Part shown: positions 1-64,000 of the stretch, piece after piece
Layout: each line of letters starts with the position of its first letter
Numbering within the stretch: the first letter of the stretch is position 1
Assembly (NCBI GenBank): GCA_017461725.1
Contig: JAFTXG010000003.1
Coordinates: 1 to 64,000 of the forward strand
Source: Lachnospiraceae bacterium
Lineage (GTDB): Bacteria; Bacillota; Clostridia; Lachnospirales; Lachnospiraceae
Reading direction: 5' to 3'
Length of the DNA stretch: 64,000 bases
Program-made: the position numbers and the translations under genes
The notes under the pieces: model-generated
The model's input: the letters and a program-made list of their open reading frames with translations, nothing else
Database searches by the model: none
What the model was told of the DNA's origin: nothing

Positions 1-64
1 AAACCTGGGAGTATTGACACCTTTTGAGCGTCATGAATCTTATCTGCGGGTAGCATAAAAACTG

Positions 65-115
65 CCGACGGACCGTATGCGGTTCATCGGCAGGAAAAAC
101 TTTTTGTTTTTTCAA
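65..115. terminator. Bidirectional intrinsic terminator
   Basis: CTGCCGA and TCGGCAG form a stem around a 17-20 base loop that can pair further. T-rich runs lie on both sides, so it can serve the minus-strand remnant at 180-431 or a plus-strand gene left of the window. Confidence 0.6.
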
Positions 116-179
116 TTGTCTACTTGACGGGGAGCAGTTCATTTGGGTAACCCTCTGATATAATCAGATGACAGCAGTA

Positions 180-431
180 TTAATATCTCAACCCGAAATC
201 CAGCTCGTAATAATTTCCGGCCTGATCCCGGTACGCATACGCCTTGCCGTTCTCATCCTTCAGCTCGTCGGGCATATACTGATCCTTGTCATATCCCGGC
301 ACATCGTTGGGGCTGATGCAGACACCGTCTGCATTCACCTTGAGCACCTCGTCCCCGCGAGGCAGCGTGATCGGCAGCTTGCCCACCGGCGAGAACCGTC
401 CGAAGATCACATCCACGCCTGCATTTGCCAT
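180..431 (-). pseudogene. C-terminal remnant of a GH3 beta-glucosidase-like protein
   Basis: The 83 codons match only the end of the C-terminal domain of glycoside hydrolase family 3: a 'GVDVIFGRFSPVGKLPITLPRG' type segment, where the family has a G-x-x-P-x-G-K-LP-x-T-x-P motif, and a terminal D-F-G-L-R-Y. Intact GH3 enzymes are 600-900 residues with the catalytic domain upstream, and no such domain lies upstream here, so the gene is decayed. A GGAGG lies before the ATG at 431, so the fragment could still be translated, but it could not be catalytic. Family from recognition; decay inferred from the missing N-terminus. Confidence 0.6.
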
Positions 432-534
432 AAAATGTCCTCCGCTTTGCTTTTTCGGTAATCGCTATATAGAACAGTTTTACACAAATGCAATCGTTAG
501 ACAACGCCGAAAACCCAATTAATGTCCAACAAGG

Positions 535-577
535 AAAAGGTCTTCTATGACCATAATTATCATAAAAGACCTTTTGA
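535..577 (-). terminator. Intrinsic terminator after the metallopeptidase-like gene
   Basis: AAAAGGTCTTCTATGA pairs with TCATAAAAGACCTTTT around a short AT-rich loop. It lies just beyond the stop codon at 606. A closely similar hairpin is at 9354-9395. Confidence 0.75.
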
Positions 578-605
578 GGAGGGTATTTTAACTATTTTCT
601 GTTAG

Positions 606-1256
606 TTACTTTTTCTTACCGAACATGAAACTCATCAGTTGATCCGCATCATGCTTTCCGCGGATCATGCGTGCTTCCATTGAATTATTGTAGGAAGTCA
701 CATTTCCGCTGGACAACTGCGCTTCACCGTGGGATATCTCCCAATAGGTTCTGGCAAACCCATGTGCACCGATCTCAGACAGCGCTCGAATCCCGGATTT
801 GCCGATTTTCAGCGAGCCTATCGTCACTCTCGGAATGGTATATATTTGTGACGTATCCCCGATTTTATTTTCCTCCAGGAAGTGGAAAAACTCGTGCGCA
901 AGAATCAATTCCTCGGCTTCCTCCTCCGTCAGATGATTATTCTTTGCAAATAATCTGATTGATAGAACGTACACGTCGATACGGCTTTTGTTCGGCGTAT
1001 ATTCGCTGAAGAAACGCAGGCCACCGGACACTTTATCCACCCGCTCGCGTATGATCTGCAGCCCGTTTGCCTTTGCCAATTCGTAAATGTTCCCGTCCGG
1101 ATCCTCCGCCATCTCTCTCCGCGCCGCATCCACGCCAACCTGCCAGGCCTCATCGCATATCCTGACACGTTCCTCCTCCGGTATTTTTTTATAGAGGACA
1201 TCGTGTGTCAGCTCATCTCTGGCCGTAATCCGATCAGGAAAAGGGAATTGTTTCAT
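606..1256 (-). CDS. Putative zinc metallopeptidase (HExxH, ImmA/IrrE-like)
   Basis: A protein of 216 residues. The start at 1256 is preferred over longer in-frame starts because a GAGAGG ribosome binding site lies about 10 bases upstream and the extension would run into the hydantoinase gene. A H-E-F-F-H motif around residue 140, in a LAHEFFHFLEE helix, is the gluzincin zinc-binding signature. The surrounding pattern recalls the ImmA/IrrE (DUF955) family. There is no signal peptide or membrane segment, so it should be cytoplasmic. The gene begins 20 bases after the hydantoinase stop and is probably co-transcribed with it. Substrate unknown; the family call is moderate and the motif is directly seen. 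Confidence 0.65.
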   Translation of the reverse strand: MKQFPFPDRITARDELTHDVLYKKIPEEERVRICDEAWQVGVDAARREMAEDPDGNIYELAKANGLQIIRERVDKVSGGLRFFSEYTPNKSRIDVYVLSIRLFAKNNHLTEEEAEELILAHEFFHFLEENKIGDTSQIYTIPRVTIGSLKIGKSGIRALSEIGAHGFARTYWEISHGEAQLSSGNVTSYNNSMEARMIRGKHDADQLMSFMFGKKK

Positions 1257-1276
1257 CGTACACAAACCTCTCTCGT

Positions 1277-3439
1277 TTATCTTCTCTCGTTCTCGGTGGT
1301 CTTGGTTGCAATGAAGATCAAGTCTGTCTCGGGATCCACACCGGTCAGCTCGGTCTTCGCCAGCGCGAGGATCTGTTCTCTGCCCTGCAGTGCGGAAAGG
1401 TCGATCAGACGGCTTCCGTTCACGATCCACAGGTTCGGCACCTCCTCACCGCTGTCCGCATATACGGTGAACTGATCCAGCATATACTTCACATGGGCAT
1501 CCAGATTTCTGAACTTTCCATGGTGAACGCCACCGTTCTTTCTCTGCAGGCGAATAACACCGTCGCGGTCGATCAGGCGGATCGCCAAGCTCTTTTTCTT
1601 GAATATTTTCATATAGGGTACTTTGATCTGACAGGTGGTTGCCAGGTATGCCTCATTCTCCGCCGCAATCGTGATCTTGTCAGCGGTGGTTTTCAGATTT
1701 TCCGCTACCATCTGACACAGCTCTTCGTTGGTTTTCTTCTTTCCACCCAACGTTTTTGCTCTCATCTCAGTGGCTCCCACCGCAATCGCGCGGATACGGT
1801 TGGTCTTGGAGTCAACCTCCACCTTTACATCTACGGTGCTGGGGTTTGCTCCGGCCGCGATGGCCTTCTGCAGAGCCTCCAGACGGATCGCCAGAATATC
1901 CTCCTCCGTGGGCTTGGAAATGGTACGCTCCACCATATCGCGGACCATGGCCAGCGCTACGCCGATGGGTGAGATAACCGGCGCGTTCTTCGCGATCTTA
2001 TGGCGAACACCAAAGGTCTTTGCCAGGTGAGGAACTACAGAGGACGCTCCGCCGCCTCCGCCCACAAATACCAGGGTATCCTTGTCCAGACCGTAATCTT
2101 CGATCAGGCTGTCCACTACTTTACCATTGATCTGTGCCGCAAATCCAAGGCAGGTCTCCGCACACTCCTCGACGGTCATTCCCATGTTCTTTGCCAGAGG
2201 CTCCCATGCCTTTCTGGCCGCCTCAACATTTCCTGCTGCGTAATCGCCTTCTGCCACATAGCCGCAGATGTTTGCTGCTCCGGACTGGGTCAGGGAATAT
2301 TTCTTTCCATTGCTGCACTCGATATATGCATACTCCGCGTCGGTCTCGGTGGGACGCACGGTCTTCAGTACCGGATCAACGATGTTTGCGGGATCAGTGT
2401 ATACTTCATACTCCAGACCTGCGATATGGGCACTTCTCGGCCCCATGCTCACTGCCTTTCCATTTTCGACTTGTACCATACTTCCGCCGCCGATACCGAC
2501 GGTGCGAACATCCAGAGAGTTCAGGTATGTCTTATGTCCGCCGATCTCCGCATACTTGATCATAACGTTTCCGTCACGCACACAGGAGATATCGGTGCTG
2601 GTTCCGCCGACCTCAAGGAAGATACCGTCGGTCAGCTTCTCATACATCAGCGCTCCTGCAACACCTGCCGCAGGGCCGGACAGGATCGTCAGAATCGGGC
2701 GCTTCTGCACCTCAGCCACGGTCATAACACCGCCGTCACAGCGCATGATCATCAGCGGAGCCTCAATGCTCGCCTGCTTGATACTGGTCTCGGTCATGTT
2801 CGCCGCATCCAGCATCTTGGGCAGAATACTGGCGTTGACCACCGCGGTGCGGGTACGCACCTTCAGGCCGTACAGCTTGGACACGTCGTTTCCTGCGGTC
2901 GCGGGAATCCCCTTCTCCAGACAATTATCCACTACCATGTTTTCGTTGGTCGGATCATCTACACTGAAGGACTCGGTCGCTACGATGGAAACCGCACCCT
3001 GTGCAGCCAGCTCATCGATGGCCTTCTTTACGTCTTCTTCAAGTGTATTCTTATTTGCGGTGTTTACGAATACATTCACCGGAGTAATACTCTTGGAGCC
3101 GCCGGCCAGCGGGATACTTCCCATGTTGGTATCCATCTTCGCCTTCGCGCCCTCCACACCGGTTCCCAGCGTCAGGATACCCACCTGTGCCACATCACCC
3201 TCCAGCAGAGCGTTGGTCGCCTGGGTAGTTCCGTGTGCGATGAAGGCCACATCTGCAGCCTCGATATTATACTCCTTCATGATCATTTCCAGTACCTGAA
3301 TGATACCGGCAGCCACTCCCTCCTTTGCCGTGTGGGTGGTGGGCAGCTTCACGGAGCCGATCAGCTCATAGGTCTCGCTGTTTACCGCTACAGCGTCAGT
3401 AAAGGTACCGCCTACGTCTATTCCGATTCTTACTTTCAT
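1277..3439 (-). CDS. Hydantoinase/oxoprolinase family protein (HyuA-like)
   Basis: 720 residues from the ATG at 3439, which has an AGGAAG site upstream. The N-terminus I-G-I-D-V-G-G-T-F-T-D is the phosphate-binding loop of the hydantoinase A N-terminal domain. Further on, a SGPAAG segment and E-V-G-G-T-S-T-D-I-S mark the core hydantoinase A (ASKHA-fold) domain. These enzymes open cyclic amides such as hydantoins or 5-oxoproline with ATP. A HyuB partner is normally needed for N-methylhydantoinase activity, and none is present here. About 110 C-terminal residues do not match a part of the family that I recognise. It lies downstream of a permease gene on the same strand, suggesting uptake and ring opening of one substrate; the substrate itself is not deducible. 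Confidence 0.85.
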   Translation of the reverse strand: MKVRIGIDVGGTFTDAVAVNSETYELIGSVKLPTTHTAKEGVAAGIIQVLEMIMKEYNIEAADVAFIAHGTTQATNALLEGDVAQVGILTLGTGVEGAKAKMDTNMGSIPLAGGSKSITPVNVFVNTANKNTLEEDVKKAIDELAAQGAVSIVATESFSVDDPTNENMVVDNCLEKGIPATAGNDVSKLYGLKVRTRTAVVNASILPKMLDAANMTETSIKQASIEAPLMIMRCDGGVMTVAEVQKRPILTILSGPAAGVAGALMYEKLTDGIFLEVGGTSTDISCVRDGNVMIKYAEIGGHKTYLNSLDVRTVGIGGGSMVQVENGKAVSMGPRSAHIAGLEYEVYTDPANIVDPVLKTVRPTETDAEYAYIECSNGKKYSLTQSGAANICGYVAEGDYAAGNVEAARKAWEPLAKNMGMTVEECAETCLGFAAQINGKVVDSLIEDYGLDKDTLVFVGGGGGASSVVPHLAKTFGVRHKIAKNAPVISPIGVALAMVRDMVERTISKPTEEDILAIRLEALQKAIAAGANPSTVDVKVEVDSKTNRIRAIAVGATEMRAKTLGGKKKTNEELCQMVAENLKTTADKITIAAENEAYLATTCQIKVPYMKIFKKKSLAIRLIDRDGVIRLQRKNGGVHHGKFRNLDAHVKYMLDQFTVYADSGEEVPNLWIVNGSRLIDLSALQGREQILALAKTELTGVDPETDLIFIATKTTENERR

Positions 3440-3587
3440 GTGAGGTTCTTCCTTTCTGTATTGCATTTATGTCGTTTATTATTCAACGCGCCTTCCCTGC
3501 CGGTCATGGCGCGGCGCTTTCTGTTTTATAGGGGATCACGATATCCCCAGAAACACTTTAATTGGCATTCATTTTTAAGGAAAAGTA

Positions 3588-3619
3588 ATGGCAAGACTGC
3601 ATTGCTGCAGTCTTGCCAT
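3588..3619 (-). terminator. Intrinsic terminator after the permease gene
   Basis: A perfect 14-bp stem (ATGGCAAGACTGCA / TGCAGTCTTGCCAT) with a 4-base loop lies directly after the permease stop codon and is followed by a T-rich stretch on the minus strand. Confidence 0.75.
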
Positions 3620-3632
3620 CAACATCACAGCA

Positions 3633-4955
3633 TTACAGTACTGTACTGTACAGCAAACCAACAAGGAATACGGAAGCTGCGGTCATAACCCAGTTTGCGA
3701 TGAATACCTTATTGGATACGTTAACGGGCTCCTCGCCAACATAGTTTGCAACCCAAACCACCTGAGTAGCGGTAGGGCAAGCCTGTGCGGGCCAACGGAA
3801 GGTGCAGTAGAATACAGCTGCCAGCAGAACGGGATCGAAAATACCAAGACCAACGATACCAGCTGCCAGACAGGAACCAAGACCGAGAATGTTGAACGGT
3901 CCGCGGTACAGAGACAGAGGGGAAAGTACTGCACAGAAGATCAGCAGTCCGATTACGGAGCCGGGGATGATCATCTGCATGAAGGGGGTAAGTGCAGTCT
4001 GTACGGTGGAGGAACCAACTGAGGTAAGGATCATACCGATGCCCATGAAGATGATCGCGGGCGGTGCGGAATCCTTTACGCCGTCATAAGCAGACTGGGT
4101 AACCAGGCTGACATATTTGGACCAACCACCCTTTGCGGTCATGATGATCGCCCAGATGATACCGATGCTGTAGCAGGCTACAACATTCCACTTGAAGAAA
4201 TAAGTACATGCAAGGATGATTACAGGAGTAAGGGATGCAAGCAGAGCACGAACGCCTCTTACCTGATCGGTGTTCTTTACGCTCTCAAGGTCCTCATCCT
4301 CTGCGGGAGCTGCGAACGCATACTTCTTGCCATTCTTCTTCGCATCTACGATCAGGTAGATGAATGCGAACAGCAGGTCGAATACACACAGAATCCAGCA
4401 AGCTACGGTGATATCAGTGGTCTGAACGCCACAGATATTTGCAACGGTAACAATGTTTGCAGGACGAACGTTGTAACCTGCGGACAGTGCTGCCATGAAC
4501 AGATGTGCTGCTGCCAGAGGCTTAACACCTACGGAGATCAGGATGGGGAGCACTGTACCACCGATCATCGCTACTGCACCAACGCCGCCCATTGCGGAGA
4601 ACAGAAGTGCGGTAACCAGGATCAGGAGGATGGTAACTACAACGGGCTTGTCGCCGCCCAGCTCTGCCGCCTTCTTGATCATCAGATCCGTGATACCGGT
4701 CTTGTACAGCAGGTTGGCCATCCAGCTTGCGAAGATAACGTTGATCACGTTACCGATCAGTCTGGAAGCACCACTGTTCAGTACAGTATCCAGGATATTC
4801 TCCGTCGCACCCTCAATGGGGATGATAGGCATTCCTGCTGCCAGTGCGATAGCGATAGCCATGATCGGCATAACCAAAATCGCGGGGAGCTTTCTCGTCA
4901 TCATTGCGATCGCAAGGATGATGAACACGATACATACGATAATACCAGTAAGCAT
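3633..4955 (-). CDS. GntP/CitMHS-like H+-coupled organic-acid permease
   Basis: 440 residues, almost entirely hydrophobic, with about 11-12 predicted membrane segments and one long hydrophilic loop near residues 205-235. The layout of paired re-entrant-like segments (for example S-A-M-G-G-V-G-A-V-A near 115 and S-P-L-S-L-Y-R-G-P near 345) resembles the ion-transporter superfamily that includes gluconate (GntP) and citrate (CitMHS) permeases. The ATG at 4955 has AAAGGAA upstream. A terminator separates it from the hydantoinase gene, but order and strand suggest a shared function. The divergent LysR gene begins 300 bases upstream and is the likely regulator. Substrate cannot be assigned from sequence. 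Confidence 0.7.
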   Translation of the reverse strand: MLTGIIVCIVFIILAIAMMTRKLPAILVMPIMAIAIALAAGMPIIPIEGATENILDTVLNSGASRLIGNVINVIFASWMANLLYKTGITDLMIKKAAELGGDKPVVVTILLILVTALLFSAMGGVGAVAMIGGTVLPILISVGVKPLAAAHLFMAALSAGYNVRPANIVTVANICGVQTTDITVACWILCVFDLLFAFIYLIVDAKKNGKKYAFAAPAEDEDLESVKNTDQVRGVRALLASLTPVIILACTYFFKWNVVACYSIGIIWAIIMTAKGGWSKYVSLVTQSAYDGVKDSAPPAIIFMGIGMILTSVGSSTVQTALTPFMQMIIPGSVIGLLIFCAVLSPLSLYRGPFNILGLGSCLAAGIVGLGIFDPVLLAAVFYCTFRWPAQACPTATQVVWVANYVGEEPVNVSNKVFIANWVMTAASVFLVGLLYSTVL

Positions 4956-5202
4956 TTTTTCATTTCCTTTCTTTTCTTTTATTTGATAGTCCTTCCGACA
5001 CTGTCTCTGCCTTTCCGTGCCTTTTCTGCGCTAAACGTTCCCCTCTCGAACAGCACACTGCACGTCAATATGCCACAAGCATCGTCTGACTATTCAATTC
5101 CGAGCGGTTTCGACCTTTGTATATTTTTGATTATAACAGCTAATTCCCCACAAAAAAACTATCAATTTTTAATAGCTACTATAACCTTTTCATTATAATC
5201 AA

Positions 5203-5231
5203 TTGACGTAAAATAATAAGCGTGGTATTAT
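5203..5231 (+). promoter_or_regulatory. Sigma-70 promoter of the first LysR gene
   Basis: TTGACG, a 17-base spacer and TATTAT lie about 28 bases before the start codon. The surrounding 4956-5258 intergenic region is AT-rich, carries no other gene, and must also hold the divergent permease promoter. Confidence 0.7.
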
Positions 5232-5258
5232 ATTGTAGGTACCAGAAAGGAGTCTGCC

Positions 5259-6146
5259 ATGTCATTACATCATTTACGTGTATTTCTTGCCGTTTACCTC
5301 GAATTATCCTTCACCAAAGCAGCACAAAAACTCTTTATCTCCCAGCCGGCTGTCAGCCGGTGTATCCGCGAGATCGAAGAATCCCATGGAAATGTTCTGT
5401 TCGAGCGATCCTCGCGTGTACTGACTCCCACTCCCTTCGGAGAGGATTTTTACCATTACGCCTCTCAGATCATTTCTCTATATGATGAAATGAGCCTCTC
5501 ATTGGCGCCCTCCATCTGGCACGAGCGCTCCTTCCGCATCGGTGTCGCCACAGTCATCGGAGAACTGGTCATGCCGAAACTGATTCCCCTCTACACCAAG
5601 CAGCATCCGGAGATCACGATTTCCCTCCGTGTTACCAGTTCTGAACAAATTGGCCTCCTTCTGATCAGTAACGCTCTGGACTTCGGTATCTCCGAAGGCA
5701 TCGCAGACACCCCACTGGTCACCAACACGATCATTCATCAGGAGCCGCTGGCTGCCATCTGTAATATTAACCATCCCCTGGCACAAAAAAAATCCCCTGT
5801 CACTGCGAGGGATCTATGCCAATATCCGCTTCTTCTGGGTCGGATCACCCGCCCCAGTGTGGAAGCTTACTTCAATCAGCACCAACTTCCAATCAACATT
5901 TTATGGGAAAGCACCTCTGTGATTTCCCTGATCAATGGCGTGAGTGCAAATATGGGAATTTCCTTTCTTTCGCGGTCTCATGTGATCTCTGCCAACGATC
6001 CTAACGTAGTGATCCTCGATGTGCCGGATCTCATCGTAACTCATCCGGTATACATCCATCACAAGAAAACCAAAAAGCTTTCTCCGGCTATGTTGGATTT
6101 TATCCATCAGTATCTGACATACTTCACGGGACTGACGAGAGACTAA
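5259..6146 (+). CDS. LysR-family transcriptional regulator, first tandem copy
   Basis: 295 residues. The N-terminal 60 residues are a classic LysR winged helix-turn-helix (L-x-V-F-x-A-V-Y, then T-K-A-A-Q-K-L-F-I-S-Q-P-A-V-S). The effector domain follows from about residue 90 to the end. AAAGGAG lies before the ATG. It is divergent from the permease/hydantoinase genes, the usual arrangement for a LysR activator of a neighbouring catabolic unit. It is a close paralogue of the next gene: the HTH is nearly identical while the effector domain differs in several positions. Regulated target inferred from position only. Confidence 0.93.
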   Translation: MSLHHLRVFLAVYLELSFTKAAQKLFISQPAVSRCIREIEESHGNVLFERSSRVLTPTPFGEDFYHYASQIISLYDEMSLSLAPSIWHERSFRIGVATVIGELVMPKLIPLYTKQHPEITISLRVTSSEQIGLLLISNALDFGISEGIADTPLVTNTIIHQEPLAAICNINHPLAQKKSPVTARDLCQYPLLLGRITRPSVEAYFNQHQLPINILWESTSVISLINGVSANMGISFLSRSHVISANDPNVVILDVPDLIVTHPVYIHHKKTKKLSPAMLDFIHQYLTYFTGLTRD

Positions 6147-6176
6147 TTGAATTTATATCAAAATCGATATATTAAT

Positions 6177-6205
6177 TTGACATAAGATATCATTTGTGGT
6201 ATATT
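6177..6205 (+). promoter_or_regulatory. Sigma-70 promoter of the second LysR gene
   Basis: Consensus TTGACA, a 17-base spacer and TATATT lie in the 87-base gap between the two LysR genes. Its presence means the second copy is transcribed independently, and the bases around the -10 (GTGGTAT) are shared with the promoter of the first copy. Confidence 0.75.
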
Positions 6206-6233
6206 TGATTCAAACCCTGAAAGGAGCACTGTC

Positions 6234-7130
6234 ATGTCCTTACAACACCTTCGCGTATTCATCGCAGTCTATCTGGAACTGTCCATCACCAAAGCTGCAC
6301 AGAAGCTGTTTATCTCCCAGCCAGCTGTCAGCCGTTACATCCGCGAGATCGAGGAAACCTACGGGAATAAGCTGTTTGAGCGCTCCTCCCGCACACTGAC
6401 TGTGACTCCCTTCGGCGAGGATTTCTACCACTACGCATCCCAGATTATTTCACTATACGATGAGATGAACCAGTCGCTGTCACCGGCCAACTGGCATGAG
6501 CACTCCTTCCGTATCGGCGTAGCCACCGTGATTGGCGAGCAGATCATGCCACTTCTGGTCACCGAATACACTAAGCTCCATCCTGACTTTTCCATCTCCG
6601 TAACCGTCGGCAGCTATGAACAGCTGGCCAACCGACTGATGGATAATTCTCTGGATTTTGCCATCACCGAAGGTATCATCGATACTCCACTGGTCACCAA
6701 CACCATCGTCCATCAGGAGCCATTGGTCGCCATCTGCAACGCAAACACACCCCTTGCAAAGATGGAGATCGTCACTGCCGAAGATCTGGCACAGTATCCG
6801 CTGCTTTTAGGTAAGATCACTCGCCCCAGCGTGGAGGCTTATTTCGAGCAGCATCACCTTCCCATCAGAGCACAGTGGGAAAGTGCATCCGTGCCCTCCC
6901 TGGTCAACGCGGTCAGTGCGAATATTGGCATATCATTCCTCTCCCGCGGTCATGTTCTGTCCATCGCCAACCCCAACGTGGCGATTTTAAATGTTCCGGA
7001 TCTGATTGTCACCCACCCGGTTTACGTTCACCACAAAAAAAACCGGAAGCTGTCCCCCTCCATGCAGGATTTCATCCACTACTACCTGTCCTATTTCACC
7101 GGCTTATCTCGGAATCTTGGCAAGAAGTAA
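6234..7130 (+). CDS. LysR-family transcriptional regulator, second tandem copy
   Basis: 298 residues, a tandem paralogue of the preceding gene. The DNA-binding helix (T-K-A-A-Q-K-L-F-I-S-Q-P-A-V-S-R-Y-I-R-E-I-E) is almost unchanged, so both proteins could recognise the same operator. The effector domain is conserved in its core (for example D-T-P-L-V-T-N-T-I near 155 and L-L-L-G-K-I-T-R-P-S near 190) but varies in the putative ligand pocket. AAAGGAG precedes the ATG. The last residues (NLGKK) extend past the paralogue. Function in permease/hydantoinase control is inferred from position. Confidence 0.93.
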   Translation: MSLQHLRVFIAVYLELSITKAAQKLFISQPAVSRYIREIEETYGNKLFERSSRTLTVTPFGEDFYHYASQIISLYDEMNQSLSPANWHEHSFRIGVATVIGEQIMPLLVTEYTKLHPDFSISVTVGSYEQLANRLMDNSLDFAITEGIIDTPLVTNTIVHQEPLVAICNANTPLAKMEIVTAEDLAQYPLLLGKITRPSVEAYFEQHHLPIRAQWESASVPSLVNAVSANIGISFLSRGHVLSIANPNVAILNVPDLIVTHPVYVHHKKNRKLSPSMQDFIHYYLSYFTGLSRNLGKK

Positions 7131-7158
7131 TGATTTCTGATCAAATAGCAATTTAATG

Positions 7159-7228
7159 AAAGAGACCACCGGAAATAAACTTTGCGGGAATATATTTCTC
7201 AAGTCTATTTCCGATGATCTCTTTTCTT
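7159..7228. terminator. Long hairpin terminator between convergent genes
   Basis: A near-perfect 22-bp inverted repeat (arms 7159-7180 and 7203-7224) lies between the LysR gene and the convergent ABC-F gene, followed by a T-rich run on the plus strand. Its outer arm (AAAGAGACCAC...GAAATAAAC) is shared with the hairpin at 34110-34263. Confidence 0.7.
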
Positions 7229-7291
7229 AAATGATATTCTTGTGATTTTCCAATGCTGTCAATCCCCTCAGTGGGATTCTACATTGATTCT

Positions 7292-9247
7292 TCATTGATT
7301 CTTAATTCTTTCTGCCAGATCCTCCAGATACATCCAGCGGTCCATCTTCTCCTCCAGCAGGCTGCTCTTCTCGTCCTTCTCAGCCATCAGCTGATTCAGC
7401 TTAGTGTAGTCCCTGGCGTTCTTTCCGATCTCCAGCTCGATTTCCTCCAGGCGTTCCTCCAGCGCGGCGATGTCCGCCTCGATGGTCTCATACTCCCTCT
7501 GCTCCTTGAAGGTCATTTTCAGTTTCTGGGGACCACGGCTGCGCTGGGCCTTGCCTGCATTTTCTCCGGTGCCGATACCTGAAACAGCTGACTGCGCACT
7601 GCAGTTCTCACTGCCTGTGGACCTTCCGGCACTCTGGGCACCTGACACTTTGCCGGAGTTAACTGAACCTCCGGTTGCGCCACCCTCAAACTCTAATCTC
7701 AGCCGATAATCACTGTAGCCGCCCTCGTACTGGCGAAGGACACCGCTGTCCTCGAAGGCAAATATTCTGCGGACCGTTCTGTCCAGAAAATACCGATCGT
7801 GGGAGACGATGATTACGATGCCCACAAAGCTGTCCAGATAGTCCTCCAGAATGGTCAGGGTAGTGATATCCAAATCGTTGGTTGGCTCGTCCAAAATGAG
7901 AACATTCGGACTCTCCATCAGCACCCTCAACAGGTTCAGTCTCCGCTTCTCTCCTCCGGAGAGCTTGCCAATCTTACTGTGCTGCATCTCACCGGGGAAC
8001 AAAAACCGCTCCAGCATCTTTGACGCGGAGATACTTCCCTCGGAGGTCTGCACAAATTCCGCCACATCCTTAATATAGTCAATGACCTTCTCCTCCGGGT
8101 CCATATAGGCGATACCGGATCTCTCGTCGGTCTCGATCTCCTGGGTGTAATAGCCCATCTTAATAGTCTGACCCACCACCAGCTGTCCTGCGTCCGGCTG
8201 TATCCGTCCGGCGATCAGCTTCATCAGCGTGGTCTTTCCGCAGCCGTTGGCTCCGATAAAGCCGATGCGGTCATTCTTCAGGAAAATATAGGAAAAATCC
8301 CGGATCAGCTGACGGTCACCGTAGCCCTTGCAGATATCATGTAATTCAATGGTGGTCCGCCCCATGCGGGTGGCAATGGAGCCCAGCTCCACCTGTCCGT
8401 CCTCCACGGGAGCCTGACGGTTCTTCAGTTCCTCGTAGCGCTCCAGTCTGGCTTTTTGCTTGGTAGACCGGGCTCTCGCGCCACGCTGTACCCAGGCCAG
8501 CTCATTGCGCAAAATGGTCTGGCGCTTGCGCTCAGAAGCCGCTGCCATCTCCAGCCGCTCTGCCTTCAATGCCAGATAGCCGGAGTAATTCGCCTCGTAG
8601 GAATAAATGCTGCCCTTGTCCACCTCCACGATCCGGGTACACACACTGTCCAGAAAATAACGGTCATGGGTGACCATCACCAGCGTACCGCGGTACTGCT
8701 TCAGATACGCCTCCAGCCAGTCCGCCATCTCCTGATCCAGATGGTTGGTGGGCTCGTCCAGCAGCAGGATATCGGCCTGCTCCAGAAGCACCTCTACCAG
8801 AGCGATACGCTTTTTCTGTCCGCCGGACAGCTGCCCGATGGGTGTGTCAAAGCAGGTCACTCCCAGCCTGGTCAACATGTTCTTCGCATCGCTGGCCGTG
8901 GGAATGGTTGCCCGGTAGTCCACATCGACTGTCCCCCCGCTCGCATCACGACCATCAGCCCCTTTGCTCAGCTTTCCCTGCCCCAGCGCACACTCCAGCA
9001 CAGTGGCCTCCGGGTCAAAGGACGGGTGCTGGGAGAGATAGCGGATCACCACATGGTTGGCGATGGTGATTTTGCCGTCGTCGGCCTCCGCCTCCCCCGC
9101 CATGATTTTTAAAAGGGTGGATTTGCCGGTGCCGTTGATGCCGATGACGCCCACTTTCTCCCCCTCCTGAAGGGAAAATGCGGCGCCGTCAAAGAGCATG
9201 CGGCCGGTGTAGGTTTTATGTAAGTTTTCGATATTCAGTAAGTTCAT
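7292..9247 (-). CDS. ABC-F family ATPase (Uup-like, with C-terminal coiled coil)
   Basis: 651 residues from the ATG at 9247, chosen for its AGAGG site and because the family motif begins at once; 24 further upstream codons are open but lack a good site. Two ABC domains: Walker A G-I-N-G-T-G-K-S near 36-43 with LSGGQKKR and DEPTNHLD, and a second Walker A G-A-N-G-C-G-K-T with LSGGEKRR and DEPTNDLD. There is no membrane domain, as expected for soluble ABC-F ribosome factors. A variable Gly/Ser-rich linker leads to a C-terminal alpha-helical coiled-coil of about 75 residues, typical of Uup. The protein likely acts on ribosomes or related nucleic-acid structures. It is monocistronic with its own promoter at 9279-9307. 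Confidence 0.92.
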   Translation of the reverse strand: MNLLNIENLHKTYTGRMLFDGAAFSLQEGEKVGVIGINGTGKSTLLKIMAGEAEADDGKITIANHVVIRYLSQHPSFDPEATVLECALGQGKLSKGADGRDASGGTVDVDYRATIPTASDAKNMLTRLGVTCFDTPIGQLSGGQKKRIALVEVLLEQADILLLDEPTNHLDQEMADWLEAYLKQYRGTLVMVTHDRYFLDSVCTRIVEVDKGSIYSYEANYSGYLALKAERLEMAAASERKRQTILRNELAWVQRGARARSTKQKARLERYEELKNRQAPVEDGQVELGSIATRMGRTTIELHDICKGYGDRQLIRDFSYIFLKNDRIGFIGANGCGKTTLMKLIAGRIQPDAGQLVVGQTIKMGYYTQEIETDERSGIAYMDPEEKVIDYIKDVAEFVQTSEGSISASKMLERFLFPGEMQHSKIGKLSGGEKRRLNLLRVLMESPNVLILDEPTNDLDITTLTILEDYLDSFVGIVIIVSHDRYFLDRTVRRIFAFEDSGVLRQYEGGYSDYRLRLEFEGGATGGSVNSGKVSGAQSAGRSTGSENCSAQSAVSGIGTGENAGKAQRSRGPQKLKMTFKEQREYETIEADIAALEERLEEIELEIGKNARDYTKLNQLMAEKDEKSSLLEEKMDRWMYLEDLAERIKNQ

Positions 9248-9278
9248 CGCTAACCTCTCTGGTATATTCTTTGAGCCC

Positions 9279-9307
9279 ATTATACACTGTATTTTTTGTC
9301 TTGTCAT
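9279..9307 (-). promoter_or_regulatory. Promoter of the ABC-F gene
   Basis: Read on the minus strand: ATGACA, 17 bases, TATAAT, followed about 30 bases later by the start codon. The AT-rich stretch upstream could be an UP element. The whole 62-base block recurs without gaps at 13558-13619. Confidence 0.7.
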
Positions 9308-9353
9308 ATTATTTCGCAAAAAACAAAATAATATTTGAATAGAACATGAAACT

Positions 9354-9395
9354 AAAAAGGTCTCCTATGGTTCGCATCTCCATAGAAGACCTTCT
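9354..9395 (-). terminator. Intrinsic terminator after the small secreted-protein gene
   Basis: AAAAGGTCTCCTATGG pairs with CCATAGAAGACCTT around a 9-base loop. It belongs to the same sequence family as the hairpin at 535-577. The remaining bases to 9479 hold no gene that I can see. Confidence 0.7.
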
Positions 9396-9479
9396 ATCAT
9401 TTTTAACTATTTCACTTATATTCGCTTAATCCTTACTATAGTAAATTCATAGCTTTGCATTTACATGCTGCAAATGCTA

Positions 9480-9935
9480 TCACTCTACACTATATTGCAG
9501 CGTACCAGACTGTAATGTATCACTGCCTGCATTTTTTACATATATTTTATACATTCCGTCCGGCACACCTTCAGAAGAAATTGTTCGATTACTTATATTG
9601 CCACCGGAATAAGCTAAACCATAATATTTGTGTGTTTGTGTATTATACCATCCGACAACAATATCATTAACAGGTTCCCACCATGTCAACTGCTGGATCT
9701 GAATATAGCTATCCTCTCCGCTAACATAATACGTTGATGAACTATATTTATAGCCTCCACTCTTCAAGCCATCCAATGTCAATGCCGTGACCGCCAAAGG
9801 ACTTATTTCTTGATTACCGACAGATTCCACAGTAAAAAACGTATCTCCATCTTCTACCATCACAGCCGCCTGTGCCGTTGATGTTGAAAACACAAGTGCC
9901 AGAACAAGAGCCCAGCCTAACAATCTTTTTTTCAT
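9480..9935 (-). CDS. Small secreted protein of unknown function
   Basis: 151 residues from the ATG at 9935, which has a strong AAGGAGG site; 20 further codons upstream are open but unsupported. The first 23 residues (two Lys and an Arg, a Leu/Val-rich core, then T-A-Q-A-A) form a Sec signal peptide without a lipobox cysteine. The mature part is rich in Tyr, Ser, Gly and Trp and probably beta-structured, ending in a V-P-D-G-M-Y-K-I-Y-V-K-N-A-G-S segment typical of extracellular beta-sandwich folds. No family recognised. It lies downstream of the histidine-kinase genes on the same strand and could be a target of that system, which is speculative. Confidence 0.75.
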   Translation of the reverse strand: MKKRLLGWALVLALVFSTSTAQAAVMVEDGDTFFTVESVGNQEISPLAVTALTLDGLKSGGYKYSSSTYYVSGEDSYIQIQQLTWWEPVNDIVVGWYNTQTHKYYGLAYSGGNISNRTISSEGVPDGMYKIYVKNAGSDTLQSGTLQYSVE

Positions 9936-10009
9936 ATGCAGAACCTCCTTGTTATAATTAGATGAGCGCCCATCTTTGTACTTACAGTATATCAACCATT
10001 ATTATTTCT

Positions 10010-10213
10010 TCAATTATAAGTCCTCCAATTTTGACTTTTTGTCTGCAAATATTTTTCACGGTCATTTTCTACCAACAAATAATAATTTTTCCGCCTTCTC
10101 GCCCCAACAAAAGCTTCTGTATGCTTTATCATCAGGTCTATGTACTGATAAAGTAACGGACAATCCCGTTGAATTTTTTTCAGCCATTGCTCATTACACA
10201 GACAGTCATCCAC
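10010..10213 (-). CDS. Small hypothetical protein after the sensor kinase
   Basis: 67 codons from a GTG at 10213. The same frame stays open back to just after the kinase stop codon and its extra residues also look protein-like, so either a rare start or a lost start is possible. The composition (W-L-K-K-I-Q-R-D-C-P-L-L-Y-Q-Y-I-D and a basic G-A-R-R-R-K-N-Y-Y-L-L-V-E-N-D-R-E-K-Y stretch) is not random-looking, but no family is recognised and no clear Shine-Dalgarno precedes the GTG. May be a fragment of a longer protein. Confidence 0.4.
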   Translation of the reverse strand: MDDCLCNEQWLKKIQRDCPLLYQYIDLMIKHTEAFVGARRRKNYYLLVENDREKYLQTKSQNWRTYN

Positions 10214-10266
10214 AAAACATCGATATAACTCTGTATCCCGTCCGCAAAAGGGCTGCTTTTTGTCCT

Positions 10267-11586
10267 CTACTTAAATCCGATCACAAACAGTGTCAAGGCA
10301 AACCGTTCCGATTCAATCTGAATATCCACATCCCCGGAATACTTGTCCAACACCCGGCGTATGCTCTCCATCCCATATCCATGAACATACTTATCCGGTT
10401 TCGAGGACAATAACCGATCACCTTCCATCACCACTGCTTCAGCAATCGGATTAGAACTGTTAATGATCCAGAGATTTCCTTGTCGCTCCCCATAAAATTT
10501 GATCCAACGATTACTCGCATCTTTGATCTTCTGATTCGCCTCAATGGCATTGTCCAGCAGATTGGAAATCAATGCGCAGATATCCACGTCCTCGATTGCA
10601 AGACCACTCAGATTATCAAGCTTGATATCCACGTCAATGCAATTATTTTTCGCTTCCTCCATCTTTATATTTAGGATCAAATCCAGCATAGGATGATCTG
10701 CCCAAACTCGGGTACCGCTTTTTTCCAGCTTCTTCGTCATTTCCTCTGTGTATTGGATCGCACGGCCGATTTCTCCCCGATTGAGCAACTCTCCGATCAC
10801 ATTCAGGTGATGCTTTTCATCATGGATAAGCACTGCTTTTTCCTTGTACATTCGAGCGATCTGCTCATAATTGGCTTCCATCAAGGACAGTTTAACCTGT
10901 TGTACACGCTCCCGCTCCACCATCCTAATCTTCTGGACATACACAGCCCCAACACACCCTGTGATGATCGCTGCCAACAGAAACACCACCCAAAGTGCCA
11001 CATATTGGTCTGACACCAAAAAGATGTAGATACGCTGAAAATAGACCATCAAGATCGTTGCCACAATAATCGCTGCCATCTGGACCGCTTTTTTTCGTCT
11101 CAACCCTTGGAAAAAATGGATGTTTCTCTTCAGATTCTTTCCTAACCACACACAGCCTGCACTCAGAAGTAACAGATAAAGCCCTCTCCTGCCATCCATT
11201 TCCAATAAAAAAGTCCCCGGAAGCCCAAATCCAACCAACAGATAATACACCACCGACTGTGTAAAAAAATCCACCAGATGCAGCGCTACCCATAACAGAT
11301 AGATGAATGATACTCCGCCCGGAAACTGCATTCGATAAAGATATCGTACCGTCACTGCCATTATCGCCACAGCAAGCCACAACATACTGTTCGAAAACAA
11401 ATCTCCGAAGGCCTTGGTGTTCCAAGTAGTTAAACCGGAAATAAGTATCACCACTGCCGTCTGTACGATCCGCTCTATCCGCTCACTTCTTCTGGGCTGT
11501 GAACTCGCCTTGATCAAATCGTACGCTACCATCACTTTGACCATATTGAATACAAATTCACCTACCAGAAAGGTGAGGTTACTCAT
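10267..11586 (-). CDS. Sensor histidine kinase, AgrC/HPK10-like (GHKL ATPase)
   Basis: 439 residues. The N-terminal 220 residues hold about six membrane segments. A coiled linker leads to the H-D-E-K-H-H motif at 255-260, the phospho-acceptor region of the HPK10 class. The ATPase domain follows, with an N-L-L-D-N-A-I-E-A N-box near 340-350 and a G-Y-G-M-E-S-I glycine box near the end. The start overlaps the response-regulator stop by 4 bases (ATGA), so the pair is translationally coupled. Such kinases usually sense peptides, but no AgrB or AgrD-like gene is visible nearby, so the ligand is open. Confidence 0.9.
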   Translation of the reverse strand: MSNLTFLVGEFVFNMVKVMVAYDLIKASSQPRRSERIERIVQTAVVILISGLTTWNTKAFGDLFSNSMLWLAVAIMAVTVRYLYRMQFPGGVSFIYLLWVALHLVDFFTQSVVYYLLVGFGLPGTFLLEMDGRRGLYLLLLSAGCVWLGKNLKRNIHFFQGLRRKKAVQMAAIIVATILMVYFQRIYIFLVSDQYVALWVVFLLAAIITGCVGAVYVQKIRMVERERVQQVKLSLMEANYEQIARMYKEKAVLIHDEKHHLNVIGELLNRGEIGRAIQYTEEMTKKLEKSGTRVWADHPMLDLILNIKMEEAKNNCIDVDIKLDNLSGLAIEDVDICALISNLLDNAIEANQKIKDASNRWIKFYGERQGNLWIINSSNPIAEAVVMEGDRLLSSKPDKYVHGYGMESIRRVLDKYSGDVDIQIESERFALTLFVIGFK

Positions 11587-12299
11587 ACCACCCTCCAGTA
11601 TCCCATCAGTTTTTGGCGTATATCGCTAAGCAGGTTGCGGCTTATGTCAAGTGAAATATCCTCCCCCAATTCCACCGTCTCTGCATCCAAATGCGTCACA
11701 TGCATCAGATTAATGATCTGCCCACGGTTTACATAGACAAATTCCTTATCCGACAAACGCTTATAAACCTCTCCAAGTGGATTTCTCTGCTGATAAGTCT
11801 TTCCGTCCTTACAGTGAAAAAGTGTATTTTTCCCGTTTTTTTCGATGTAGTAGATATCATTCCAGTTGATAATCTCGTATTTGCGCTCCGTCTGTATCCG
11901 GTAAATCCGGCTGTCCCGCACACTCAGATTCTTCTGAACCTGTTTCAAAATGTCCGGAAGGCGCTTCTGCCATTTCTCTTTTGTGATATATTCAAACGCC
12001 CTGCATGAATAACCCGCAATCGCATACTTCTCATGGTAGGTCAGAAAAATGATGATCGCATTGCTGTCCATCGCCCGTATACGCTTTGCCAATTCCACAC
12101 CGTTTACATAGTCCATTTCCACATCGAGAAAATAGACATCATAAGTCTGATGCTCATCCAATACTCCAAGAAGTCTCCTGCTGCCATAAAAGCGCTCCAC
12201 CTCCACCGGCATCTTTTTCAGCGCAAAATCCTTTCGGATTGCCTCCGACACCTGTCCGGTGAACATTTCGTCATCGTCAACTACCGCAATCTTTGTCAT
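11583..12299 (-). CDS. LytTR-family response regulator
   Basis: 238 residues. The receiver domain (1-120) has an acidic D-D-D-E pocket near 8-11 and the phospho-acceptor Asp in Y-F-L-D-V-E-M-D. The LytTR DNA-binding domain (about 135-235) shows the family pattern Y-Y-I-E-K-N-G-K, then F-V-Y-V-N-R-G-Q-I-I-N and an N-L-x-x-x-R terminal helix. It is partner of the following kinase (4-base overlap) and starts 27 bases after a small cytoplasmic protein gene on the same strand, so the three are probably one operon. Target promoters cannot be read from the window. Confidence 0.92.
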   Translation of the reverse strand: MTKIAVVDDDEMFTGQVSEAIRKDFALKKMPVEVERFYGSRRLLGVLDEHQTYDVYFLDVEMDYVNGVELAKRIRAMDSNAIIIFLTYHEKYAIAGYSCRAFEYITKEKWQKRLPDILKQVQKNLSVRDSRIYRIQTERKYEIINWNDIYYIEKNGKNTLFHCKDGKTYQQRNPLGEVYKRLSDKEFVYVNRGQIINLMHVTHLDAETVELGEDISLDISRNLLSDIRQKLMGYWRVV

Positions 12300-12325
12300 T
12301 TGCCTTATTCCTCCATCACTTTTTC

Positions 12326-12877
12326 CTATAGCAGGAGATAATACTGATCCTTCTGTACATCATGAAGATATCTTGCATCTTCACTGATTAATAATTCAAA
12401 CACATGATCCTTGCGACTGTCCGTATTCATGTTGCTATGATATTCATAGCGACCAACCTCTCCGTTGATGACCTTCTCTAAGATATCTTCCAGAACCTCC
12501 GCGATGGGCATTGTGTGATATTTTGATGTACTCCAGGGGCCAATCACGGTTTTGATTCTCGATTTGGTTTGGGGAATCACCGCAACCGGAAAATACTGTC
12601 CAGCAAACTGAAGTTCCCTGAATGTACCCAACTTTCCCATCAGCTGATCAAACTTCTCACGATAATCCTCATACGCAAAACCCAATTCCAAATAAGCCTG
12701 CAAGGAAGCCATAGCAGAAAGCAAATACCGCTCATCTTCCGACCATCCATAGCACTCCGTCAAAAAATCAATTGATCCAATCAACGTCTCCCTTGCGGGA
12801 ACACCTTTGCGCATCGCTGCTTTAAGCGCCAATTTAACTGCCTCTACATCCTTCCGATCCACTTCGATAAATGCCAT
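12326..12877 (-). CDS. Conserved-looking hypothetical protein upstream of the two-component system
   Basis: 183 residues from the ATG at 12877, chosen for its GAGGAGG site. The N-terminal part is helical (D-V-E-A-V-K-L-A-L-K-A-A-M-R-K-G). There is no signal peptide or membrane segment, so it is cytoplasmic. The C-terminal region is more polar and ends with a Y-Y-L-L-L tail. No domain recognised. First gene of a likely operon with the LytTR regulator and sensor kinase, so it may modulate that system; that is inference from order and spacing only. Confidence 0.7.
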   Translation of the reverse strand: MAFIEVDRKDVEAVKLALKAAMRKGVPARETLIGSIDFLTECYGWSEDERYLLSAMASLQAYLELGFAYEDYREKFDQLMGKLGTFRELQFAGQYFPVAVIPQTKSRIKTVIGPWSTSKYHTMPIAEVLEDILEKVINGEVGRYEYHSNMNTDSRKDHVFELLISEDARYLHDVQKDQYYLLL

Positions 12878-13078
12878 CGCCAACCTCCTCAACAAAAATG
12901 CATGCAGGCAAAGGATGCGTTTGGCTCCATTTAACCATATCACATCCATATAATCAGTTCAATCAAAAGTCTGCCAAATTCATATTTTTTGACTTTCTGA
13001 TATTAACTGTTTAAGTTTATTCTCATATAATACACTTAAATTTTATTACTATTAGAGTTTTTCAATGAGGATGCCGAG

Positions 13079-13198
13079 ATGGTTTATCTGTCCCCCGCTG
13101 AAAAGAAAATGCTTGCCTAATTCCGTACACTTACCGAAGAACAGCAGCGCACACTGGAGGCTTTAGTTTCTATGGTATTTCGCACCTGCCGGCAGTAA
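13079..13198 (+). pseudogene. Decayed small ORF with one in-frame TAA
   Basis: Reading from the ATG at 13079 gives M-V-Y-L-S-P-A-E-K-K-M-L-A, then TAA at 13118, then F-R-T-L-T-E-E-Q-Q-R-T-L-E-A-L-V-S-M to a second stop. The parts form one amphipathic helical tail like those ending some XRE-type regulators (S-P-x-E-K-x-L-L ... L-x-x-E-x-Q). A CAA-to-TAA change would explain the break. The flanks at 12878-13078 and 13199-13300 hold no other gene that I can see. Confidence 0.45.
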
Positions 13199-13309
13199 AT
13201 CCTCTAAATTTATATCGTTATAATACTAAATTATAGATTAGTAGATACTGTATTTATTTCAATAAGTTGTCCTTTAATTCCATAATAATGTCCTTAAATT
13301 CTACAACTA

Positions 13310-13553
13310 AAAAGGTGAGAGTTTACATTTTTATAAACTCTCACCACAATGTTACTGCTGAATATTCTTTTTTCTTTAAATTCTCGTAATTCTGCCTGTA
13401 TCTCCCACTCCCTCCATTTCCACAAACGCAGGTTCTTGCAACCTTTCCACAAAAAATAGAAATATAATATCAACATTCCAGCGCAAATTATGGTATGATA
13501 TGCTATTTATCTGTCAGTTCCACTCTCTACAACGCACCGCTTCCTCATGGATG
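13310..13553 (-). ncRNA. Candidate small RNA or orphan leader transcript
   Basis: The interval runs from the predicted start point of the promoter at 13560-13588 to the terminator at 13314-13345. It has no convincing reading frame: the only listed one (13294-13476) runs through the terminator stem and lacks a ribosome binding site. It could be a small RNA or the remains of a lost ABC-F-type gene. Existence of the transcript is inferred from the two flanking signals only. Confidence 0.3.
13314..13345 (-). terminator. Intrinsic terminator, minus-strand direction
   Basis: A perfect 12-bp stem (GGTGAGAGTTTA / TAAACTCTCACC) with an AT-rich loop is followed on the minus strand by TTTTTAG. No supported minus-strand gene ends here, but a good minus-strand promoter lies about 215 bases upstream. 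Confidence 0.7.
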
Positions 13554-13559
13554 ATGTCC

Positions 13560-13588
13560 ATTATACACGGTATTTGGGCGATTGTCAT
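13560..13588 (-). promoter_or_regulatory. Orphan copy of the ABC-F promoter
   Basis: Read on the minus strand: ATGACA, 17 bases, TATAAT. The block 13558-13619 aligns without gaps to 9277-9338, the ABC-F promoter region, including the AT-rich upstream stretch. Confidence 0.6.
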
Positions 13589-13735
13589 TTCCTTTTGCGG
13601 AAAACAAAATAATTTTGAACCGTCAAACCATTCACATTTTGACTTAAATCAGTAAAATCTTAATTAAACAGAGCCGCCGTCAGTAAACGGATACTGCAGC
13701 AGCTTTGAGAAAATACACATAGGAGATGAACCATC

Positions 13736-14065
13736 GTGAACAAATACGAATATGACCTTCTCGGCACCATTATCAGAACAGCCCGGGAAGTAACCGGTCT
13801 CACCATCGAAACGCTGGCCGCCAGAGTCGGCATCACCGAACGCTATCTGTACCGAATCGAAAATGAACGCCAAAAACCCAGTTACCATGTACTCTACCGG
13901 CTGATCCGAACTCTGCACATTTCACCGGATGTAATCTTTTATCCGGAAAAGTACATTCAGCATGCCGGAACGAAAAATCTGGTCTGTATGCTTTTCAACA
14001 GCGATCTCAGTTCACAGGAGTTCCATAAGGTTAAGGATCTGATCGAGACATTGGATGAAGAGTAG
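13736..14065 (+). CDS. XRE-family transcriptional regulator
   Basis: 109 residues from a GTG at 13736, with AGGAG about 15 bases upstream. Residues 8-65 form a helix-turn-helix of the Cro/CI type: I-R-T-A-R-E-x-x-G-L-T-I-E-T-L-A, then R-V-G-I-T-E-R-Y-L-Y-R-I-E-N-E-R-Q-K-P-S. The C-terminal 40 residues are a short helical tail ending D-L-I-E-T-L-D-E-E. No neighbour is obviously controlled by it; the convergent M20 peptidase ends 90 bases downstream. Confidence 0.85.
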   Translation: MNKYEYDLLGTIIRTAREVTGLTIETLAARVGITERYLYRIENERQKPSYHVLYRLIRTLHISPDVIFYPEKYIQHAGTKNLVCMLFNSDLSSQEFHKVKDLIETLDEE

Positions 14066-14154
14066 CCTTTCGGCTGCTCTTCGCCCAGTGCCGGATGACA
14101 GGCAGATTGCCTCTTTTCTCTCGCAGCATACCTCCGGAATCGAATACTGACAGC

Positions 14155-15519
14155 TTATCGCTCCCCATACCGCTTCACCAGCTCCACGTAGAACTCCGGT
14201 CCGCTGGCCAGGTCCTCAACACCCATGGTCTCGTTCACAGAATGAACGCCGCCGGCGTTGCTTCTCTTGTAGAAGGAGCTGAAGCGATACACGTGATCAC
14301 TCAGATTGTACATAAATTTCGCGTCGGTGCCGCCGACGGTGATATCGGGGATGGCGATCATCTCCGCCTCGCGGTCCCCCGAAATCTCCACCAGCAGATC
14401 CTTGAACGCGCACTTGTACTCGGATACCGGTGAAGGGTTATTGCCCTGCAGGAGCTTCACTTCCAGCCCCTCGGGCAGAATGTTCTTGAAGTGCTGCTCC
14501 ACGGTCTCCAGGGTGTCGCCCTCCAGCAGACGGCAGTTTACCACGATAGACGCCTTCTCGGGAAGGATATTTGCCTGCATGGAACCGCTGGCCATGGTGA
14601 TGGCCATAGTGGTGTGGAACATGGACGCCAGATCGCGGTCAGCGTCAATCATGGGCACCAGCTTGTCCCAGTTGCCCTCGATGTCTGTCATCAGTTCAGC
14701 CAGCTCCGGCTTTTTCTCCTTCATGTAGGGAGCCAGGGTCTCATAGCGGGTCTTTACGGTCTCGGTGATCCGGTAGGGGAAAGGATTCTCCTCGATGTCC
14801 ATGATCGCCTTGGCGATGTGATACATGGCACCTTCCTTGCCGGGCTTGCTGGAATGTCCGCCGGGATCCTTGCGGGAGATCTCGTAATCAGCGTAGCCCT
14901 TCTCCGCAACGATCACCATGCACACGGGCACATCGACGCCCACGTTTTTGCCGGCTCTCAGTCCGCCGCCCTCATCCAGGATACCTTCGAAGCGAACGCC
15001 TCTGCTCTCCAGCAGACGGGAGATCATCTGAGCGCAGGAAGCCTCGCCCTTGCCGCTGCCCACCTCCTCGTTATAGCCATAGGCCAGATAAATGTCAAAG
15101 GAGGGCTGGTAGCCGATGCTCAGCAGATACTCCACCGCCTCCATCTGAGCGATCAGATGGCTCTTGCAGTCGGACGCGCCGCGTCCCCAGATATACCCCT
15201 CCGCAATGGTTCCCGCGTAGGGAGGATATTTCCACTTGCTGTGATCACCCTCGGGCACCACGTCCTGATGAGCCATGAACATCAGCGGAAGCTTTCCGGA
15301 CTCACCGGTTCCCTGCCAGTGATACAGAAGACCAGCGGTGCCGACCACCTCTTTTTTCAGGTGCTTGTGTACCAGCGGATAGGTCTCCTCCAGATAGCGG
15401 TGCATCCCGAAAAACACATCAAAGTCCATGTTCGCCTCATCGTGATCGGATACGGTGGGGAACTGAACCACTCCGCTTAAGTGCTTCGCGCAAATCTCCG
15501 GGTCAAATTTGTGTGCCAT
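14155..15519 (-). CDS. M20 family metallopeptidase (PM20D1/ArgE-like)
   Basis: 454 residues, cytoplasmic. The di-zinc signature is visible: H84-Q-D86 in an A-H-Q-D-V-V-P segment, the second metal Asp in W-G-R-G-A-S-D, and the catalytic Glu-Glu in Y-N-E-E-V-G-S-G. A dimerisation domain sits in the middle third with G-G-H-S-S-K-P, and a late H in G-G-V-H-S-V-N completes the site. Length and motif spacing fit the long M20 group that hydrolyses N-acyl amino acids or dipeptides. The start is preceded by AGGAGAG. It is monocistronic with no pathway neighbour. Confidence 0.92.
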   Translation of the reverse strand: MAHKFDPEICAKHLSGVVQFPTVSDHDEANMDFDVFFGMHRYLEETYPLVHKHLKKEVVGTAGLLYHWQGTGESGKLPLMFMAHQDVVPEGDHSKWKYPPYAGTIAEGYIWGRGASDCKSHLIAQMEAVEYLLSIGYQPSFDIYLAYGYNEEVGSGKGEASCAQMISRLLESRGVRFEGILDEGGGLRAGKNVGVDVPVCMVIVAEKGYADYEISRKDPGGHSSKPGKEGAMYHIAKAIMDIEENPFPYRITETVKTRYETLAPYMKEKKPELAELMTDIEGNWDKLVPMIDADRDLASMFHTTMAITMASGSMQANILPEKASIVVNCRLLEGDTLETVEQHFKNILPEGLEVKLLQGNNPSPVSEYKCAFKDLLVEISGDREAEMIAIPDITVGGTDAKFMYNLSDHVYRFSSFYKRSNAGGVHSVNETMGVEDLASGPEFYVELVKRYGER

Positions 15520-15663
15520 TTTCTCTCCTCCTGTTATGCATATGATATAAAGGTCAAAAGAGCATGCGTTTCATGCTCGCATGAAAATGCGAAGAAATCC
15601 GTATCTCAGTGATATCAAAAGATTTTCCAGCCCACTGATATGATTAGTGAAAATGTAGTAAAA

Positions 15664-15709
15664 AGGGCTGTCGAACTGGCGATGATGATCACCCTGTCGC
15701 GACAGCCCT
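15664..15709 (-). terminator. Intrinsic terminator after the 15734-16216 gene
   Basis: AGGGCTGTCG pairs with CGACAGCCCT, followed by TTTTTAC on the minus strand. Confidence 0.75.
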
Positions 15710-15733
15710 GTCCACTCATATACTTAATTTTCT

Positions 15734-16216
15734 TTAGTTCTTTTTCTTGTCCTTGGCGGTTTTCTCAGCAGACTTGCTGTCCTTCTTAAAACGATCGAAA
15801 AAGCTCTTTTTCTTAGGTGCAGTCAACACTGCGCCGCGAAGTCCCTTAACCTTGGTGATATAGAGACCGCTGATGGTAGCCTTTACCTCCTGCTTTACCG
15901 GAATCAGGTCAAATACCGGTGCATCACAGAGAAAAGTCATCACTCTGGGGCCGACCTTAGCCTTAACCACAGGCATCTTTACCCAGCGCATATACTTTGG
16001 CATGCTGTCGTACACCTGCTTAGGCATACCCGCATCCTGAATCTTCATCTTTTTCTTGTCGATGATCAGAATGTTTACAGTCTGAGCCATCGCCTCCATC
16101 ATTTCCTGCTGTGCAGCCTGCTTTTTCTGGGCCTTGGAACCAAGGAAATACAAGAGCGCCAGAACCGCCGCCAGCACAAGTACAATCACAAACAATACCG
16201 TCAAAAATGTATCCAT
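15734..16216 (-). CDS. Single-pass membrane-anchored hypothetical protein
   Basis: 160 residues. Residues 4-26 form one strongly hydrophobic segment without a charged N-terminus, so it probably acts as a membrane anchor. A Gln/Ala-rich stretch follows, then a compact domain of about 90 residues rich in Val, Lys and Met (P-K-Y-M-R-W-V-K-M-P-V-V-K-A-K-V-G-P), and a Lys-rich disordered tail. No family recognised. The highly basic tail would favour a cytoplasmic location for the C-terminus. Own terminator downstream. Confidence 0.75.
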   Translation of the reverse strand: MDTFLTVLFVIVLVLAAVLALLYFLGSKAQKKQAAQQEMMEAMAQTVNILIIDKKKMKIQDAGMPKQVYDSMPKYMRWVKMPVVKAKVGPRVMTFLCDAPVFDLIPVKQEVKATISGLYITKVKGLRGAVLTAPKKKSFFDRFKKDSKSAEKTAKDKKKN

Positions 16217-16306
16217 TTGTATCCTCCCGATACGCTTTCGTTTTATTCAACATATCTAGTGTATCATGACAAGCCGAAAAAGGCAACTAAAATTATGCTA
16301 AAACTT

Positions 16307-16492
16307 TTATATTCTGCTTTTCGGTTCTTTCAATCCGGCCGCCTCCAGCGCTCTGGGCCAGGGGCCAAGGAACGCCTTGATCCTGGCGCGGTCTCCCTCA
16401 TCAAAGTCGGCTTTGATCGGCAGACGCCCCAATTCCTGCGCCTTCTGTTTCAGCTGGCGGATAGCCCAGTTAATTTGAATTTCTGTTGGCAT
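16307..16492 (-). CDS. Small protein with one homing-endonuclease-associated repeat-like motif
   Basis: 61 residues. The pattern L-G-R-L-P-I-K-A-D-F-D, then F-L-G-P-W-P-R-A-L-E-A-A-G-L matches the short repeat often found beside HNH endonuclease domains (x-G-x-x-P-t-x-x-d-f ... f-g-s-W-x-x-a-L-x-x-a-G). Only one copy is present and there is no nuclease domain. Similar stand-alone small proteins occur in Clostridia. The ribosome binding site is weak (GGGAAA). DNA binding is inferred from the motif. Confidence 0.55.
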   Translation of the reverse strand: MPTEIQINWAIRQLKQKAQELGRLPIKADFDEGDRARIKAFLGPWPRALEAAGLKEPKSRI

Positions 16493-16628
16493 ATGTTATT
16501 TCCCAGTTCTTTACTCCTTGACTTTTTCGCTCTTTCCTACTCAACGCACCTGTTTTTGAACACGCCGTCTCTGAACGGCTCTGTTCCCGAATGCATCTTT
16601 CTGAATGCTCTGTATATTCTTCTTATAT

Positions 16629-17522
16629 TTATGCTGTTGGCTGTAATCCTTTCCTGGCCCGTCTGAACCGATACTCCGTCCATACCTCCAGCGCCAGCGG
16701 CATCAGACACAGCACCGCATAGCCCAGATAAAACAGGCAGGACATGGGGGTGATCGGGTTAAAGACTATCCTGGGGTCGTACTGCATGTCAGTCTGGCGC
16801 AGCATGACGCCCATCATGGTCACCGTCAGACAGGCAAAGGTCGTGATCACATAGGCCCGGTCACGGTTGTCAAACCGGTAGATAGAGAAAGCCGTCCTCC
16901 CTCGGAGCGTACTTCCCCGGCTCTGCATGGATTCTGATGCCGAGGTCAGCGACTCGATGGTCCAGGTGATCAGCATGGACAATATTCTGAGTCCATTTCT
17001 CATCCTCCGCAAAAGATTTCCCTGATCGATACCGCGCCCAATCCCCCGCTGGGCCATATTGATCTTCCTCGCTTCCTTTTTGATCCGCGGTACCATTCGA
17101 AGCAAAATTGCCAGGAACAAAGACAGTCTCGGCGAAAGCCTTCCGAAGAGATAGACCACCTTGTCGGAGGAGAATACCGCGTACACGCAGGACATCCAGA
17201 TCATGACTCCGGCCGCCACAAAGCCCAGCACGAATCCGTAGACCAGCGCTTCCACTGTCATCCGGTTTCCGATAAAATTTTGCCGGATCACCGTCACGCC
17301 GAAATGGTGGTAGCTGCTGTAATACAGGGCGAATGCCACAACAAGGGGGAGCAGCAGAAGGTTGAAAAGCAATGCCTTCCCGCCGTTTCGCTTGACACTG
17401 TAGGCGAAGGCGCACAGAAAGGAGATCGCCAGAAAGATCGGGTGGACAAATCCGATCATCCCGGCGATGACCGCCCCGAAATAGATGAAGTTTACCGCAG
17501 GATGACAACGCTCAAAACCCAT
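16629..17522 (-). CDS. ecfT: ECF transporter T component, second copy
   Basis: 297 residues with about six membrane segments. Two short coupling motifs of EcfT proteins are visible: A-Q-R-G near residue 155 and S-R-G in S-M-Q-S-R-G-S near 200; these helices dock onto the ATPases. It follows the S component by 52 bases and is last of the riboswitch-controlled operon. It shares the N-terminal C-H-P-A-V-N-F motif with the first EcfT, so the two are paralogues. Two T components in one ECF operon are unusual; one may serve a different S component. Substrate inferred (cobalamin or precursor) from the riboswitch. Confidence 0.88.
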   Translation of the reverse strand: MGFERCHPAVNFIYFGAVIAGMIGFVHPIFLAISFLCAFAYSVKRNGGKALLFNLLLLPLVVAFALYYSSYHHFGVTVIRQNFIGNRMTVEALVYGFVLGFVAAGVMIWMSCVYAVFSSDKVVYLFGRLSPRLSLFLAILLRMVPRIKKEARKINMAQRGIGRGIDQGNLLRRMRNGLRILSMLITWTIESLTSASESMQSRGSTLRGRTAFSIYRFDNRDRAYVITTFACLTVTMMGVMLRQTDMQYDPRIVFNPITPMSCLFYLGYAVLCLMPLALEVWTEYRFRRARKGLQPTA

Positions 17523-17574
17523 ACTCTTCCTCCGTCCTTCCGTATATGTTCTGCATCATTCTCTCTTCCCCTCA

Positions 17575-18276
17575 TCACTCCACACTGTCCTCCAACATTC
17601 CATACTTCAGCTTGATCCGGTCCAGCTTCTCCAACAGCGGTCTTCCGAAGATCAGCATGGTCAGGATGGTACAGAGTCCCTGGCTCACATTGACCATGAA
17701 CCCGCTGCCCAGCATAGTGAGCAGACCGGCCACGGTAAACTCCGTGAGGCTGAGCACCGCAGTGCACAGATCCAACAGGGGGCCGATCACCAGGATGCAG
17801 CAAAAGAAGCCGAACACCGCCATGATCCAGGGCTTTTTCGGCAAGGAAAAGCGGGTAAACACCGCTCCGGCCAGCAGACCGCCCATGCCGTAGGCCATCA
17901 TCTGCCAGGGCAGATAGGGTCCCTGCATATAAAACAGATTGCTGGCGAGAGCACTGACCGCACCCACCAGAAATCCGGTCTCCGGCCCGAAGGCGATGCC
18001 GGAGAGCATGATGATCGCAAAGATCGGTTTAAAATGGGGAACCGGAACCACCAGTCGAGACACCGTCGCGATGGCGCACAGAACCGCGACCACCACCAGC
18101 TCTCTGGCCTGAGGCTTTCGCCCCTCGAAGGCCAGCAAAAACGGCACCAAAAGTTCCACAATGATTGCCGTGCAGGTCAGATAGTACCAGCGCCCCGGCA
18201 TTTTTGTCCCCACAAACAGGGTGAGGGGGATCAGCACAAAGGTCACCAGCAAAGTGGCTATCGTCGATTTCTTCAT
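17575..18276 (-). CDS. ECF transporter S component, probable corrinoid-binding subunit
   Basis: 233 residues with about six or seven membrane segments. The central region (A-V-L-C-A-I-A-T-V-S-R-L-V-V-P-V-P, then I-I-M-L-S-G-I-A-F-G-P-x-x-G-F-L-V-G) matches a group of S components that I know from Clostridia operons with cobalamin riboswitches. The start overlaps the EcfAA' stop by 4 bases. The S subunit sets the substrate; cobalamin or a corrinoid precursor is inferred from the riboswitch and the DUF4430 gene at the head of the operon, not from binding residues. Confidence 0.85.
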   Translation of the reverse strand: MKKSTIATLLVTFVLIPLTLFVGTKMPGRWYYLTCTAIIVELLVPFLLAFEGRKPQARELVVVAVLCAIATVSRLVVPVPHFKPIFAIIMLSGIAFGPETGFLVGAVSALASNLFYMQGPYLPWQMMAYGMGGLLAGAVFTRFSLPKKPWIMAVFGFFCCILVIGPLLDLCTAVLSLTEFTVAGLLTMLGSGFMVNVSQGLCTILTMLIFGRPLLEKLDRIKLKYGMLEDSVE

Positions 18277-19934
18277 CTGCCCGCCTCCTTATTCTGCCAA
18301 TACAGCTCCACCACATCCTCAGCAGACACCGCCATGGAAAACACATGACGGCTCATGCGGTTGGCCGCTGTCGTGTAAAAACTGTTATTGCCGAAGAAAC
18401 GGCGAGGTGTGTCCGTGGTCAACAGCTGACCGTCGAAAAACATGCTGACACGGTCCGCATATCTGGCGCAGAACTCCACATCGTGGGAGACCATGACAAT
18501 GGTGATCCCCTGCTCCTTCAGTTTTCCTAAAATACCCGCCAGCTTCTCCTTGAAAAAGCTGTCAATGCCCTTGGTGGGCTCATCCAACAGCAGAAGTCTG
18601 GGCTGGGTCAGCAGCACCTTGGCCAGCGCCGCTCTCTGCTGCTCTCCGCCGGACAGATCGTAGGGGTGGCTGTCCAACAACGGCTCGATCTCGCAGGTCG
18701 CCGCGATCCGGGCGATCAGCCCCTTGTCCCGACTCATCTCCGCCAGATCCTCGCGGACTGTCTTTTTCACAAACAGACTTTTCGGGTCCTGGGGCAGCAT
18801 GGCGAGACAATGGTTGAACAGTTCGCCGGTCTTATATTTCTGTATGGGTTTGCCGAATAGTTTCACTTTGCCCCGGTAGGGTCTGCAGATATCGCAGACC
18901 GCCTTCAGCGTGGTGGATTTGCCGGCGCCGTTTCCGCCCACGATGGCATACAGCTCCCCCGCAGGCACCTGCGCGCTGACACCGCGCAGCACATCCGGAC
19001 TGTCCTTCTCATAGCGGAACCACAGTTCCTTCAGTTCCAGGGCCGGTTCATCGATCTCTTCATCGAGCGGCTCCGCCGGAAGGGAGACCACCCTCGGAGT
19101 CGTCGGGAAGGCTCTCGTCAGCCAGTTTCTTCCCTCGCGAACGGTCAGCGGACACTCTCCCTCCGCCCCTGCTCCGTAGAACACCCGGACGGGGGTGGGC
19201 ATTGCAGTGAACATGGGATTATTCTGCTCCCACAGCAGCTTTCCGATCTTCTTCGGTGTGTCGTCAGCGATCACTCTGCCGCCGTCCATCACCACGGCCC
19301 GGTCCGCGTAGGGAAAAATGTCCTCCAGGCGGTGCTCAGTGATGATCACCGTGGTGCCCAGCTCCAGATTGATCTTGCGCACCGTATTCAGGAAATCCGA
19401 CGCCGCGATGGGGTCCAGCTGACTGGTGGGCTCGTCCAGGATCAGCACCTCCGGCTGCATCGCCATGATGGATGCCAGATTCAGCAGCTGCTTCTGGCCG
19501 CCGGACAGATTGGCCACGTCCCGGTGGAACCAGTCCTGGATACCGAAATAGCAGGCCATCTCTGCCACCTTGGCACGCATGGTCTTCTGGTCACAGCCCA
19601 GTGACTCCAGGCCGAAGGCCAGCTCATGCCACACCTTGTCGGTGACAATCTGATCGTCTGGATTCTGCATGACATAGCCGATCTTGGATGACTGATCCCG
19701 CTGGCTCACCTTCTCCAGCGGCACTCCGTTGAACAGTATGGTGCCGCTCCGCTTGCCGTGGGGCGCCAGCACCGATTTCAGCTGGCGGAGCAGCGTGGTC
19801 TTTCCGCTGCCGCTCCTGCCGCAGAGGACCAGATACTCTCCCTGATGAATACTAAGATTTACCTCGTCCAGCGAGCGCTTTCCCTTGGCCGCCGGATAGG
19901 AAAATGTCAGATTTTGGATCTCGAAATGTGCCAT
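18273..19934 (-). CDS. Fused ECF energy-coupling ATPase (EcfA-EcfA')
   Basis: 553 residues carrying two ABC ATPase domains in one chain. First: Walker A G-R-S-G-S-G-K-T-T at 39-47, signature LSGGQKQ and DEPTSQLD. Second: Walker A G-G-N-G-A-G-K-S-T, signature LSGGEQQR and DEPTKGID. About 60 divergent residues link them. Most ECF systems encode EcfA and EcfA' separately; fused forms are known in dedicated (group I-like) systems. It overlaps the upstream EcfT by 28 bases and the downstream EcfS by 4, indicating translational coupling. Confidence 0.92.
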   Translation of the reverse strand: MAHFEIQNLTFSYPAAKGKRSLDEVNLSIHQGEYLVLCGRSGSGKTTLLRQLKSVLAPHGKRSGTILFNGVPLEKVSQRDQSSKIGYVMQNPDDQIVTDKVWHELAFGLESLGCDQKTMRAKVAEMACYFGIQDWFHRDVANLSGGQKQLLNLASIMAMQPEVLILDEPTSQLDPIAASDFLNTVRKINLELGTTVIITEHRLEDIFPYADRAVVMDGGRVIADDTPKKIGKLLWEQNNPMFTAMPTPVRVFYGAGAEGECPLTVREGRNWLTRAFPTTPRVVSLPAEPLDEEIDEPALELKELWFRYEKDSPDVLRGVSAQVPAGELYAIVGGNGAGKSTTLKAVCDICRPYRGKVKLFGKPIQKYKTGELFNHCLAMLPQDPKSLFVKKTVREDLAEMSRDKGLIARIAATCEIEPLLDSHPYDLSGGEQQRAALAKVLLTQPRLLLLDEPTKGIDSFFKEKLAGILGKLKEQGITIVMVSHDVEFCARYADRVSMFFDGQLLTTDTPRRFFGNNSFYTTAANRMSRHVFSMAVSAEDVVELYWQNKEAGR

Positions 19935-20797
19935 TGGATGGCCTCCTTCATATGTAATACGGTCGGAATGGACAGATATGCGCCGTAGGCGATCAAACCC
20001 ACGATACGACTGTCAGTAATTGGTGCAATGTAAAGTTCGGGAGTGAAGGTCGCTTCAGTTCCGCCCTGAATCATCATCGCGATGACCACAGCCAGCAGTG
20101 CGCTCATCATCACACTGAGTACCCGATCTCTCCCTGTCGTGCGGTAAATCTGAAAGCTGGAGCGCTTGGCACAGCCGTATCCGCGGCTTCGCATGGAGTC
20201 GCCGGTGACTACGCCGCCCTCCAGCGCCCAGGAGGTCAGGGCGGACAACACCGTCAGCCCGTCATTCACCTTCATCCGATAGGTACTCTGCTCCCCCGCT
20301 CCCTTGCCGACGGACTTTCTGGCTCCGGCGATCTGCCTCGCCTGCCGAATGATATTGGGGATGAGCCGCAGCACCATCACCAGCAGCAGGGAGAGGGACG
20401 GGATCAGATTCCCAAACAGGCTGGTGAATTTATCTCCGGTCAACACCGCATTGTAGCACCCAAACCAGAGCATCATCACCAGAAATATCCCAGCCAGGTC
20501 AGCGCCGTACATCAGCGCCTCCGCCGTATAAGGGCGGTCAAACAGATAAAACAGAACATTCTCACCCTGCGTATTGAACAGTGGATTAATGAAGGTCATC
20601 AACAGAAATAATGGAATCAGCCCACCGATCATCCGCAGGCCCTTTCCCCCGTTCAGAAGCAGGTAATAACTGCCGGCATTCACCACACTCAAGGCAATGT
20701 AGGCAGGATGCTGGATCACCACGCCGAGGCCGATGGCCCCGATAAAAAAGCCAAAATTCACTGCCGGGTGACAGTTGGAAAATGCATCTCGATTCAT
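19907..20797 (-). CDS. ecfT: ECF transporter T component, first copy
   Basis: 296 residues from the ATG at 20797, chosen because it sits 5 bases after the preceding stop, has GGTGAT upstream and starts with the same M-x-R/E ... C-H-P-A-V-N-F sequence as the second copy. About six membrane segments. Coupling motifs: A-R-Q-I-A-G-A-R-K near 150 and S-M-R-S-R-G near 200. It overlaps the ATPase gene, so stoichiometric production is likely. It is the more plausible partner of EcfAA' given the overlap. Confidence 0.88.
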   Translation of the reverse strand: MNRDAFSNCHPAVNFGFFIGAIGLGVVIQHPAYIALSVVNAGSYYLLLNGGKGLRMIGGLIPLFLLMTFINPLFNTQGENVLFYLFDRPYTAEALMYGADLAGIFLVMMLWFGCYNAVLTGDKFTSLFGNLIPSLSLLLVMVLRLIPNIIRQARQIAGARKSVGKGAGEQSTYRMKVNDGLTVLSALTSWALEGGVVTGDSMRSRGYGCAKRSSFQIYRTTGRDRVLSVMMSALLAVVIAMMIQGGTEATFTPELYIAPITDSRIVGLIAYGAYLSIPTVLHMKEAIQWHISRSKI

Positions 20798-20801
20798 ATC
20801 A

Positions 20802-22370
20802 TCACCATGCGGGGGCTCCCACATCGGCACCGAGACCGTTGCAGGTGTAGAGCCACTCGATGGTCTCACCGCCGGTCAGATAGTAGCTGGAGCATCCGTA
20901 ATTGGGGAACCATCCGTTGACTCTGTACATCCATCCGGACTCGAAACCGCAGTCGAACTCGTAGAGCTGATTGATTCCCTCCACATAATAACTGTTATAC
21001 ATCGGTGTCCAGCTGAATTCCAGGTGGATACCTGCCGCACCACAGACACGCTGGAGCACATCAAATACCGTCTCTCCCTGGCTGAATTCCACGGTCACCG
21101 GGTAGAGGATCACACCGTCGCCAGGGACAAATTCTGCCTTGGCGGGGTCAAGATTGTCCATATTATCGAGGATCGTATCGCAGCGGATCGTGATCGTACA
21201 GGTCAGCTTGGGGGCCTCGGTGGGCGGTTCTGTCGGGAGCTCCGTCGGGGCTTCTGTCAGGGGCTCCGTCGGGCCTTCTGTCGGGGGTTCCGTCGGGCCT
21301 TCTGTCGGGGGTTCTGTAGGTGCTTCCGTCGGGGCCTGGTTAGGTGCCTCGGTAGGCTCCTGAGCAGGTGCTTCCGTCGGGGCTTCTGCCGGTGCTTCCG
21401 TAGATGTCACGGCAGGAGCCTGAGTCGATACTTCGTTCGGTGTCTCAGCTGAAGTATCTGTCGCTGCTTCGGTGGGCGCCTCCGTGACTGCTTCCGCAGA
21501 TGCCAGGGTGGAAGCATCCGTCAATGTCTCGGTTGATGCTTCTGTGGATTCCGCTGTCGATGCCTCGGTGGAAACTTGGGCGGCAGGCTCTGTCTCCGGT
21601 TCCGCAGGTGCATCCGCCTCAGTCGTTTCCTCCCTCGACGGCGAGGACTCCTCTGCCTGAGAAAGTGTCTCTGTCTCCGCGGGTTTCGTCTCACTGTTCA
21701 CCAATTCCTGTATCGCCTGCTGACGGTCTTTCATCAGCTGATCAATATCCTCATTGCTAAAGCAAAGTGTCTGTGTCTTATTTGCAGTGCGGATCTGACT
21801 GATGGTGAAATCATTCAGTGACTTGATTGACAGTTCATCCACAGACAGCTCATTCCCGATCCACTCCAGCTGCTGTCCCGCTCCAGCATCTTCCACCGTG
21901 CCGGAAAAAACGCTGACACTCTGGGCACCGCTGCGGACACTGAGCAGGGCAGTCGTTTCCTTAAATACAATATCCTTCCCGTCAAAAGTCAGTTTCACTT
22001 CGCTCAGGGCACTGACAAAGACCTCTCCCCCGGTCACCTCGGCAGAAAAATTCTCTGCCATAGGGTCGGTTATCCGTATCTTGGCACTCTGTCCAACCGT
22101 CAAGTAGCCGTCACCGATCTGTACTGTAGCGGCCGCACCCGGATTACAGCGAATCTCATCGCCCTCCCGGAGGACAGTTTCACTCTCCACCGGATAGATA
22201 ATGCCGTCACGCTCCAGGTTGACCGTGCCCCGGATGTCCGTCAGCAGCGCGGTATGCTCGTCCGCCTGATCAAACCATCCCCGGATGTATCCCACACCGA
22301 GAACACCGGCAGCAACAATGACCGCGATAATGGCCACCATCACCAGATTCGCAATTGTCTTTTTCTTCAT
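20802..22370 (-). CDS. Membrane-anchored FecR-like/DUF4430 surface protein, probable corrinoid receptor
   Basis: 522 residues. Residues 7-29 are a signal-anchor helix. Residues 35-170 resemble a FecR-type beta domain (D-I-R-G-T-V-N-L-x-R-D-G, then L-R-E-G-D-E-I-R, and V-F-S-G-T-V-E). Residues 230-380 are a long extracellular stalk of T-E-A-P/P-T-E repeats. Residues 388-522 are a DUF4430 domain: V-E-F-S-Q-G-E-T-V-F-D-V-L, F-E-S-G-W-M-Y-R-V-N-G-W and L-Y-T-C-N-G-L-G-A-D-V-G. DUF4430 resembles the cobalamin-contacting beta domain of transcobalamin and intrinsic factor. First structural gene after a cobalamin riboswitch and directly upstream of the ECF transporter, so it likely presents corrinoid to the S subunit. 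Function is inferred. Confidence 0.85.
   Translation of the reverse strand: MKKKTIANLVMVAIIAVIVAAGVLGVGYIRGWFDQADEHTALLTDIRGTVNLERDGIIYPVESETVLREGDEIRCNPGAAATVQIGDGYLTVGQSAKIRITDPMAENFSAEVTGGEVFVSALSEVKLTFDGKDIVFKETTALLSVRSGAQSVSVFSGTVEDAGAGQQLEWIGNELSVDELSIKSLNDFTISQIRTANKTQTLCFSNEDIDQLMKDRQQAIQELVNSETKPAETETLSQAEESSPSREETTEADAPAEPETEPAAQVSTEASTAESTEASTETLTDASTLASAEAVTEAPTEAATDTSAETPNEVSTQAPAVTSTEAPAEAPTEAPAQEPTEAPNQAPTEAPTEPPTEGPTEPPTEGPTEPLTEAPTELPTEPPTEAPKLTCTITIRCDTILDNMDNLDPAKAEFVPGDGVILYPVTVEFSQGETVFDVLQRVCGAAGIHLEFSWTPMYNSYYVEGINQLYEFDCGFESGWMYRVNGWFPNYGCSSYYLTGGETIEWLYTCNGLGADVGAPAW
21200..21660 (-). repeat. PTE/TEA-rich tandem repeat encoding a surface stalk
   Basis: Imperfect 12-24 base units (for example GGGGGTTCCGTCGGGCCTTCTG on the plus strand) encode (P-T-E-x)n and T-E-A-S/A units. 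Similar repeats occur in the surface protein at 46334-47740. Confidence 0.8.
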
Positions 22371-22450
22371 TTCATACCTCCCTCAAAGCATCAAAATAGC
22401 CGCCGACAGCGTTTCTTGTCCGGCGCTCAAACTCATATTTAATTCAATTA

Positions 22451-22485
22451 CCCCCGATGCGCTTTTCCAGGAAACGCATCGGGGG
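22451..22485 (-). terminator. GC-rich hairpin in the riboswitch leader
   Basis: A perfect 11-bp stem (CCCCCGATGCG / CGCATCGGGGG) with a 13-base loop lies between the riboswitch and the first structural gene. No long U-run follows, so it may be a pause, an mRNA-stabilising element or a weak terminator acting on the leader. Confidence 0.45.
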
Positions 22486-22550
22486 CTGCATATTCATCAG
22501 TATATCAGCGTGCATCGTGCACTGCCCGCTGACATCAGGATAAGAAACCG

Positions 22551-22745
22551 TTACTGAGAAAACAGTCTCTTGGACGAGTAGGAAAACTCCTGACTGAGGA
22601 TATGCGGACATTCACTAGGAAATAAATAAACCTCCATGGAACCGTGACTGGTATGAAAAATAAGCACACCAAACGGAACGCACAGAGGTACGAGGATCAC
22701 AGATATGATAATGTGAAAACGTACATCATGCCGTCTCCGCAGCAT
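22551..22745 (-). CDS. Possible small membrane protein in the riboswitch leader
   Basis: 64 codons starting directly after the riboswitch aptamer. Residues 11-30 form a hydrophobic helix (I-I-I-S-V-I-L-V-P-L-C-V-P-F-G-V-L-I-F) after an Arg-rich N-terminus, a plausible single-pass topology. GAGAG lies about 9 bases before the ATG, a weak site. No family recognised. If translated it would be the first product of the ECF operon; alternatively the region is only untranslated leader. Confidence 0.35.
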   Translation of the reverse strand: MLRRRHDVRFHIIISVILVPLCVPFGVLIFHTSHGSMEVYLFPSECPHILSQEFSYSSKRLFSQ

Positions 22746-22754
22746 TTTGCAACT

Positions 22755-22925
22755 CTCGTTTACGGTAGGTCTTCTGGCTCCGGCATCATCACGATATCAG
22801 CCTTCCCATACATGCGTACAGTGACATAATAGATATCGCTCCTCCGTTACAGCGGCGGGACCGCGCAGGATTTACACCTGCTTCCCTGTTACCTCAGTGT
22901 TACCTGAGCACCAGTAAACATTTAT
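22755..22925 (-). promoter_or_regulatory. Cobalamin riboswitch controlling the ECF operon
   Basis: On the minus strand the characteristic segments occur in order: G-G-T-G-C-T-C at the 5' side, AGGGAAGCAGGTGTAAATCC with GCGGTCCCGCCGCTGTA (conserved core), then GTCACTG (B12 box region), GGGAAGGC, GATGATGCCGGAGCCAGAAG and ACCTACC. Spacing fits the AdoCbl-type cobalamin riboswitch. It lies 15 bases after a well-formed promoter and about 385 bases before the first structural gene, and should repress the operon when corrinoid is plentiful. Confidence 0.9.
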
Positions 22926-22946
22926 TTGATCTTGAATGATGGATTT

Positions 22947-22976
22947 ACTATAGCATCAATATGACTCGGCTGTCAA
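22947..22976 (-). promoter_or_regulatory. Promoter of the riboswitch/ECF operon
   Basis: On the minus strand: TTGACA, an 18-base spacer, TATAGT, placed about 20 bases before the riboswitch aptamer. Confidence 0.75.
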
Positions 22977-23055
22977 GAGGGAACTCACGATTCATTTTTT
23001 TACCCCGGTAATTCACCGAACATTTGATCTTGCTGCAATCATATAGGTTTTGCAC

Positions 23056-23061
23056 TATAAT
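23056..23061 (+). promoter_or_regulatory. -10 element upstream of the Fst-like toxin ORF
   Basis: A consensus TATAAT lies 44 bases before the toxin GTG. The -35 is not clear (CTGCAA at a 17-base spacing, or TTGCTG at 20). Confidence 0.45.
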
Positions 23062-23104
23062 ACCAGATGCTGTCGACTCTTTCCAGCAGGAAGGAGGTGA
23101 TTTG

Positions 23105-23191
23105 GTGGACTTAATCACTTCGTTTGTCCTTTCTGTCGTAGCAAGTGTAATCGCGTAATATATTTGCAAATGGCTGGACAGTGAGGAATAG
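23105..23191 (+). pseudogene. Fst/par-like type I toxin ORF with in-frame stop
   Basis: A perfect AAGGAGGTGAT precedes a GTG. The frame reads V-D-L-I-T-S-F-V-L-S-V-V-A-S-V-I-A, then TAA at 23156, then Y-I-C-K-W-L-D-S-E-E and TAG. Together this is the classic small hydrophobic toxin plan: a membrane helix, then K-W-L-D and an acidic tail, as in the Fst/Ldr family (W-L-D/E-x motif). A single base change to TAA truncates it to 17 residues before the membrane helix is complete, so it is probably inactive. A direct repeat of its start region lies downstream at 23244-23280 in the antisense gene. Confidence 0.6.
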
Positions 23192-23204
23192 ACAGCACAG
23201 CATA

Positions 23205-23278
23205 GTGAAAACCCCGGAGCGGCAACTCCGGGGTTTTCGTTTTTGATTTGATGGACTTTCAAATCACTTCGTTTATCT
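23205..23278 (-). ncRNA. Predicted antisense RNA (RNA II-like antitoxin)
   Basis: A minus-strand transcript from the promoter at 23285-23313 would run about 70 bases to the shared terminator at 23208-23237. It carries a copy (23244-23280) complementary to the toxin ribosome-binding and start region (GATTTGGTGGACTTAATCAC versus GATTTGATGGACTTTCAAAT on the plus strand). Convergent RNAs, shared terminator and direct repeats are the layout of the par locus of plasmid pAD1. Confidence 0.55.
23208..23237. terminator. Bidirectional terminator shared by toxin and antisense RNAs
   Basis: AAAACCCCGGAG pairs perfectly with CTCCGGGGTTTT around a 6-base loop, giving U-tracts in both directions. Confidence 0.85.
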
Positions 23279-23284
23279 GACTGT

Positions 23285-23313
23285 AGTATAGCACTATCGC
23301 CAGATAAAATCAA
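23285..23313 (-). promoter_or_regulatory. Promoter of the antisense RNA
   Basis: On the minus strand: TTGATT, exactly 17 bases, TATACT, starting transcription towards the shared terminator. Confidence 0.7.
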
Positions 23314-23397
23314 GTATATTTTTGTGTGCGATAAAATATTCAGAAAGAGTGGTCGGATCTTGTTCTGATTTTAATACGCTACGTCTGTAAAAATTCG

Positions 23398-23426
23398 TTG
23401 ACAAAAAATTAACCGGGTGTTAATCT
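23398..23426 (+). promoter_or_regulatory. Promoter of the riboswitch/giant surface protein gene
   Basis: Consensus TTGACA, a 17-base spacer and TAATCT, about 20-25 bases before the aptamer. Confidence 0.75.
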
Positions 23427-23444
23427 TAAAGATGAATAGTGAAA

Positions 23445-23625
23445 CAGTTTAAGTGCCTCGGCATCTGCCTTAGGACCCGGGGAGAATAGTGAATCCGGTG
23501 TGAATCCGGAACGGTACCGCCACTGTGAGCGTGGAGGTTCTGCACGAGACGAAAGTCAGTCATTGGAGAAATCTGAGAAGGCTGTGCAGACCCGATGAAG
23601 CGTGAGTCAGGAGACCTGCTTAAAC
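23445..23625 (+). promoter_or_regulatory. Cobalamin riboswitch controlling the giant surface protein
   Basis: Plus-strand conserved segments in order: AAGTGCC (5' stem side), GGGGAGAATAGTGAATCCGG with GTGTGAATCCGGAACGGTACC, GCCACTGTGA (B12 box), then a variable arm, AGTCAG..GAAGGC-like segments and GTCAGGAGACCTGCTT closing the aptamer. Two terminator-like hairpins follow directly, consistent with transcriptional control. It is a second, sequence-divergent copy of the element on the opposite strand at 22755-22925. Confidence 0.9.
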
Positions 23626-23634
23626 GGTGTCTTT

Positions 23635-23673
23635 CTGCCAGCCCTGCAAGTACGGGGAGTTGGCGGTTTTTTT
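23635..23673 (+). terminator. Riboswitch terminator hairpin 1
   Basis: CTGCCA...CCC pairs with GGG...TGGCGG, followed by TTTTTTT, directly after the aptamer. The stem is imperfect. Probably the expression-platform terminator. Confidence 0.6.
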
Positions 23674-23689
23674 GCGCAGAAAATCGGCT

Positions 23690-23726
23690 GCGGTGATCTT
23701 TGGATCACCGCGGCTTTTTTGTTTTT
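23690..23726 (+). terminator. Riboswitch terminator hairpin 2
   Basis: A perfect 9-bp stem (GCGGTGATC / GATCACCGC) with a 4-base loop, then GGCTTTTTTGTTTTT. A strong intrinsic terminator inside the leader, about 190 bases before the start codon. The remaining leader to 23914 holds no other feature that I can see. Confidence 0.75.
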
Positions 23727-23914
23727 CCGTATGTCAGTTCCAGGCGCTGCATATACGAAAACCAATAGTTTTCTGAGCGCATCGGTAAAATAAGAAAGAT
23801 GACCTGCACTGTTCAGATGATCGGGAAATAGTTCTTACCGATTAATATGTCGGATAGCTGTGACGTGTTACACTGCATACCGGCAACACATTCTGAATAG
23901 GAGGAAAAGAAAGA

Positions 23915-26900
23915 ATGAAGAAACGATTTTTAGCCGCGCTTCTGACACTGGCAATGCTGATCGGTATGCTGCCGACCAATGCGTTCGCCTCCGAAGTGCC
24001 GGAAAGCCCGGAAACGACTGCCAGCTCTGAATCGACAGTCACATCAGATCTGACATTCGATGTGACCGAGCCTGACGGTTATGTGACCGTCAGCTTTGTG
24101 GACAACGGTGTCCGCCCGGAAAATGCCGTTATTGATAATGAGGCACTTTACGGCACACCCGTAGGCACCATCATCGAAGCCACACAGGTACCCTACAAGG
24201 AGGGTGACAGTGTGGCAGCCGTCACTGTTCGTCTGCTGGATGCCATGAAAATCAGCTACGACTCCACCGGAACAGTCGACAGTGGTTTCTATCTGGCCGG
24301 CCTGGAGGAATTTGAACTGAACGGCACCTACTATGCCACCTTCAGCGAGTTTGATGCCGGAAGTCAGTCCGGCTGGTGTGTAAGACTGAACAACTGGCAT
24401 ATCAACCAGAGCAGTTCCGCTTTTGAAGTGGAGGACGGTGATGTGGTCAGCTGGCTCTACACCTGCCAGTACGGCGCTGATGTGGGCGCTGACTTCAGCA
24501 GCAAGAGCGCTGAGATCACCGACGTAGTGCTCAGTGACGAAAGCTTAAGCCTTGTTGCCGGTGAGGACGGAAACTACACCTGTGAAGTTCCCGCCGACAT
24601 TTCTGCCATCGCTTTTGAAGTGAAGCTGGCGAACTATGCCTCTGTTGTCACAGTCACCGTGGATGGCAATGAAGTGAAGTACCGTCCCAATGTGGCGATC
24701 AATGTCACAAACAGCAGTACCATCGTTATCTCCACCGCATTGGATTATATGGATGCGGAAAATAACAACCAGGTTACCACCTATACCGATTCGGTGACCA
24801 TTCAGCTCACCCCTGAAAATCAGGCCCCGACGGTGGTGGAAGGTGCTCCCACAACGATGGAAGCAGTCACCGGAAAGGAGATTTCCGTTGACTTAAGCAA
24901 CTTCTTTACCGATGCGGACGGCGATGCTCTGACCTACACGGTAAAAATCGAGACTCTGAGTCCGGAGCAGACGCTGGAAGGCTCTGTATTTACCGGCACC
25001 ATCCCGACTGCAGGTACTTATGAAGTCGTTGCAACTGCCAGCGACGGCGAGACCAGTGTCAGCCATACCGTTACCCTGACGGTTGCAGACGCCCCTAATA
25101 CTGCCCCCGTTGTTGCAGAAACTGCCCCCGCCACCATGGAGGCGACGGTAAACGAGGAGATTTCCGTTGACCTGAGTGCTTTCTTTAGTGACGCAGACGG
25201 CGATGCTCTGACTTACAAGGTGAAGATCGCCGCTCTGAATGTGGATCAGACCCTGGAAGGTTCCGTGTTTACCGGCACGATCCCGACTGCAGGAACTTAT
25301 GAAGTCGTTGCGACTGCCAGCGACGGTGAGGCCAGTGTCAGCCACACTGTTACCCTGACGGTGGCTGAGGCTCCCACCAACACCGCTCCGAACATCAAGG
25401 CAGCTTATGCAGAGACCAACAGCAAGACCTATGTTTACAGCACCAGCTACGTCTATATTTACATGGACGAGATCTTTGAGGATGCAGACGGCGACACGCT
25501 GACCTACTCCGCTACGCTCAATGGCGAGCCGGTCGAGATCACCTATAACAGCTACAGCAATCAATATTACATTCCGTTTGCTACCAAGCCTGCCATCTAT
25601 GAGTACAAGATCGTTGCCAATGACGGCACCGCAGATTCCGAGGTATTTACCGCTCTGTGTATCGGAACCAGTGCCACCATCACCGCCCCCGAGGATTCCG
25701 CACTGATCCCCGGCGGCACCGACTTCTATTACATTAAAGGCAGTGCAGAGAACGACACCTTCGCTCTGGACTACTCTCTGGATGTAGACTGCGACATCGT
25801 ACCCACATGGGAATCCCGGACTCCCGCAGTTCTTGCCCTCAATGAGGACGGTACATTCACGGTAGGCGACGTGACTTCCCGCAAGCAGGTTATGGTCGGT
25901 GTCACCTACGGCAAGGATAGCTGGGGTTCTACCCTGTATCTGGGTACAAAGTATATTAATATTCTGCCTGCGGCACCGACTGTAGCGGATATGACCGCAC
26001 CACTGGCGGAGCACGCAGATAACCAGACCGCGACGGTTGTCTCCAATGCATTCACCGGATGGTATTCCAGCGAATTTAATTATGAAATCGCTGATCCCTC
26101 TATCTGTGATATTACCACTTCCGGAACCTACGGTCTGAGCATCACCCCCAAGGCTCTTGGCCGCACCACAGTTACCGCAACCTTTAAGTATGACGAAACC
26201 ATCAAATGTACCTTTACGGTCACTGTTACCGGCCGTAGCCTGCAGATCAAGGATCAGCCCGAGTCTGACGACGTGACCTTTGCCGACGGCAAGACCGTAC
26301 AGCTGGAAGTTCTCGGTGCAGAGGAGGGCGAGACCTTCACCTGGACCATCAGCGACGAGACGGTTGCAACGATCGATGAGAACGGTCTTGTCACCGTGAA
26401 GAAGCTGGGACAGACCTACATCACTGCCGTTTCTTCCCTGTCTACCGAAGAAACCACTCTGAAGGCTTCCATGTACCTGCAGGTCAAGGAAGCGGACAAG
26501 GTTTATCTGGATGATCTGGCGGTAACTGATTACAGCTACTTCGATGGCTTTGTCAGCGCGAAGTCCGGCTTTAATTCCGCACAGCTTACCTATGACTGGT
26601 CCTTGAGCGAAACACGCTACACATACAACAAACTGGCATTTACCCCCTACTTTGACGCTGAAACCCTGACCGCAGTCCTGCACTATCAGGTCAGCGGCGG
26701 AGAATATCAGACCATGGATCTGACCAGCGGCACCGCGGTCAGCATCGCCAACGGCCTGAATCCCGGCGAAAATGTGGTAAAAATTGACGTTTATCCCACT
26801 GACAATGCGGCTAACGTGACAACCTACATTTTCAACATTTTCCGCCCCTATAACCCCAACAACACCATCTCCAGAATGACGATCTACCCGGGCGGCGAAA

Positions 26901-29900
26901 CGGCACTTTCCTATCCCACCTATCTGGAGAATAAGGAAGGTACGATTTTCCAGTGGAATGCCGAGACCGGTGAGTTCGTTACCGGTTGGAATGGCAAGCC
27001 TGCCACCGTCTGGAACAGCAACGTTTATACCTACAAGACCTTTATCTTCGGTTCCAGAACCGACTCTATCTCGGTGTATCCCACCTTCGCCTACGCAGGT
27101 CAGCGTGTCATGATCTATGTGGACGGAGAACCCGTCGAGGAGGCTGTTACCAACTGGAAGAGCAAGACTATCACCATCGACAAGGAAAATGGTACGGTCA
27201 TTGCGTTCCATGTAAATTCCGAGAAGTACCATGCTGAGCAGCTGGCAGCCGGCGTTGAGGATCCCTTCGCTGAGCCTGAGAAAATCTACACCCTTTATGT
27301 GGAGAGTGTGGAACCTCTGGGCATCGACTCCGAAATCCTGTCTGCAGAGCTGGAGGGCGGTGTGTTCTACCTGCCCGGATTCAGCAGCACCTCCTACACG
27401 ATCTCCGGTCTGATCCCGAGCGGTGAAACCACTGCAGATCTGACCTTCACCGTACCGGCAGGTATCGATGTCTACAAGACCTCGGTCAGCGATGCCAACA
27501 AGCTGACTCCCACCGGACAGGACGAGAATGGCAACAACCTTTACACCACTCCGATCGTCACCATCACCGGTACCGGAATGTATGCATATTCCACTACCAA
27601 TATTATCCTGCAGGTTACCGATGCGGATGGCAATATCGGAAAGACCCAGTACGCTTTCACGGTCAGCCAGCGCGGCGCAAAGGATATCTATCCCGATAGT
27701 ATTGTTGAATACCTGTGTCTGGGTTCCCAGTATACAAACTCTGGCGGCTATGGTCTCTACCCTGAGCGAACTCTGAAGGATGGCGGCGGCGTACTGTCCC
27801 TGGGTAACTTTGGCGGATACATCATTTACAAGTATGATAAACCGATTGAAAACAATCCCAACAACCCTTACGGTGTTGACTTTGTGATCTACGGAAACCC
27901 TTTCGGCAACGGCGCTCATGAGCCCGGCTATGTTCAGGTTTCCGAAGACGGTGAGACCTGGTACACACTGGCAGGTTCTGCCCACTATGACGACTACAAT
28001 GACTGGGACTACTCCATGACTTACACCAACAATAACGGTAAGTCAGCGTGGACGAACTCCGATGACGAGAGCGGCGAAATCTACAACTACCCTTCCGCTT
28101 CCCTGTATCCTTACTTCACCTGGACCGAGGAACTGGAGCAGTCCATGACTGTGACCGGTCCCAGACTGAACAGCTCTGCCAAGGATGCTTTCGGCAGCGC
28201 AGCCGCTGTTCTGCCCGTTTTCGGCTATGTGGATGTAAACACAAATGGCTCGATTACCGGTGCTTCCAATAACCCTTATAACCATCCCGGCACGCTGGCA
28301 GAGGGCGGCGATATGTTCGATCTCGACTGGGCAGTTGACGAGGACGGCATGCCTGTGGAGTTGGACAGCATTTCCTACATCCGCATTGCCACTGCATCCA
28401 GCATCTATGCCGGTGCCATCGGCGAAAAGTCCACCGAAGTCACCGCAGTGCTCCGTGTGACCAATGCGGCTGAGGAGGCTGTCGGCGTAACCGCAGCACC
28501 CACCGTGATCACCGTCAACGGAACAGAGATCACGGTTCCTGAAAACGGCGGTACCCTCGCTGTGGCAATCGACCCGGTTGACACTGCTGAGACGGAAGAG
28601 ACTCAGACCGCAGCATTGACTGTCGGTGTCACCGCTGCAGAAGACTCCAACATTTACATCAACGACACCTTCGGAGCTGAGCGCAGCTACACCGCGATCC
28701 CTGAGAAGGGCATCATCCGTATCATCGTTCAGGAGGGCGAGAAGGAACCCTATATCTGCTATCTGACCATCAGCGAGAAAATTGTTCCCACCTTCGCTGC
28801 CCTTGATTTTTATAAGAGTTCCAAGTCCTACAATAATGGTGAGGCCCCTCTGGAGATCACTCCGACCTTTGTTGGAACCACCTATACCGGCTATTCCATT
28901 GATATTCCGGACTATCTGAGTTCTGTTTATGCAGTCGGAACTCTGCCTGAGAATCTGGTGAACAGCGGTTTCAACGGCGCGATCATGTTCAGTAACGCAT
29001 GGGGAGGCTGGAGCGGCAGATGGGCCTCCGATGGCATCATCATGAGCTCTGTCAACTTCACCAAAGGTTATGTGAGCATCTATTTCAGTGATGCGCGCGA
29101 TGGCGAATACCAGATCAACGTTTCCAAGTACACAACCCTGAAGGGACTGACCATCGACGGTGTTGTGGATAAAGAGTTCAACCGCGACACCACCGGCTAT
29201 CACGCTTACGCTGACAGCACCGCGGCCGGTATTGCCATCACTCCCACCGCCTACAATTCTGCTTACGCGATCACCATCAACGGCACGACCGTGACCAGCG
29301 GTCAGGAATACGTTCTCGCGTACGATTGGGACGAGAACGGAAAGATGGAGGTCAAAATTGAAGTCAGCGGCGAGGGACTGACCACCTCTGTCTACACGGT
29401 AGAATTGGAAAAGCAGCCTCTGGAGGACGCTCCTTTCATTATGACTCAGCCGGAAGAGGCAGACTATATTGTCGGTGATACCACCGCAGCCCTGTCTGTT
29501 GTGGCAAGCGCAAACGGTGAGCTGGCTTACCAGTGGTACACCAATACCGCCGCTTCCAATGAGGGCGGTACCGCGATTGAAAATGCGACGGAATCCACCT
29601 ACACTCCTTCGTCTGAGACGGTTGGCACGGTTTATTATTACTGTGTGATCACCAACACGGACAAGACGACAGGCAATGTCACTGTATCCGAGGCGGCACG
29701 TGTGACCGTTGATCCCGATCCCACCCCCGTGGCAATCCTCACTAACCCGGGATCTGCTTTGCCGGATGATTACGAGTATGGCTGGGAGACCGGATATGTT
29801 TATACTCCCGGCGAAGAAGCAACGGCGCTGACCGTTCAGGCCACCTCTGCTGCCGAAGGCGGCACCTGGTCTTACCAGTGGTATCGCACCTCCAACAGAG

Positions 29901-32900
29901 GATATAACATCAACTCCTACGCCCTGCTGTCCGGCGCGACAAGCGAAAGCTACACTCCGGACACCGATTTGAGCCTTGCGAACGATGGCGGATATTATTA
30001 CTGGTGTAAGGTGACTTATAGCTTCAAGGGTAAGAACTACGAGACAAAATCCGTCACCGGCGAGACCTACACCACCGGCGAAGGCGAAAAGGCAAAAACC
30101 TATGATGTAAATGCGGCTTACGTATTCATCAAGGTAACCGAAGCAGCCATCCCCGAAATCACCAAGCAGCCTGTCAGCGCAGAATATGTGCTGGGCGATA
30201 CGGCAACCGCGCTCTCCGTCATTTCCACCAAGGCAGACGGCGGAAAAGTAACCTATCAGTGGTATGTAAATACCGAGAACAGCACGGAGAACGCAGCCGC
30301 CATCGAAGGTGCGCGTTCCTCCAGCTACAACCTTGGCACCCTGAGCGAGGTTGGCACCAACTACTATTACTGTGTGATCACCAATACGATCCAGGGTTAC
30401 ACGGCCAGCGTAACCTCTGAAATCGCAGAGATCACGGTCAAGACTGTACAGGAGATGGTCGGCACCAGCCTTAAGGGTTCCGGTACCGAGACAGATCCCT
30501 ATCAGCTGGCAACCGCCGAGGATTATAAGACTCTGGCAGACCTTGTTGCCAAGGGCGTATCCTTCAGCGGAATGTATTTCAAACAGCTGAATGATATCGA
30601 ACTTCCCGCAGATTGGGCAGGCATCGGCGCATTGAAGGCCGGAACCACCAATACCAGCAGCGGAAGAAACATCAATCCTTTCTCCGGCATATTGGACGGC
30701 AATGACAAGAAGCTGACCTTTGCCTACGGCAGCGTGCCGCTGTTTAAGTATGTGCGCGAAACCGCCGTTAAGAATCTGAAGATTTATGGCGAGTATATCG
30801 CTGAGGACGGTCTGGTTTCTGATTATGTTGTAGACTATGGTACGGACGGAAGCTACAATTCCGGCACGGGCGGAAGCTATGCAGCCGGTTGTCCCGATGT
30901 CATCGACATCACCAATGTGACGATCCTGTCCGGCACCACCATCAAGGGAAGCGGCTTTATCGGCGGATTTGCTTCCGGTGGAAATATTGTAAACATTAAC
31001 AACTGTACCGTAGAGTCCGGCGTTAAGATCGGCTGGGATGCCGAGGCAAATGCACCTGCCGGAAGCAGCAGGGTAGGCTCCTTCGGCGGAGACTTTAACG
31101 GAACTATCATGGATTCCACCAGCGCAGCAGCCGTATATGGTGTGAACTATGTGGGCGGTATCGTTGGCAGCAAGGGCCAGAGCATGGGTCCCTACAAGAT
31201 CATCAATTGTTCTTTCACCGGTGAAGTGATCGCTACCGGAACCATGGTCGGCGGTATTGCAGGCGGTGGTTACACCTCCTCCAGTGCACCGAACAGTCCC
31301 TGCGCTACCATCGAGAACTGCTATGTTGCAGGAAAGGTCACCGGAACCGACAAAGTCGGCGGTATCTTCGGCGGTGAGGCAGCTGTTTCCCAGTGTTGGG
31401 CTAACGGTGCCGGCTACATCCGCAACAACCACTTCTACGGAACCGTGACGGCTACAGAGGGCACTGCAGGCGGAATCATCGGCTACATGCACTCTCTGGA
31501 CAGATACAATGTGATTGAGAACAATTTCTTCGTTGACACCTGCGGTGCTGACAAGGGTATCGGCGCAGTCAATGCGGCCGCTGTGGATCTCACTTCCGAG
31601 AAATACGGCCGCGATGATGATCCTCTGGGCGAGGATGCGGACAAGCTGACCACGGCCATGACGGCAGAGGAATTTAAGGACGAAACCGTCAGAGACCTGC
31701 TGAATGTTCACGAGTCCAGCCTCCACAACTGGATTCAGAGCGACAACCATCCCGTTCACAGCAAGGACTCCATCGCATACCTGTTGGAAGTATCCGGCGA
31801 CTATGAGACGGAGTATGTGATCGGCGACGAGCTGGATCTGACCGGCATGACTCTGACTGCAACCTGGAGTGACGGCTCCGTGACCAATCCCACTCTGGAT
31901 GAAGCGACGGTCACCGGATTTGACAATACTGTTTGCGGCCAGCAGACCCTTACCATCAGCTATGGTGCTGCAAAGGCAGAGATCACTGTTACGGTACAAA
32001 AAGATCCCGCAGACCCGATCAATGTTTCACTGACCATCTCGGTTAAGGGTGAAGTCGTGATGGCACAGGAAGAAATCACCGTTTCGGATGTAAACGGCGA
32101 TGGCCGGATCAATGTGGACGAAGCCCTCTATGCGGCTCACGAGTCCGGATATACCGGAGGCGCAGCCGACGGATACGCTTCTTCCGTTGGCAGTTACGGT
32201 TTGGCTATCGATAAGCTGTGGGGCGATGTAAGCGGCCTCTATGGCTACTGGCTGAACAATGCTTCCTGCTGGAGCCTTGATGATGAGGTGAGAGCAGATG
32301 ATTATCTGGTAGCCTTTGTTTACCAGAACTCCGACTGGAGCGATGCGTACACCGCATTCGATGAATTTACCTACACCGCAGACGGTGAACTGACCGTGAC
32401 CCTGAAGAAGGCCGGTTATGACCAGAACTGGAATACCGTATTCAATCCTCTGGCTGGCGCGACTATCACCGTTTACGATGCGGACGGCAAGGCAGTGGAT
32501 GCTTCCAAATACACTGCAAAGGATAACGGTGACGGTACCTATACCCTCGCCTTTACCGAGTCCGGCGATTATACGCTGATCGCCTCCAAGGGTGCAGAGA
32601 TTGTTCCCGCAGTGTGCAAGGCAGCCGTGACCGCCGAACAGGCAGAGGCGGATGTCGAGAACATCTACAAGACCACCGGCGATTACCTGACAGACCTTGC
32701 AGAGGAGTACGGCATCACCGTCGGTTCCACCGGTGGTGAGTGGCTCGTCATCGGCCTGGAGCGCGCTGACAGAAACATTCCCGATGAGGAAGGTTATTAC
32801 GACGCAGTTGTTGAATATGTAAACGCAAAGATCAACGACAAGGAACAGCTCCACAGAGCAAAGTCCACTGAAAACTCTCGTGTCATCCTTGCGCTGACCG

Positions 32901-34063
32901 CAATGGGCTACGATGTGACCGACGTGGACGGACACAACCTCCTTGTAGGTTTGAACTCCATGAGCTATCTGAAGAAGCAGGGCATCAACGGTCCTATCTG
33001 GGCACTGATCGCCTTTGACTCTCACGATTATGAGATTCCCGAGGGCGGCGATGTGACCCGCGAGGCACTGGTAGATTACATCCTCTCCGTACAGCTGGCT
33101 GACGGCGGCTGGACACTGTCCGGCAGCGCTGCTGATACCGATATGACCGGTATGGCTCTGCAGGCTCTGGCTCCTTACTACGAGACCGATCCCGAGGTTA
33201 AGGCGGCCGTAGACAGGGCGCTGAATACCCTGTCCTCCATGCAACTGGCGGACGGAAGCTTCGGTTCTGTGGATGGCAGCTGCAGTGAGTCCTGTGCGCA
33301 GGTAATCGTGGCGCTGACTGCTCTGGGCATCAACCCCGAAACCGATGAGCGATTCGTAAAGAACGGAAGCTCTGTTGTGGATGCACTGTGCAGCTTCTAT
33401 GTAGACGGCGGCGGATTCATGCACGTGCCCGACAGCAAGCTGGACGGTATGGCTACCGAGCAGGGCTACTACGGACTGGCAGCGTACTTCCGCTTCCTGA
33501 ACGGACAGACCAGTCTGTACGATATGAGCGATGTGGAACTGGATATCACTCCTGAGGAGCCGGAGAACCCTGATGAGCCCGAAACCCCTGGAGACTTCGA
33601 GTATCTCATTATCTCCGGTGCAGACAGTACCTGGAAGAAAGCTTCCACCGGAAAGGTAGCTATCATCTGCAACGGTGAGTTTTCAGACTTTACTGCTCTT
33701 CTGATGGATGGCACCGCGATCGATCCTTCCAAGTACACCGCAGTATCCGGAAGCACCATTGTAACGCTGGAAAGCGCATATCTGGAGACTCTGTCTGTGG
33801 GAACACATACGGTAACCTTTACATATGTTGACGGCGAGGTATCCACCGGACTGACAGTTCTGGCTTCATCGATTGAGCCAGGAACTACAGCGCCCAGCCA
33901 GCCTTCAGTTCCCGCAACTCCTTCCACTCCTGCTGCTCCCGATTCTGAAACACCGGACACCGGCGATCACCAGAACAGTGCAGCGATGTTTGGAACCATG
34001 TTCGGAGCACTTGCTCTGGCAGCGATCCTGATCGCACTCAAGAAAAAATATCGCTTCAACTAA
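23915..34063 (+). CDS. Giant cell-wall-anchored intrinsic-factor/transcobalamin-like protein
   Basis: 3382 residues. 1-25 signal peptide; about 46-195 DUF4430 module ending L-Y-T-C-Q-Y-G-A-D-V-G; 303-590 three cadherin-like D-A-D-G-D repeats, two almost identical; about 775-858 Big2-like; about 1259-1522 a domain with G-N-F-G-G-Y-I-I-Y and Y-G-N-P-F-G that I know from Bacteroidota surface proteins; about 1845-2175 Ig-like repeats (Y-Q-W-Y, Y-Y-Y-C-V-I-T-N); 2186-2620 GLUG-type beta-helix (G-G-I-V-G, G-G-I-A-G); Big3-like to 2694; about 2700-2825 second DUF4430-like module with an EF-hand-like D-V-N-G-D-G-R-I-N; about 2909-3200 alpha/alpha-toroid (L-A-D-G-G-W, L-A-D-G-S-F-G) like the alpha domain of intrinsic factor. 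The end is T-P-D-T-G-D (3346-3351), a membrane helix and K-K-K-Y-R, a sortase sorting signal. The riboswitch supports corrinoid capture; binding is inferred. Confidence 0.9.
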   Translation: MKKRFLAALLTLAMLIGMLPTNAFASEVPESPETTASSESTVTSDLTFDVTEPDGYVTVSFVDNGVRPENAVIDNEALYGTPVGTIIEATQVPYKEGDSVAAVTVRLLDAMKISYDSTGTVDSGFYLAGLEEFELNGTYYATFSEFDAGSQSGWCVRLNNWHINQSSSAFEVEDGDVVSWLYTCQYGADVGADFSSKSAEITDVVLSDESLSLVAGEDGNYTCEVPADISAIAFEVKLANYASVVTVTVDGNEVKYRPNVAINVTNSSTIVISTALDYMDAENNNQVTTYTDSVTIQLTPENQAPTVVEGAPTTMEAVTGKEISVDLSNFFTDADGDALTYTVKIETLSPEQTLEGSVFTGTIPTAGTYEVVATASDGETSVSHTVTLTVADAPNTAPVVAETAPATMEATVNEEISVDLSAFFSDADGDALTYKVKIAALNVDQTLEGSVFTGTIPTAGTYEVVATASDGEASVSHTVTLTVAEAPTNTAPNIKAAYAETNSKTYVYSTSYVYIYMDEIFEDADGDTLTYSATLNGEPVEITYNSYSNQYYIPFATKPAIYEYKIVANDGTADSEVFTALCIGTSATITAPEDSALIPGGTDFYYIKGSAENDTFALDYSLDVDCDIVPTWESRTPAVLALNEDGTFTVGDVTSRKQVMVGVTYGKDSWGSTLYLGTKYINILPAAPTVADMTAPLAEHADNQTATVVSNAFTGWYSSEFNYEIADPSICDITTSGTYGLSITPKALGRTTVTATFKYDETIKCTFTVTVTGRSLQIKDQPESDDVTFADGKTVQLEVLGAEEGETFTWTISDETVATIDENGLVTVKKLGQTYITAVSSLSTEETTLKASMYLQVKEADKVYLDDLAVTDYSYFDGFVSAKSGFNSAQLTYDWSLSETRYTYNKLAFTPYFDAETLTAVLHYQVSGGEYQTMDLTSGTAVSIANGLNPGENVVKIDVYPTDNAANVTTYIFNIFRPYNPNNTISRMTIYPGGETALSYPTYLENKEGTIFQWNAETGEFVTGWNGKPATVWNSNVYTYKTFIFGSRTDSISVYPTFAYAGQRVMIYVDGEPVEEAVTNWKSKTITIDKENGTVIAFHVNSEKYHAEQLAAGVEDPFAEPEKIYTLYVESVEPLGIDSEILSAELEGGVFYLPGFSSTSYTISGLIPSGETTADLTFTVPAGIDVYKTSVSDANKLTPTGQDENGNNLYTTPIVTITGTGMYAYSTTNIILQVTDADGNIGKTQYAFTVSQRGAKDIYPDSIVEYLCLGSQYTNSGGYGLYPERTLKDGGGVLSLGNFGGYIIYKYDKPIENNPNNPYGVDFVIYGNPFGNGAHEPGYVQVSEDGETWYTLAGSAHYDDYNDWDYSMTYTNNNGKSAWTNSDDESGEIYNYPSASLYPYFTWTEELEQSMTVTGPRLNSSAKDAFGSAAAVLPVFGYVDVNTNGSITGASNNPYNHPGTLAEGGDMFDLDWAVDEDGMPVELDSISYIRIATASSIYAGAIGEKSTEVTAVLRVTNAAEEAVGVTAAPTVITVNGTEITVPENGGTLAVAIDPVDTAETEETQTAALTVGVTAAEDSNIYINDTFGAERSYTAIPEKGIIRIIVQEGEKEPYICYLTISEKIVPTFAALDFYKSSKSYNNGEAPLEITPTFVGTTYTGYSIDIPDYLSSVYAVGTLPENLVNSGFNGAIMFSNAWGGWSGRWASDGIIMSSVNFTKGYVSIYFSDARDGEYQINVSKYTTLKGLTIDGVVDKEFNRDTTGYHAYADSTAAGIAITPTAYNSAYAITINGTTVTSGQEYVLAYDWDENGKMEVKIEVSGEGLTTSVYTVELEKQPLEDAPFIMTQPEEADYIVGDTTAALSVVASANGELAYQWYTNTAASNEGGTAIENATESTYTPSSETVGTVYYYCVITNTDKTTGNVTVSEAARVTVDPDPTPVAILTNPGSALPDDYEYGWETGYVYTPGEEATALTVQATSAAEGGTWSYQWYRTSNRGYNINSYALLSGATSESYTPDTDLSLANDGGYYYWCKVTYSFKGKNYETKSVTGETYTTGEGEKAKTYDVNAAYVFIKVTEAAIPEITKQPVSAEYVLGDTATALSVISTKADGGKVTYQWYVNTENSTENAAAIEGARSSSYNLGTLSEVGTNYYYCVITNTIQGYTASVTSEIAEITVKTVQEMVGTSLKGSGTETDPYQLATAEDYKTLADLVAKGVSFSGMYFKQLNDIELPADWAGIGALKAGTTNTSSGRNINPFSGILDGNDKKLTFAYGSVPLFKYVRETAVKNLKIYGEYIAEDGLVSDYVVDYGTDGSYNSGTGGSYAAGCPDVIDITNVTILSGTTIKGSGFIGGFASGGNIVNINNCTVESGVKIGWDAEANAPAGSSRVGSFGGDFNGTIMDSTSAAAVYGVNYVGGIVGSKGQSMGPYKIINCSFTGEVIATGTMVGGIAGGGYTSSSAPNSPCATIENCYVAGKVTGTDKVGGIFGGEAAVSQCWANGAGYIRNNHFYGTVTATEGTAGGIIGYMHSLDRYNVIENNFFVDTCGADKGIGAVNAAAVDLTSEKYGRDDDPLGEDADKLTTAMTAEEFKDETVRDLLNVHESSLHNWIQSDNHPVHSKDSIAYLLEVSGDYETEYVIGDELDLTGMTLTATWSDGSVTNPTLDEATVTGFDNTVCGQQTLTISYGAAKAEITVTVQKDPADPINVSLTISVKGEVVMAQEEITVSDVNGDGRINVDEALYAAHESGYTGGAADGYASSVGSYGLAIDKLWGDVSGLYGYWLNNASCWSLDDEVRADDYLVAFVYQNSDWSDAYTAFDEFTYTADGELTVTLKKAGYDQNWNTVFNPLAGATITVYDADGKAVDASKYTAKDNGDGTYTLAFTESGDYTLIASKGAEIVPAVCKAAVTAEQAEADVENIYKTTGDYLTDLAEEYGITVGSTGGEWLVIGLERADRNIPDEEGYYDAVVEYVNAKINDKEQLHRAKSTENSRVILALTAMGYDVTDVDGHNLLVGLNSMSYLKKQGINGPIWALIAFDSHDYEIPEGGDVTREALVDYILSVQLADGGWTLSGSAADTDMTGMALQALAPYYETDPEVKAAVDRALNTLSSMQLADGSFGSVDGSCSESCAQVIVALTALGINPETDERFVKNGSSVVDALCSFYVDGGGFMHVPDSKLDGMATEQGYYGLAAYFRFLNGQTSLYDMSDVELDITPEEPENPDEPETPGDFEYLIISGADSTWKKASTGKVAIICNGEFSDFTALLMDGTAIDPSKYTAVSGSTIVTLESAYLETLSVGTHTVTFTYVDGEVSTGLTVLASSIEPGTTAPSQPSVPATPSTPAAPDSETPDTGDHQNSAAMFGTMFGALALAAILIALKKKYRFN
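24826..25370 (+). repeat. Tandem near-identical cadherin-like repeat within the giant gene
   Basis: Two units of about 270 bases (24826-25091 and 25105-25370) share long identical stretches such as T-G-T-I-P-T-A-G-T-Y-E-V-V-A-T-A-S-D-G. They are a recent intragenic duplication and a possible site of copy-number variation. Confidence 0.8.
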
Positions 34064-34069
34064 TATTAC

Positions 34070-34102
34070 AAGCGGGGCCGCTGCAGCATAGCGGCCCCGC
34101 TT
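34070..34102 (+). terminator. Terminator after the giant gene
   Basis: A perfect 13-bp GC-rich stem (AAGCGGGGCCGCT / AGCGGCCCCGCTT) with a 7-base loop lies 6 bases after the stop codon; the downstream U-run is short. Confidence 0.75.
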
Positions 34103-34109
34103 CATGCAT

Positions 34110-34263
34110 GAAAGAGACCACTTGAAATAAACCCGAGAAACATGCTCTCGCTCCGCTCCGTCTCGCAGCGGATACTAAGTTCATCCGTCGCCTATGGCTT
34201 GGATTCACTAAGTACCGGCGGCCGGAGAGGGTTTCTCTTTCGTTTATTTTGTGTGGTCTCTTC
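34110..34263. repeat. Large dyad element between convergent genes
   Basis: The outer arms (34111-34132 and 34241-34262) pair over about 20 bases, and inner arms (CCCGAGAAACATGCTCTCG side versus GGCCGGAGAGGGTTTCTC side) can extend the structure. Outer arm sequence AAAGAGACCAC...GAAATAAAC is shared with 7159-7180. A terminator or small non-coding repeat family. Confidence 0.55.
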
Positions 34264-34297
34264 TCATTGACAGAGGGCCGCTTTACAAGCCCGCTTC

Positions 34298-35254
34298 TCA
34301 TATACTCGCGCTCTGCAGCGCTTTATACTGTCTGGGCGAGATTCCGTACTCCTGCTTGAATGCCCGGTAAAAGGACGAGTAATCCTTGAAGCCGACCAGT
34401 TGCCCCACCTGCTCCAGCGCGATTCCCTCCAGAATCAGATTCTTGGCTGCGATCAGTCTGCGCTGGGTCACGCAGTGATAGAAGCTGTCCCCCATCTTCT
34501 TTCGGAATGTCTGGGTGATGGTGCTCTCGCTGACATAAAACCGGCGAGCGATGTCCGCCAGGGTGATCTTGTCGGAGAGGTGGCGCTCCACATAGGCCAT
34601 GACCTGATCCAGAAGCTCCGGCTTCTCCGCCTTCAGCGGAAGTGTACCGCCCTCCTGCATGGCCCGATGAAGCTGGATCGCCAGCTGTATCGTGTTTCCC
34701 AGCACCGCCATCTCCCAGCCCATCTTCTGTTTCTCGGTCTCCCTCACTCCATTTCGGAAAAGCTCGCCAAGTGTCTCCCACTTCGTCCCGGCGGTTCGCA
34801 GCAGAAGACTGTTTCGCTCTGGATAAAACCGTTCATCCGGAACCATCTGCTCCATCAGATTGACAAACTCCACACTGATCCATACGATATCCCGCTTGTA
34901 GGGCTCCTCCATCACCGACGGGAACAGCGGACGATGGCTGACCCCCGGCGGCACAATGATCACATCCCCCTTTTGCAGGCGATATCGGTCCGTCCCCACC
35001 AGATACTCCACATCCCCCGCACTGCGACAGTAAAGCAATTCATAGAAGGAATGGCTGTGCAATGCCACCGGCGTGACCGTGTAGGAGGTGTCTCGGTGCG
35101 TGTCCACATACCGTGAACTCATCTCCAGCTCCTGGTACAGCTTTCCCGGATCATAGCCCATCTCGCGCAGAAGGGTATAAATCTCCTGTGCGTGCTCGCT
35201 GGAGACCGGTCCCGGAAAGGTGGCGGACAACTGCTTCAGATCGGATAATTTCAT
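34298..35254 (-). CDS. AraC-family transcriptional regulator
   Basis: 318 residues. The N-terminal cupin-like sensor (about 60-150) has H-S-H-S-F-Y-E-L-L-Y and V-I-I-V-P-P-G-V-S-H. The C-terminal 100 residues hold two helix-turn-helix motifs: I-T-L-A-D-I-A-R-R-F-Y-V-S-E-S-T-I, then V-G-Q-L-V-G-F-K-D-Y-S-S-F-Y-R-A-F-K. It is divergent from the GPH symporter operon across a 180-base gap with several TTGCA elements, so it probably activates that operon in response to its substrate. Confidence 0.93.
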   Translation of the reverse strand: MKLSDLKQLSATFPGPVSSEHAQEIYTLLREMGYDPGKLYQELEMSSRYVDTHRDTSYTVTPVALHSHSFYELLYCRSAGDVEYLVGTDRYRLQKGDVIIVPPGVSHRPLFPSVMEEPYKRDIVWISVEFVNLMEQMVPDERFYPERNSLLLRTAGTKWETLGELFRNGVRETEKQKMGWEMAVLGNTIQLAIQLHRAMQEGGTLPLKAEKPELLDQVMAYVERHLSDKITLADIARRFYVSESTITQTFRKKMGDSFYHCVTQRRLIAAKNLILEGIALEQVGQLVGFKDYSSFYRAFKQEYGISPRQYKALQSASI

Positions 35255-35285
35255 GCGTTTTCGTCTCCTATTTTGATTAGAGCGT

Positions 35286-35378
35286 TTGTTGCATTTAGTT
35301 TAATACATTTCTGTTGGATTTGCAATCTTTGTTCCCACATTTGCAATTTTATTTGCAGACTTCGTTTGATAGAATAGA
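35286..35378 (+). promoter_or_regulatory. Candidate AraC operator and promoter region
   Basis: Four TTGCA-type half-sites occur at about 35288, 35319, 35341 and 35353, the last overlapping a possible -35 (TTGCAG) spaced 16 bases from TAGACT. Repeated half-sites upstream of a weak -35 are typical for AraC activation. Assignment is inference. Confidence 0.45.
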
Positions 35379-35438
35379 CTTACAAACATCTGCGGAGTTC
35401 GAAAATGTCCGCACACAAAGGAATAGGAGGAATTACAA

Positions 35439-36842
35439 ATGGCTAAGAAAGAGAGATCCGGTCTTTCCCTGAAGCACAAGATCGGCTACGGCCTGGGTGA
35501 TGCAGGCGGCTGCATGACCTTCGCTCTGATGGGAACCTACGGTACCCGTTACTTCACCAACGTTCTGGAGGTTGACACCACCGTGTTGGCTATCCTGCTG
35601 CTGATCTGGAATGTCTGGGACGCAGTTAATGACCCCATGATGGGCGCGCTGATGGACAAGATGTTCGCAAAGAGCCACAACCCCAAGGGCAAGTTCCGTC
35701 CCTGGCTGCTTCGCTCCACCCCTCTGCTGGCAGTTACCGCCATCGTTTTCTGGACGGTTCCCACCTTCTTCGAGGGCATCGCCATGCTGATCGTGCTGTT
35801 CTTCTGTAAGATCGCTTACGAGGCATGCTACACCATGTTCAATATCCCCATGGGCTCCCTGCTCTCCGCGATGGCAAACACCGACGGTGAGCGTGCAGTT
35901 CTGTCCTCCGCTCGTGGCTTCGGTTCCATGGTCGGAAATATGGTTCCCATGATGATCTTCCCCGCTCTGCTGGAGAAGTACGGCGATTCCAACGCCATCG
36001 GTTACGGTATCGGTGCAGCTCTCTGTGCGGCAGTCGGCTTTGTCACCTGTCTGCTTCACTACTTCTGGACGGAGGAGCGCAACATCTCCGACAGTCCTTC
36101 TGTAAGCGCGGACAATATCAAGTTCACCGACATCCTTCATGTATTCAAAGTTAACCGTCCCTTCCTGGCACTGTGTATCCACGGCGTTTCCATCTGCTGC
36201 ATGCAGTATGTGGGCCAGACTCTGGGTACCTACATGTACGCAGACGTTATGGGCGATATCGGTATCATGCAGTACGCCACCGTTGTTTCCATGCCCCTGA
36301 TGCTGGCAGTTCTGTTCGGTGCTCCCGCACTGGCTAAGAAGTTCGGTCTGGAGCGCACCATCCGCTACAGCCTGATCATCGGCGGTCTGACCTATGTTGC
36401 TCTGTTCGCTATGCACATGGTGATGGATGTTCCCGCCATCGTTCACATGCTGGTAAGCAACACCGCTATGGGTATCGCGATGCTGTCCATCCAGATGCAG
36501 TGGGGTCTGGTAGGTGAGACCATCGACTACAATGAGATGATCACGGGCAAGCGTACCGAGGGCTCCATCTACGGTACCTTCAACCTGTCCCGCCGTATCG
36601 GCCAGACCATCGGTAACTCCGCAGCAGTTCTGGCGCTGGGCTGGATCGGCTACGACGCTGAGGCCGCAAAGGCAGGTCTTGCACAGACTGCCGGCACCAT
36701 CACCGGTCTGAAGGTTATCTGTGTGCTGGTTCCCGCATTCTTCGTTATCGGCTCCTGGGCTGCATTCAAGTATGTATGGAATATCACTCCCGAGGTTCGC
36801 GCAGAGATGGCTGCTCGCAAGGCTGCTAAGTCCGCAAAGTAA
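35439..36842 (+). CDS. GPH-family sugar/glycoside:cation symporter
   Basis: 467 residues with 12 predicted membrane segments. The signature N-D-P-M-M-G of the glycoside-pentoside-hexuronide (MelB-like, TC 2.A.2) family follows a W-N-V-W-D-A-V segment near residue 60, and the R-S-T-P-L-L loop near 90 is typical. The start has AGGAGG. The C-terminus is Lys/Ala-rich. It heads an operon with a creatininase-like amidohydrolase and a type B carboxylesterase, so the cargo may be an esterified or amidated glycoside, which is inference. Confidence 0.9.
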   Translation: MAKKERSGLSLKHKIGYGLGDAGGCMTFALMGTYGTRYFTNVLEVDTTVLAILLLIWNVWDAVNDPMMGALMDKMFAKSHNPKGKFRPWLLRSTPLLAVTAIVFWTVPTFFEGIAMLIVLFFCKIAYEACYTMFNIPMGSLLSAMANTDGERAVLSSARGFGSMVGNMVPMMIFPALLEKYGDSNAIGYGIGAALCAAVGFVTCLLHYFWTEERNISDSPSVSADNIKFTDILHVFKVNRPFLALCIHGVSICCMQYVGQTLGTYMYADVMGDIGIMQYATVVSMPLMLAVLFGAPALAKKFGLERTIRYSLIIGGLTYVALFAMHMVMDVPAIVHMLVSNTAMGIAMLSIQMQWGLVGETIDYNEMITGKRTEGSIYGTFNLSRRIGQTIGNSAAVLALGWIGYDAEAAKAGLAQTAGTITGLKVICVLVPAFFVIGSWAAFKYVWNITPEVRAEMAARKAAKSAK

Positions 36843-37016
36843 TCTCACATTATAACGAAAAACACGCTGGCTATTGATGAAACCAGTTTTGGTAAAGTGA
36901 AAGGGCGGCACGGTATCTTGCCATGTCGCTCTTTTCTCAACTCAGATTTTCGCTATCACGGCGATTTCTCATGCACTACTGAGAGTCTGACGATTAATTT
37001 CTAAAAGGAGATTCAC

Positions 37017-37853
37017 ATGGAACTTCGCACCCGTATATTCGGAAAAATGTTAAACTCCGAGGTACAGGAGTACCTCAAACACAATGATATCATCATCGTC
37101 CCGGTGGGAACCACCGAGATGCACGGAGGATTTCCGCTGGACTGTGAGACCGTGATCAGCGAGGCCTACGCCCTGAAAATGGCGGAGAGCTGTGACGGTC
37201 TGGTGCTCACCGGTCTGCCCTACTTCTACGCAGGCGCCACCGCTTCCGGCCGCGGCACTGTACAGGTCTCTGTCCGCCAGGGCATTGACTATCTGGGTGC
37301 CATCGCGCGCAGCCTGCTGCGCCTGGGATTCAAGCGCCAGGTGTATATCAGCTTCCACGGCCCCGCGCACATGACCATCTGCCCCATGATCCGCGATTTC
37401 TATGACGAGACCGGCGTGCCGATTCTGTACATGGATGCCATGATGCACTTCAACAAATGCCGCGACCTGCTGACCAGCTTCGCCGCATTCCACGACATCA
37501 CCGTGGGCGCATATAAAATTATGCATCGACTGGATGACATTGCGCTGGTTACCGGCTATAATCATACTGAGCCTCAGAGCTGCGCCCCCTTCAACGATCT
37601 GTTTGCACTGGGCTACCAGAGTGCGGCAGTCGGATATTGCTTCGGCGAGAACGGCGACCACATGGCCACCCCCGACATCCCCGACCTGGAGACCCGCGAC
37701 AGAATGGCTGACCTGGGTGCCGACCTGATCTGCAGGATGGTCGAGCGCATGGATATGCCTCACGTGGTGGAACAGCTGAAAAAACTTGAGGAGTACGGTC
37801 ACGAGAACGAGCAGAAGTATCCCTGGATGCCCTCTGCCTGGAACAACCGTTAA
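37017..37853 (+). CDS. Creatininase-family amidohydrolase
   Basis: 278 residues. The metal-binding motif P-V-G-T-T-E34-M-H36-G, followed by F-P-L-D42, matches creatininase (P-V-G-S-x-E-Q-H-G-x-H-L-x-x-x-T-D). A further S-F-H-G-P-A-H segment near 113-119 corresponds to the N-G-H-G-x-N region, with some variation: the N is replaced by F. The second E-N-G-D-H near 210 is also present. Members cleave cyclic or linear amides (creatinine, formamidopyrimidines, mycofactocin precursors). AAAGGAG precedes the ATG. It is spaced 10 bases from the esterase and probably shares its substrate. Confidence 0.82.
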   Translation: MELRTRIFGKMLNSEVQEYLKHNDIIIVPVGTTEMHGGFPLDCETVISEAYALKMAESCDGLVLTGLPYFYAGATASGRGTVQVSVRQGIDYLGAIARSLLRLGFKRQVYISFHGPAHMTICPMIRDFYDETGVPILYMDAMMHFNKCRDLLTSFAAFHDITVGAYKIMHRLDDIALVTGYNHTEPQSCAPFNDLFALGYQSAAVGYCFGENGDHMATPDIPDLETRDRMADLGADLICRMVERMDMPHVVEQLKKLEEYGHENEQKYPWMPSAWNNR

Positions 37854-37863
37854 AGGAGACAGC

Positions 37864-39225
37864 ATGGAATACACAGTAACAACACCCTGCGGCCCTGTCC
37901 GCGGTACCGATTGCCGGTTACCCGGCGTTGCAGCCTTCAAGGGCATTCGCTACGCCACCGCAGGCCGCTTTGAATACCCCAAGCAGGTGACCCACTGGGA
38001 CGGCACCTACGATGCCACCGCCTACGGTCACTGCAGCTATCAGCCCCGCTCCTTCTACAACGAGGCTGAGATGCCGGAGAAGGCATTCTACTACAACGAG
38101 TTCCGCAAAGGTGAGACCTACACCTACAGCGAGGACTGTCTTTTCCTCAACATCTGGACCCCTGAGGAGGCACTGAACGGCAGCAAGCTTCCCGTCATCG
38201 TCTATATCCACGGCGGCGGATTCACCGGCGGCTGCGGCCACGAAAAGCACTTTGACGGCCCGGTATGGCCGAAGAAAGGTGTCATCGCCGTGACACTCAA
38301 TTACCGTCTCGGCCCTCTGGGCTTTATCTGTCTGCCCGAGTTGAAAGAGGAGGCAGGATTCACCGGAAACTACGGTCTCTGCGACCAGCTGACGGCGATC
38401 CAGTGGGTACACGACAATATCTCCGCCTTCGGCGGCGATCCCGACAATGTGACCATCATGGGCCAGAGCGCAGGTGCCATGAGCGTTCAGCAGCACTGTT
38501 TAAGCCCCTTAGGCGACGGCCTGTTCCACAAGGCAGTCATGTCCAGCGGCGCAGGTGTCCACAAGATGCTCTCCGCCGGCGCGCCCGAGCAGAATTATGC
38601 GTTCTGGCACACGGTGATGGAGCGCTGCGGATGTACTACACTGGAGGAGTTCCGCGCACTTCCCGTGGAGAAGCTGTTCTCTGAGTGGAAGCTGGCCAAG
38701 AAGGAAGTGAAGGGCGGCATGCGCGCCGTCTCCCCCGTTCTGGACGGCAGACTGATCGTCGGCACCGGAGTGGATCTTCTGGCTGCCGGAAAGCAGAAAC
38801 AGATTTCCTACATGGCCGGCGCTACCAGCGAGGACGTGATGCCTCCCATCATCTACAGCATGGCAAAGGATTGGTGTCAGGCTCAGTCAAAGGCCAGCTA
38901 CGCCTGGTTCTTTGACCGCAAGCTCCCCGGCGACAAGCACGGCGCATGGCACTCCAGCGACCTGTGGTACTGGTTTGGCACCCTGAAAAACTGCTGGCGC
39001 CCCATGGAGAAAAAGGACTACGATCTGAGCGAGCAGATGAGCGATTATCTGACCAACTTCGCCAAGTACGGCGATCCCAACGGCACCGCACACGCAGCAT
39101 GGCAGCCCATGAGCGCGAAGCAGGACAAGGTACTCCGCTTCGGCGAGGGTGACACCCGCATGGGAAAGGCGAGCAAGCTGAAGTTGATTTATACCATGCT
39201 GACCAATAAGGCGGTTGGGGAGTAA
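37864..39225 (+). CDS. Type B carboxylesterase
   Basis: 453 residues from the ATG at 37864 (AAGGAGA upstream); a longer in-frame start would overlap the amidohydrolase. Alpha/beta-hydrolase of the cholinesterase/para-nitrobenzyl-esterase type: F-K-G-I-R-Y-A near 26, S-E-D-C-L-F-L-N-I-W-T-P near 88, oxyanion hole H-G-G-G-F near 118, and nucleophile elbow G-Q-S202-A-G. A late H in the G-A-W-H-S-S-D-L-W-Y-W-F-G segment is the likely catalytic His. There is no signal peptide, so it acts in the cytoplasm after uptake by the GPH symporter. Confidence 0.9.
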   Translation: MEYTVTTPCGPVRGTDCRLPGVAAFKGIRYATAGRFEYPKQVTHWDGTYDATAYGHCSYQPRSFYNEAEMPEKAFYYNEFRKGETYTYSEDCLFLNIWTPEEALNGSKLPVIVYIHGGGFTGGCGHEKHFDGPVWPKKGVIAVTLNYRLGPLGFICLPELKEEAGFTGNYGLCDQLTAIQWVHDNISAFGGDPDNVTIMGQSAGAMSVQQHCLSPLGDGLFHKAVMSSGAGVHKMLSAGAPEQNYAFWHTVMERCGCTTLEEFRALPVEKLFSEWKLAKKEVKGGMRAVSPVLDGRLIVGTGVDLLAAGKQKQISYMAGATSEDVMPPIIYSMAKDWCQAQSKASYAWFFDRKLPGDKHGAWHSSDLWYWFGTLKNCWRPMEKKDYDLSEQMSDYLTNFAKYGDPNGTAHAAWQPMSAKQDKVLRFGEGDTRMGKASKLKLIYTMLTNKAVGE

Positions 39226-39250
39226 TCCTCTCCCGATATAATTTGCAGTT

Positions 39251-39300
39251 AAAAATGACTTACCATGGTTGAACAGATGATCAACCGGTAAGTCATTTTT
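39251..39300. terminator. Bidirectional terminator between esterase and aldolase genes
   Basis: AAAAATGACTTACC pairs with GGTAAGTCATTTTT, with an additional GGTTGA/TCAACC stem inside, giving A- and T-runs on both sides. Confidence 0.85.
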
Positions 39301-39304
39301 ATAC

Positions 39305-40099
39305 TTAATCCTCTGAAAGTTTTTTGGAACATTCCTGCATCGTTTCCAACACACGGTATCCACCGGAGATTACACTTGCAATATCGGTGCTGGCAGATAT
39401 AAAATCCACACCCTTATTTAGCCAGTGTGTCAGTTCCTCTGCATCTGCAGCACCTGTGGACAGGCCAATTACCTTACCACAGTTGTGCGCTTTCTTTACA
39501 GACAGCTCAACAAGCCGGTTAGTTTTTTTCCCTTGCAAAGCGTAGCCCAACTCACCTACAGAGCCGCTCATATCCATAGGTCCGATTACGAAGCCGTCAA
39601 GATACGGAATTTTTGCCATCTCTTCCATAGCCTCCACTGCATCTATACTTTCTATCATAATCAGTCTTACCGTTTCCTTACTCTTGCCTTCTATGTACTC
39701 CCGTATACTCTCAATACCATAAGAAACAGCCCGGGACGGTCCGAAGCCACGTTTACCTTCAGGTGGATAAATGCAGGTGTCTATTGCGCGTTTAGCATCC
39801 TCAACACTGTTCACCATCGGTACAACAATAGCATCCGGCCCCATTTCCAAAACACGCTTAATGCTCGGGATATCATTCCAAGTAACCCTAACCATGCACG
39901 GTGTTTGCCCGGATGCTTTGGCAGCGATAAGATGCTGCTTTACTGTGTGAAAATCCGTGGGAGTATGCTCCATATCTATCCAAAAATAATCAAATCCCAC
40001 TTTGCCCAGCATTTCACAAACACGATAATCGTTTAAACATATATGAGTGCCGAATAATCGCTTTCCTGAATTCAACGCGTCACGAAAAGCATTGCCCAT
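39305..40099 (-). CDS. HpcH/HpaI-family aldolase (2-keto acid aldolase)
   Basis: 264 residues from the ATG at 40099 (AAGGAGG). The TIM-barrel motifs of class II pyruvate aldolases are visible: F-D-Y-F-W-I-D-M-E-H near 35-44, L-G-S-W-type G-P-D-A-I-V-V-P-M-V-N-S near 95, R-G-F-G-P-S-R-A near 127 and M-I-E-S-I near 160. A conserved Arg in V-R-V-T-W-N near 72 and Asp/His at the N-terminal site support metal-dependent aldol chemistry. It is the second gene after the beta-propeller protein (13-base gap) and AT-richer than the neighbours on the right. Confidence 0.88.
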   Translation of the reverse strand: MGNAFRDALNSGKRLFGTHICLNDYRVCEMLGKVGFDYFWIDMEHTPTDFHTVKQHLIAAKASGQTPCMVRVTWNDIPSIKRVLEMGPDAIVVPMVNSVEDAKRAIDTCIYPPEGKRGFGPSRAVSYGIESIREYIEGKSKETVRLIMIESIDAVEAMEEMAKIPYLDGFVIGPMDMSGSVGELGYALQGKKTNRLVELSVKKAHNCGKVIGLSTGAADAEELTHWLNKGVDFISASTDIASVISGGYRVLETMQECSKKLSED

Positions 40100-40112
40100 T
40101 TGTTTTTCCTCC

Positions 40113-41537
40113 TTATCTAAATTGAAACGAGTAGATTTCCGCATCATATAGTTCTACGCACATTTTAACTTCCTGACCTTTTATATCAGAAAGCGGACGT
40201 TTAAAATCAACCATACGGTCAATAGAATCTCCAAACAACTCTCCGCTGTCGTAATCTCCTGCTATGTTTCCATTTATATCTTCGAAATAAATCCGCATAT
40301 GACCGGCTGCCGAGGTTGAAAAATTTACAAATAAATTCTCACCGTCAAATATAAACGGTTTTGTAACAAGCTTACCGCCCGAGAAACCGGCGCCTCGACT
40401 TACAAATCCATCCATGCGCAGTGTGTAGCGAAAAACCTGAACAGGTCCGTCCGACCAATCGTTAGCAGATGCGTAGAAGGAAAGTTCCCTGTCCTCATCA
40501 CCAACAGTTGCCTTTGTAGACAGCATCCCGTATGCCAGATATCCGTCGCCGTATACCCAACGCATTGCGCTTTCAGGACCCGGACGTACGAAAGCCTCAT
40601 TAAACCTGCGGAAATTACTGCCGTCTCGCGAACACATAAAAAGACCGTCTGTAACCGCAAGACCGAATCGACGATTAAATTTCATCCGCCACCTGCGATG
40701 TTCAGCACCGCAAAGCCTATCATAATTTGCAGTCCATTCAGCTCGTTCTGTATATCGTGTCGGAAATCCTACATATATATGCGGAGCACGAAAATACGGC
40801 TGAATTCCGTTAGTATACATTTGAAAGTCGTAAGGTGAATCAATATATGAAATCGGCTTCGGTTCAGACCAATTCTTAAAATCCTTTGATTCAAGAACAC
40901 GTACATCACGAACCCGTTTCCCATCCGCCCCGTCATGAACATCCCTTGCGTAACAAACATACACGTTTTTGTTTTCATCCCAAAAAACACTGTTATAGGA
41001 ATCAAAAGCCCCCTTGTCGGTTATCATCCATCCTTCTTTGAAATGAATGCCGTCATGGCTTGTCATACACCATAGCTCCTTTTTTCTTTTCCCCGATTTG
41101 GTATAAATTCCTTTATACTTTTCCTGAGGCGAGCAGTCGGGATTTTTATCGATAAAGACATGAAAAGCGTCCATTGAATTTGTAATAACAACAACATTAT
41201 TATCGGTACTTCCATTAATTTCGCAAATCCCGAGATTAGGCTTATGCCAACAGATCCCTTCTTTACTTTCTGCATAACAGATATGAAAAAACGGCGGTTT
41301 ATGAGCAGTACGTTCCTCATTATACATAGGAAAACAGATATAATACATTCTGAAAATATCACCGTCTTCAAAAACGGTATAATACACCCATCCGTTTGCT
41401 TCCCACGCAGCATTGTTGGTCATTACACATTCACGCCTGACCGGGCTGTGAAGCCACTCCCGCGCTGTTGTTCTTTCTTTGTCTATAAGATATAAATCCA
41501 CAAAAAGTTCTCTACGGTTTCCTATATTCAAACCCAT
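40113..41537 (-). CDS. Glycosidase-like five-bladed beta-propeller protein
   Basis: 474 residues without signal peptide. Repeated blade motifs W-x-x-x-x-x-x-G/D and a S-x-D-G-I-x-F/W pattern (E-S-K-E-G-I-C-W near 90, T-S-H-D-G-I-H-F near 165, C-S-R-D-G-S-N-F near 305) are typical of GH32/GH43/GH130-like propellers. R-E-L-F-V-D-L-Y-L-I-D at the N-terminus is seen in a family of uncharacterised propeller proteins. Catalytic acids cannot be assigned. With the HpcH/HpaI aldolase it probably forms an operon controlled by the divergent AraC gene. Confidence 0.7.
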   Translation of the reverse strand: MGLNIGNRRELFVDLYLIDKERTTAREWLHSPVRRECVMTNNAAWEANGWVYYTVFEDGDIFRMYYICFPMYNEERTAHKPPFFHICYAESKEGICWHKPNLGICEINGSTDNNVVVITNSMDAFHVFIDKNPDCSPQEKYKGIYTKSGKRKKELWCMTSHDGIHFKEGWMITDKGAFDSYNSVFWDENKNVYVCYARDVHDGADGKRVRDVRVLESKDFKNWSEPKPISYIDSPYDFQMYTNGIQPYFRAPHIYVGFPTRYTERAEWTANYDRLCGAEHRRWRMKFNRRFGLAVTDGLFMCSRDGSNFRRFNEAFVRPGPESAMRWVYGDGYLAYGMLSTKATVGDEDRELSFYASANDWSDGPVQVFRYTLRMDGFVSRGAGFSGGKLVTKPFIFDGENLFVNFSTSAAGHMRIYFEDINGNIAGDYDSGELFGDSIDRMVDFKRPLSDIKGQEVKMCVELYDAEIYSFQFR

Positions 41538-41681
41538 ACATAATCTCCCTTCCTAAGAGTAACGTGGTATTGACATTATAAAATGCAAAAAACGTTATGT
41601 AAATTCATTTTTTTGCTCTATACATTGTATTTTTTGCAAAAATGCAGTAGAATGAGTGTAAAGATAAAAAGAGGAAATAAG

Positions 41682-42470
41682 ATGAAACTATATTGTGACT
41701 ACGGACACATCAACTTCAAATATGCAAAGGGGAAAACAGACATATATGGTAAGACCTTTCACGCCTGCTATGAGATCTATTTGTTATTAAACGGCAAAGT
41801 CGAATTTGTAAATAATCATACAAGGCAACTCATCCGTCCTTATCAGTTAATTGTTGTCCCTCCCGGAGAATATCATCAATTTATCGTTTTAGATGAAATA
41901 AATAATTATGAAAGATGTGTTTTAAATATTTTTCCTGAACTTTTTGAGCCGGATATTTTAAAAAACGCACTTATCGGAAAAGAGATATTGCGCTTACCTT
42001 CGTCTCACCGGATAATCGAGCATTTTTTATATCTTATCGAACGTGTTTCAAGCGCAAACGACGCTGACCTTAAATACATTCTGCCGGCTGTCGGTACAGA
42101 TATCATTTTTTCGATTAAGAATCATTCCGATGCCCAGGAACTTCCACAGGGGACATTACACTCAATTTCCGTAGAATTAATGCGCTATATAGATGATCAT
42201 TACACAGAAGCGTTGGATCTGAACACGCTCTCCGAAAAATTTCACTTTTCAGTTTCCTCCATATGCCATATTTTCAAGGAGGACTTTGGGATCAGTATAA
42301 AGAAATGCATTTTGCAAAAACGAATAAATGCGGCTCACATGGCTTTGCAGCGTGGTGAACGCCCCGAAGCAGTATGTGCGGCTTACGGTTTTTCTAACTA
42401 TTCAACCTTTTACCGCGCTTATAAAAATCATGTTGGTGTTCCGCCTTCTAAATATGTTCCACATAAATAA
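41682..42470 (+). CDS. AraC-family transcriptional regulator
   Basis: 262 residues from the ATG at 41682 (GAGGA upstream); 33 open codons before it look non-coding. The N-terminal cupin part contains E-I-Y-L-L-L-N-G-K-V-E and I-V-V-P-P-G-E-Y-H-Q-F. The C-terminal HTH pair has L-D-L-N-T-L-S-E-K-F-H-F-S-V-S-S-I-C and V-C-A-A-Y-G-F-S-N-Y-S-T-F-Y-R-A-Y-K. It is divergent from the propeller/aldolase operon and shares its AT-rich composition, supporting joint regulation and perhaps joint acquisition. Confidence 0.92.
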   Translation: MKLYCDYGHINFKYAKGKTDIYGKTFHACYEIYLLLNGKVEFVNNHTRQLIRPYQLIVVPPGEYHQFIVLDEINNYERCVLNIFPELFEPDILKNALIGKEILRLPSSHRIIEHFLYLIERVSSANDADLKYILPAVGTDIIFSIKNHSDAQELPQGTLHSISVELMRYIDDHYTEALDLNTLSEKFHFSVSSICHIFKEDFGISIKKCILQKRINAAHMALQRGERPEAVCAAYGFSNYSTFYRAYKNHVGVPPSKYVPHK

Positions 42471-42496
42471 GGCAAATGCTGGATATATCCCTTCGC

Positions 42497-43609
42497 TCAA
42501 ATATTCAATATCGCACAAATCTGCTCCACCGCCTGATCGTAAGTGTCAAACTGCACCACGTAGTCACAGATCTCCGCATTCTGCTTCTCCGCGTCGATGG
42601 CGATCAGTCGATTTACCTTATCCTCGATGGAGGAATTTTTCCTGAGGATTGAGGCCAGCAGCGCCTTTTTATTCCGCTTGATGTAGATGGTGATCACATT
42701 CTGGAAGTTGGTTTTCAGGGACATGGCCCCGCAAATATCCATGGTGGTCATGACATGCTTGCCTGCGGCCAATATTTTTTCCACGTCCGTCTTTCGGGAG
42801 CCGTAGCCCTGGCCCGCATACATGGTGGACTGGAACATCTCTCCGCTCTCACACATACTGTGGAAGGTCTCCAGAGACACATAATTGTACCACTCGTTTT
42901 TCTCCACCGCCGTGGGGTCATTGGTGGTGTAGCTGACCAGCTTTTCAAACCGATCGGTCCGGGCCAGCACCTGCTTTGCGATTTTTGACTTACCGCTGCC
43001 GGAGGGTCCTACCAATACTACGATGCTGGGCTGATTTAACGAAAACTGATCCGGCCTCACGCTGTAACTGTCGGCGATGACCTCCACCAGCTTCAGAAAC
43101 TCGTCGTAGGTGTTAACCGCCAGCATACCGGTGGCCTCCTGATTCCAGGGGCGGCGCATCAGGATCGGGTAGGCCGCATTGGAGCGGAACACATTGTGCA
43201 TGCCATCATCAAAGAGAATATCCACATTGATTTTGTCCTTGCGGGAACCCATGTAGATGTGATCCGCAGGGATCTCCGGAAACTCCTCCATGATCCGCTT
43301 CGCCCGGATCCCCATGAACTCCGGAGGGATGGACGTGGACACAAAGACCTCCGTCATCTGCGTCAATTTGCGCACGAACTCCTTCGCCCCTTTGATCACC
43401 GGCTGATTGCGGTAAAACTCCGGGTCATTGAAAAACTCAAAAATCACGTCGGCGCGGGTGCCCAGTTTTCCCCAGCGGTTCACCTCGTAGATGGACAGCG
43501 GCGGGTCAAACTGATATTTTTCATTGGCCAGACTGATGGCGTAGGGAATGCACTCCATCAACAGGTCATCGATATCTAAAGCAGTGGAAAGTCTAAATCT
43601 TCGGTTCAT
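42497..43609 (-). CDS. HAD-type 5'-nucleotidase fused to a guanylate-kinase-like domain
   Basis: 370 residues from the ATG at 43609. The N-terminal half is a HAD phosphatase of the NT5C type: A-L-D-I-D-D-L-L near 10, V-F-V-S-T-S-I-P near 90 and V-D-I-L-F-D-D-G-M-H near 130. The C-terminal half (from about 195) is a P-loop domain with V-G-P-S-G-S-G-K-S-K and a guanylate-kinase-like core (S-Y-T-T-N, then a Y-G-S-R-K-T-D-V segment and T-T-M-D-I-C-G). Fusion of a nucleotidase with an NMP-kinase-like module in one chain is uncommon and suggests coupled nucleotide turnover or a signalling role. A longer in-frame start at 43678 is possible but has no good site. Confidence 0.8.
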   Translation of the reverse strand: MNRRFRLSTALDIDDLLMECIPYAISLANEKYQFDPPLSIYEVNRWGKLGTRADVIFEFFNDPEFYRNQPVIKGAKEFVRKLTQMTEVFVSTSIPPEFMGIRAKRIMEEFPEIPADHIYMGSRKDKINVDILFDDGMHNVFRSNAAYPILMRRPWNQEATGMLAVNTYDEFLKLVEVIADSYSVRPDQFSLNQPSIVVLVGPSGSGKSKIAKQVLARTDRFEKLVSYTTNDPTAVEKNEWYNYVSLETFHSMCESGEMFQSTMYAGQGYGSRKTDVEKILAAGKHVMTTMDICGAMSLKTNFQNVITIYIKRNKKALLASILRKNSSIEDKVNRLIAIDAEKQNAEICDYVVQFDTYDQAVEQICAILNI

Positions 43610-43641
43610 TGGCTGGTCTCGCTTTCTGAAAATAAGGTCAT

Positions 43642-43926
43642 TTATTGGTCTAAAAACTGTGTCACGAAGGAATTCCAAATTTCATCATCACAGCTGTAGT
43701 GTCTGTTTCTGCTTTTACCGCTTACTGCGCGGACTTCCTGATACCCCGATTCGGCAACGGTTTCATATGAACCATCCTCATATTCTATTTTTACCACATA
43801 CCCGTAATAGGAAAAATTGGGATCTATGGCCATGGGAAATAATATATAGGTGTCATAAAACGGAAGTTGTCCCAGTTTTTCAACAAAACTTTCATAATCT
43901 GCTTCATCACACACCACCTTCCGCAT
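43642..43926 (-). CDS. Hypothetical protein upstream of the HAD/guanylate-kinase fusion
   Basis: 94 residues, acidic, with many Tyr and Phe, without signal peptide or membrane segment. A central beta-hairpin-like I-E-Y-E-D-G-S-Y-E-T-V-A-E-S-G-Y is the clearest feature. It ends 33 bases before the fusion gene on the same strand, so they are probably co-transcribed. No family recognised. Confidence 0.65.
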   Translation of the reverse strand: MRKVVCDEADYESFVEKLGQLPFYDTYILFPMAIDPNFSYYGYVVKIEYEDGSYETVAESGYQEVRAVSGKSRNRHYSCDDEIWNSFVTQFLDQ

Positions 43927-44022
43927 AGGTTTTACGTCTTCATGCCTTCTACAAGTTTCAGTATATCACAGAACCGCATTTTCACGCAACAGAATTCATT
44001 ACGTCATGTCCTGTGCAACATA

Positions 44023-44051
44023 TTGACACATCCCCACTGCAATGATATACT
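44023..44051 (+). promoter_or_regulatory. Promoter of the rsgA leader
   Basis: Consensus TTGACA, 17-base spacer, TATACT; transcription would begin near 44058, some 500 bases before the rsgA start codon. Confidence 0.8.
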
Positions 44052-44057
44052 AATTTC

Positions 44058-44459
44058 AACAAAACACGTCTGCCCGGCCAGACAGAAAAGGAGGATTATA
44101 AGATGACTGTTCGTGAGGTAATCGTAATCTAACTGAATATGGGCGCGCGACCGTTTGGGTATGGATACCCTTTATTTGTCGTGCCGTTTTTAAGTAACCT
44201 TTTGTGAAGACTATACCATCGGTTGTGGCACACTTGAGGGTGTGTTATTTTTATACCCAAATTTGGGGGGCCGAACACTTATTGAAGTGATTTTAATGTG
44301 TTCGGGCCGCCTTGCTGCACAGATTCCAACCGCAGGAAGCATCCACAGGAAAAGGATTACTTCACTGCGGTATTTTTGCGCCCTTTTTCAGGAGGATTAA
44401 ACGACAGGGAGCGACCTCCCTGACCTGACCGCCAACCATAAAGAAAGGAGTGATGTATT
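44058..44459 (+). promoter_or_regulatory. Long attenuator-like leader with two short peptides
   Basis: A strong AGGAGG precedes a 9-codon ORF at 44103-44132 (M-T-V-R-E-V-I-V-I). A second at 44139-44207 reads M-G-A-R-P-F-G-Y-G-Y-P-L-F-V-V-P-F and stops. Hairpins follow: GGGTAT/ATACCC inside the second peptide, CCCAAATTTGGG near 44258, GGCCGAACAC/GTGTTCGGGCC at about 44270-44312, and CAGGGAG/CTCCCTG near 44405. Peptides overlapping alternative hairpins is the layout of ribosome-mediated attenuators such as those before ribosomal-protection tetracycline-resistance genes; the text around 44210-44312 resembles those leaders from memory. Confidence 0.6.
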
Positions 44460-44687
44460 ATGAGATTAATCAAACAACTTAACATAGATGGGCATTCGGA
44501 GGCCATGCACTTCGAAAACAGACAACTGAGAATAATTAATACTTTTATCAAATTGGAGGAATCAACACATGAATATATACGATTATGGATTTACACCCGA
44601 TCTGCTGCCGGACAATGCACCCGGCATCCCCGCCAGAATCACCGCCGTCCACAAGGAGCGCTACGCCCTTGTCTGCGAACACGGTGA
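44460..44687 (+). CDS. Possible short ORF overlapping the rsgA start
   Basis: AAAGGAGTGATG precedes an ATG at 44460. The first 36 codons (M-R-L-I-K-Q-L-N-I-D-G...) look plausible, but the frame continues 40 codons into rsgA in a different phase. It may be a third leader peptide coupling translation to rsgA rather than an independent gene. Confidence 0.25.
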   Translation: MRLIKQLNIDGHSEAMHFENRQLRIINTFIKLEESTHEYIRLWIYTRSAAGQCTRHPRQNHRRPQGALRPCLRTR

Positions 44688-45606
44688 GACCTACGGGCGA
44701 CTGAAAACCAAAGAATATTACGGCGGCTATGAGCAGTTCCCTACCGTCGGCGACTTCGTGATGATCAACTATATCGACAACGGCGACAGCCAGATCATCG
44801 CCACTCTGCCCCGACGGACTTACTTTTCCCGCAAGGACCCGGATATCGGCCGCGGCGAGCAGGCGGTGGCCGCAAACTTTGACTATGTGTTCATCATGCA
44901 GTCGCTGAACATGGACTTTAATGCCAACCGTCTGGAGCGTTATCTGACCCTGGCCTGGCAGTCGGGCGCGATTCCGGTGGTCATCCTCACTAAGGCTGAT
45001 CTGGTGGAAGACTGCAGCGAGCAGGTCAATGCCGTGGAGCAGATCGCTCCCGGGGTGGCGATCCATGCCATCAGTGTTATGTCCGGTCTGGGGCTGGATA
45101 CACTGAGCAAGTACCTGCAGCCAAGGAATACCATTGTATTCTTAGGCTCCTCCGGTATCGGCAAGTCCAGTCTGGTCAATGCCCTTGTCGGTGAGAATAT
45201 CATGGCGGTCAACCGTATCCGCGAGGACGACAGCAAGGGCCGTCACACCACCACTCACCGTCAGCTGCTGATGCTCCCCTCCGGGGCCATGGTCATCGAC
45301 ACCCCCGGCATGCGCGAGCTGGGTATGTGGGATGTGTCCAGCGGTCTGGGTGAGGCATTTGCCGACGTGGAGCAGTTTCTTGGCAAGTGCCGCTTCCGCG
45401 ACTGTGCTCACCAGTTCGAACCCGGCTGCGCCGTCAAGGCAGCCATCGCAAATGGCGAGCTGTCCGCCGCCCGCTGGAAAAGCTACTGCAGTCTGAAAAA
45501 GGAAGCTCGATATGCAGACGAAAAGGCAGATTTTCTGCGGCAGAAGCAGCAGTGGCACAAGAGCCTGAGCAAAGGGCAAAAGCAAAAGAATAAAGAGCTC
45601 TGGTAA
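44569..45606 (+). CDS. rsgA: Ribosome small-subunit-dependent GTPase A (RsgA)
   Basis: 345 residues; the start has TTGGAGG. The OB-fold domain is N-terminal (about 30-95). The circularly permuted GTPase domain follows in the order G4 (T-K-A-D near 143), G1 (G-S-S-G-I-G-K-S-S near 195) and G3 (D-T-P-G near 243), the hallmark of RsgA/YjeQ. A zinc-binding C-terminal region (C-R-F-R-D-C-A-H and a second Cys) is present. RsgA assists 30S maturation. It is preceded by a long leader and stands apart from the usual prpC-prkC neighbourhood, so it may be a second copy induced by ribosome stress. Confidence 0.93.
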   Translation: MNIYDYGFTPDLLPDNAPGIPARITAVHKERYALVCEHGETYGRLKTKEYYGGYEQFPTVGDFVMINYIDNGDSQIIATLPRRTYFSRKDPDIGRGEQAVAANFDYVFIMQSLNMDFNANRLERYLTLAWQSGAIPVVILTKADLVEDCSEQVNAVEQIAPGVAIHAISVMSGLGLDTLSKYLQPRNTIVFLGSSGIGKSSLVNALVGENIMAVNRIREDDSKGRHTTTHRQLLMLPSGAMVIDTPGMRELGMWDVSSGLGEAFADVEQFLGKCRFRDCAHQFEPGCAVKAAIANGELSAARWKSYCSLKKEARYADEKADFLRQKQQWHKSLSKGQKQKNKELW

Positions 45607-45682
45607 CGAAATTCAAGAACAGAATAACTGATATAAATGCACAGAATACAAGAAAACTATATAACAAGGAGAGATAACAAGA

Positions 45683-46231
45683 ATGAAAAGAACCATCAAA
45701 CATATGGAACACAACTATCTACAGAAATCCCTGGACATGGTGGAGACCGTGTTCACCGAGTACGACTGCGCTGCGGAGGGCAGACTGGTCCGCGCTCTGG
45801 CGGAGGAGATCCGCAGCAAACGGTTTTACCTGCCCGAGCTGGAGCTGATCGTGGTGGACGAAAGTGATGAGGTCATCGGCTACGTCATGTTCTCCCGCTT
45901 CCATCTGAATGGCAAATACGAAGATGAGCTGCTGCTCCTCTCCCCCGTCGCTGTGAAGACCGCGGTGCAGCGGCGGCATATCTCCAAAGAGCTGATCGAA
46001 TACGGCTTTGCGCGGGCAAAGGAGTTGGGTTTTAAGGCCGTGATCGTAGAGGGAAATCCTCAGAATTATCGAGCCAGAGGCTTCGTCACCGCAGCTGACC
46101 ATGGTATCCTTCCCGGAAAATCGGTAAAGCTCCCGGCCATCGAGTGTCTGATGGTAAAGGAGCTGGAGGAAGGGGCACTGGAGTACATTAACGGTGAGGT
46201 GGAGTACACCGATTACGAGACGCTGAGCTAA
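45683..46231 (+). CDS. GNAT-family N-acetyltransferase
   Basis: 182 residues with AAGGAGA upstream. The N-acetyltransferase fold shows V-D-E-S-D-E-V-I-G-Y-V-M-F near 60 and L-S-P-V-A-V near 92. The acetyl-CoA loop is unusual: V-Q-R-R-H-I replaces R/Q-x-x-G-x-G/A, so binding may differ. The rest (A-R-A-K-E-L-G-F, then V-I-V-E-G-N-P-Q-N-Y-R-A-R-G-F) is typical of the YjdG/YhbS-like group. It begins 76 bases after rsgA and could be co-transcribed. Substrate unknown. Confidence 0.85.
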   Translation: MKRTIKHMEHNYLQKSLDMVETVFTEYDCAAEGRLVRALAEEIRSKRFYLPELELIVVDESDEVIGYVMFSRFHLNGKYEDELLLLSPVAVKTAVQRRHISKELIEYGFARAKELGFKAVIVEGNPQNYRARGFVTAADHGILPGKSVKLPAIECLMVKELEEGALEYINGEVEYTDYETLS

Positions 46232-46292
46232 ATCATATCCACTATTGCCCCGTTTTTCAGCCATGCTGTAATGTAATTTGAATTATGAATAA

Positions 46293-46321
46293 GCTCACCC
46301 GGCATTCACTGCCGGGTGAGC
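46293..46321. terminator. Hairpin terminator between convergent genes
   Basis: A perfect 12-bp stem (GCTCACCCGGCA / TGCCGGGTGAGC) with a 5-base loop lies between the GNAT gene and the convergent surface-protein gene. Confidence 0.8.
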
Positions 46322-46333
46322 CATACGTAATTG

Positions 46334-47740
46334 TTAGGATGCTTTCTTTTTTTGAATGATAACTGCTGCTCCCAGTCCACCGAGAACAACTACTGCACAA
46401 ACCCATATCCATGCGGTCCCGCCACGCTGCACATCGTCCTTTACAGAAGGTTCGCTCTCTGTAGGTTCAGTCTTTGCTGGTTCAGTCTCTGCCGGTTTGG
46501 TCTCTGCTGGCTCAGTGGCTGCAGGTTCGGTCGCTGCAGGTTCAGTCTCTGCTGGTTCGGTCGCTGCAGGTTCAGTCGCTGCTGGTTCAGTCTCTGCCGG
46601 TTCAGTCGCTGCTGGTTCAGTCTCTGCCGGTTCAGTCGCTGCAGGTTCAGTCGCTGCAGGTTCAGTCTCTGCTGGTTCGGTCGCTGCCGGCTCAGTCGTT
46701 GCTGGCTCAATCGTTGCTGGTTCGGTCTCTGCTGGTTTGGTCATTACTTGTTCAGTCAGCGGTTTTGTGACATCATACCCACATTCAACACATACTTCAC
46801 CATTTTTAAATGACTTTTCATACCAATGACCGTGCGTTCTGGTTTTCCCGCATACAACACAGGCCATACCATGGTGTAAATCAGTACGATATACTCCGTC
46901 CCAAGCAAACGTATGCTCTTCTGCACGGGTTGCTCCGCAGTCGCACTCCAAAAGATGATAAAGTTCCGAATGTTGCTTGCCTTTCCATTGTAAATCACAG
47001 CTGTGGTCACGAGGCAAACCGCACACGGTACATTTTCCGTCACTGCCGAAAGTACAATGCTCGATTATGTCTTCATCACATTGTGTGCATTTCATACAGT
47101 GACTGTTATGATAGAGATCTTCTTCAATAAACTGAAAGGTATGTTCATGCACTGTATATCCACAGTCGACACAGCATTCGGTACCATCAAAACGATGGAA
47201 ACCTCCTTCGGGCCACCCGCAGATGCTGCAGTTCATAGAATGACTTATTGAATTAGCTCTCTCACACTGCCATTTATGGATGCACACATAACGATTACAG
47301 ATCGTGCAGATTTGCTCACTATCTAAGATGTGCTCAAAATTTCCGATTTCAGAACACCCATTGCAAGACACTTGATGGTAATCATTATCGCTATAATGGA
47401 CTATCCAGTCATGTATATGCTCTGTCGGCGCTTCTGTCGGTGCTTCCGTCGGTGCTTCTGTCGGCACTTCCGTCGGTGCTTCTGTCGCCGGTTCTGTCGG
47501 TGCTTCCGTCGGGGGTTCCGTCGATGCTTCTGTCGGTGCTTCCGTCGGCGGTTCCGTCGCTGCCTCTGTCGGCGGTTCCGTCGCTGCCTCTGTCGGCGGT
47601 TCCGTCGATGCCTCTGTCGGCGGTTCCGTCGCTGCTTCTGTCGACGGTTCCGTTTCTGTGGCAACTGCGACGGTCTCCATACTAAAAGCAATTAAAATTA
47701 ACAGCACTACATGCAACAACATTCTAATTTGCTTTTGCAT
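46334..47740 (-). CDS. Cys-rich repeat surface protein with PTE stalks and C-terminal membrane anchor
   Basis: 468 residues. Residues 1-27 form a signal peptide; about 30-115 a P-T-E-A repeat; about 118-330 at least five units with paired C-x-x-C motifs and H-x-W/F spacing (for example C-T-I-C-N-R, C-S-I-C-G-W, C-C-V-D-C-G, C-T-V-C-G, C-V-V-C-G, C-V-E-C-G), typical of zinc-ribbon-like modules; 335-435 a second stalk of A-T-E-P-A-E-T-E-P repeats. The end is a Trp-rich membrane helix with a K-K-K-A-S tail, without an LPxTG-like motif before it, so probable membrane anchoring rather than sortase. Exported Cys clusters suggest metal binding or redox-stabilised repeats. Confidence 0.8.
   Translation of the reverse strand: MQKQIRMLLHVVLLILIAFSMETVAVATETEPSTEAATEPPTEASTEPPTEAATEPPTEAATEPPTEAPTEASTEPPTEAPTEPATEAPTEVPTEAPTEAPTEAPTEHIHDWIVHYSDNDYHQVSCNGCSEIGNFEHILDSEQICTICNRYVCIHKWQCERANSISHSMNCSICGWPEGGFHRFDGTECCVDCGYTVHEHTFQFIEEDLYHNSHCMKCTQCDEDIIEHCTFGSDGKCTVCGLPRDHSCDLQWKGKQHSELYHLLECDCGATRAEEHTFAWDGVYRTDLHHGMACVVCGKTRTHGHWYEKSFKNGEVCVECGYDVTKPLTEQVMTKPAETEPATIEPATTEPAATEPAETEPAATEPAATEPAETEPAATEPAETEPAATEPAATEPAETEPAATEPAATEPAETKPAETEPAKTEPTESEPSVKDDVQRGGTAWIWVCAVVVLGGLGAAVIIQKKKAS
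46450..46745 (-). repeat. Tandem repeat encoding the (A)TEP stalk
   Basis: Units of about 15 or 30 bases (GCTGCAGGTTCAGTC and variants on the plus strand) repeat with few changes. Long open frames in other phases here are products of this periodicity. Confidence 0.85.
47416..47662 (-). repeat. Tandem repeat encoding the PTEA stalk
   Basis: 12- to 24-base units around GCTTCCGTCGG and GGTTCCGTCG. Closely related to the stalk repeats at 21200-21660, so sequence exchange between the two genes is possible. Confidence 0.85.
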
Positions 47741-47846
47741 ACCGTTCCCTCCTTTTGAATATATTTGTAAAAGATCATCACCTTTTTAAATCCTATCTCA
47801 ATTTTACCGTAAATGTTCCGCAGAGTCAAGATTGCTCCGCAAACAC

Positions 47847-47897
47847 AAAAATGCCGGACAAGGAAGCAGGGATTTCAACCTGTCGCCTTGTCCGGCA
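47847..47897 (-). terminator. Terminator of the flavin electron-transfer operon
   Basis: A perfect 12-bp stem (TGCCGGACAAGG / CCTTGTCCGGCA) followed by ATTTTTGTG on the minus strand, directly after the last gene. Confidence 0.85.
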
Positions 47898-47921
47898 TCA
47901 CATTTTTATCAAGATTTTACA

Positions 47922-48359
47922 TCAGAGAATCATCCCCGCAAAACACTGTGCCGCCAGGTACAGTCCCACCGCACTGAGCACCGGCGCAGCCTTGGCCGCA
48001 GGGCCGGAGGACAGCCTGTCCTGTATGGAGGTGAACAGCAGCGTGGTCACGGTAAACACAACTCCGCCGACCAGCGCCAGCTTCAGCGCCTCTGCCACTG
48101 TCACAAAGCTGGCAGCATAGGGCAGCACACCGAAGGTCAGCACCGCGAACACCGGGATGCAGATGTAGCAGCGCTTCGCGCCCGGCGCCAGATAGTGATC
48201 TGCAAGCAGAGCCACCAGGGAGATCAGCACCATCCCGGGAATATCCAGCTCGGGAAGGATGCTGGCCGGTGAGAAGGTGCGAACCATAATGGCGATGACC
48301 AGAGCCAGACCCAGGACTGCGGTCAACATAATATTGAGAAAATAAGTCTTATTTTTCAT
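47922..48359 (-). CDS. Small membrane protein ending the Rnf-like operon
   Basis: 145 residues from the ATG at 48359 (GGGGAGG upstream), with four to five membrane helices: residues 7-27, 36-54, 62-84, 88-112 and 120-144. RnfA and RnfE have six helices and about 190-200 residues, so this is not a clear member of either. It is cotranscribed with RnfC, RnfD and RnfG (5-base gap) and may supply a membrane partner or quinone/iron interface. No family recognised. Confidence 0.65.
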   Translation of the reverse strand: MKNKTYFLNIMLTAVLGLALVIAIMVRTFSPASILPELDIPGMVLISLVALLADHYLAPGAKRCYICIPVFAVLTFGVLPYAASFVTVAEALKLALVGGVVFTVTTLLFTSIQDRLSSGPAAKAAPVLSAVGLYLAAQCFAGMIL

Positions 48360-48364
48360 CTCGC

Positions 48365-48901
48365 TCAACCTCCCCACGATGTGGCGCCGGACTCAACGTC
48401 AGCGCCGGTCACATAAGCCACCGCGGAATTGACGCCCCGCGCAATGGCTCTGGAGGTCACAGTCGCTCCGGAGATGGCATCCACGCCGTTTCCGATCTCC
48501 GCCTCTCCGGTCGTTTTCAGAAACTGCGCCAGAAAATCCACATCATTCAGTGCATTCAGGCCCAGACTGTGAGTCTCGGACATCTCGCGCACCACCAGAC
48601 CAACCACCATGCCGTCATTGTTTACTGCCACCAGCATCCGGATATCACCGGCATAGCCGGCGGTCACGGTCTCGATCACAAATCCGGTCTCGCCCTTGTG
48701 GACGGAGCGGATATTGGCATCATCGCCGGAGTAGGGCTCCACCACAAACGCTTTACTGTCCGGGAGCATAGTCTGCATAAGCTTCATATGTTCTGCCTGC
48801 GCATTGGCCGCCGCCACGCCTTTCAGTCCAAAGGAGAGGCCCAGAAGGATCAGCGCCGCCAGCACGATGGCGAGCACCGGTGCAAATACATCCTTTTTCA
48901 T
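48365..48901 (-). CDS. rnfG: RnfG-like FMN-binding protein
   Basis: 178 residues. Residues 7-30 form a signal-anchor helix. The FMN-binding domain contains Y-A-G-D-I-R-M-L-V-A near 90 and, near 145, the flavinylation motif D-A-I-S-G-A-T-V-T-S; the Thr after G-A is the residue covalently attached to FMN by ApbE in RnfG. The domain faces outside the cell. It overlaps RnfD by 4 bases. ApbE, the enzyme needed for this modification, is encoded three genes upstream. Confidence 0.88.
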   Translation of the reverse strand: MKKDVFAPVLAIVLAALILLGLSFGLKGVAAANAQAEHMKLMQTMLPDSKAFVVEPYSGDDANIRSVHKGETGFVIETVTAGYAGDIRMLVAVNNDGMVVGLVVREMSETHSLGLNALNDVDFLAQFLKTTGEAEIGNGVDAISGATVTSRAIARGVNSAVAYVTGADVESGATSWGG

Positions 48902-49878
48902 CTCGCGGCACCTCCTTTCACCACACCGAAACGTCTGGGTGCGGTATATCGGTCAATGATCCAGACAAACGCGTTCATCAGCAGGATCGCGTAGGTAACC
49001 CCCTCAGGGTAAAGTCCAAAGTTGCGGAAGAATACAGTCAGCACACCGCATCCGATGCCGTAGACGATCTGTCCCTTCGCCGTCGCCGGGGAAGTCGCGT
49101 AATCGGTAGCCATGAAGATGGCTCCCAGCATCACACCGCCGCTGAACAGGCTGTAGAGCATCCATTCAACCGGGGTGCCAGCCTTCGCAAAGAACAGGGA
49201 CATCACTGCCACGGTACCCAGGTAAGCCACGGGAATGCGGGCGGAGATCACCTTTCTCCAAACCAGGTATGCGCCGCCGAGAATGAGCGCCAGCGAGCAA
49301 GCCTCGCCGATGGAACCGGGACAATTGCCCAGGAACATATCAAGAAGACTCTCCTCCGGCAGAGCATGCATCACCATCTGATGCAGCGGGGTCGCTCCGG
49401 TGGCTCCGTCCACGCCTGCCGCGTGATAGTTTACCACGCCCACGGGCCAGATCAGCAGCATCAGCGCACGGCCGGCCAGCGCAGGGTTGAAAATATTCTG
49501 TCCAAGGCCTCCGCAGAGTGCCTTCACCATAATGATCGCAAACACAGCGCCGACCACCACCAGCCAGTAGGGCACCGTCGCCGGCAGGGTCATGGCCAGA
49601 AGCAAACCGGTCACCAGCGCGGAGCCGTCCGCGATGGTATTCTTTGCAACATGGCTCTCTCCGCGGGCGATCTTCTTTCTTCTCACCACCTCGCTGTAGA
49701 TCCCCTCAGCGACCACAGCGGTGACAATGGAAACCAGTGTGACACCCAGCGCCCGGATGCCCAGTCTCCAGACTCCCACCGCCAGCGCGGGGAGCAATGC
49801 GATCACCACATCCAGCATGATGCGGTTCGTTCTGAAATTCCCTCGAATATGAGGTGAGGAAGCTACGGTCAATTTCAT
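48898..49878 (-). CDS. rnfD: RnfD-like membrane flavoprotein
   Basis: 326 residues from the ATG at 49878; it overlaps the RnfC stop by 4 bases. About ten membrane helices. The covalent-FMN motif region V-D-G-A-T-G-A-T-P-L near 175 matches the RnfD/NqrB site (S/D-G-A-T), and N-P-A-L-A-G-R-A near 138 is typical of the family. Acts with RnfC and RnfG to pass electrons across the membrane. RnfA, RnfB and RnfE are not encoded in the window. Confidence 0.9.
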   Translation of the reverse strand: MKLTVASSPHIRGNFRTNRIMLDVVIALLPALAVGVWRLGIRALGVTLVSIVTAVVAEGIYSEVVRRKKIARGESHVAKNTIADGSALVTGLLLAMTLPATVPYWLVVVGAVFAIIMVKALCGGLGQNIFNPALAGRALMLLIWPVGVVNYHAAGVDGATGATPLHQMVMHALPEESLLDMFLGNCPGSIGEACSLALILGGAYLVWRKVISARIPVAYLGTVAVMSLFFAKAGTPVEWMLYSLFSGGVMLGAIFMATDYATSPATAKGQIVYGIGCGVLTVFFRNFGLYPEGVTYAILLMNAFVWIIDRYTAPRRFGVVKGGAAR

Positions 49879-51185
49879 TTCGCACTCGCCTCCCTTACCA
49901 TTTTCTTTCCCTTGCGGAAGGTCTCCACCAGCGGAAGCTTTCCGGGACAGGTGAATGCACAGCTGCCGCACTCGATGCAGTCCATCACATTCAGACGGTT
50001 CAGCTCATCGACGCGGTTCGCATTCACAAATCGATACATGTACAGCGGCTGCAGACGCATGGGACACACGCCCACACACTTGCCGCAGCGCAGGCAGACG
50101 GGATTCTCCGCCGCGCCGTTTTTATCCTTCAGAAGACACAGGATAGAGTTGGTCGCCTTGATGACCGGCACACTCAGATCACTCTGGGCAAAGCCCATCA
50201 TGGGGCCTCCGCTGATCACTCGCTCGGTCAGATCATTCAGACCACCGGCCTTCTCGATCAGATCGTAGAAGCGGGTTCCGATGCGGACAATAAAGTTCTG
50301 AGGCTCCTTGATGGCCTCACCGGAGATGGTCACGATACGCTGCGTCAGCGGCAACCCGAGACGCACGGCACGGTAGATCGCCGCGAAGGTGGAAACATTG
50401 AACACGGCACAGCCCACAGACGCGGGAAGGCTTGCGGGGGGTACCTCGCGTCCCGTCAGCGCCTGAACCAGCTGCTTCTCCGCTCCCTGAGGGTAGCGGG
50501 TGGGCAGAACCTTCAGCTCGATCTGAGGGAAGTCACTCTGCAGTGCCTTTATCTTCTCGATGGCCTCAGCCTTGTTATCCTCAACCGCCAGCACCACGCG
50601 CTCCGGCTTCAGTACCTGGCGGAGGATCATCATACCCTCCAGGACATGTTCAGGGTCAGTGCGGAGCAGCGAATCGTCCGCGGTAATGTAGGGCTCACAC
50701 TCACAGGCGTTGGCAATCAGGGTGTCAACCTTTCCCATGGAGGACAATGCCTTCACGTTGCCGGGGAATGCTGCGCCGCCCATGCCGACGATGCCAGCCT
50801 CGCGGATACTGTGCAGCACATCGTCCGCGTCCAGCTCCTCCAGCGGCAGATCATTTTTCACAAACTCAATGGCCGTATCCTGAAAATCATTTTCGATAAC
50901 CACCGCCATCACCTCTCCGCCGCGGATATGGGGGCGAGGCTCAACTGCGATGACCTTTCCGGAGACAGACGCGTGGACAGGGACACAGAGACCCTCTCCG
51001 TCACCGATCTTCTGTCCCCTTTTTACGACGTCTCCCACCTGCACCAGCGGCTGGCAGGGAGCGCCGATATGCTGTACCATGGGGATCACGACCTGCTTAG
51101 GTTCGATGGTGTGAAAGGTGGTGACCACCGTGGACATCTCTTTATTATAGTTGGGATGGATTCCTCCAAAAAACAGGTGTTTCAT
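49875..51185 (-). CDS. rnfC: RnfC-like NADH/flavin and Fe-S subunit
   Basis: 436 residues. A barrel-sandwich (biotinyl-like) domain near 40-95 with H-A-S-V-S-G-K-V, the FMN/NADH-binding Rossmann-like domain with G-M-G-G-A-A-F-P near 130, and two C-terminal [4Fe-4S] clusters: C-L-R-C-G-K-C-V-G-V-C-P near 368 and C-I-E-C-G-S-C-A-F-T-C-P near 408. It is the cytoplasmic electron-entry subunit. No signal peptide. Follows ApbE by 11 bases. Confidence 0.93.
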   Translation of the reverse strand: MKHLFFGGIHPNYNKEMSTVVTTFHTIEPKQVVIPMVQHIGAPCQPLVQVGDVVKRGQKIGDGEGLCVPVHASVSGKVIAVEPRPHIRGGEVMAVVIENDFQDTAIEFVKNDLPLEELDADDVLHSIREAGIVGMGGAAFPGNVKALSSMGKVDTLIANACECEPYITADDSLLRTDPEHVLEGMMILRQVLKPERVVLAVEDNKAEAIEKIKALQSDFPQIELKVLPTRYPQGAEKQLVQALTGREVPPASLPASVGCAVFNVSTFAAIYRAVRLGLPLTQRIVTISGEAIKEPQNFIVRIGTRFYDLIEKAGGLNDLTERVISGGPMMGFAQSDLSVPVIKATNSILCLLKDKNGAAENPVCLRCGKCVGVCPMRLQPLYMYRFVNANRVDELNRLNVMDCIECGSCAFTCPGKLPLVETFRKGKKMVREASAK

Positions 51186-51196
51186 TTATCTTCACC

Positions 51197-52225
51197 TCAT
51201 GTTCTGATCAAATCGTTAAATCCGGGGCTGTAATGGATATTGCCGTCAAGATCCACCCACAGAGCCTTGGCCCCGCAGCAGTCCAGCAATTTCTGCCCCT
51301 CCTCCATCGGCAGCAAAAACAGTGCCGTGGACAGTGCATCCGCCACACCGGAATCCTCGCAGACGATGGTGACGGCCCGCCAATACTCCGACGGGTAGAG
51401 GGTGTCCGGGTCGATGATGTGATGGTACGCCTTTCCGTCCACCACATAGGTCCGTTGGTAGTCACCGCTGGTGACCACGCTTCCGCCGGACACATAGATG
51501 GTGTGCAGGTAATCATTGCCGCCGTCCGGGTCCTGAATGCCGATGACCCAGGGAGTGCCGGATGTATCCTTCGGACCGGTGGCACAGACATTTCCTCCGA
51601 CGCTGATCAAAAGCCCGGTCGGAGAGCTCTCCGCCACCTGCTGCACCGCCCAGCCCTTGGCGATGGCACCCACATCAAGGCTCATCTCCGGGTCGGACAG
51701 ATACACGGTGGAAGCAGTCTCGTCGATGACCAACGCCTCTATATCAGTATGTGTACTCGCTTTGTCCAGCGCCTCCTGCTCCGGCAGAACGGCATTCACG
51801 GGATCGTCGCGCCCATCGCTGCGGGCCTCATGCCACAGCTCCAGCACACTTCCCAGAGCCACGTTTACTCTGCCGCCGGTGCTCTCGTAAAACGCTTTCG
51901 CATCCACGAGCAGCCGGATGATCCGCTCATCCACCTTCACCGGTGCCACACCGGCCTGATCGTTGACGGTCTTTAAGTTATTGATCCCGTCGTAATCGTG
52001 GTAGATGTCGAACAGCTGATGGTAGATCAGCAACTCATCGTGAACCTTCTGGGCCTTTTCTTTAAATTCAGCCTCACTGTCGGCACGCCCCACCACCGTC
52101 GTCACCGTATCAAACAGGTTCAGAAAGGTGGCCGTGTACTGCTTCTGCTCCACCCCCATGGAACCGGTGGTGCAGCCGGACAGCAGCACGCTGACAGCGA
52201 GGAGTATCGTCAATAATCGTTTCAT
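51197..52225 (-). CDS. apbE: FAD:protein FMN transferase ApbE (lipoprotein)
   Basis: 342 residues. Signal peptide with lipobox L-L-S-G-C18. ApbE core motifs: D-A-K-A-F-Y-E-S-T-G near 110, S-L-D-V-G-A-I-A-K-G-W-A near 180, G-G-N-V near 210 and H-H-I-I-D-P-D-T-L-Y-P near 262 with the metal-binding Asp/Thr toward the end. It attaches FMN to Thr of RnfG, RnfD and extracytosolic flavoproteins. It overlaps the upstream lipoprotein gene by one base and lies upstream of rnfC, fitting a self-sufficient flavinylation operon. Confidence 0.94.
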   Translation of the reverse strand: MKRLLTILLAVSVLLSGCTTGSMGVEQKQYTATFLNLFDTVTTVVGRADSEAEFKEKAQKVHDELLIYHQLFDIYHDYDGINNLKTVNDQAGVAPVKVDERIIRLLVDAKAFYESTGGRVNVALGSVLELWHEARSDGRDDPVNAVLPEQEALDKASTHTDIEALVIDETASTVYLSDPEMSLDVGAIAKGWAVQQVAESSPTGLLISVGGNVCATGPKDTSGTPWVIGIQDPDGGNDYLHTIYVSGGSVVTSGDYQRTYVVDGKAYHHIIDPDTLYPSEYWRAVTIVCEDSGVADALSTALFLLPMEEGQKLLDCCGAKALWVDLDGNIHYSPGFNDLIRT

Positions 52226-53298
52226 TATCTCATCGCCTTGTCGATCAATGCCTGGAAACCGCCGATGGCAATGGTAACGCTGGATGCCAGATCAGCATCG
52301 GTCGCCTTGCCCTCGGAAACCGCGATGCCCGCAACCTCAGCCGCAGTCTTTCCGGTCACATACTTCGCAAAGGCTGCCGCCTGCTCGTTCCACTCGTACT
52401 TCGCACCGCCCCAGGCCTTCATGCCGTAGCCTTCGCCCAGCTGATTCTTGGTCTGCACGGGTGCAGTCAGGTCAGTGGTGATGGTTCCGGTGGTGTCAAA
52501 GCCGACCTTCGCCTGCAGACTGTCGATGTAGCAGCTGGTGATCTTGCCTCCGTTCACGGTGATCGCAGTCACATCGCAGTCCAGCTGTGCAGTACCGTCC
52601 TTCTCTGCGGTAGCGCTGACACTGCCGTCAATCTTGCTGATAGCTGCCAGGCGCAGCTCGTCTCCGCCCTGTGCGCCCAGATGCTTTGCATTCTCCACTG
52701 CCGCCTCGATGGCAGACACATAGCCGCCCAGATAGATGGAGGCGGTGGTGGCCAGATCGGTGCCCTCCTTCGCCTTTCCGGACTCGTCGATGGCGCCGTT
52801 TTTCAGCTCATCCACAGTCTTGCCCACCGCATAGTCCGCAAGAGCTGCCGCCTGCTCGTACCACTCATACTTGGAGCCGCCATAAGCCTTCATGCCGTAA
52901 GCGTCACCCAGCTCGTTCTTGCTGAGAATATCCGCGGACAGATCAGCCGTAATGGTTCCCTTCTCATCAAAAGTCACCTGAGTTCCGATGCTGTCGATGA
53001 TGCAGGACTGGATCACGCCCTTGTCATCCACGGTCACTGCGACCAGCGTCACGTCATAGTCCGCCTGCTTTGCGCTCTCGCTCTTTGCCACGCTGGTCAA
53101 AACAGCCAGACCGGTCTTTAATGCTCCCTCAGCGGGCGCAGGTGCAGCTTCCGTCTCATCGTCCTTGCCCGGCTCAGTCTCGTGACTGCCAGCGGGGCAG
53201 GTGCACTCGTCATAATACACGACGGTGGTTCCGGCACAGCCCGAGAGCAGGCCGAGAAGCATTGCAATAGTCAGTATAAATGCAAACTTCTTTTTCAT
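52225..53298 (-). CDS. Extracytoplasmic lipoprotein with two FMN-binding-like repeats
   Basis: 357 residues. Lipobox L-L-S-G-C21, then a C-T-C pair and an acidic linker to about 60. Two homologous halves follow (about 60-200 and 215-357), each with V-T-A/D-D-K-G-x-I-x-S-C-x-I-D-S, K-N-E/Q-L-G-x-x-Y-G-M-K-A, and D-L-A-T/S-S/T-x-x-I near the end, the place where the FMN-carrying S/T-G-A-T motif of PplA-like proteins sits. The G-A is missing, so flavinylation may use a variant site (T-D-L-A-T-T). Likely an extracellular electron carrier fed by RnfC-D-G. Confidence 0.75.
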   Translation of the reverse strand: MKKKFAFILTIAMLLGLLSGCAGTTVVYYDECTCPAGSHETEPGKDDETEAAPAPAEGALKTGLAVLTSVAKSESAKQADYDVTLVAVTVDDKGVIQSCIIDSIGTQVTFDEKGTITADLSADILSKNELGDAYGMKAYGGSKYEWYEQAAALADYAVGKTVDELKNGAIDESGKAKEGTDLATTASIYLGGYVSAIEAAVENAKHLGAQGGDELRLAAISKIDGSVSATAEKDGTAQLDCDVTAITVNGGKITSCYIDSLQAKVGFDTTGTITTDLTAPVQTKNQLGEGYGMKAWGGAKYEWNEQAAAFAKYVTGKTAAEVAGIAVSEGKATDADLASSVTIAIGGFQALIDKAMR

Positions 53299-53416
53299 GT
53301 TTTGTGTTCCTCCGATTTCATATCTTATAATCTATCTGTTCATTTCCGACATGTCAGAAACGATCACAGGCCTTTGAATCAATTCCCGGCACGGTTTGCA
53401 GTCTCCGGCACCATCT

Positions 53417-53977
53417 TCAACCTCCGGCACCTTCTTCAGTCCTCTGTACAGTCTTCATTATCCTCAGCACTCCCGCTCCCGCACTGCCGGTGGCAAACCC
53501 GGTGAACAGGGCCACGATCAGAAGATAGGGCAGGTAGGTTCCCACATAGACCGACTGCATCAAAATCATCGCCATGCCAATCTGACCCACATTGTGCGCC
53601 GCCGCGCCCAGAATACTCACCCCGTAGATGGAAAACAGGGGAACTCTGCTCGCCGTGGCCATCACCGCCATGGACAGCAGGCCGCCGGTCATTGAGAACA
53701 GCAGACCTGTAATGCCGCCGCCAAACACCGCTCCCAGAAAACAGCGCAGGATCAATATGGTAAATGCGCTTTTTGTGCCCAGAAGATACAGCGCCACCAA
53801 AGTCACTATATTGGCCAGCCCCAGCTTGATGCCCGGCAGGGGGATCACCATCTGCAGGGGGATAAACCGCTCCGCGTAGGCCAGGGCCAGAGCCAGTGAG
53901 ATCAGCATGGCGCAGAGTGTCAGTTTTTTTGTACGCATCATTCGCGTTTTCTCTTTCATCTGCTTTTCCTGTGTCAT
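53417..53977 (-). CDS. Gx transporter family membrane protein (HepST-I-like)
   Basis: 186 residues from the ATG at 53977 (AGGTGA upstream); a GTG at 53986 is also possible. Five to six membrane helices and the family-typical K-L-G-L-A-N-I-V-T-L near 55 and A-H-N-V-G-Q near 130. The family is annotated as Gx transporter or heptaprenyl diphosphate synthase component I and recurs next to NusG domain II, ApbE and FMN-binding proteins in Clostridia, where a quinone or flavin-precursor role is suspected. Exact role unknown. A 118-base gap separates it from the lipoprotein gene. Confidence 0.82.
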   Translation of the reverse strand: MTQEKQMKEKTRMMRTKKLTLCAMLISLALALAYAERFIPLQMVIPLPGIKLGLANIVTLVALYLLGTKSAFTILILRCFLGAVFGGGITGLLFSMTGGLLSMAVMATASRVPLFSIYGVSILGAAAHNVGQIGMAMILMQSVYVGTYLPYLLIVALFTGFATGSAGAGVLRIMKTVQRTEEGAGG

Positions 53978-53982
53978 CCCGC

Positions 53983-54366
53983 TCACCTCACCACGAAGTC
54001 CACTTCTGCGTCCCCGACAATGCGGATCTCCACACGGTTAGGAAGGCAGACAATGCTTCTCCCCACACTGCTGATCCATCCGCTGTGCGCGCAGTCTGCG
54101 CCGGGGCAGTCGGTCTCCGTAACCGCCACTTTTCCATCCCGGATCTCTATGGTATTGCGGTAAGTTCCGGTGAGCCGGATGGTCTGATCCTCGCCCAACG
54201 AGATCTCCTTCACCAGTTCGCCGTCCTGATAGATTTGAACCACCGCGTTCTGCGAAGAAGTATTTTTCGGCAAAAAAAATACAGCCGTCATCACCGTCAT
54301 CGCCACGACCAGAAGGATCGCCAGCAAATCACCTTTTCGGAATGTAAGCTGTAAATTTTTGTTCAT
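53983..54366 (-). CDS. NusG domain II-containing protein
   Basis: 127 residues from the ATG at 54366. One N-terminal membrane helix (about 14-36), then an extracytoplasmic beta domain with V-Q-I-Y-Q-D-G-E-L-V, N-T-I-E-I-R-D-G-K-V, and the C-P-x-x-x-C pair in T-E-T-D-C-P-G-A-D-C-A-H-S-G-W-I. This is the conserved layout of NusG_II proteins in flavin electron-transfer operons. First gene of the operon, 28 bases after the predicted transcription start. Confidence 0.88.
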   Translation of the reverse strand: MNKNLQLTFRKGDLLAILLVVAMTVMTAVFFLPKNTSSQNAVVQIYQDGELVKEISLGEDQTIRLTGTYRNTIEIRDGKVAVTETDCPGADCAHSGWISSVGRSIVCLPNRVEIRIVGDAEVDFVVR

Positions 54367-54400
54367 ACTACTCTCCCATTGATTTTCGGTTGATAGCAAT

Positions 54401-54429
54401 ATCATAATGGATGAATGAAAATCTGTAAA
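54401..54429 (-). promoter_or_regulatory. Promoter of the flavin electron-transfer operon
   Basis: On the minus strand: TTTACA, 17 bases, TATGAT. The start codon of the first gene is about 35 bases downstream. Confidence 0.7.
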
Positions 54430-54597
54430 GAGGGATATTTATGGCAGACGTAAAATTCCCGCTTAGTGATGCGGTATACCCGCTGCTGATCTGAGGGCGG
54501 ACAACCGCATTTTGTTCTCAGCCGGAAGAAACTAAACAAAACGTAGACTCTAAGCAACATCTTATATGCTCTTTGACATATTCGATCAGCTCTACAT

Positions 54598-55518
54598 TTA
54601 TTTTATATTCGCCAGATACTCCTCCGCATGATGTGCCGCCATCGCGCCGTCTGCCACCGCAGTCACCACCTGCCGCAGAGCCTTCGTCCGCACATCGCCC
54701 ACCGCGAACACACCTGGGATATTCGTCTCGGTGGATTCCCCGGCGATTATATAGCTGGCAGGGTCCAGTTCGATCTGCCCCTTCACCAGCTCAGTGGCGG
54801 GTTTCCGCCCAATGCTTACAAACACTCCGTCGCACGGACTCAACGATTCCTCTCCGGTGTTGACATCTTTGATCTTCACGCCGGTGATTTTTTTGTCATG
54901 CACCAGTCCGGATACAGCGCTGTTCCAGCGAAACTCCACGTTCTCCGCTCTCATCAACGGCTCATGGTAGATTTTCGTCGCCCTCAACGTATCCCGTCGG
55001 TGAACGATGATCACCTTCTCGCATATCCGGGAGAGGATCATGGCATCTGCCACTGCAGAATTTCCACCGCCAACCACCACGACCGTCTTTCCTTTATAAA
55101 ACATTCCGTCGCAGGCTGCACAGTAATTGACACCGCGGCCGATCAGTTCCTTCTCTCCCGCCACGCCTAACTCTTTGGGCGATGCGCCGGTGGCGAAAAC
55201 CACCGTCTTTCCGTAAAATGTGCCTTCGCTGGTCTCCACGGTTTTCACCTCTCCGGAGAGTTCCACCGAGAGGACCTCAGCCAGCTCGGTCTTCGCTCCG
55301 AACCGCTCCGCGCCCTGCTGCATCCGCTCGCCCAACTCAAAACCGTCGATTCCTTCCTCAAATCCGGGATAATTGTCGATCTGTGAGGTCAATGCCATCT
55401 GCCCTCCGGCTGACAGCTTTTCCAGAACGACAACACTCAGTCCCGCTCTCGCCGCGTACAGTGCCGCCGTATACCCGCCCGGTCCTCCTCCGATAACGAT
55501 CACATCGTAAATATTCAT
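54598..55518 (-). CDS. trxB: Thioredoxin reductase
   Basis: 306 residues from the ATG at 55518 (AAGGAGG). FAD-binding G-G-G-P-G-G-Y-T-A-A at 10-19, redox site C133-A-A-C136-D in a N-Y-C-A-A-C-D-G context, NADPH-binding V-V-G-G-G-N-S-A near 150 and G-V-F-A-V-G-D-V-R near 275. Reduces thioredoxin with NADPH. The thioredoxin gene lies 113 bases upstream on the same strand. Confidence 0.95.
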   Translation of the reverse strand: MNIYDVIVIGGGPGGYTAALYAARAGLSVVVLEKLSAGGQMALTSQIDNYPGFEEGIDGFELGERMQQGAERFGAKTELAEVLSVELSGEVKTVETSEGTFYGKTVVFATGASPKELGVAGEKELIGRGVNYCAACDGMFYKGKTVVVVGGGNSAVADAMILSRICEKVIIVHRRDTLRATKIYHEPLMRAENVEFRWNSAVSGLVHDKKITGVKIKDVNTGEESLSPCDGVFVSIGRKPATELVKGQIELDPASYIIAGESTETNIPGVFAVGDVRTKALRQVVTAVADGAMAAHHAEEYLANIK

Positions 55519-55631
55519 CTCAATTCCTCCTTGTTCGGTTTCTCCGGTCACTCATACAACCGCTTCGATAATCCGTCCAGCTGCTCCGTTCATTTGTCCG
55601 GCTATTCCAGTCATTTGCCTAGCCACTCCAG

Positions 55632-55955
55632 TCACTTCCCCAGCGTCTCCTGGATAAATGCTTCGATCCTCGCCTTGGACTCCGGTGCCACGATGGAGCC
55701 GAGGGCCTGTCCGTTTTGGTAGAGCACCAGCGTGGGGATCACTTCGATCTGCTCCGCCTCCGCCAATTTCTCCTCGTCGTCGATATTGACCTTGCCCACG
55801 ATCATGCTTTCACCAAGCTGTCCTGCCAGCTTGTCAAATGCGGGGCCGATCCGGCGGCAGTACACACACCAGGGTGCCCAGAACTCTACCAGAACCGGTC
55901 TGTCGCTCTCCTTCATTGCCTTCTCAAATAATTCTCTATTCATATCTATCGTCAT
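55632..55955 (-). CDS. trxA: Thioredoxin with atypical W-C-V-Y-C active site
   Basis: 107 residues from the ATG at 55955 (GAGGT upstream). Standard fold: V-L-V-E-F-W-A-P-W29-C30-V-Y-C33, V-N-I-D-D-E near 56, I-P-T-L-V near 75 (cis-Pro) and a final helix. The canonical C-G-P-C is replaced by C-V-Y-C, which should change redox potential and partner choice. Paired with the thioredoxin reductase downstream. Confidence 0.93.
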   Translation of the reverse strand: MTIDMNRELFEKAMKESDRPVLVEFWAPWCVYCRRIGPAFDKLAGQLGESMIVGKVNIDDEEKLAEAEQIEVIPTLVLYQNGQALGSIVAPESKARIEAFIQETLGK

Positions 55956-56110
55956 GATTTTGTACCTCACTTCTTTTATTTGTTTATAGTATACCCGGTT
56001 CGACAAATTATTTCTGTGATATTGTCACCAAGTGTCGCTTTTTTCATGATTTGGTGATATACTTTATTTAATAAAGAGCGCAATAACTTTGAATTTGTAG
56101 GAGGCAATTT

Positions 56111-56602
56111 ATGAATATTAGTATTGAACCTATATTGATTGAACAAAAATCTGTTTTCATTCAGATGATGGAATTATACAATTATGATTTTTCCGAGTTT
56201 TCCGATGATGATATAAATGAATATGGATACTTTGGTTATCCACGTATTGATGACTATTGGAATGAGGAAGGAAGATATCCGTTCTTTATTAGAGTCGATG
56301 GCAATCTTGCAGGATTGGTTTTAGTAAGGTCTTGCAGTGAGCATAATAATTTGTCTAATCCTCACAATATAGCTGAATTTTTCGTGATGAAAAAATACCG
56401 ACGCAAAGGAGTCGGTAAGGTAGCTTCTATGAAGATTTTTGATATGTTTCCTGGCGGATGGGAAGTATCACAGTGGCAAAATAATCTGCCTGCTCAAAAC
56501 TTCTGGAAACAGATTATTAACGAATATACTAATGGAAAATATGATACATTTACTGCAATGGAAAAAGGTGTGGTTGGATTTACATTTTACAATTCACTTT
56601 GA
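56111..56602 (+). CDS. GNAT-family N-acetyltransferase
   Basis: 163 residues. Acetyl-CoA-binding R-R-K-G-V-G-K near 103 preceded by A-E-F-F-V-M-K-K-Y, and a late N-x-x-A-x-x-F-W motif (N-N-L-P-A-Q-N-F-W near 130) typical of acetyltransferases. Start preceded by AGGAGG. The gene is markedly AT-rich against the Crp/Fnr and Trx genes around it, suggesting recent acquisition. Substrate unknown. Confidence 0.85.
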   Translation: MNISIEPILIEQKSVFIQMMELYNYDFSEFSDDDINEYGYFGYPRIDDYWNEEGRYPFFIRVDGNLAGLVLVRSCSEHNNLSNPHNIAEFFVMKKYRRKGVGKVASMKIFDMFPGGWEVSQWQNNLPAQNFWKQIINEYTNGKYDTFTAMEKGVVGFTFYNSL

Positions 56603-56706
56603 TAGTTTTAGAAATGTATATGTGACTTATGCGTCAAAGTCTAATTTGTCGAAGCGTTACGAAAGCCCTTGAAAAACTAAAGTATGTGAAAACCGGAGGA
56701 ACCGCC

Positions 56707-57369
56707 ATGAGTTTTGCAAATTATTTTCCCATCTGGGACAAACTGACATCCGAACAGCAGGAACGGCTTCTCTCCGTCACCATGCTGCGCCAGGTCAAGG
56801 CCGGCACCATGCTGCACAACGGCAATTCCGATTGCCTCGGTCTGCTGCTGATCCGCTCCGGCCAGCTTCGCGTGTACACCATATCCGACGACGGCCGCGA
56901 GGTCACACTGTACCGACTGCTGGATATGGATGTCTGCCTGTTTTCCGCGTCCTGTGTCATGCCGGATATCCAGTTTGAGGTTATCGTTGAGGCGGAAAAG
57001 GATACCGAGCTCTGGGTCATTCCCTCCTGCATCTACAAGGAATTCATGAATGAATCCCTGCCCATCGCCACCTTCACCAACCAGCTGATCAGCAGCCGGT
57101 TCTCCGAGATCATGTGGCTGATGGATCAGATCATGTGGAAAAGCTTCGACAAGCGTCTGGCCGCATTTTTGCTGGAGGAGAGCGCACTGGAAGGCTCCAC
57201 CTCGCTGAAGATCACCCACGAAAAGATTGCGAATCATATGGGTACCGCCAGAGAGGTGGTTACCAGAATGCTTCGGTATTTCCAGAGCGAGGAGCTGGTG
57301 AAGCTGACCAGAGGTGCAGTGGAACTGGTGGATGTGAAGGGGATGGAAAAGCTGATGGAGGAGGCATAA
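56707..57369 (+). CDS. Crp/Fnr-family transcriptional regulator
   Basis: 220 residues from the ATG at 56707 (GGAGG). The N-terminal cyclic-nucleotide-binding-like domain (about 20-125) has G-L-L-L-I-R-S-G-Q-L-R-V-Y. A long dimer helix follows, then a HTH with I-T-H-E-K-I-A-N-H-M-G-T-A-R-E-V-V-T-R-M-L near 170-190. Four Cys are present but not the FNR N-terminal cluster pattern, so it is probably not an [4Fe-4S] sensor. T-A-R-E-V-V-T-R-M-L is typical of the nitrosative/oxygen-responsive subgroup of Clostridia. A likely binding site is upstream of the ZIP gene at 60859-60873. Confidence 0.92.
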   Translation: MSFANYFPIWDKLTSEQQERLLSVTMLRQVKAGTMLHNGNSDCLGLLLIRSGQLRVYTISDDGREVTLYRLLDMDVCLFSASCVMPDIQFEVIVEAEKDTELWVIPSCIYKEFMNESLPIATFTNQLISSRFSEIMWLMDQIMWKSFDKRLAAFLLEESALEGSTSLKITHEKIANHMGTAREVVTRMLRYFQSEELVKLTRGAVELVDVKGMEKLMEEA

Positions 57370-57396
57370 ACCAATAGTTTTCCTGCTTGGAGGTAT

Positions 57397-58019
57397 ATGA
57401 TGAACAATAAAAAAACAGGTACGAAAACCCTGTTCATGTCTGTCGTAATGAGTGCGCCCGGACCATTGATCATCGGACTGGGGCTGTTGGTCGGAAAAAG
57501 CTCGACGCAGATCGCCGATTTTATCCGCAGAAGCGCGGAGCTTCTCGGCATTATCATGGCATATATCATCTACAAAATTACCACGAAGGACGAGGTCTGC
57601 GACACGGACAGAAAAAAGAGCGCCTGGAACGTTTTTCCAATCTTTTTGTGGGTTTTCTGATGTGCCTCGGCGGCTCCCTCATGCTGTGGATCGCCTTTAC
57701 CGCAAACAATACGGAAAAAGGCAATGTGATTCCCGGGCTGGTCATCGCTCTGCTCGGCGTTGTGGCAAACACCCTCTTCTGGATGAAATATAGAAAGCTC
57801 AACAAAGTCGAGCCAAATGCAATCATTGCGGTTCAGGCACGCCTTTATCGCGCGAAAAGTCTTGTGGACAGCTGCGTCTCCATCGCCCTGCTGTCCGTCG
57901 TACTTTTCCCCGCATCAGAAGTTTCTTACTATTTGGATCTGATCGGCTCCGTGGTCGTAGCGGTATATCTCATCTGGTGCGGTGTAAAAACCATTCTGGA
58001 GAGAATGAACCAAAGATAA
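57397..58019 (+). CDS. Cation diffusion facilitator-like gene split by a -1 frameshift at A AAA AAG
   Basis: The first frame (57397-57660, 87 codons) has two membrane helices and stays in frame to A-G-A-A-A-A-A-A-G. The second frame (read from about 57612 to 58019) continues with K-K-E-R-L-E-R-F-S-N-L-F-V-G-F-L-M-C and three or four further helices plus K-S-L-V-D-S near the end. The joined product of about 206 residues resembles the membrane domain of CDF/cation transporters (R-S-A-E-L-L-G, R-L-E-R), without the cytosolic C-terminal domain. The junction is a perfect A AAA AAG heptamer in the right phase for -1 frameshifting; a single-base loss from an A7 run or a sequencing error would look the same. 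Confidence 0.65.
57612..57618 (+). other. A AAA AAG slippery heptamer
   Basis: Zero-frame codons are A-G-A, AAA, AAG; slipping by -1 gives AAA, AAA, then GAG, exactly the frame that continues the transporter. GAGG at 57592-57595, 16 bases upstream, could act as an internal Shine-Dalgarno stimulator. No strong downstream stem was seen. Confidence 0.5.
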
Positions 58020-58042
58020 GCACTATAAGCTGTATGTCAAGA

Positions 58043-58070
58043 CCACCGGCTAAGCCGGTGGCTTATTTTT
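58043..58070 (+). terminator. Terminator after the split transporter gene
   Basis: A perfect 9-bp stem (CCACCGGCT / AGCCGGTGG) with a 1-base loop, followed by CTTATTTTT. A second weaker dyad lies at 58088-58124. Confidence 0.75.
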
Positions 58071-58134
58071 ACTGTGACACAAATAGAAAGCGCGAGAGAT
58101 TGATCATTTTTCGGCGCTTTTCATAATTTCATTC

Positions 58135-59724
58135 TCACTTGCATAATCGAATCAAACGCTTAATTATGCCAATATTATCTTCTTCTGCAATTCTTGAATA
58201 TCTATTTATACTATTTTTATATCCGGATGATGTGTAAACAATTTTTGTTTCGTCATCTATAAGTACTTCAATTTCTTTAAAAACATCCAATCCATCCTCT
58301 TGTTTATACATACGAAGTGTATATTCATTTATTCCGTTTTTATATTCCATCAATACTGGAATATGCGTAGAAACTCCACCCACCAACAGAATATTAAAGG
58401 GCCCCTTTCTAATCCCCCTCTCATAGTAATAAATATCTTCATATTCAAAAAAATCGCTAAGCGAATTCTCGATAAATGCTGACCGGGTATAAATATTTCC
58501 ATTACGAACTATCAAATAATCTATTTTACAAATCTCTGGATAGAAGTCGTTTTCATAATCTGATTTAAAGCAGGTATACTCAACATTAATATAACAAACA
58601 TTTTTTCCATTTTTCACTGATTTAAACTCAAAATTCTCGTACAGCGTTTTTAATGGGTGAGACGTATACTCCTCTTTCGGAATCAATGGGGAAAATATCT
58701 GATCTAATATCACTTCTTTTTCCTGTTCTAATTCTCGATACTTTTTTTGATTTGACAGTATTCGTGTTTTGATCGGTTCCAACTCTTTTCCATGCTCACT
58801 ACTGAGAATATCAAGCAGGTTAGTCTTTATCCGCTCGCTATAACGATTAAAATATTTTTCAAGTTCTGTCTTATCATCTTCAAAATTAAACAACCATACT
58901 TTAAGGCTCAATTGCTGCTTGTCTTTACTTCTCAATTTGTTTTGAGCAAAGAAATCAATTATAGTAGACTTGCATATTTGCCAAGCATTCTCCAGACCTT
59001 CATAATGATTATATCTTCGTATTACTGCCATTTGCATATAGATTTTTTCTAATCTATTTTTATACGCCATAACTTGAACAAGCATTTCATTTTCCTTAAT
59101 TAACGCTTTTTCTTGTTCTTCAAGCATACCCCAAAATCCACATACAAGATACCAGTTAAATAGCCAATAACCATAATCAGCATGATAAACCAATTTCTGT
59201 ATATCAGAAACAACAGTTCTCAAGAATTCCTCTTTTGTTCTCATTCCATACTTATAGTTAATTGAGTCCACAATGCAATTCATCTGATTAAACCCCAAGA
59301 AAGGAGCAGATAATTCATTTATATATTCGTTTTCTCTTTTTAATCTTTCGTGTTCATCTGAAATTTCATCAAGAACCACCATATGAAAATCATTCAAATC
59401 ACATTGATGATCCACCATGTATGAAAAAATTTTACACGCACGATAATGACCATTATACGACTCTTTCTGCATTGCATAAATATAACAATTTTTTCTTAAA
59501 CGATTCAAAGAAAGAAGTTCACTTAAGTGTTTTTTATACCTTTCTTGAAAATTCGAGGTTTGTCCTATATAGAAAGGTATTATTTGGGTATCAGAAAAAT
59601 TGTCTACATAAACCATGTATACGCCGGAGGTATTTTCATTTGTTTTTCTTGTAACTTCTTTGGAACTTTTGCATATAATACTTAAAATATCCCTTTTTGC
59701 CTTTTCAAACACATCTTTCGTCAT
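58135..59724 (-). CDS. Large GIY-YIG domain protein, AT-rich
   Basis: 529 residues from the ATG at 59724 (AAGGGGAG). Residues 30-130 form a GIY-YIG nuclease domain: G-V-Y at 34-36, F-Y-I-G at 51-54, R62 in N-F-Q-E-R-Y-K-K-H, and a Glu in the K-R-E-N-E-Y-I-N helix near 127. The remaining 400 residues are Lys/Glu/Tyr-rich and helical (for example Y-R-E-L-E-Q-E-K-E-V-I), with no recognised domain. Low GC against neighbours and lack of pathway context suggest a mobile or defence-type gene. Nuclease role inferred from the motif. Confidence 0.75.
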   Translation of the reverse strand: MTKDVFEKAKRDILSIICKSSKEVTRKTNENTSGVYMVYVDNFSDTQIIPFYIGQTSNFQERYKKHLSELLSLNRLRKNCYIYAMQKESYNGHYRACKIFSYMVDHQCDLNDFHMVVLDEISDEHERLKRENEYINELSAPFLGFNQMNCIVDSINYKYGMRTKEEFLRTVVSDIQKLVYHADYGYWLFNWYLVCGFWGMLEEQEKALIKENEMLVQVMAYKNRLEKIYMQMAVIRRYNHYEGLENAWQICKSTIIDFFAQNKLRSKDKQQLSLKVWLFNFEDDKTELEKYFNRYSERIKTNLLDILSSEHGKELEPIKTRILSNQKKYRELEQEKEVILDQIFSPLIPKEEYTSHPLKTLYENFEFKSVKNGKNVCYINVEYTCFKSDYENDFYPEICKIDYLIVRNGNIYTRSAFIENSLSDFFEYEDIYYYERGIRKGPFNILLVGGVSTHIPVLMEYKNGINEYTLRMYKQEDGLDVFKEIEVLIDDETKIVYTSSGYKNSINRYSRIAEEDNIGIIKRLIRLCK

Positions 59725-59891
59725 TATGCTCCCCTTTTCTTTCTGTTTCAAGAATAAAGCAACCACTATTTAAATAATAGCACACCATGATTAATCATAA
59801 AAGACCAATCACCAAAACTTCCTACCATTTTGAGACATAACTTCTATTTCAAACACTGAATTAACTTATTATACATCTCCATCAGCTATAA

Positions 59892-59929
59892 TCAAAAAAT
59901 GGCGACACAGTTATCCACTGCCTCGCCAT
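59892..59929 (-). terminator. Terminator of the ZIP transporter gene
   Basis: ATGGCGA pairs with TCGCCAT, followed on the minus strand by TTTTTTGAT. The remaining intergenic bases 59725-59891 are AT-rich with nothing recognised. Confidence 0.65.
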
Positions 59930-59981
59930 CATTATTTCTTATTCTCTATTCAGCTATCGAACTTTCTTCCTACGCAAAATC

Positions 59982-60764
59982 TTACCCCAGCGCCACATCA
60001 AGCACCATCATCAGCGTGAATCCCACCGCGAAGAAGATCGTTCCCAGATGGGAGTGCTCTCCCTCAGACATCTCCGGCACCAGCTCCTCCACCACCACAT
60101 AGAGCATGGCTCCTGCGGAGAAGGCCAGCAGATAGGGCAGGATCGGAACCACCAGGTTGGCCAGCAGGATCGTCACGATAGCACCGATGGGCTCGATCAC
60201 ACCGGAGATCACGCCGTAGCCGAAAGCCTTTCCCTGCTTCATCCCGCCGGATTTCAGTGGCATGGAGATGATGGCTCCCTCGGGAAGATTCTGCAGGGCA
60301 ATGCCTAAGGACAGCGCCAGCGCCGCCGCAAAGGAAATGCTCTCATTTCCCGTCAGCCAGCCGGCTACCACCACGCCCACCGCCATGCCCTCGGGCAGAT
60401 TGTGGAGGGCCACCGCAAAGACCATCATGGTGGACTTACCTAAATTACAAGGTTTTCCCTCGGGGCAATCACTGTTGATATGCAGATGAGGGATCACACG
60501 GTCCAGTCCCATCAGAAACAAAAATCCCAGCCAGACGCCGATGAACGCCGGCAGAAACGCCAGCTTGCCCATGTGCTCCGACTGATCCATGGCGGGGATG
60601 ATCAGGCTCCAGATGGAGGCCGCCACCATCACGCCTGCGGCGAAGCCGCTGAGGGCGCGCTGCACGTTCAGGTTCATCTTTCCTTTTAAAAAGAACACAC
60701 ATCCGGCACCCACCACCGTGCCGAGGAACGGTAACAATATCGTAATCACAGTTTCCATATTCAT
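59982..60764 (-). CDS. ZIP-family divalent metal transporter
   Basis: 260 residues with eight membrane helices. The metal-translocation motifs H-N-L-P-E-G-M-A near 122 and Q-N-L-P-E-G-A near 158 are the signature of the ZupT/GufA branch of ZIP proteins. A short loop with H-L-H and a C-P-x-G-K-P-C segment near 93-107 could bind metal. Usually imports Zn(II), Fe(II) or Mn(II). AAAGGAG precedes the start. Its promoter carries a Crp-like palindrome. Confidence 0.93.
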   Translation of the reverse strand: MNMETVITILLPFLGTVVGAGCVFFLKGKMNLNVQRALSGFAAGVMVAASIWSLIIPAMDQSEHMGKLAFLPAFIGVWLGFLFLMGLDRVIPHLHINSDCPEGKPCNLGKSTMMVFAVALHNLPEGMAVGVVVAGWLTGNESISFAAALALSLGIALQNLPEGAIISMPLKSGGMKQGKAFGYGVISGVIEPIGAIVTILLANLVVPILPYLLAFSAGAMLYVVVEELVPEMSEGEHSHLGTIFFAVGFTLMMVLDVALG

Positions 60765-60832
60765 ATCCGGGTCTCCTTTCAGCCGAGGTTGTCTATCTTG
60801 CCAAACAGTTAACTTTCCATTGATTTACCGAT

Positions 60833-60838
60833 AGTATA
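60833..60838 (-). promoter_or_regulatory. -10 element of the ZIP gene, within a palindrome
   Basis: On the minus strand TATACT sits inside CGATAG-N6-CTATCG (60829-60846). The -35 position (60856-60861, ACAGAA) matches consensus poorly, as expected for an activator-dependent promoter. Confidence 0.5.
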
Positions 60839-60858
60839 TCCTATCGCTCAGATTTTTC

Positions 60859-60873
60859 TGTGACTATATCACA
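60859..60873. promoter_or_regulatory. Crp/Fnr-like palindrome TGTGA-N5-TCACA
   Basis: A perfect inverted repeat centred about 40 bases upstream of the predicted ZIP transcription start, the position used by class II Crp/Fnr activators. The usual spacer is 6, here 5. Candidate site for the regulator at 56707-57369. Confidence 0.5.
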
Positions 60874-60881
60874 TTATGATC

Positions 60882-62435
60882 CTATTTTTCACACATACAG
60901 CGCTCCAGCTTCTCCGCCACGCTGGGATACCGGTTCATATCCGTGTGCGGAATAAACTTGGCCGCCTGCATCCGGATCAGGAAGTCCGGTATCGATGCAA
61001 ACTGTACGCAGTAGATGTGGTTCGCCAGATAATACACATCCTTCAGGCGCATGCGGTCCAGCAGAAGAATCCGCGCTCCCTCCAGGGAAGTGTTGGAGAT
61101 ACAGGTGTATTTCTCTCTGGGCAGATCCGGGAAGATACCGATGGTGATGGCCGACTCCAGATCGGAGTGGGCCGTGAATGCGCCGGACAGGTAGCAATGG
61201 GCCAGCTCCGCCTCGCTGCAGCCCGCAGTCTCCATCAGACACTCGATCATGGTGTAAGCCGCCGCCTTCGTGTCCAGATACTGGTGAATATCGGTCTGGG
61301 AGAAAAACAGCGGTTCACCGCTCTTCGACTCCTCCGCCGTGGCGTAAACTGCCGCGTACTCCTGCTCCTCCTCCAGATAAATAATCCGGTCAGAAGCGCT
61401 CGGCTCCAGCGTCCCGGCAATATTGATCCAACCGTTCAGCCGCATCTGCGCCAGCAGATCGATGATGCCCGAGCCGCAGATGCCCACCGGCTTTTTACCG
61501 TCAATGGTCGTATAGCGCAGCTCGCTTCCGGTGATCTTTACGGTGTCGATGGCTCCGCTCTCGGCCCGCATTCCGTAGCGGCTAATGTAGCCCTCCAACG
61601 CGGGGCCGGCTGCGCCGGCACCTGCCACCATCCACTCGTTATTTCCGATGACCAGCTCACCGTTGGTACCGATGTCAAAAAACAGGCTGGGCTCGTCATT
61701 TTTATGGATATCCAGCTTTAACAGACCACTGACAATATCTCCGCCCACATAGTTGGAGGCCGCCGGGATGATGTAGAGCATGCCCTGAAACTTCATGCCC
61801 AGCTCACGGCCCCAGATCCAGCCCGGTGCACTTGTGACCGGTGCATAGGGGGAAGCGAACACCGTCCAGGCATTCAGCTTCAGCAGAAAATGGATCATGG
61901 TGGTATTTCCGGACACGATCATGACCGGACATTTGGCCGCGTCAATCCCGGTCTCTGCCGTCAGGCCCGCAATCAGGCGGTCAAAGGTCTCCGCCGTGGC
62001 CCGCTGAAGGTCCTCCACGTGGGCAGTGTCCTCCATAGTGTAGGTGATGCGGGTCAGAATATCAGTGCCGTAGGCAATCTGACCGCTCATCTCCCGCTTC
62101 CGGGCAATGACCTCTCCCGTATTCATATCCACCAGCTCCATGACAATGGTGGTGGAGCCGTAGTCCACCGCCAAACCATAGTGTGTCCCGCGGGTATCTC
62201 CGGGCTCCACCGCTGTGATCACCCAGTCAAACTCGCGGACAACCAAAGTCACCGTGACCGCAAATCCGCAGTCACGGCACATGGGATAGAGCTGCCCCAT
62301 TACCTGAAGGGGCAGCTCCACATGTTCGTATCCAAGTTCATACAGCGCCTGCCTGATCCGCTGATGATCACTGACCGGATCATCCTCCGTCGGCGGCGTG
62401 AGTTGTAAAAATACTTTTTCACTGAAAGCCTGCAT
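60882..62435 (-). CDS. RACo-like ASKHA ATPase (DUF4445) lacking the [2Fe-2S] domain
   Basis: 517 residues. The start region K-V-F-L-Q-L-T-P-P-T resembles the linker that follows the ferredoxin domain of reductive activators of corrinoid proteins (RACo, K-x-x-L-x-L-P-x-P). The ASKHA core follows: V-D-Y-G-S-T-T-I near 93-100, V-S-G-N-T-T-M-I-H near 180, F-F-D-I-G-T-N-G-E near 250 and G-A-F-T-A-H near 440. RACo keeps corrinoid methyltransferase cofactors in the Co(I) state. With no N-terminal Fe-S domain, electrons would need a separate donor. The link to corrinoid import 38 kb away is suggestive only. Confidence 0.8.
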   Translation of the reverse strand: MQAFSEKVFLQLTPPTEDDPVSDHQRIRQALYELGYEHVELPLQVMGQLYPMCRDCGFAVTVTLVVREFDWVITAVEPGDTRGTHYGLAVDYGSTTIVMELVDMNTGEVIARKREMSGQIAYGTDILTRITYTMEDTAHVEDLQRATAETFDRLIAGLTAETGIDAAKCPVMIVSGNTTMIHFLLKLNAWTVFASPYAPVTSAPGWIWGRELGMKFQGMLYIIPAASNYVGGDIVSGLLKLDIHKNDEPSLFFDIGTNGELVIGNNEWMVAGAGAAGPALEGYISRYGMRAESGAIDTVKITGSELRYTTIDGKKPVGICGSGIIDLLAQMRLNGWINIAGTLEPSASDRIIYLEEEQEYAAVYATAEESKSGEPLFFSQTDIHQYLDTKAAAYTMIECLMETAGCSEAELAHCYLSGAFTAHSDLESAITIGIFPDLPREKYTCISNTSLEGARILLLDRMRLKDVYYLANHIYCVQFASIPDFLIRMQAAKFIPHTDMNRYPSVAEKLERCMCEK

Positions 62436-62533
62436 ATATTCTCACTTCTGCGATGCCAAACACATCACATCGCTTTCTATCGTCGTCATCCTTTTCTCAC
62501 CTGTCATCAACTGACAAAGTCGTCAAATAACCC

Positions 62534-63691
62534 TCACTGCGCGCACAGCTCATCCGCCAGCGCGTTCAGCTGTGCGGTGCTCTCCTCGTTCAGCGCAGAC
62601 ATGATCTTCACGGTGGTGTCGGTGAAAGTAAGGTTTTTGCTCTTCTCGAACATGCCTCTCATCACCTTCGCCGCAGTAGGTGCCCAGCTGCCGTTCTCGA
62701 TCAGCGCCACGGTGCGGTTGCTGTAGTTGCGCTCGGTCAGATGGTTGATGAACTCGCGCATGAAGGGGAAAATCTCCGCGTTATATGTAGTGGTGGCGAG
62801 AACCAGCTTGCTGTAGCGGAATGCATCCTCGACAGCCTCAGCCATGTCGCATCTCGCCAGGTCGGTCACCACGATCTTCGGGCAGCCCTTCTCCTCCAGC
62901 TTCTGTGCCAGCTGCATCACTGCCTTCTCGGTGTTTCCATAAACAGAGGTGTAAGCGATCAGGATACCCTCCTCCTCGGGCTGGTAGCTGGACCAGATAT
63001 TGTACAGGTTAAGATAATAACCCAGATTTTCCGTCAGAACAGGACCGTGCAGAGGGCAGATGATCTGAATATCCAGGCCGGAAGCCTTCTTCAGCAGAGT
63101 CTGCACCGGTGCGCCGTACTTGCCCACGATGCCGATGTAATAGCGTCTCGCCTCACACGCCCAGTCCTCCTCCACGTCGAGAGCGCCGAACTTTCCAAAG
63201 CCATCCGCGGAGAACAGTACCTTGTCGGTGCTGTCGTAGGACACGATAACCTCAGGCCAGTGAACCATGGGCGCGGTCACGAAGGTCAGCTCATGCTTGC
63301 CCAGCGAGAGGGTGGAACCCTCGCCCACCACGATCTGCCGGTCCGCAAAATCGGTGCCGAAGAAGTTTTTCATCATCGCAAATGCCTTCGCGGAGGAGAC
63401 GATCTTCGCCTCGGGATAGGCCTTGACAAAGTTTGCAATATTTGCGGAGTGGTCGGGCTCCATGTGGTGAACCACCAGATAGTCGGGAGTTCTGTCGCCG
63501 AGAACATTTTTCAGGTTCTCCAGCCACTCCTCGGTGAAGTTGGCGTCAACCGTGTCCATGATCGCGATCCTCTCATCCATGATCGCGTAGGAATTGTAGG
63601 ACATGCCATTCGGCACCACATACTGACCCTCAAACAGGTCCACCTCATGGTCGTTGACTCCGATATATTTGATATCGTTGGTAATCATCAT
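62534..63691 (-). CDS. Flavodiiron protein (FprA-type)
   Basis: 385 residues from the ATG at 63691, with GAGGTG upstream; a GTG three codons earlier is possible. The metallo-beta-lactamase domain has the di-iron ligands H-H-M-E78-P-D80-H81 and a later H/D set. The flavodoxin domain starts near 245 with I-A-Y-T-S-V-Y-G-N-T-E-K-A. Reduces O2 to water or NO to N2O to protect anaerobes. 98 bases upstream of the RACo-like gene on the same strand, so they may be co-transcribed. Confidence 0.95.
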   Translation of the reverse strand: MMITNDIKYIGVNDHEVDLFEGQYVVPNGMSYNSYAIMDERIAIMDTVDANFTEEWLENLKNVLGDRTPDYLVVHHMEPDHSANIANFVKAYPEAKIVSSAKAFAMMKNFFGTDFADRQIVVGEGSTLSLGKHELTFVTAPMVHWPEVIVSYDSTDKVLFSADGFGKFGALDVEEDWACEARRYYIGIVGKYGAPVQTLLKKASGLDIQIICPLHGPVLTENLGYYLNLYNIWSSYQPEEEGILIAYTSVYGNTEKAVMQLAQKLEEKGCPKIVVTDLARCDMAEAVEDAFRYSKLVLATTTYNAEIFPFMREFINHLTERNYSNRTVALIENGSWAPTAAKVMRGMFEKSKNLTFTDTTVKIMSALNEESTAQLNALADELCAQ

Positions 63692-63989
63692 AATATACAC
63701 CTCATTTTAATATTTGTATTCGAGGAAAGTATATCATTGATGGGAAGATTTTTCAACCGGATGTATAATTGTCGGGGCAGAATTTTTGTTCTTTCTTCGG
63801 ACCGGTATTTCCCCTCCTGTCAGCTGTCATCCATGTATGCTACCGATTGCCTTATCACACCCACTGTGCTAAAATCAAATAAATAAGGTTGGTCAAAAAG
63901 CATTCCCTTTTTCGCTGCACAGATTCTCCGAATTGACAAATAAAGTACAAATCTGCCTGCTAGACTGAAGCCAGAAAGGAGGGGGAAAC

Positions 63990-64000
63990 ATGAATTTACG
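63990..64000 (+). CDS. Start of a CDS cut by the window end
   Basis: AAGGAGGGGG, then ATG AAT TTA CG at 63990. TTGACA lies at 63933-63938, but the -10 spacing is poor. Product cannot be told from four codons. The rest of 63701-63989 shows no feature beyond this and the divergent flavodiiron promoter. Confidence 0.6.

Follow-up and report, generated by a model that had tools for sequence, protein, structure and literature searches.

Background

Intrinsic factor and transcobalamin carry an alpha domain and then a beta domain in one chain, the two facing each other across the ligand. To our knowledge, extracellular competition for vitamin B12 has been little described in Gram-positive gut bacteria, and the BtuG and BtuH proteins of Bacteroides serve as the model. 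For the BtuH family both a B12-bound structure and binding by SPR have been reported, and three homologues from Firmicutes were already noted, one of them near a predicted ECF cobamide transporter (PMC8941943). A search of the open-access literature turned up no paper that connects DUF4430 or toroid proteins with B12 uptake in bacteria.

As a case study, we consider the window, a stretch of 64,000 nucleotides at the start of a contig from a Lachnospiraceae bacterium, which probably encodes a Gram-positive corrinoid-capture system feeding an ECF-CbrT transporter and expressed as two transcripts in this gut Clostridium.

Two riboswitches and a giant surface protein

The ORF of the giant protein, P0001 (23915..34063, + strand), encodes 3382 amino acids, as the initial annotation had it, and starts with an ATG behind a good Shine-Dalgarno sequence. 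Upstream lies a cobalamin riboswitch aptamer (23434..23637, +; Rfam RF00174, 100.3 bits against a gathering score of 31.5, E 6.6e-24), and directly behind it a terminator scan placed tandem terminator-like hairpins with U-runs (about 23635-23667 and 23686-23715, +). The region 23635..23715 folds with an MFE of -45.6 kcal/mol (z -4.2; 0 shuffles as low). Both the riboswitch and the terminators initially described before this gene are confirmed, and the hairpins are probably an OFF-type expression platform. A second, divergent cobalamin riboswitch (22747..22930, -; RF00174, 109.8 bits, E 1.3e-26) drives the transport operon; the two are 503 bp apart, and the genome has only three cobalamin riboswitches according to Rfam. 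Both transcripts would be subject to OFF regulation. Neither this second riboswitch nor the operon behind it was mentioned in the initial annotation.

P0001 has a signal peptide, PKD/Ig-like spacers and a C-terminal LPXTG-like tail with a TM helix, and is predicted to be a secreted or surface protein. Near its end there is a CBM_X2-like domain (aa 3239-3310; 33629..33844, +; Pfam E 7e-5, under the cut-off), followed by the sorting-like tail (33953..34048, +), which reads ETPDTGD, then the TM helix, then a basic end, KKKYRFN. This tail scores 14.6 bits with NCBIfam TIGR01167, below the cut-off of 15.9, and a search of the organism's own, 86%-complete genome for a sortase (PF04203) gave no match; the sortase anchoring asserted at the outset is unproven.

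A divergent operon of the ECF-CbrT type

The divergent DUF4430/ECF operon (16629-22370, -) begins with a membrane-anchored protein of 522 aa (20802..22370, -), which has an N-terminal TM segment, a long linker and a C-terminal DUF4430 domain (20844-21077; Pfam E 1.6e-14, 54.6 bits against a cut-off of 23.8 for PF14478), and it is this C-terminal end that holds the best DUF4430 domain of the window. It is followed by a transmembrane EcfT subunit (19907..20869, -), a fused EcfA-EcfA' ATPase (18273..19934, -; TIGR04520, 4.4e-102), a CbrT-type (vitamin B12) S-component (17575..18276, -) and a second EcfT-like subunit homologous to the first (16629..17522, -). The profile that included both EcfT proteins has 5d3m_D, an EcfT, as its best PDB match (3.5e-17), and that of the S-component has 6fnp_A, CbrT (3.9e-20; 6FNP is ECF-CbrT), the next-best match being RibU at 4e-7.

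The operon thus contains a CbrT-type S-component together with its EcfT and EcfA partners, as expected of an ECF-CbrT member. It resembles the Lactobacillus delbrueckii transporter in these components, but differs from it in forming a dedicated cassette with a fused EcfA pair, often with two EcfT genes, and in being accompanied by apparently dedicated extracellular capture proteins.

DUF4430 domains and a BtuH-type domain

P0001 was initially credited with two DUF4430-like modules, of which only the N-terminal one stands. This domain (aa 67-193; 24113..24493, +) is matched by the family HMM with an E-value of 1e-33, although with Pfam PF14478 itself it remains below the cut-off (16.2 bits); a genome search gave E 1.5e-3. 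The C-terminal candidate (aa 2704-2890; 32024..32584, +), which we call DUFC and delimited by an iterated HMM, carries an EF-hand-like insertion and has about 30 copies among related loci; DUF4430 HMMs give no match over about 2704-2890, and the likeness seen by hhalign (E 1.3e-4) is local, covering only 34 columns. DUFC appears to be a recurring domain of its own kind and not a recognisable DUF4430. A predicted model of DUFC with the toroid behind it gave no transcobalamin or intrinsic factor match over both domains among the matches listed, and offers no sign that DUFC is packed on the toroid in the manner of intrinsic factor.

The statement that the mammalian beta domain resembles DUF4430 holds: the beta domain of human TCN2 passes the Pfam cut-off (24.9 against 23.8 bits) and, judged by this score, is a DUF4430 member. 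The hhalign likeness of DUF4430 to transcobalamin is modest (E 9e-4 in a single comparison, Prob 23%), and a PDB sequence search with the DUF4430 profile matched nothing credible. The most likely beta partner of the toroid is the DUF4430 domain of the 20802..22370 protein, the class of which is joined to a toroid in single proteins of some relatives.

A domain at about aa 1285-1520 of P0001 (27767..28474, +) is a homologue of the domain with which Bacteroides BtuH and BtuG1 bind B12, with phmmer matches to 8blw_B (BtuG1 H-domain, 3.6e-13) and 7biz_A (BtuH2, 2.6e-12) and profile matches over about 220 residues at E 1.7e-32 to BtuG1 and 1.1e-26 to BtuH2. The initial annotation lacked this domain. 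It had compared the protein to BtuG, which itself is absent; the relative in Bacteroides is the BtuH domain. Homology at 1e-26 to 1e-32, surface display and a cobalamin locus are shared with BtuH2 and the BtuG1 H-domain of B. thetaiotaomicron, whereas the P0001 copy lies inside a protein of 3382 aa that is not a lipoprotein, and there is no BtuB. In an alignment with BtuH2 and BtuG1, the BtuH2 tetrapyrrole contacts His476, Tyr510, Trp511 and Trp577, most of those made by BtuH2, are not conserved in the clostridial copies, while every copy has Asn399, at the nucleotide loop, and most have Phe401.

The alpha/alpha toroid

The C-terminal toroid of about 290 residues was correctly recognised: aa 2911-3208 (32645..33538, +) match a family HMM built in this analysis at E 4e-131, and the predicted structure (AF2) has a pLDDT >90. 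Its fold is like that of the intrinsic factor alpha domain, VIA giving the model a Z of 18.1 with intrinsic factor (2pmv), 18.7 with haptocorrin (4kki) and 18.5 with rat transcobalamin, in matches that span 241-252 residues. The structural match that had been anticipated is therefore there, but squalene-hopene cyclase, at Z 23.4, is above all of these; since its Z of 23 exceeds the value of about 18 for the carriers, the fold alone cannot single out intrinsic factor, and the toroid is nearer to squalene-hopene cyclases both in sequence and in fold.

At the sequence level, the match to Pfam Prenyltrans (E 4.6e-4) is below the Pfam cut-off; Cobalamin_bind (PF01122) has no match in P0001 or in the five bacterial relatives scanned, against 393.8 bits for human TCN2; a PDB sequence search with the toroid profile returned no intrinsic factor or transcobalamin chain among the matches listed; and hhalign with the transcobalamin alpha domain is weak (Prob 4-6%). 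By hand alignment, Asp176 and Gln273 of transcobalamin, which we take to be corrin contacts, line up with an Asp and a Gln conserved in the toroid. Since hhalign puts the Asp in the same place but shifts the Gln by one position, this match is not counted as evidence.

The cassette in related Clostridia

The set of toroid, DUF4430 and ECF T, A and S genes recurs in related Clostridia, often behind a cobalamin riboswitch. Among 33 loci fetched with the toroid, DUF4430 genes are present in 32 and EcfA-type ATPase matches in 24, and 16 of the 17 riboswitches found there have a cassette gene no more than 2.5 kb downstream. Conversely, the 80 loci fetched with DUF4430 include a toroid gene in 58, ECF genes in 73 and a riboswitch in 45 (counted with a model built in this analysis). 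Ruminococcus bromii, Blautia and Flavonifractor have the cassette, no riboswitch being seen in the stretch examined of some cassette loci, including those of Blautia, Flavonifractor and Hominisplanchenecus. The cassette's DUF4430 profile is positive in 24/299 sampled genomes of the phylum.

The order of beta then alpha first described for the window is correct there, but it is not fixed: 31 related proteins have DUF4430 before the toroid and nine the reverse, and L053, L056, L060, L061 and L063 are single proteins with the mammalian order, toroid then DUF4430. Some toroid proteins of the same cassette, such as L053 and L060, are compact and devoid of adhesin-like spacers.

Proposed mechanism and alternative explanations

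Surface corrinoid capture, also proposed initially for this Gram-positive cell wall, is well supported by the two riboswitches, the CbrT-like ECF operon, the BtuH-family domain and the presence of the cassette in many Clostridia, the sortase anchoring apart. At low cobalamin levels inside the cell, both riboswitches would permit expression, and P0001 would show its putative corrinoid-binding domains (BtuH-type, toroid and DUF4430) outside the cell on long Ig-like spacers. The membrane-anchored DUF4430 protein of the divergent operon, most likely the beta partner, would then pass the vitamin on to the neighbouring ECF transporter by way of its CbrT-like S-component. Corrinoid binding by the P0001 and DUF4430 domains, the pairing of this particular DUF4430 with the toroid, a sandwich of two domains packed around B12 and the hand-over to the S-component are all conjectural steps of this scheme.

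We consider it an even question whether this is a true bacterial carrier like intrinsic factor, in which toroid and DUF4430, fused or as separate proteins, would enclose a corrinoid at the Gram-positive cell surface and pass it on to ECF-CbrT. The initial proposal of both halves of intrinsic factor holds at the level of domain families, TCN2 beta passing as DUF4430 and the toroid fold matching the alpha domains of intrinsic factor, haptocorrin and transcobalamin at Z about 18, and some bacterial relatives fuse both domains in the same order. It is weakened by the squalene-hopene cyclase Z of 23, by a toroid without a PF01122 match, by DUFC not being DUF4430 and by a model without packing as in intrinsic factor. 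The bacterial system also differs from the animal carriers in that the window's DUF4430 domains are at the N-terminus of P0001 and on a separate membrane protein, and in being riboswitch-controlled and adjoining an ECF transporter, with corrinoid binding presumed.

Capture might instead be carried out by the BtuH-type domain, the DUF4430 domain or both, with the toroid serving as scaffold or spacer and making no contact with the vitamin. We judge this rather unlikely. In its favour, a proven B12 binder is among the homologues of the BtuH-type domain, generic toroids are the nearest matches of the toroid, and the human transcobalamin beta domain, isolated from the alpha domain, can bind both B12 and cobinamide (PMC5599065). 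However, the BtuH-type domain was found in only 6 ORFs of related loci, as against the toroid gene in 58 of the 80 DUF4430-fetched loci, and its clostridial copies have lost most of the BtuH2 B12-contact residues.

That the toroid is a surface enzyme, terpene-cyclase-like or glycan-active, with a secondary link to B12 genes, seems very improbable, even though squalene-hopene cyclases and other enzymes with toroids rank first among its matches in both sequence and fold. A class II terpene cyclase needs the catalytic DXDD motif, whereas this position reads DxDM in P0001 (DTDMTGM), both Asp being invariant and Met the consensus at the fourth position in 29 sequences; the proteins are also secreted single toroids, and the gene is repeatedly located behind cobalamin riboswitches and next to ECF genes of the CbrT type. 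Slightly less credible still is a cobalamin-regulated adhesin, with DUF4430, toroid and PKD domains binding host or bacterial surfaces and co-regulated with B12 uptake: P0001 shows features common in adhesins (its size, the PKD/Ig repeats, the CBM_X2-like domain and a tail like those of cell-wall proteins), but compact toroid proteins without spacers occupy the same cassette in relatives (L053 and L060, for example).

A cassette with domains of the intrinsic factor type hints at the means of B12 competition open to Gram-positive gut bacteria, has implications for their rivalry with the host and with Bacteroides over the vitamin, and supplies directly testable proteins. It also bears on the origin of animal B12 carriers which, if the carrier reading with toroid and DUF4430 is true, would share ancestry with the bacterial system in at least the beta domain. 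In the organism's own 86%-complete genome no CbiD was found, and CobS is present.

A giant protein behind a cobalamin riboswitch

The only Rfam RNAs in the 64-kb window are two cobalamin riboswitches that point in opposite directions (23434-23637, +, 100.3 bits; 22747-22930, -, 109.8 bits). The first lies upstream of a single 3382-codon ORF with a Shine-Dalgarno sequence (P0001; 23915-34063, +), and its aptamer is immediately followed by two strong hairpins, each with a U-run. An aptamer followed by terminator hairpins and U-runs is the typical arrangement of a transcriptional OFF switch. The 3382-residue protein described in the initial annotation as preceded by a cobalamin riboswitch and terminators is confirmed. 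Another strong terminator-like hairpin (23204-23241, +) lies between the divergent riboswitches, with no obvious gene for it to end.

Pfam recognises Ig-like/PKD modules in P0001 and, weakly, both the C-terminal alpha/alpha toroid and the N-terminal DUF4430. Using HMMs that we built from relatives, the toroid (aa 2911-3208) scores E 4e-131 and the N-terminal DUF4430 (aa 67-193) 1e-33, so both are firm. The toroid therefore stands as first annotated and, of the two DUF4430 modules proposed, the N-terminal one is retained; the second (aa 2704-2890) is not matched by our DUF4430 HMM and is a separate recurring domain whose likeness to DUF4430 is local only. This domain (32024-32584) carries a DxNxDGxxxxDE EF-hand-like insertion, and about 30 copies occur across related loci, frequently adjoining the toroid. 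Sortase anchoring, also proposed, appears doubtful, as the C-terminal tail falls below the LPXTG family cut-off and a search of the organism's own genome (86% complete) revealed no sortase. The P0001 gene is adjoined by an AraC-type regulator gene (34298-35254, -), the top NCBIfam match of which, below cut-off, is the YSIRK-adjacent surface-antigen regulator family.

P0001 also contains a domain (aa 1291-1512) similar to the H-domain of Bacteroides thetaiotaomicron BtuG1 (8blw) and BtuH2 (7biz); a profile of four clostridial BtuH-type copies gave E-values of 1.7e-32 and 1.1e-26, respectively, better than the single-sequence match. A crystal structure and SPR both show BtuH2 binding B12 (PMC8941943), and BtuG1 has an H-type domain and was studied in complex with BtuB (PMC10404256). 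A homologue of BtuH from Firmicutes, encoded close to an ECF cobamide gene, was already recorded (PMC8941943). In a comparison of the window copy with six related clostridial ORFs (L031 and L076 being the same gene fetched twice), BtuH2 Asn399, at the nucleotide-loop site, is conserved and Phe401 mostly so; His476, Tyr510, Trp511 and Trp577 are not conserved, which means that the clostridial domain must contact its ligand differently, so that binding cannot be assumed.

The divergent ECF operon

The products of the divergent operon (22370->16629, -) are a protein anchored in the membrane and ending in a DUF4430 domain (54.6 bits), an EcfT (profile match 3.5e-17), a fused EcfA matching TIGR04520, an S-component and another EcfT. 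In the profile comparison, the top match of this S-component is CbrT, the one for vitamin B12 (6fnp, 3.9e-20), far above RibU (4e-7). The two EcfT-like genes (16629-17522 and 19907-20869, both -) flank one EcfA/EcfS pair, a layout found again in many related loci.

Comparison with intrinsic factor and transcobalamin

Human transcobalamin (query residues 19-427 match 2bb5 chain A exactly) has PF01122 across its alpha domain, and its beta domain passes the DUF4430 cut-off (24.9 versus 23.8); the transcobalamin and bacterial beta domains thus belong to one Pfam family. The toroid, predicted at pLDDT >90 in two predictions using different alignments, had been likened to the intrinsic factor alpha domain, and a match, whose absence would have refuted the idea, was indeed found (Z 18.1), together with haptocorrin (Z 18.7) and rat transcobalamin (Z 18.5); these alignments cover about 241-252 residues, at 3.2-3.6 A. 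With the same model, squalene-hopene cyclase reaches Z 23.4 and prenyltransferases Z 18-19, and Foldseek lists transcobalamin among these toroid families; the predicted fold is thus right but not specific. Among the structure matches listed, none covers the toroid together with the preceding domain, and the models accordingly lend no support to intrinsic factor-like packing in cis.

Distribution of the cassette

A family-level search with P0001 aa 2690-3215 gave matches in 28 of 150 genomes. The 33 loci around them contain a DUF4430 gene in all but one case (32/33) and an EcfA-type ATPase match in 24. The Rfam scan, which covered 32 loci (all except L062), returned 17 cobalamin riboswitches and no other RNA family except one tRNA; 16 of the 17 are followed on their own strand by a cassette gene no more than 2.5 kb away. 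Five loci (L053, L056, L060, L061 and L063) encode both domains in one chain, about 600-700 aa long, with the toroid followed by DUF4430, the domain order of transcobalamin; the stretch linking them has hydrophobic segments that look membrane-like. Taking all loci together, the toroid comes first in 9 proteins and DUF4430 in 31. A 999-aa open frame running off its contig (L033:2-2998, -) contains two whole toroids and part of a third.

Scanning GTDB species genomes for the DUF4430 domain recovered more than 570 relatives, the best 80 loci of which show the recurring order toroid, DUF4430, EcfT, EcfA, EcfS. Many of their contigs are cut short, and a toroid gene is present in 58 of the 80, ECF genes in 73 and a riboswitch in 45, the last according to a local model built from 16 of the aptamers found in related loci. 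Named hosts include Ruminococcus bromii, Blautia wexlerae, Flavonifractor plautii and Clostridium polysaccharolyticum. The riboswitch reaches Rfam level in L085 (R. bromii) and L133 (C. polysaccharolyticum) and is below the Rfam cut-off in the named loci L081, L100, L106, L112 and L141; the local model detects it in L141 and L111 (both R. bromii). The R. bromii DUF4430 and toroid protein (L141:7530-9434, +; also L085 and L111) has a type I dockerin at its C-terminus (Pfam E 8e-11 in L141), through which it may be attached to a scaffoldin rather than to the wall. One MAG labelled Bacteroides sp. (L093, JAMPBO010000002.1) carries clostridial DUF4430/ECF genes behind a riboswitch; its label is probably wrong.

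Proposed corrinoid capture and salvage

The riboswitch, ECF-CbrT, BtuH domain, DUF4430 and toroid are each of already known kinds. In the open-access papers searched, only six of which name DUF4430, neither the toroid/DUF4430/ECF cassette nor intrinsic factor-like proteins of bacteria are described. We read the cassette as a B12 transporter with coupled capture of corrinoids at the surface, and infer corrinoid binding, the toroid/DUF4430 pairing and hand-over to the S-component. In the most likely scheme, both transcripts would be switched on when cobalamin is scarce, P0001 would hold corrinoid-binding domains out past the wall, the corrinoid would be gripped by toroid and DUF4430 (in trans in the window, but in cis in certain relatives), and the DUF4430 protein tethered to the membrane would hand it to the CbrT-type S-component.

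CbiD was not detected in the organism's own genome (86% complete), which encodes CobS and one protein with a B12-binding domain. The genome's third cobalamin riboswitch (L146, C23:183945-184140) precedes a lipoprotein gene whose product, judged by its sequence, reads like a BtuF-type substrate-binding protein; at this completeness, the whole fits a corrinoid salvager.
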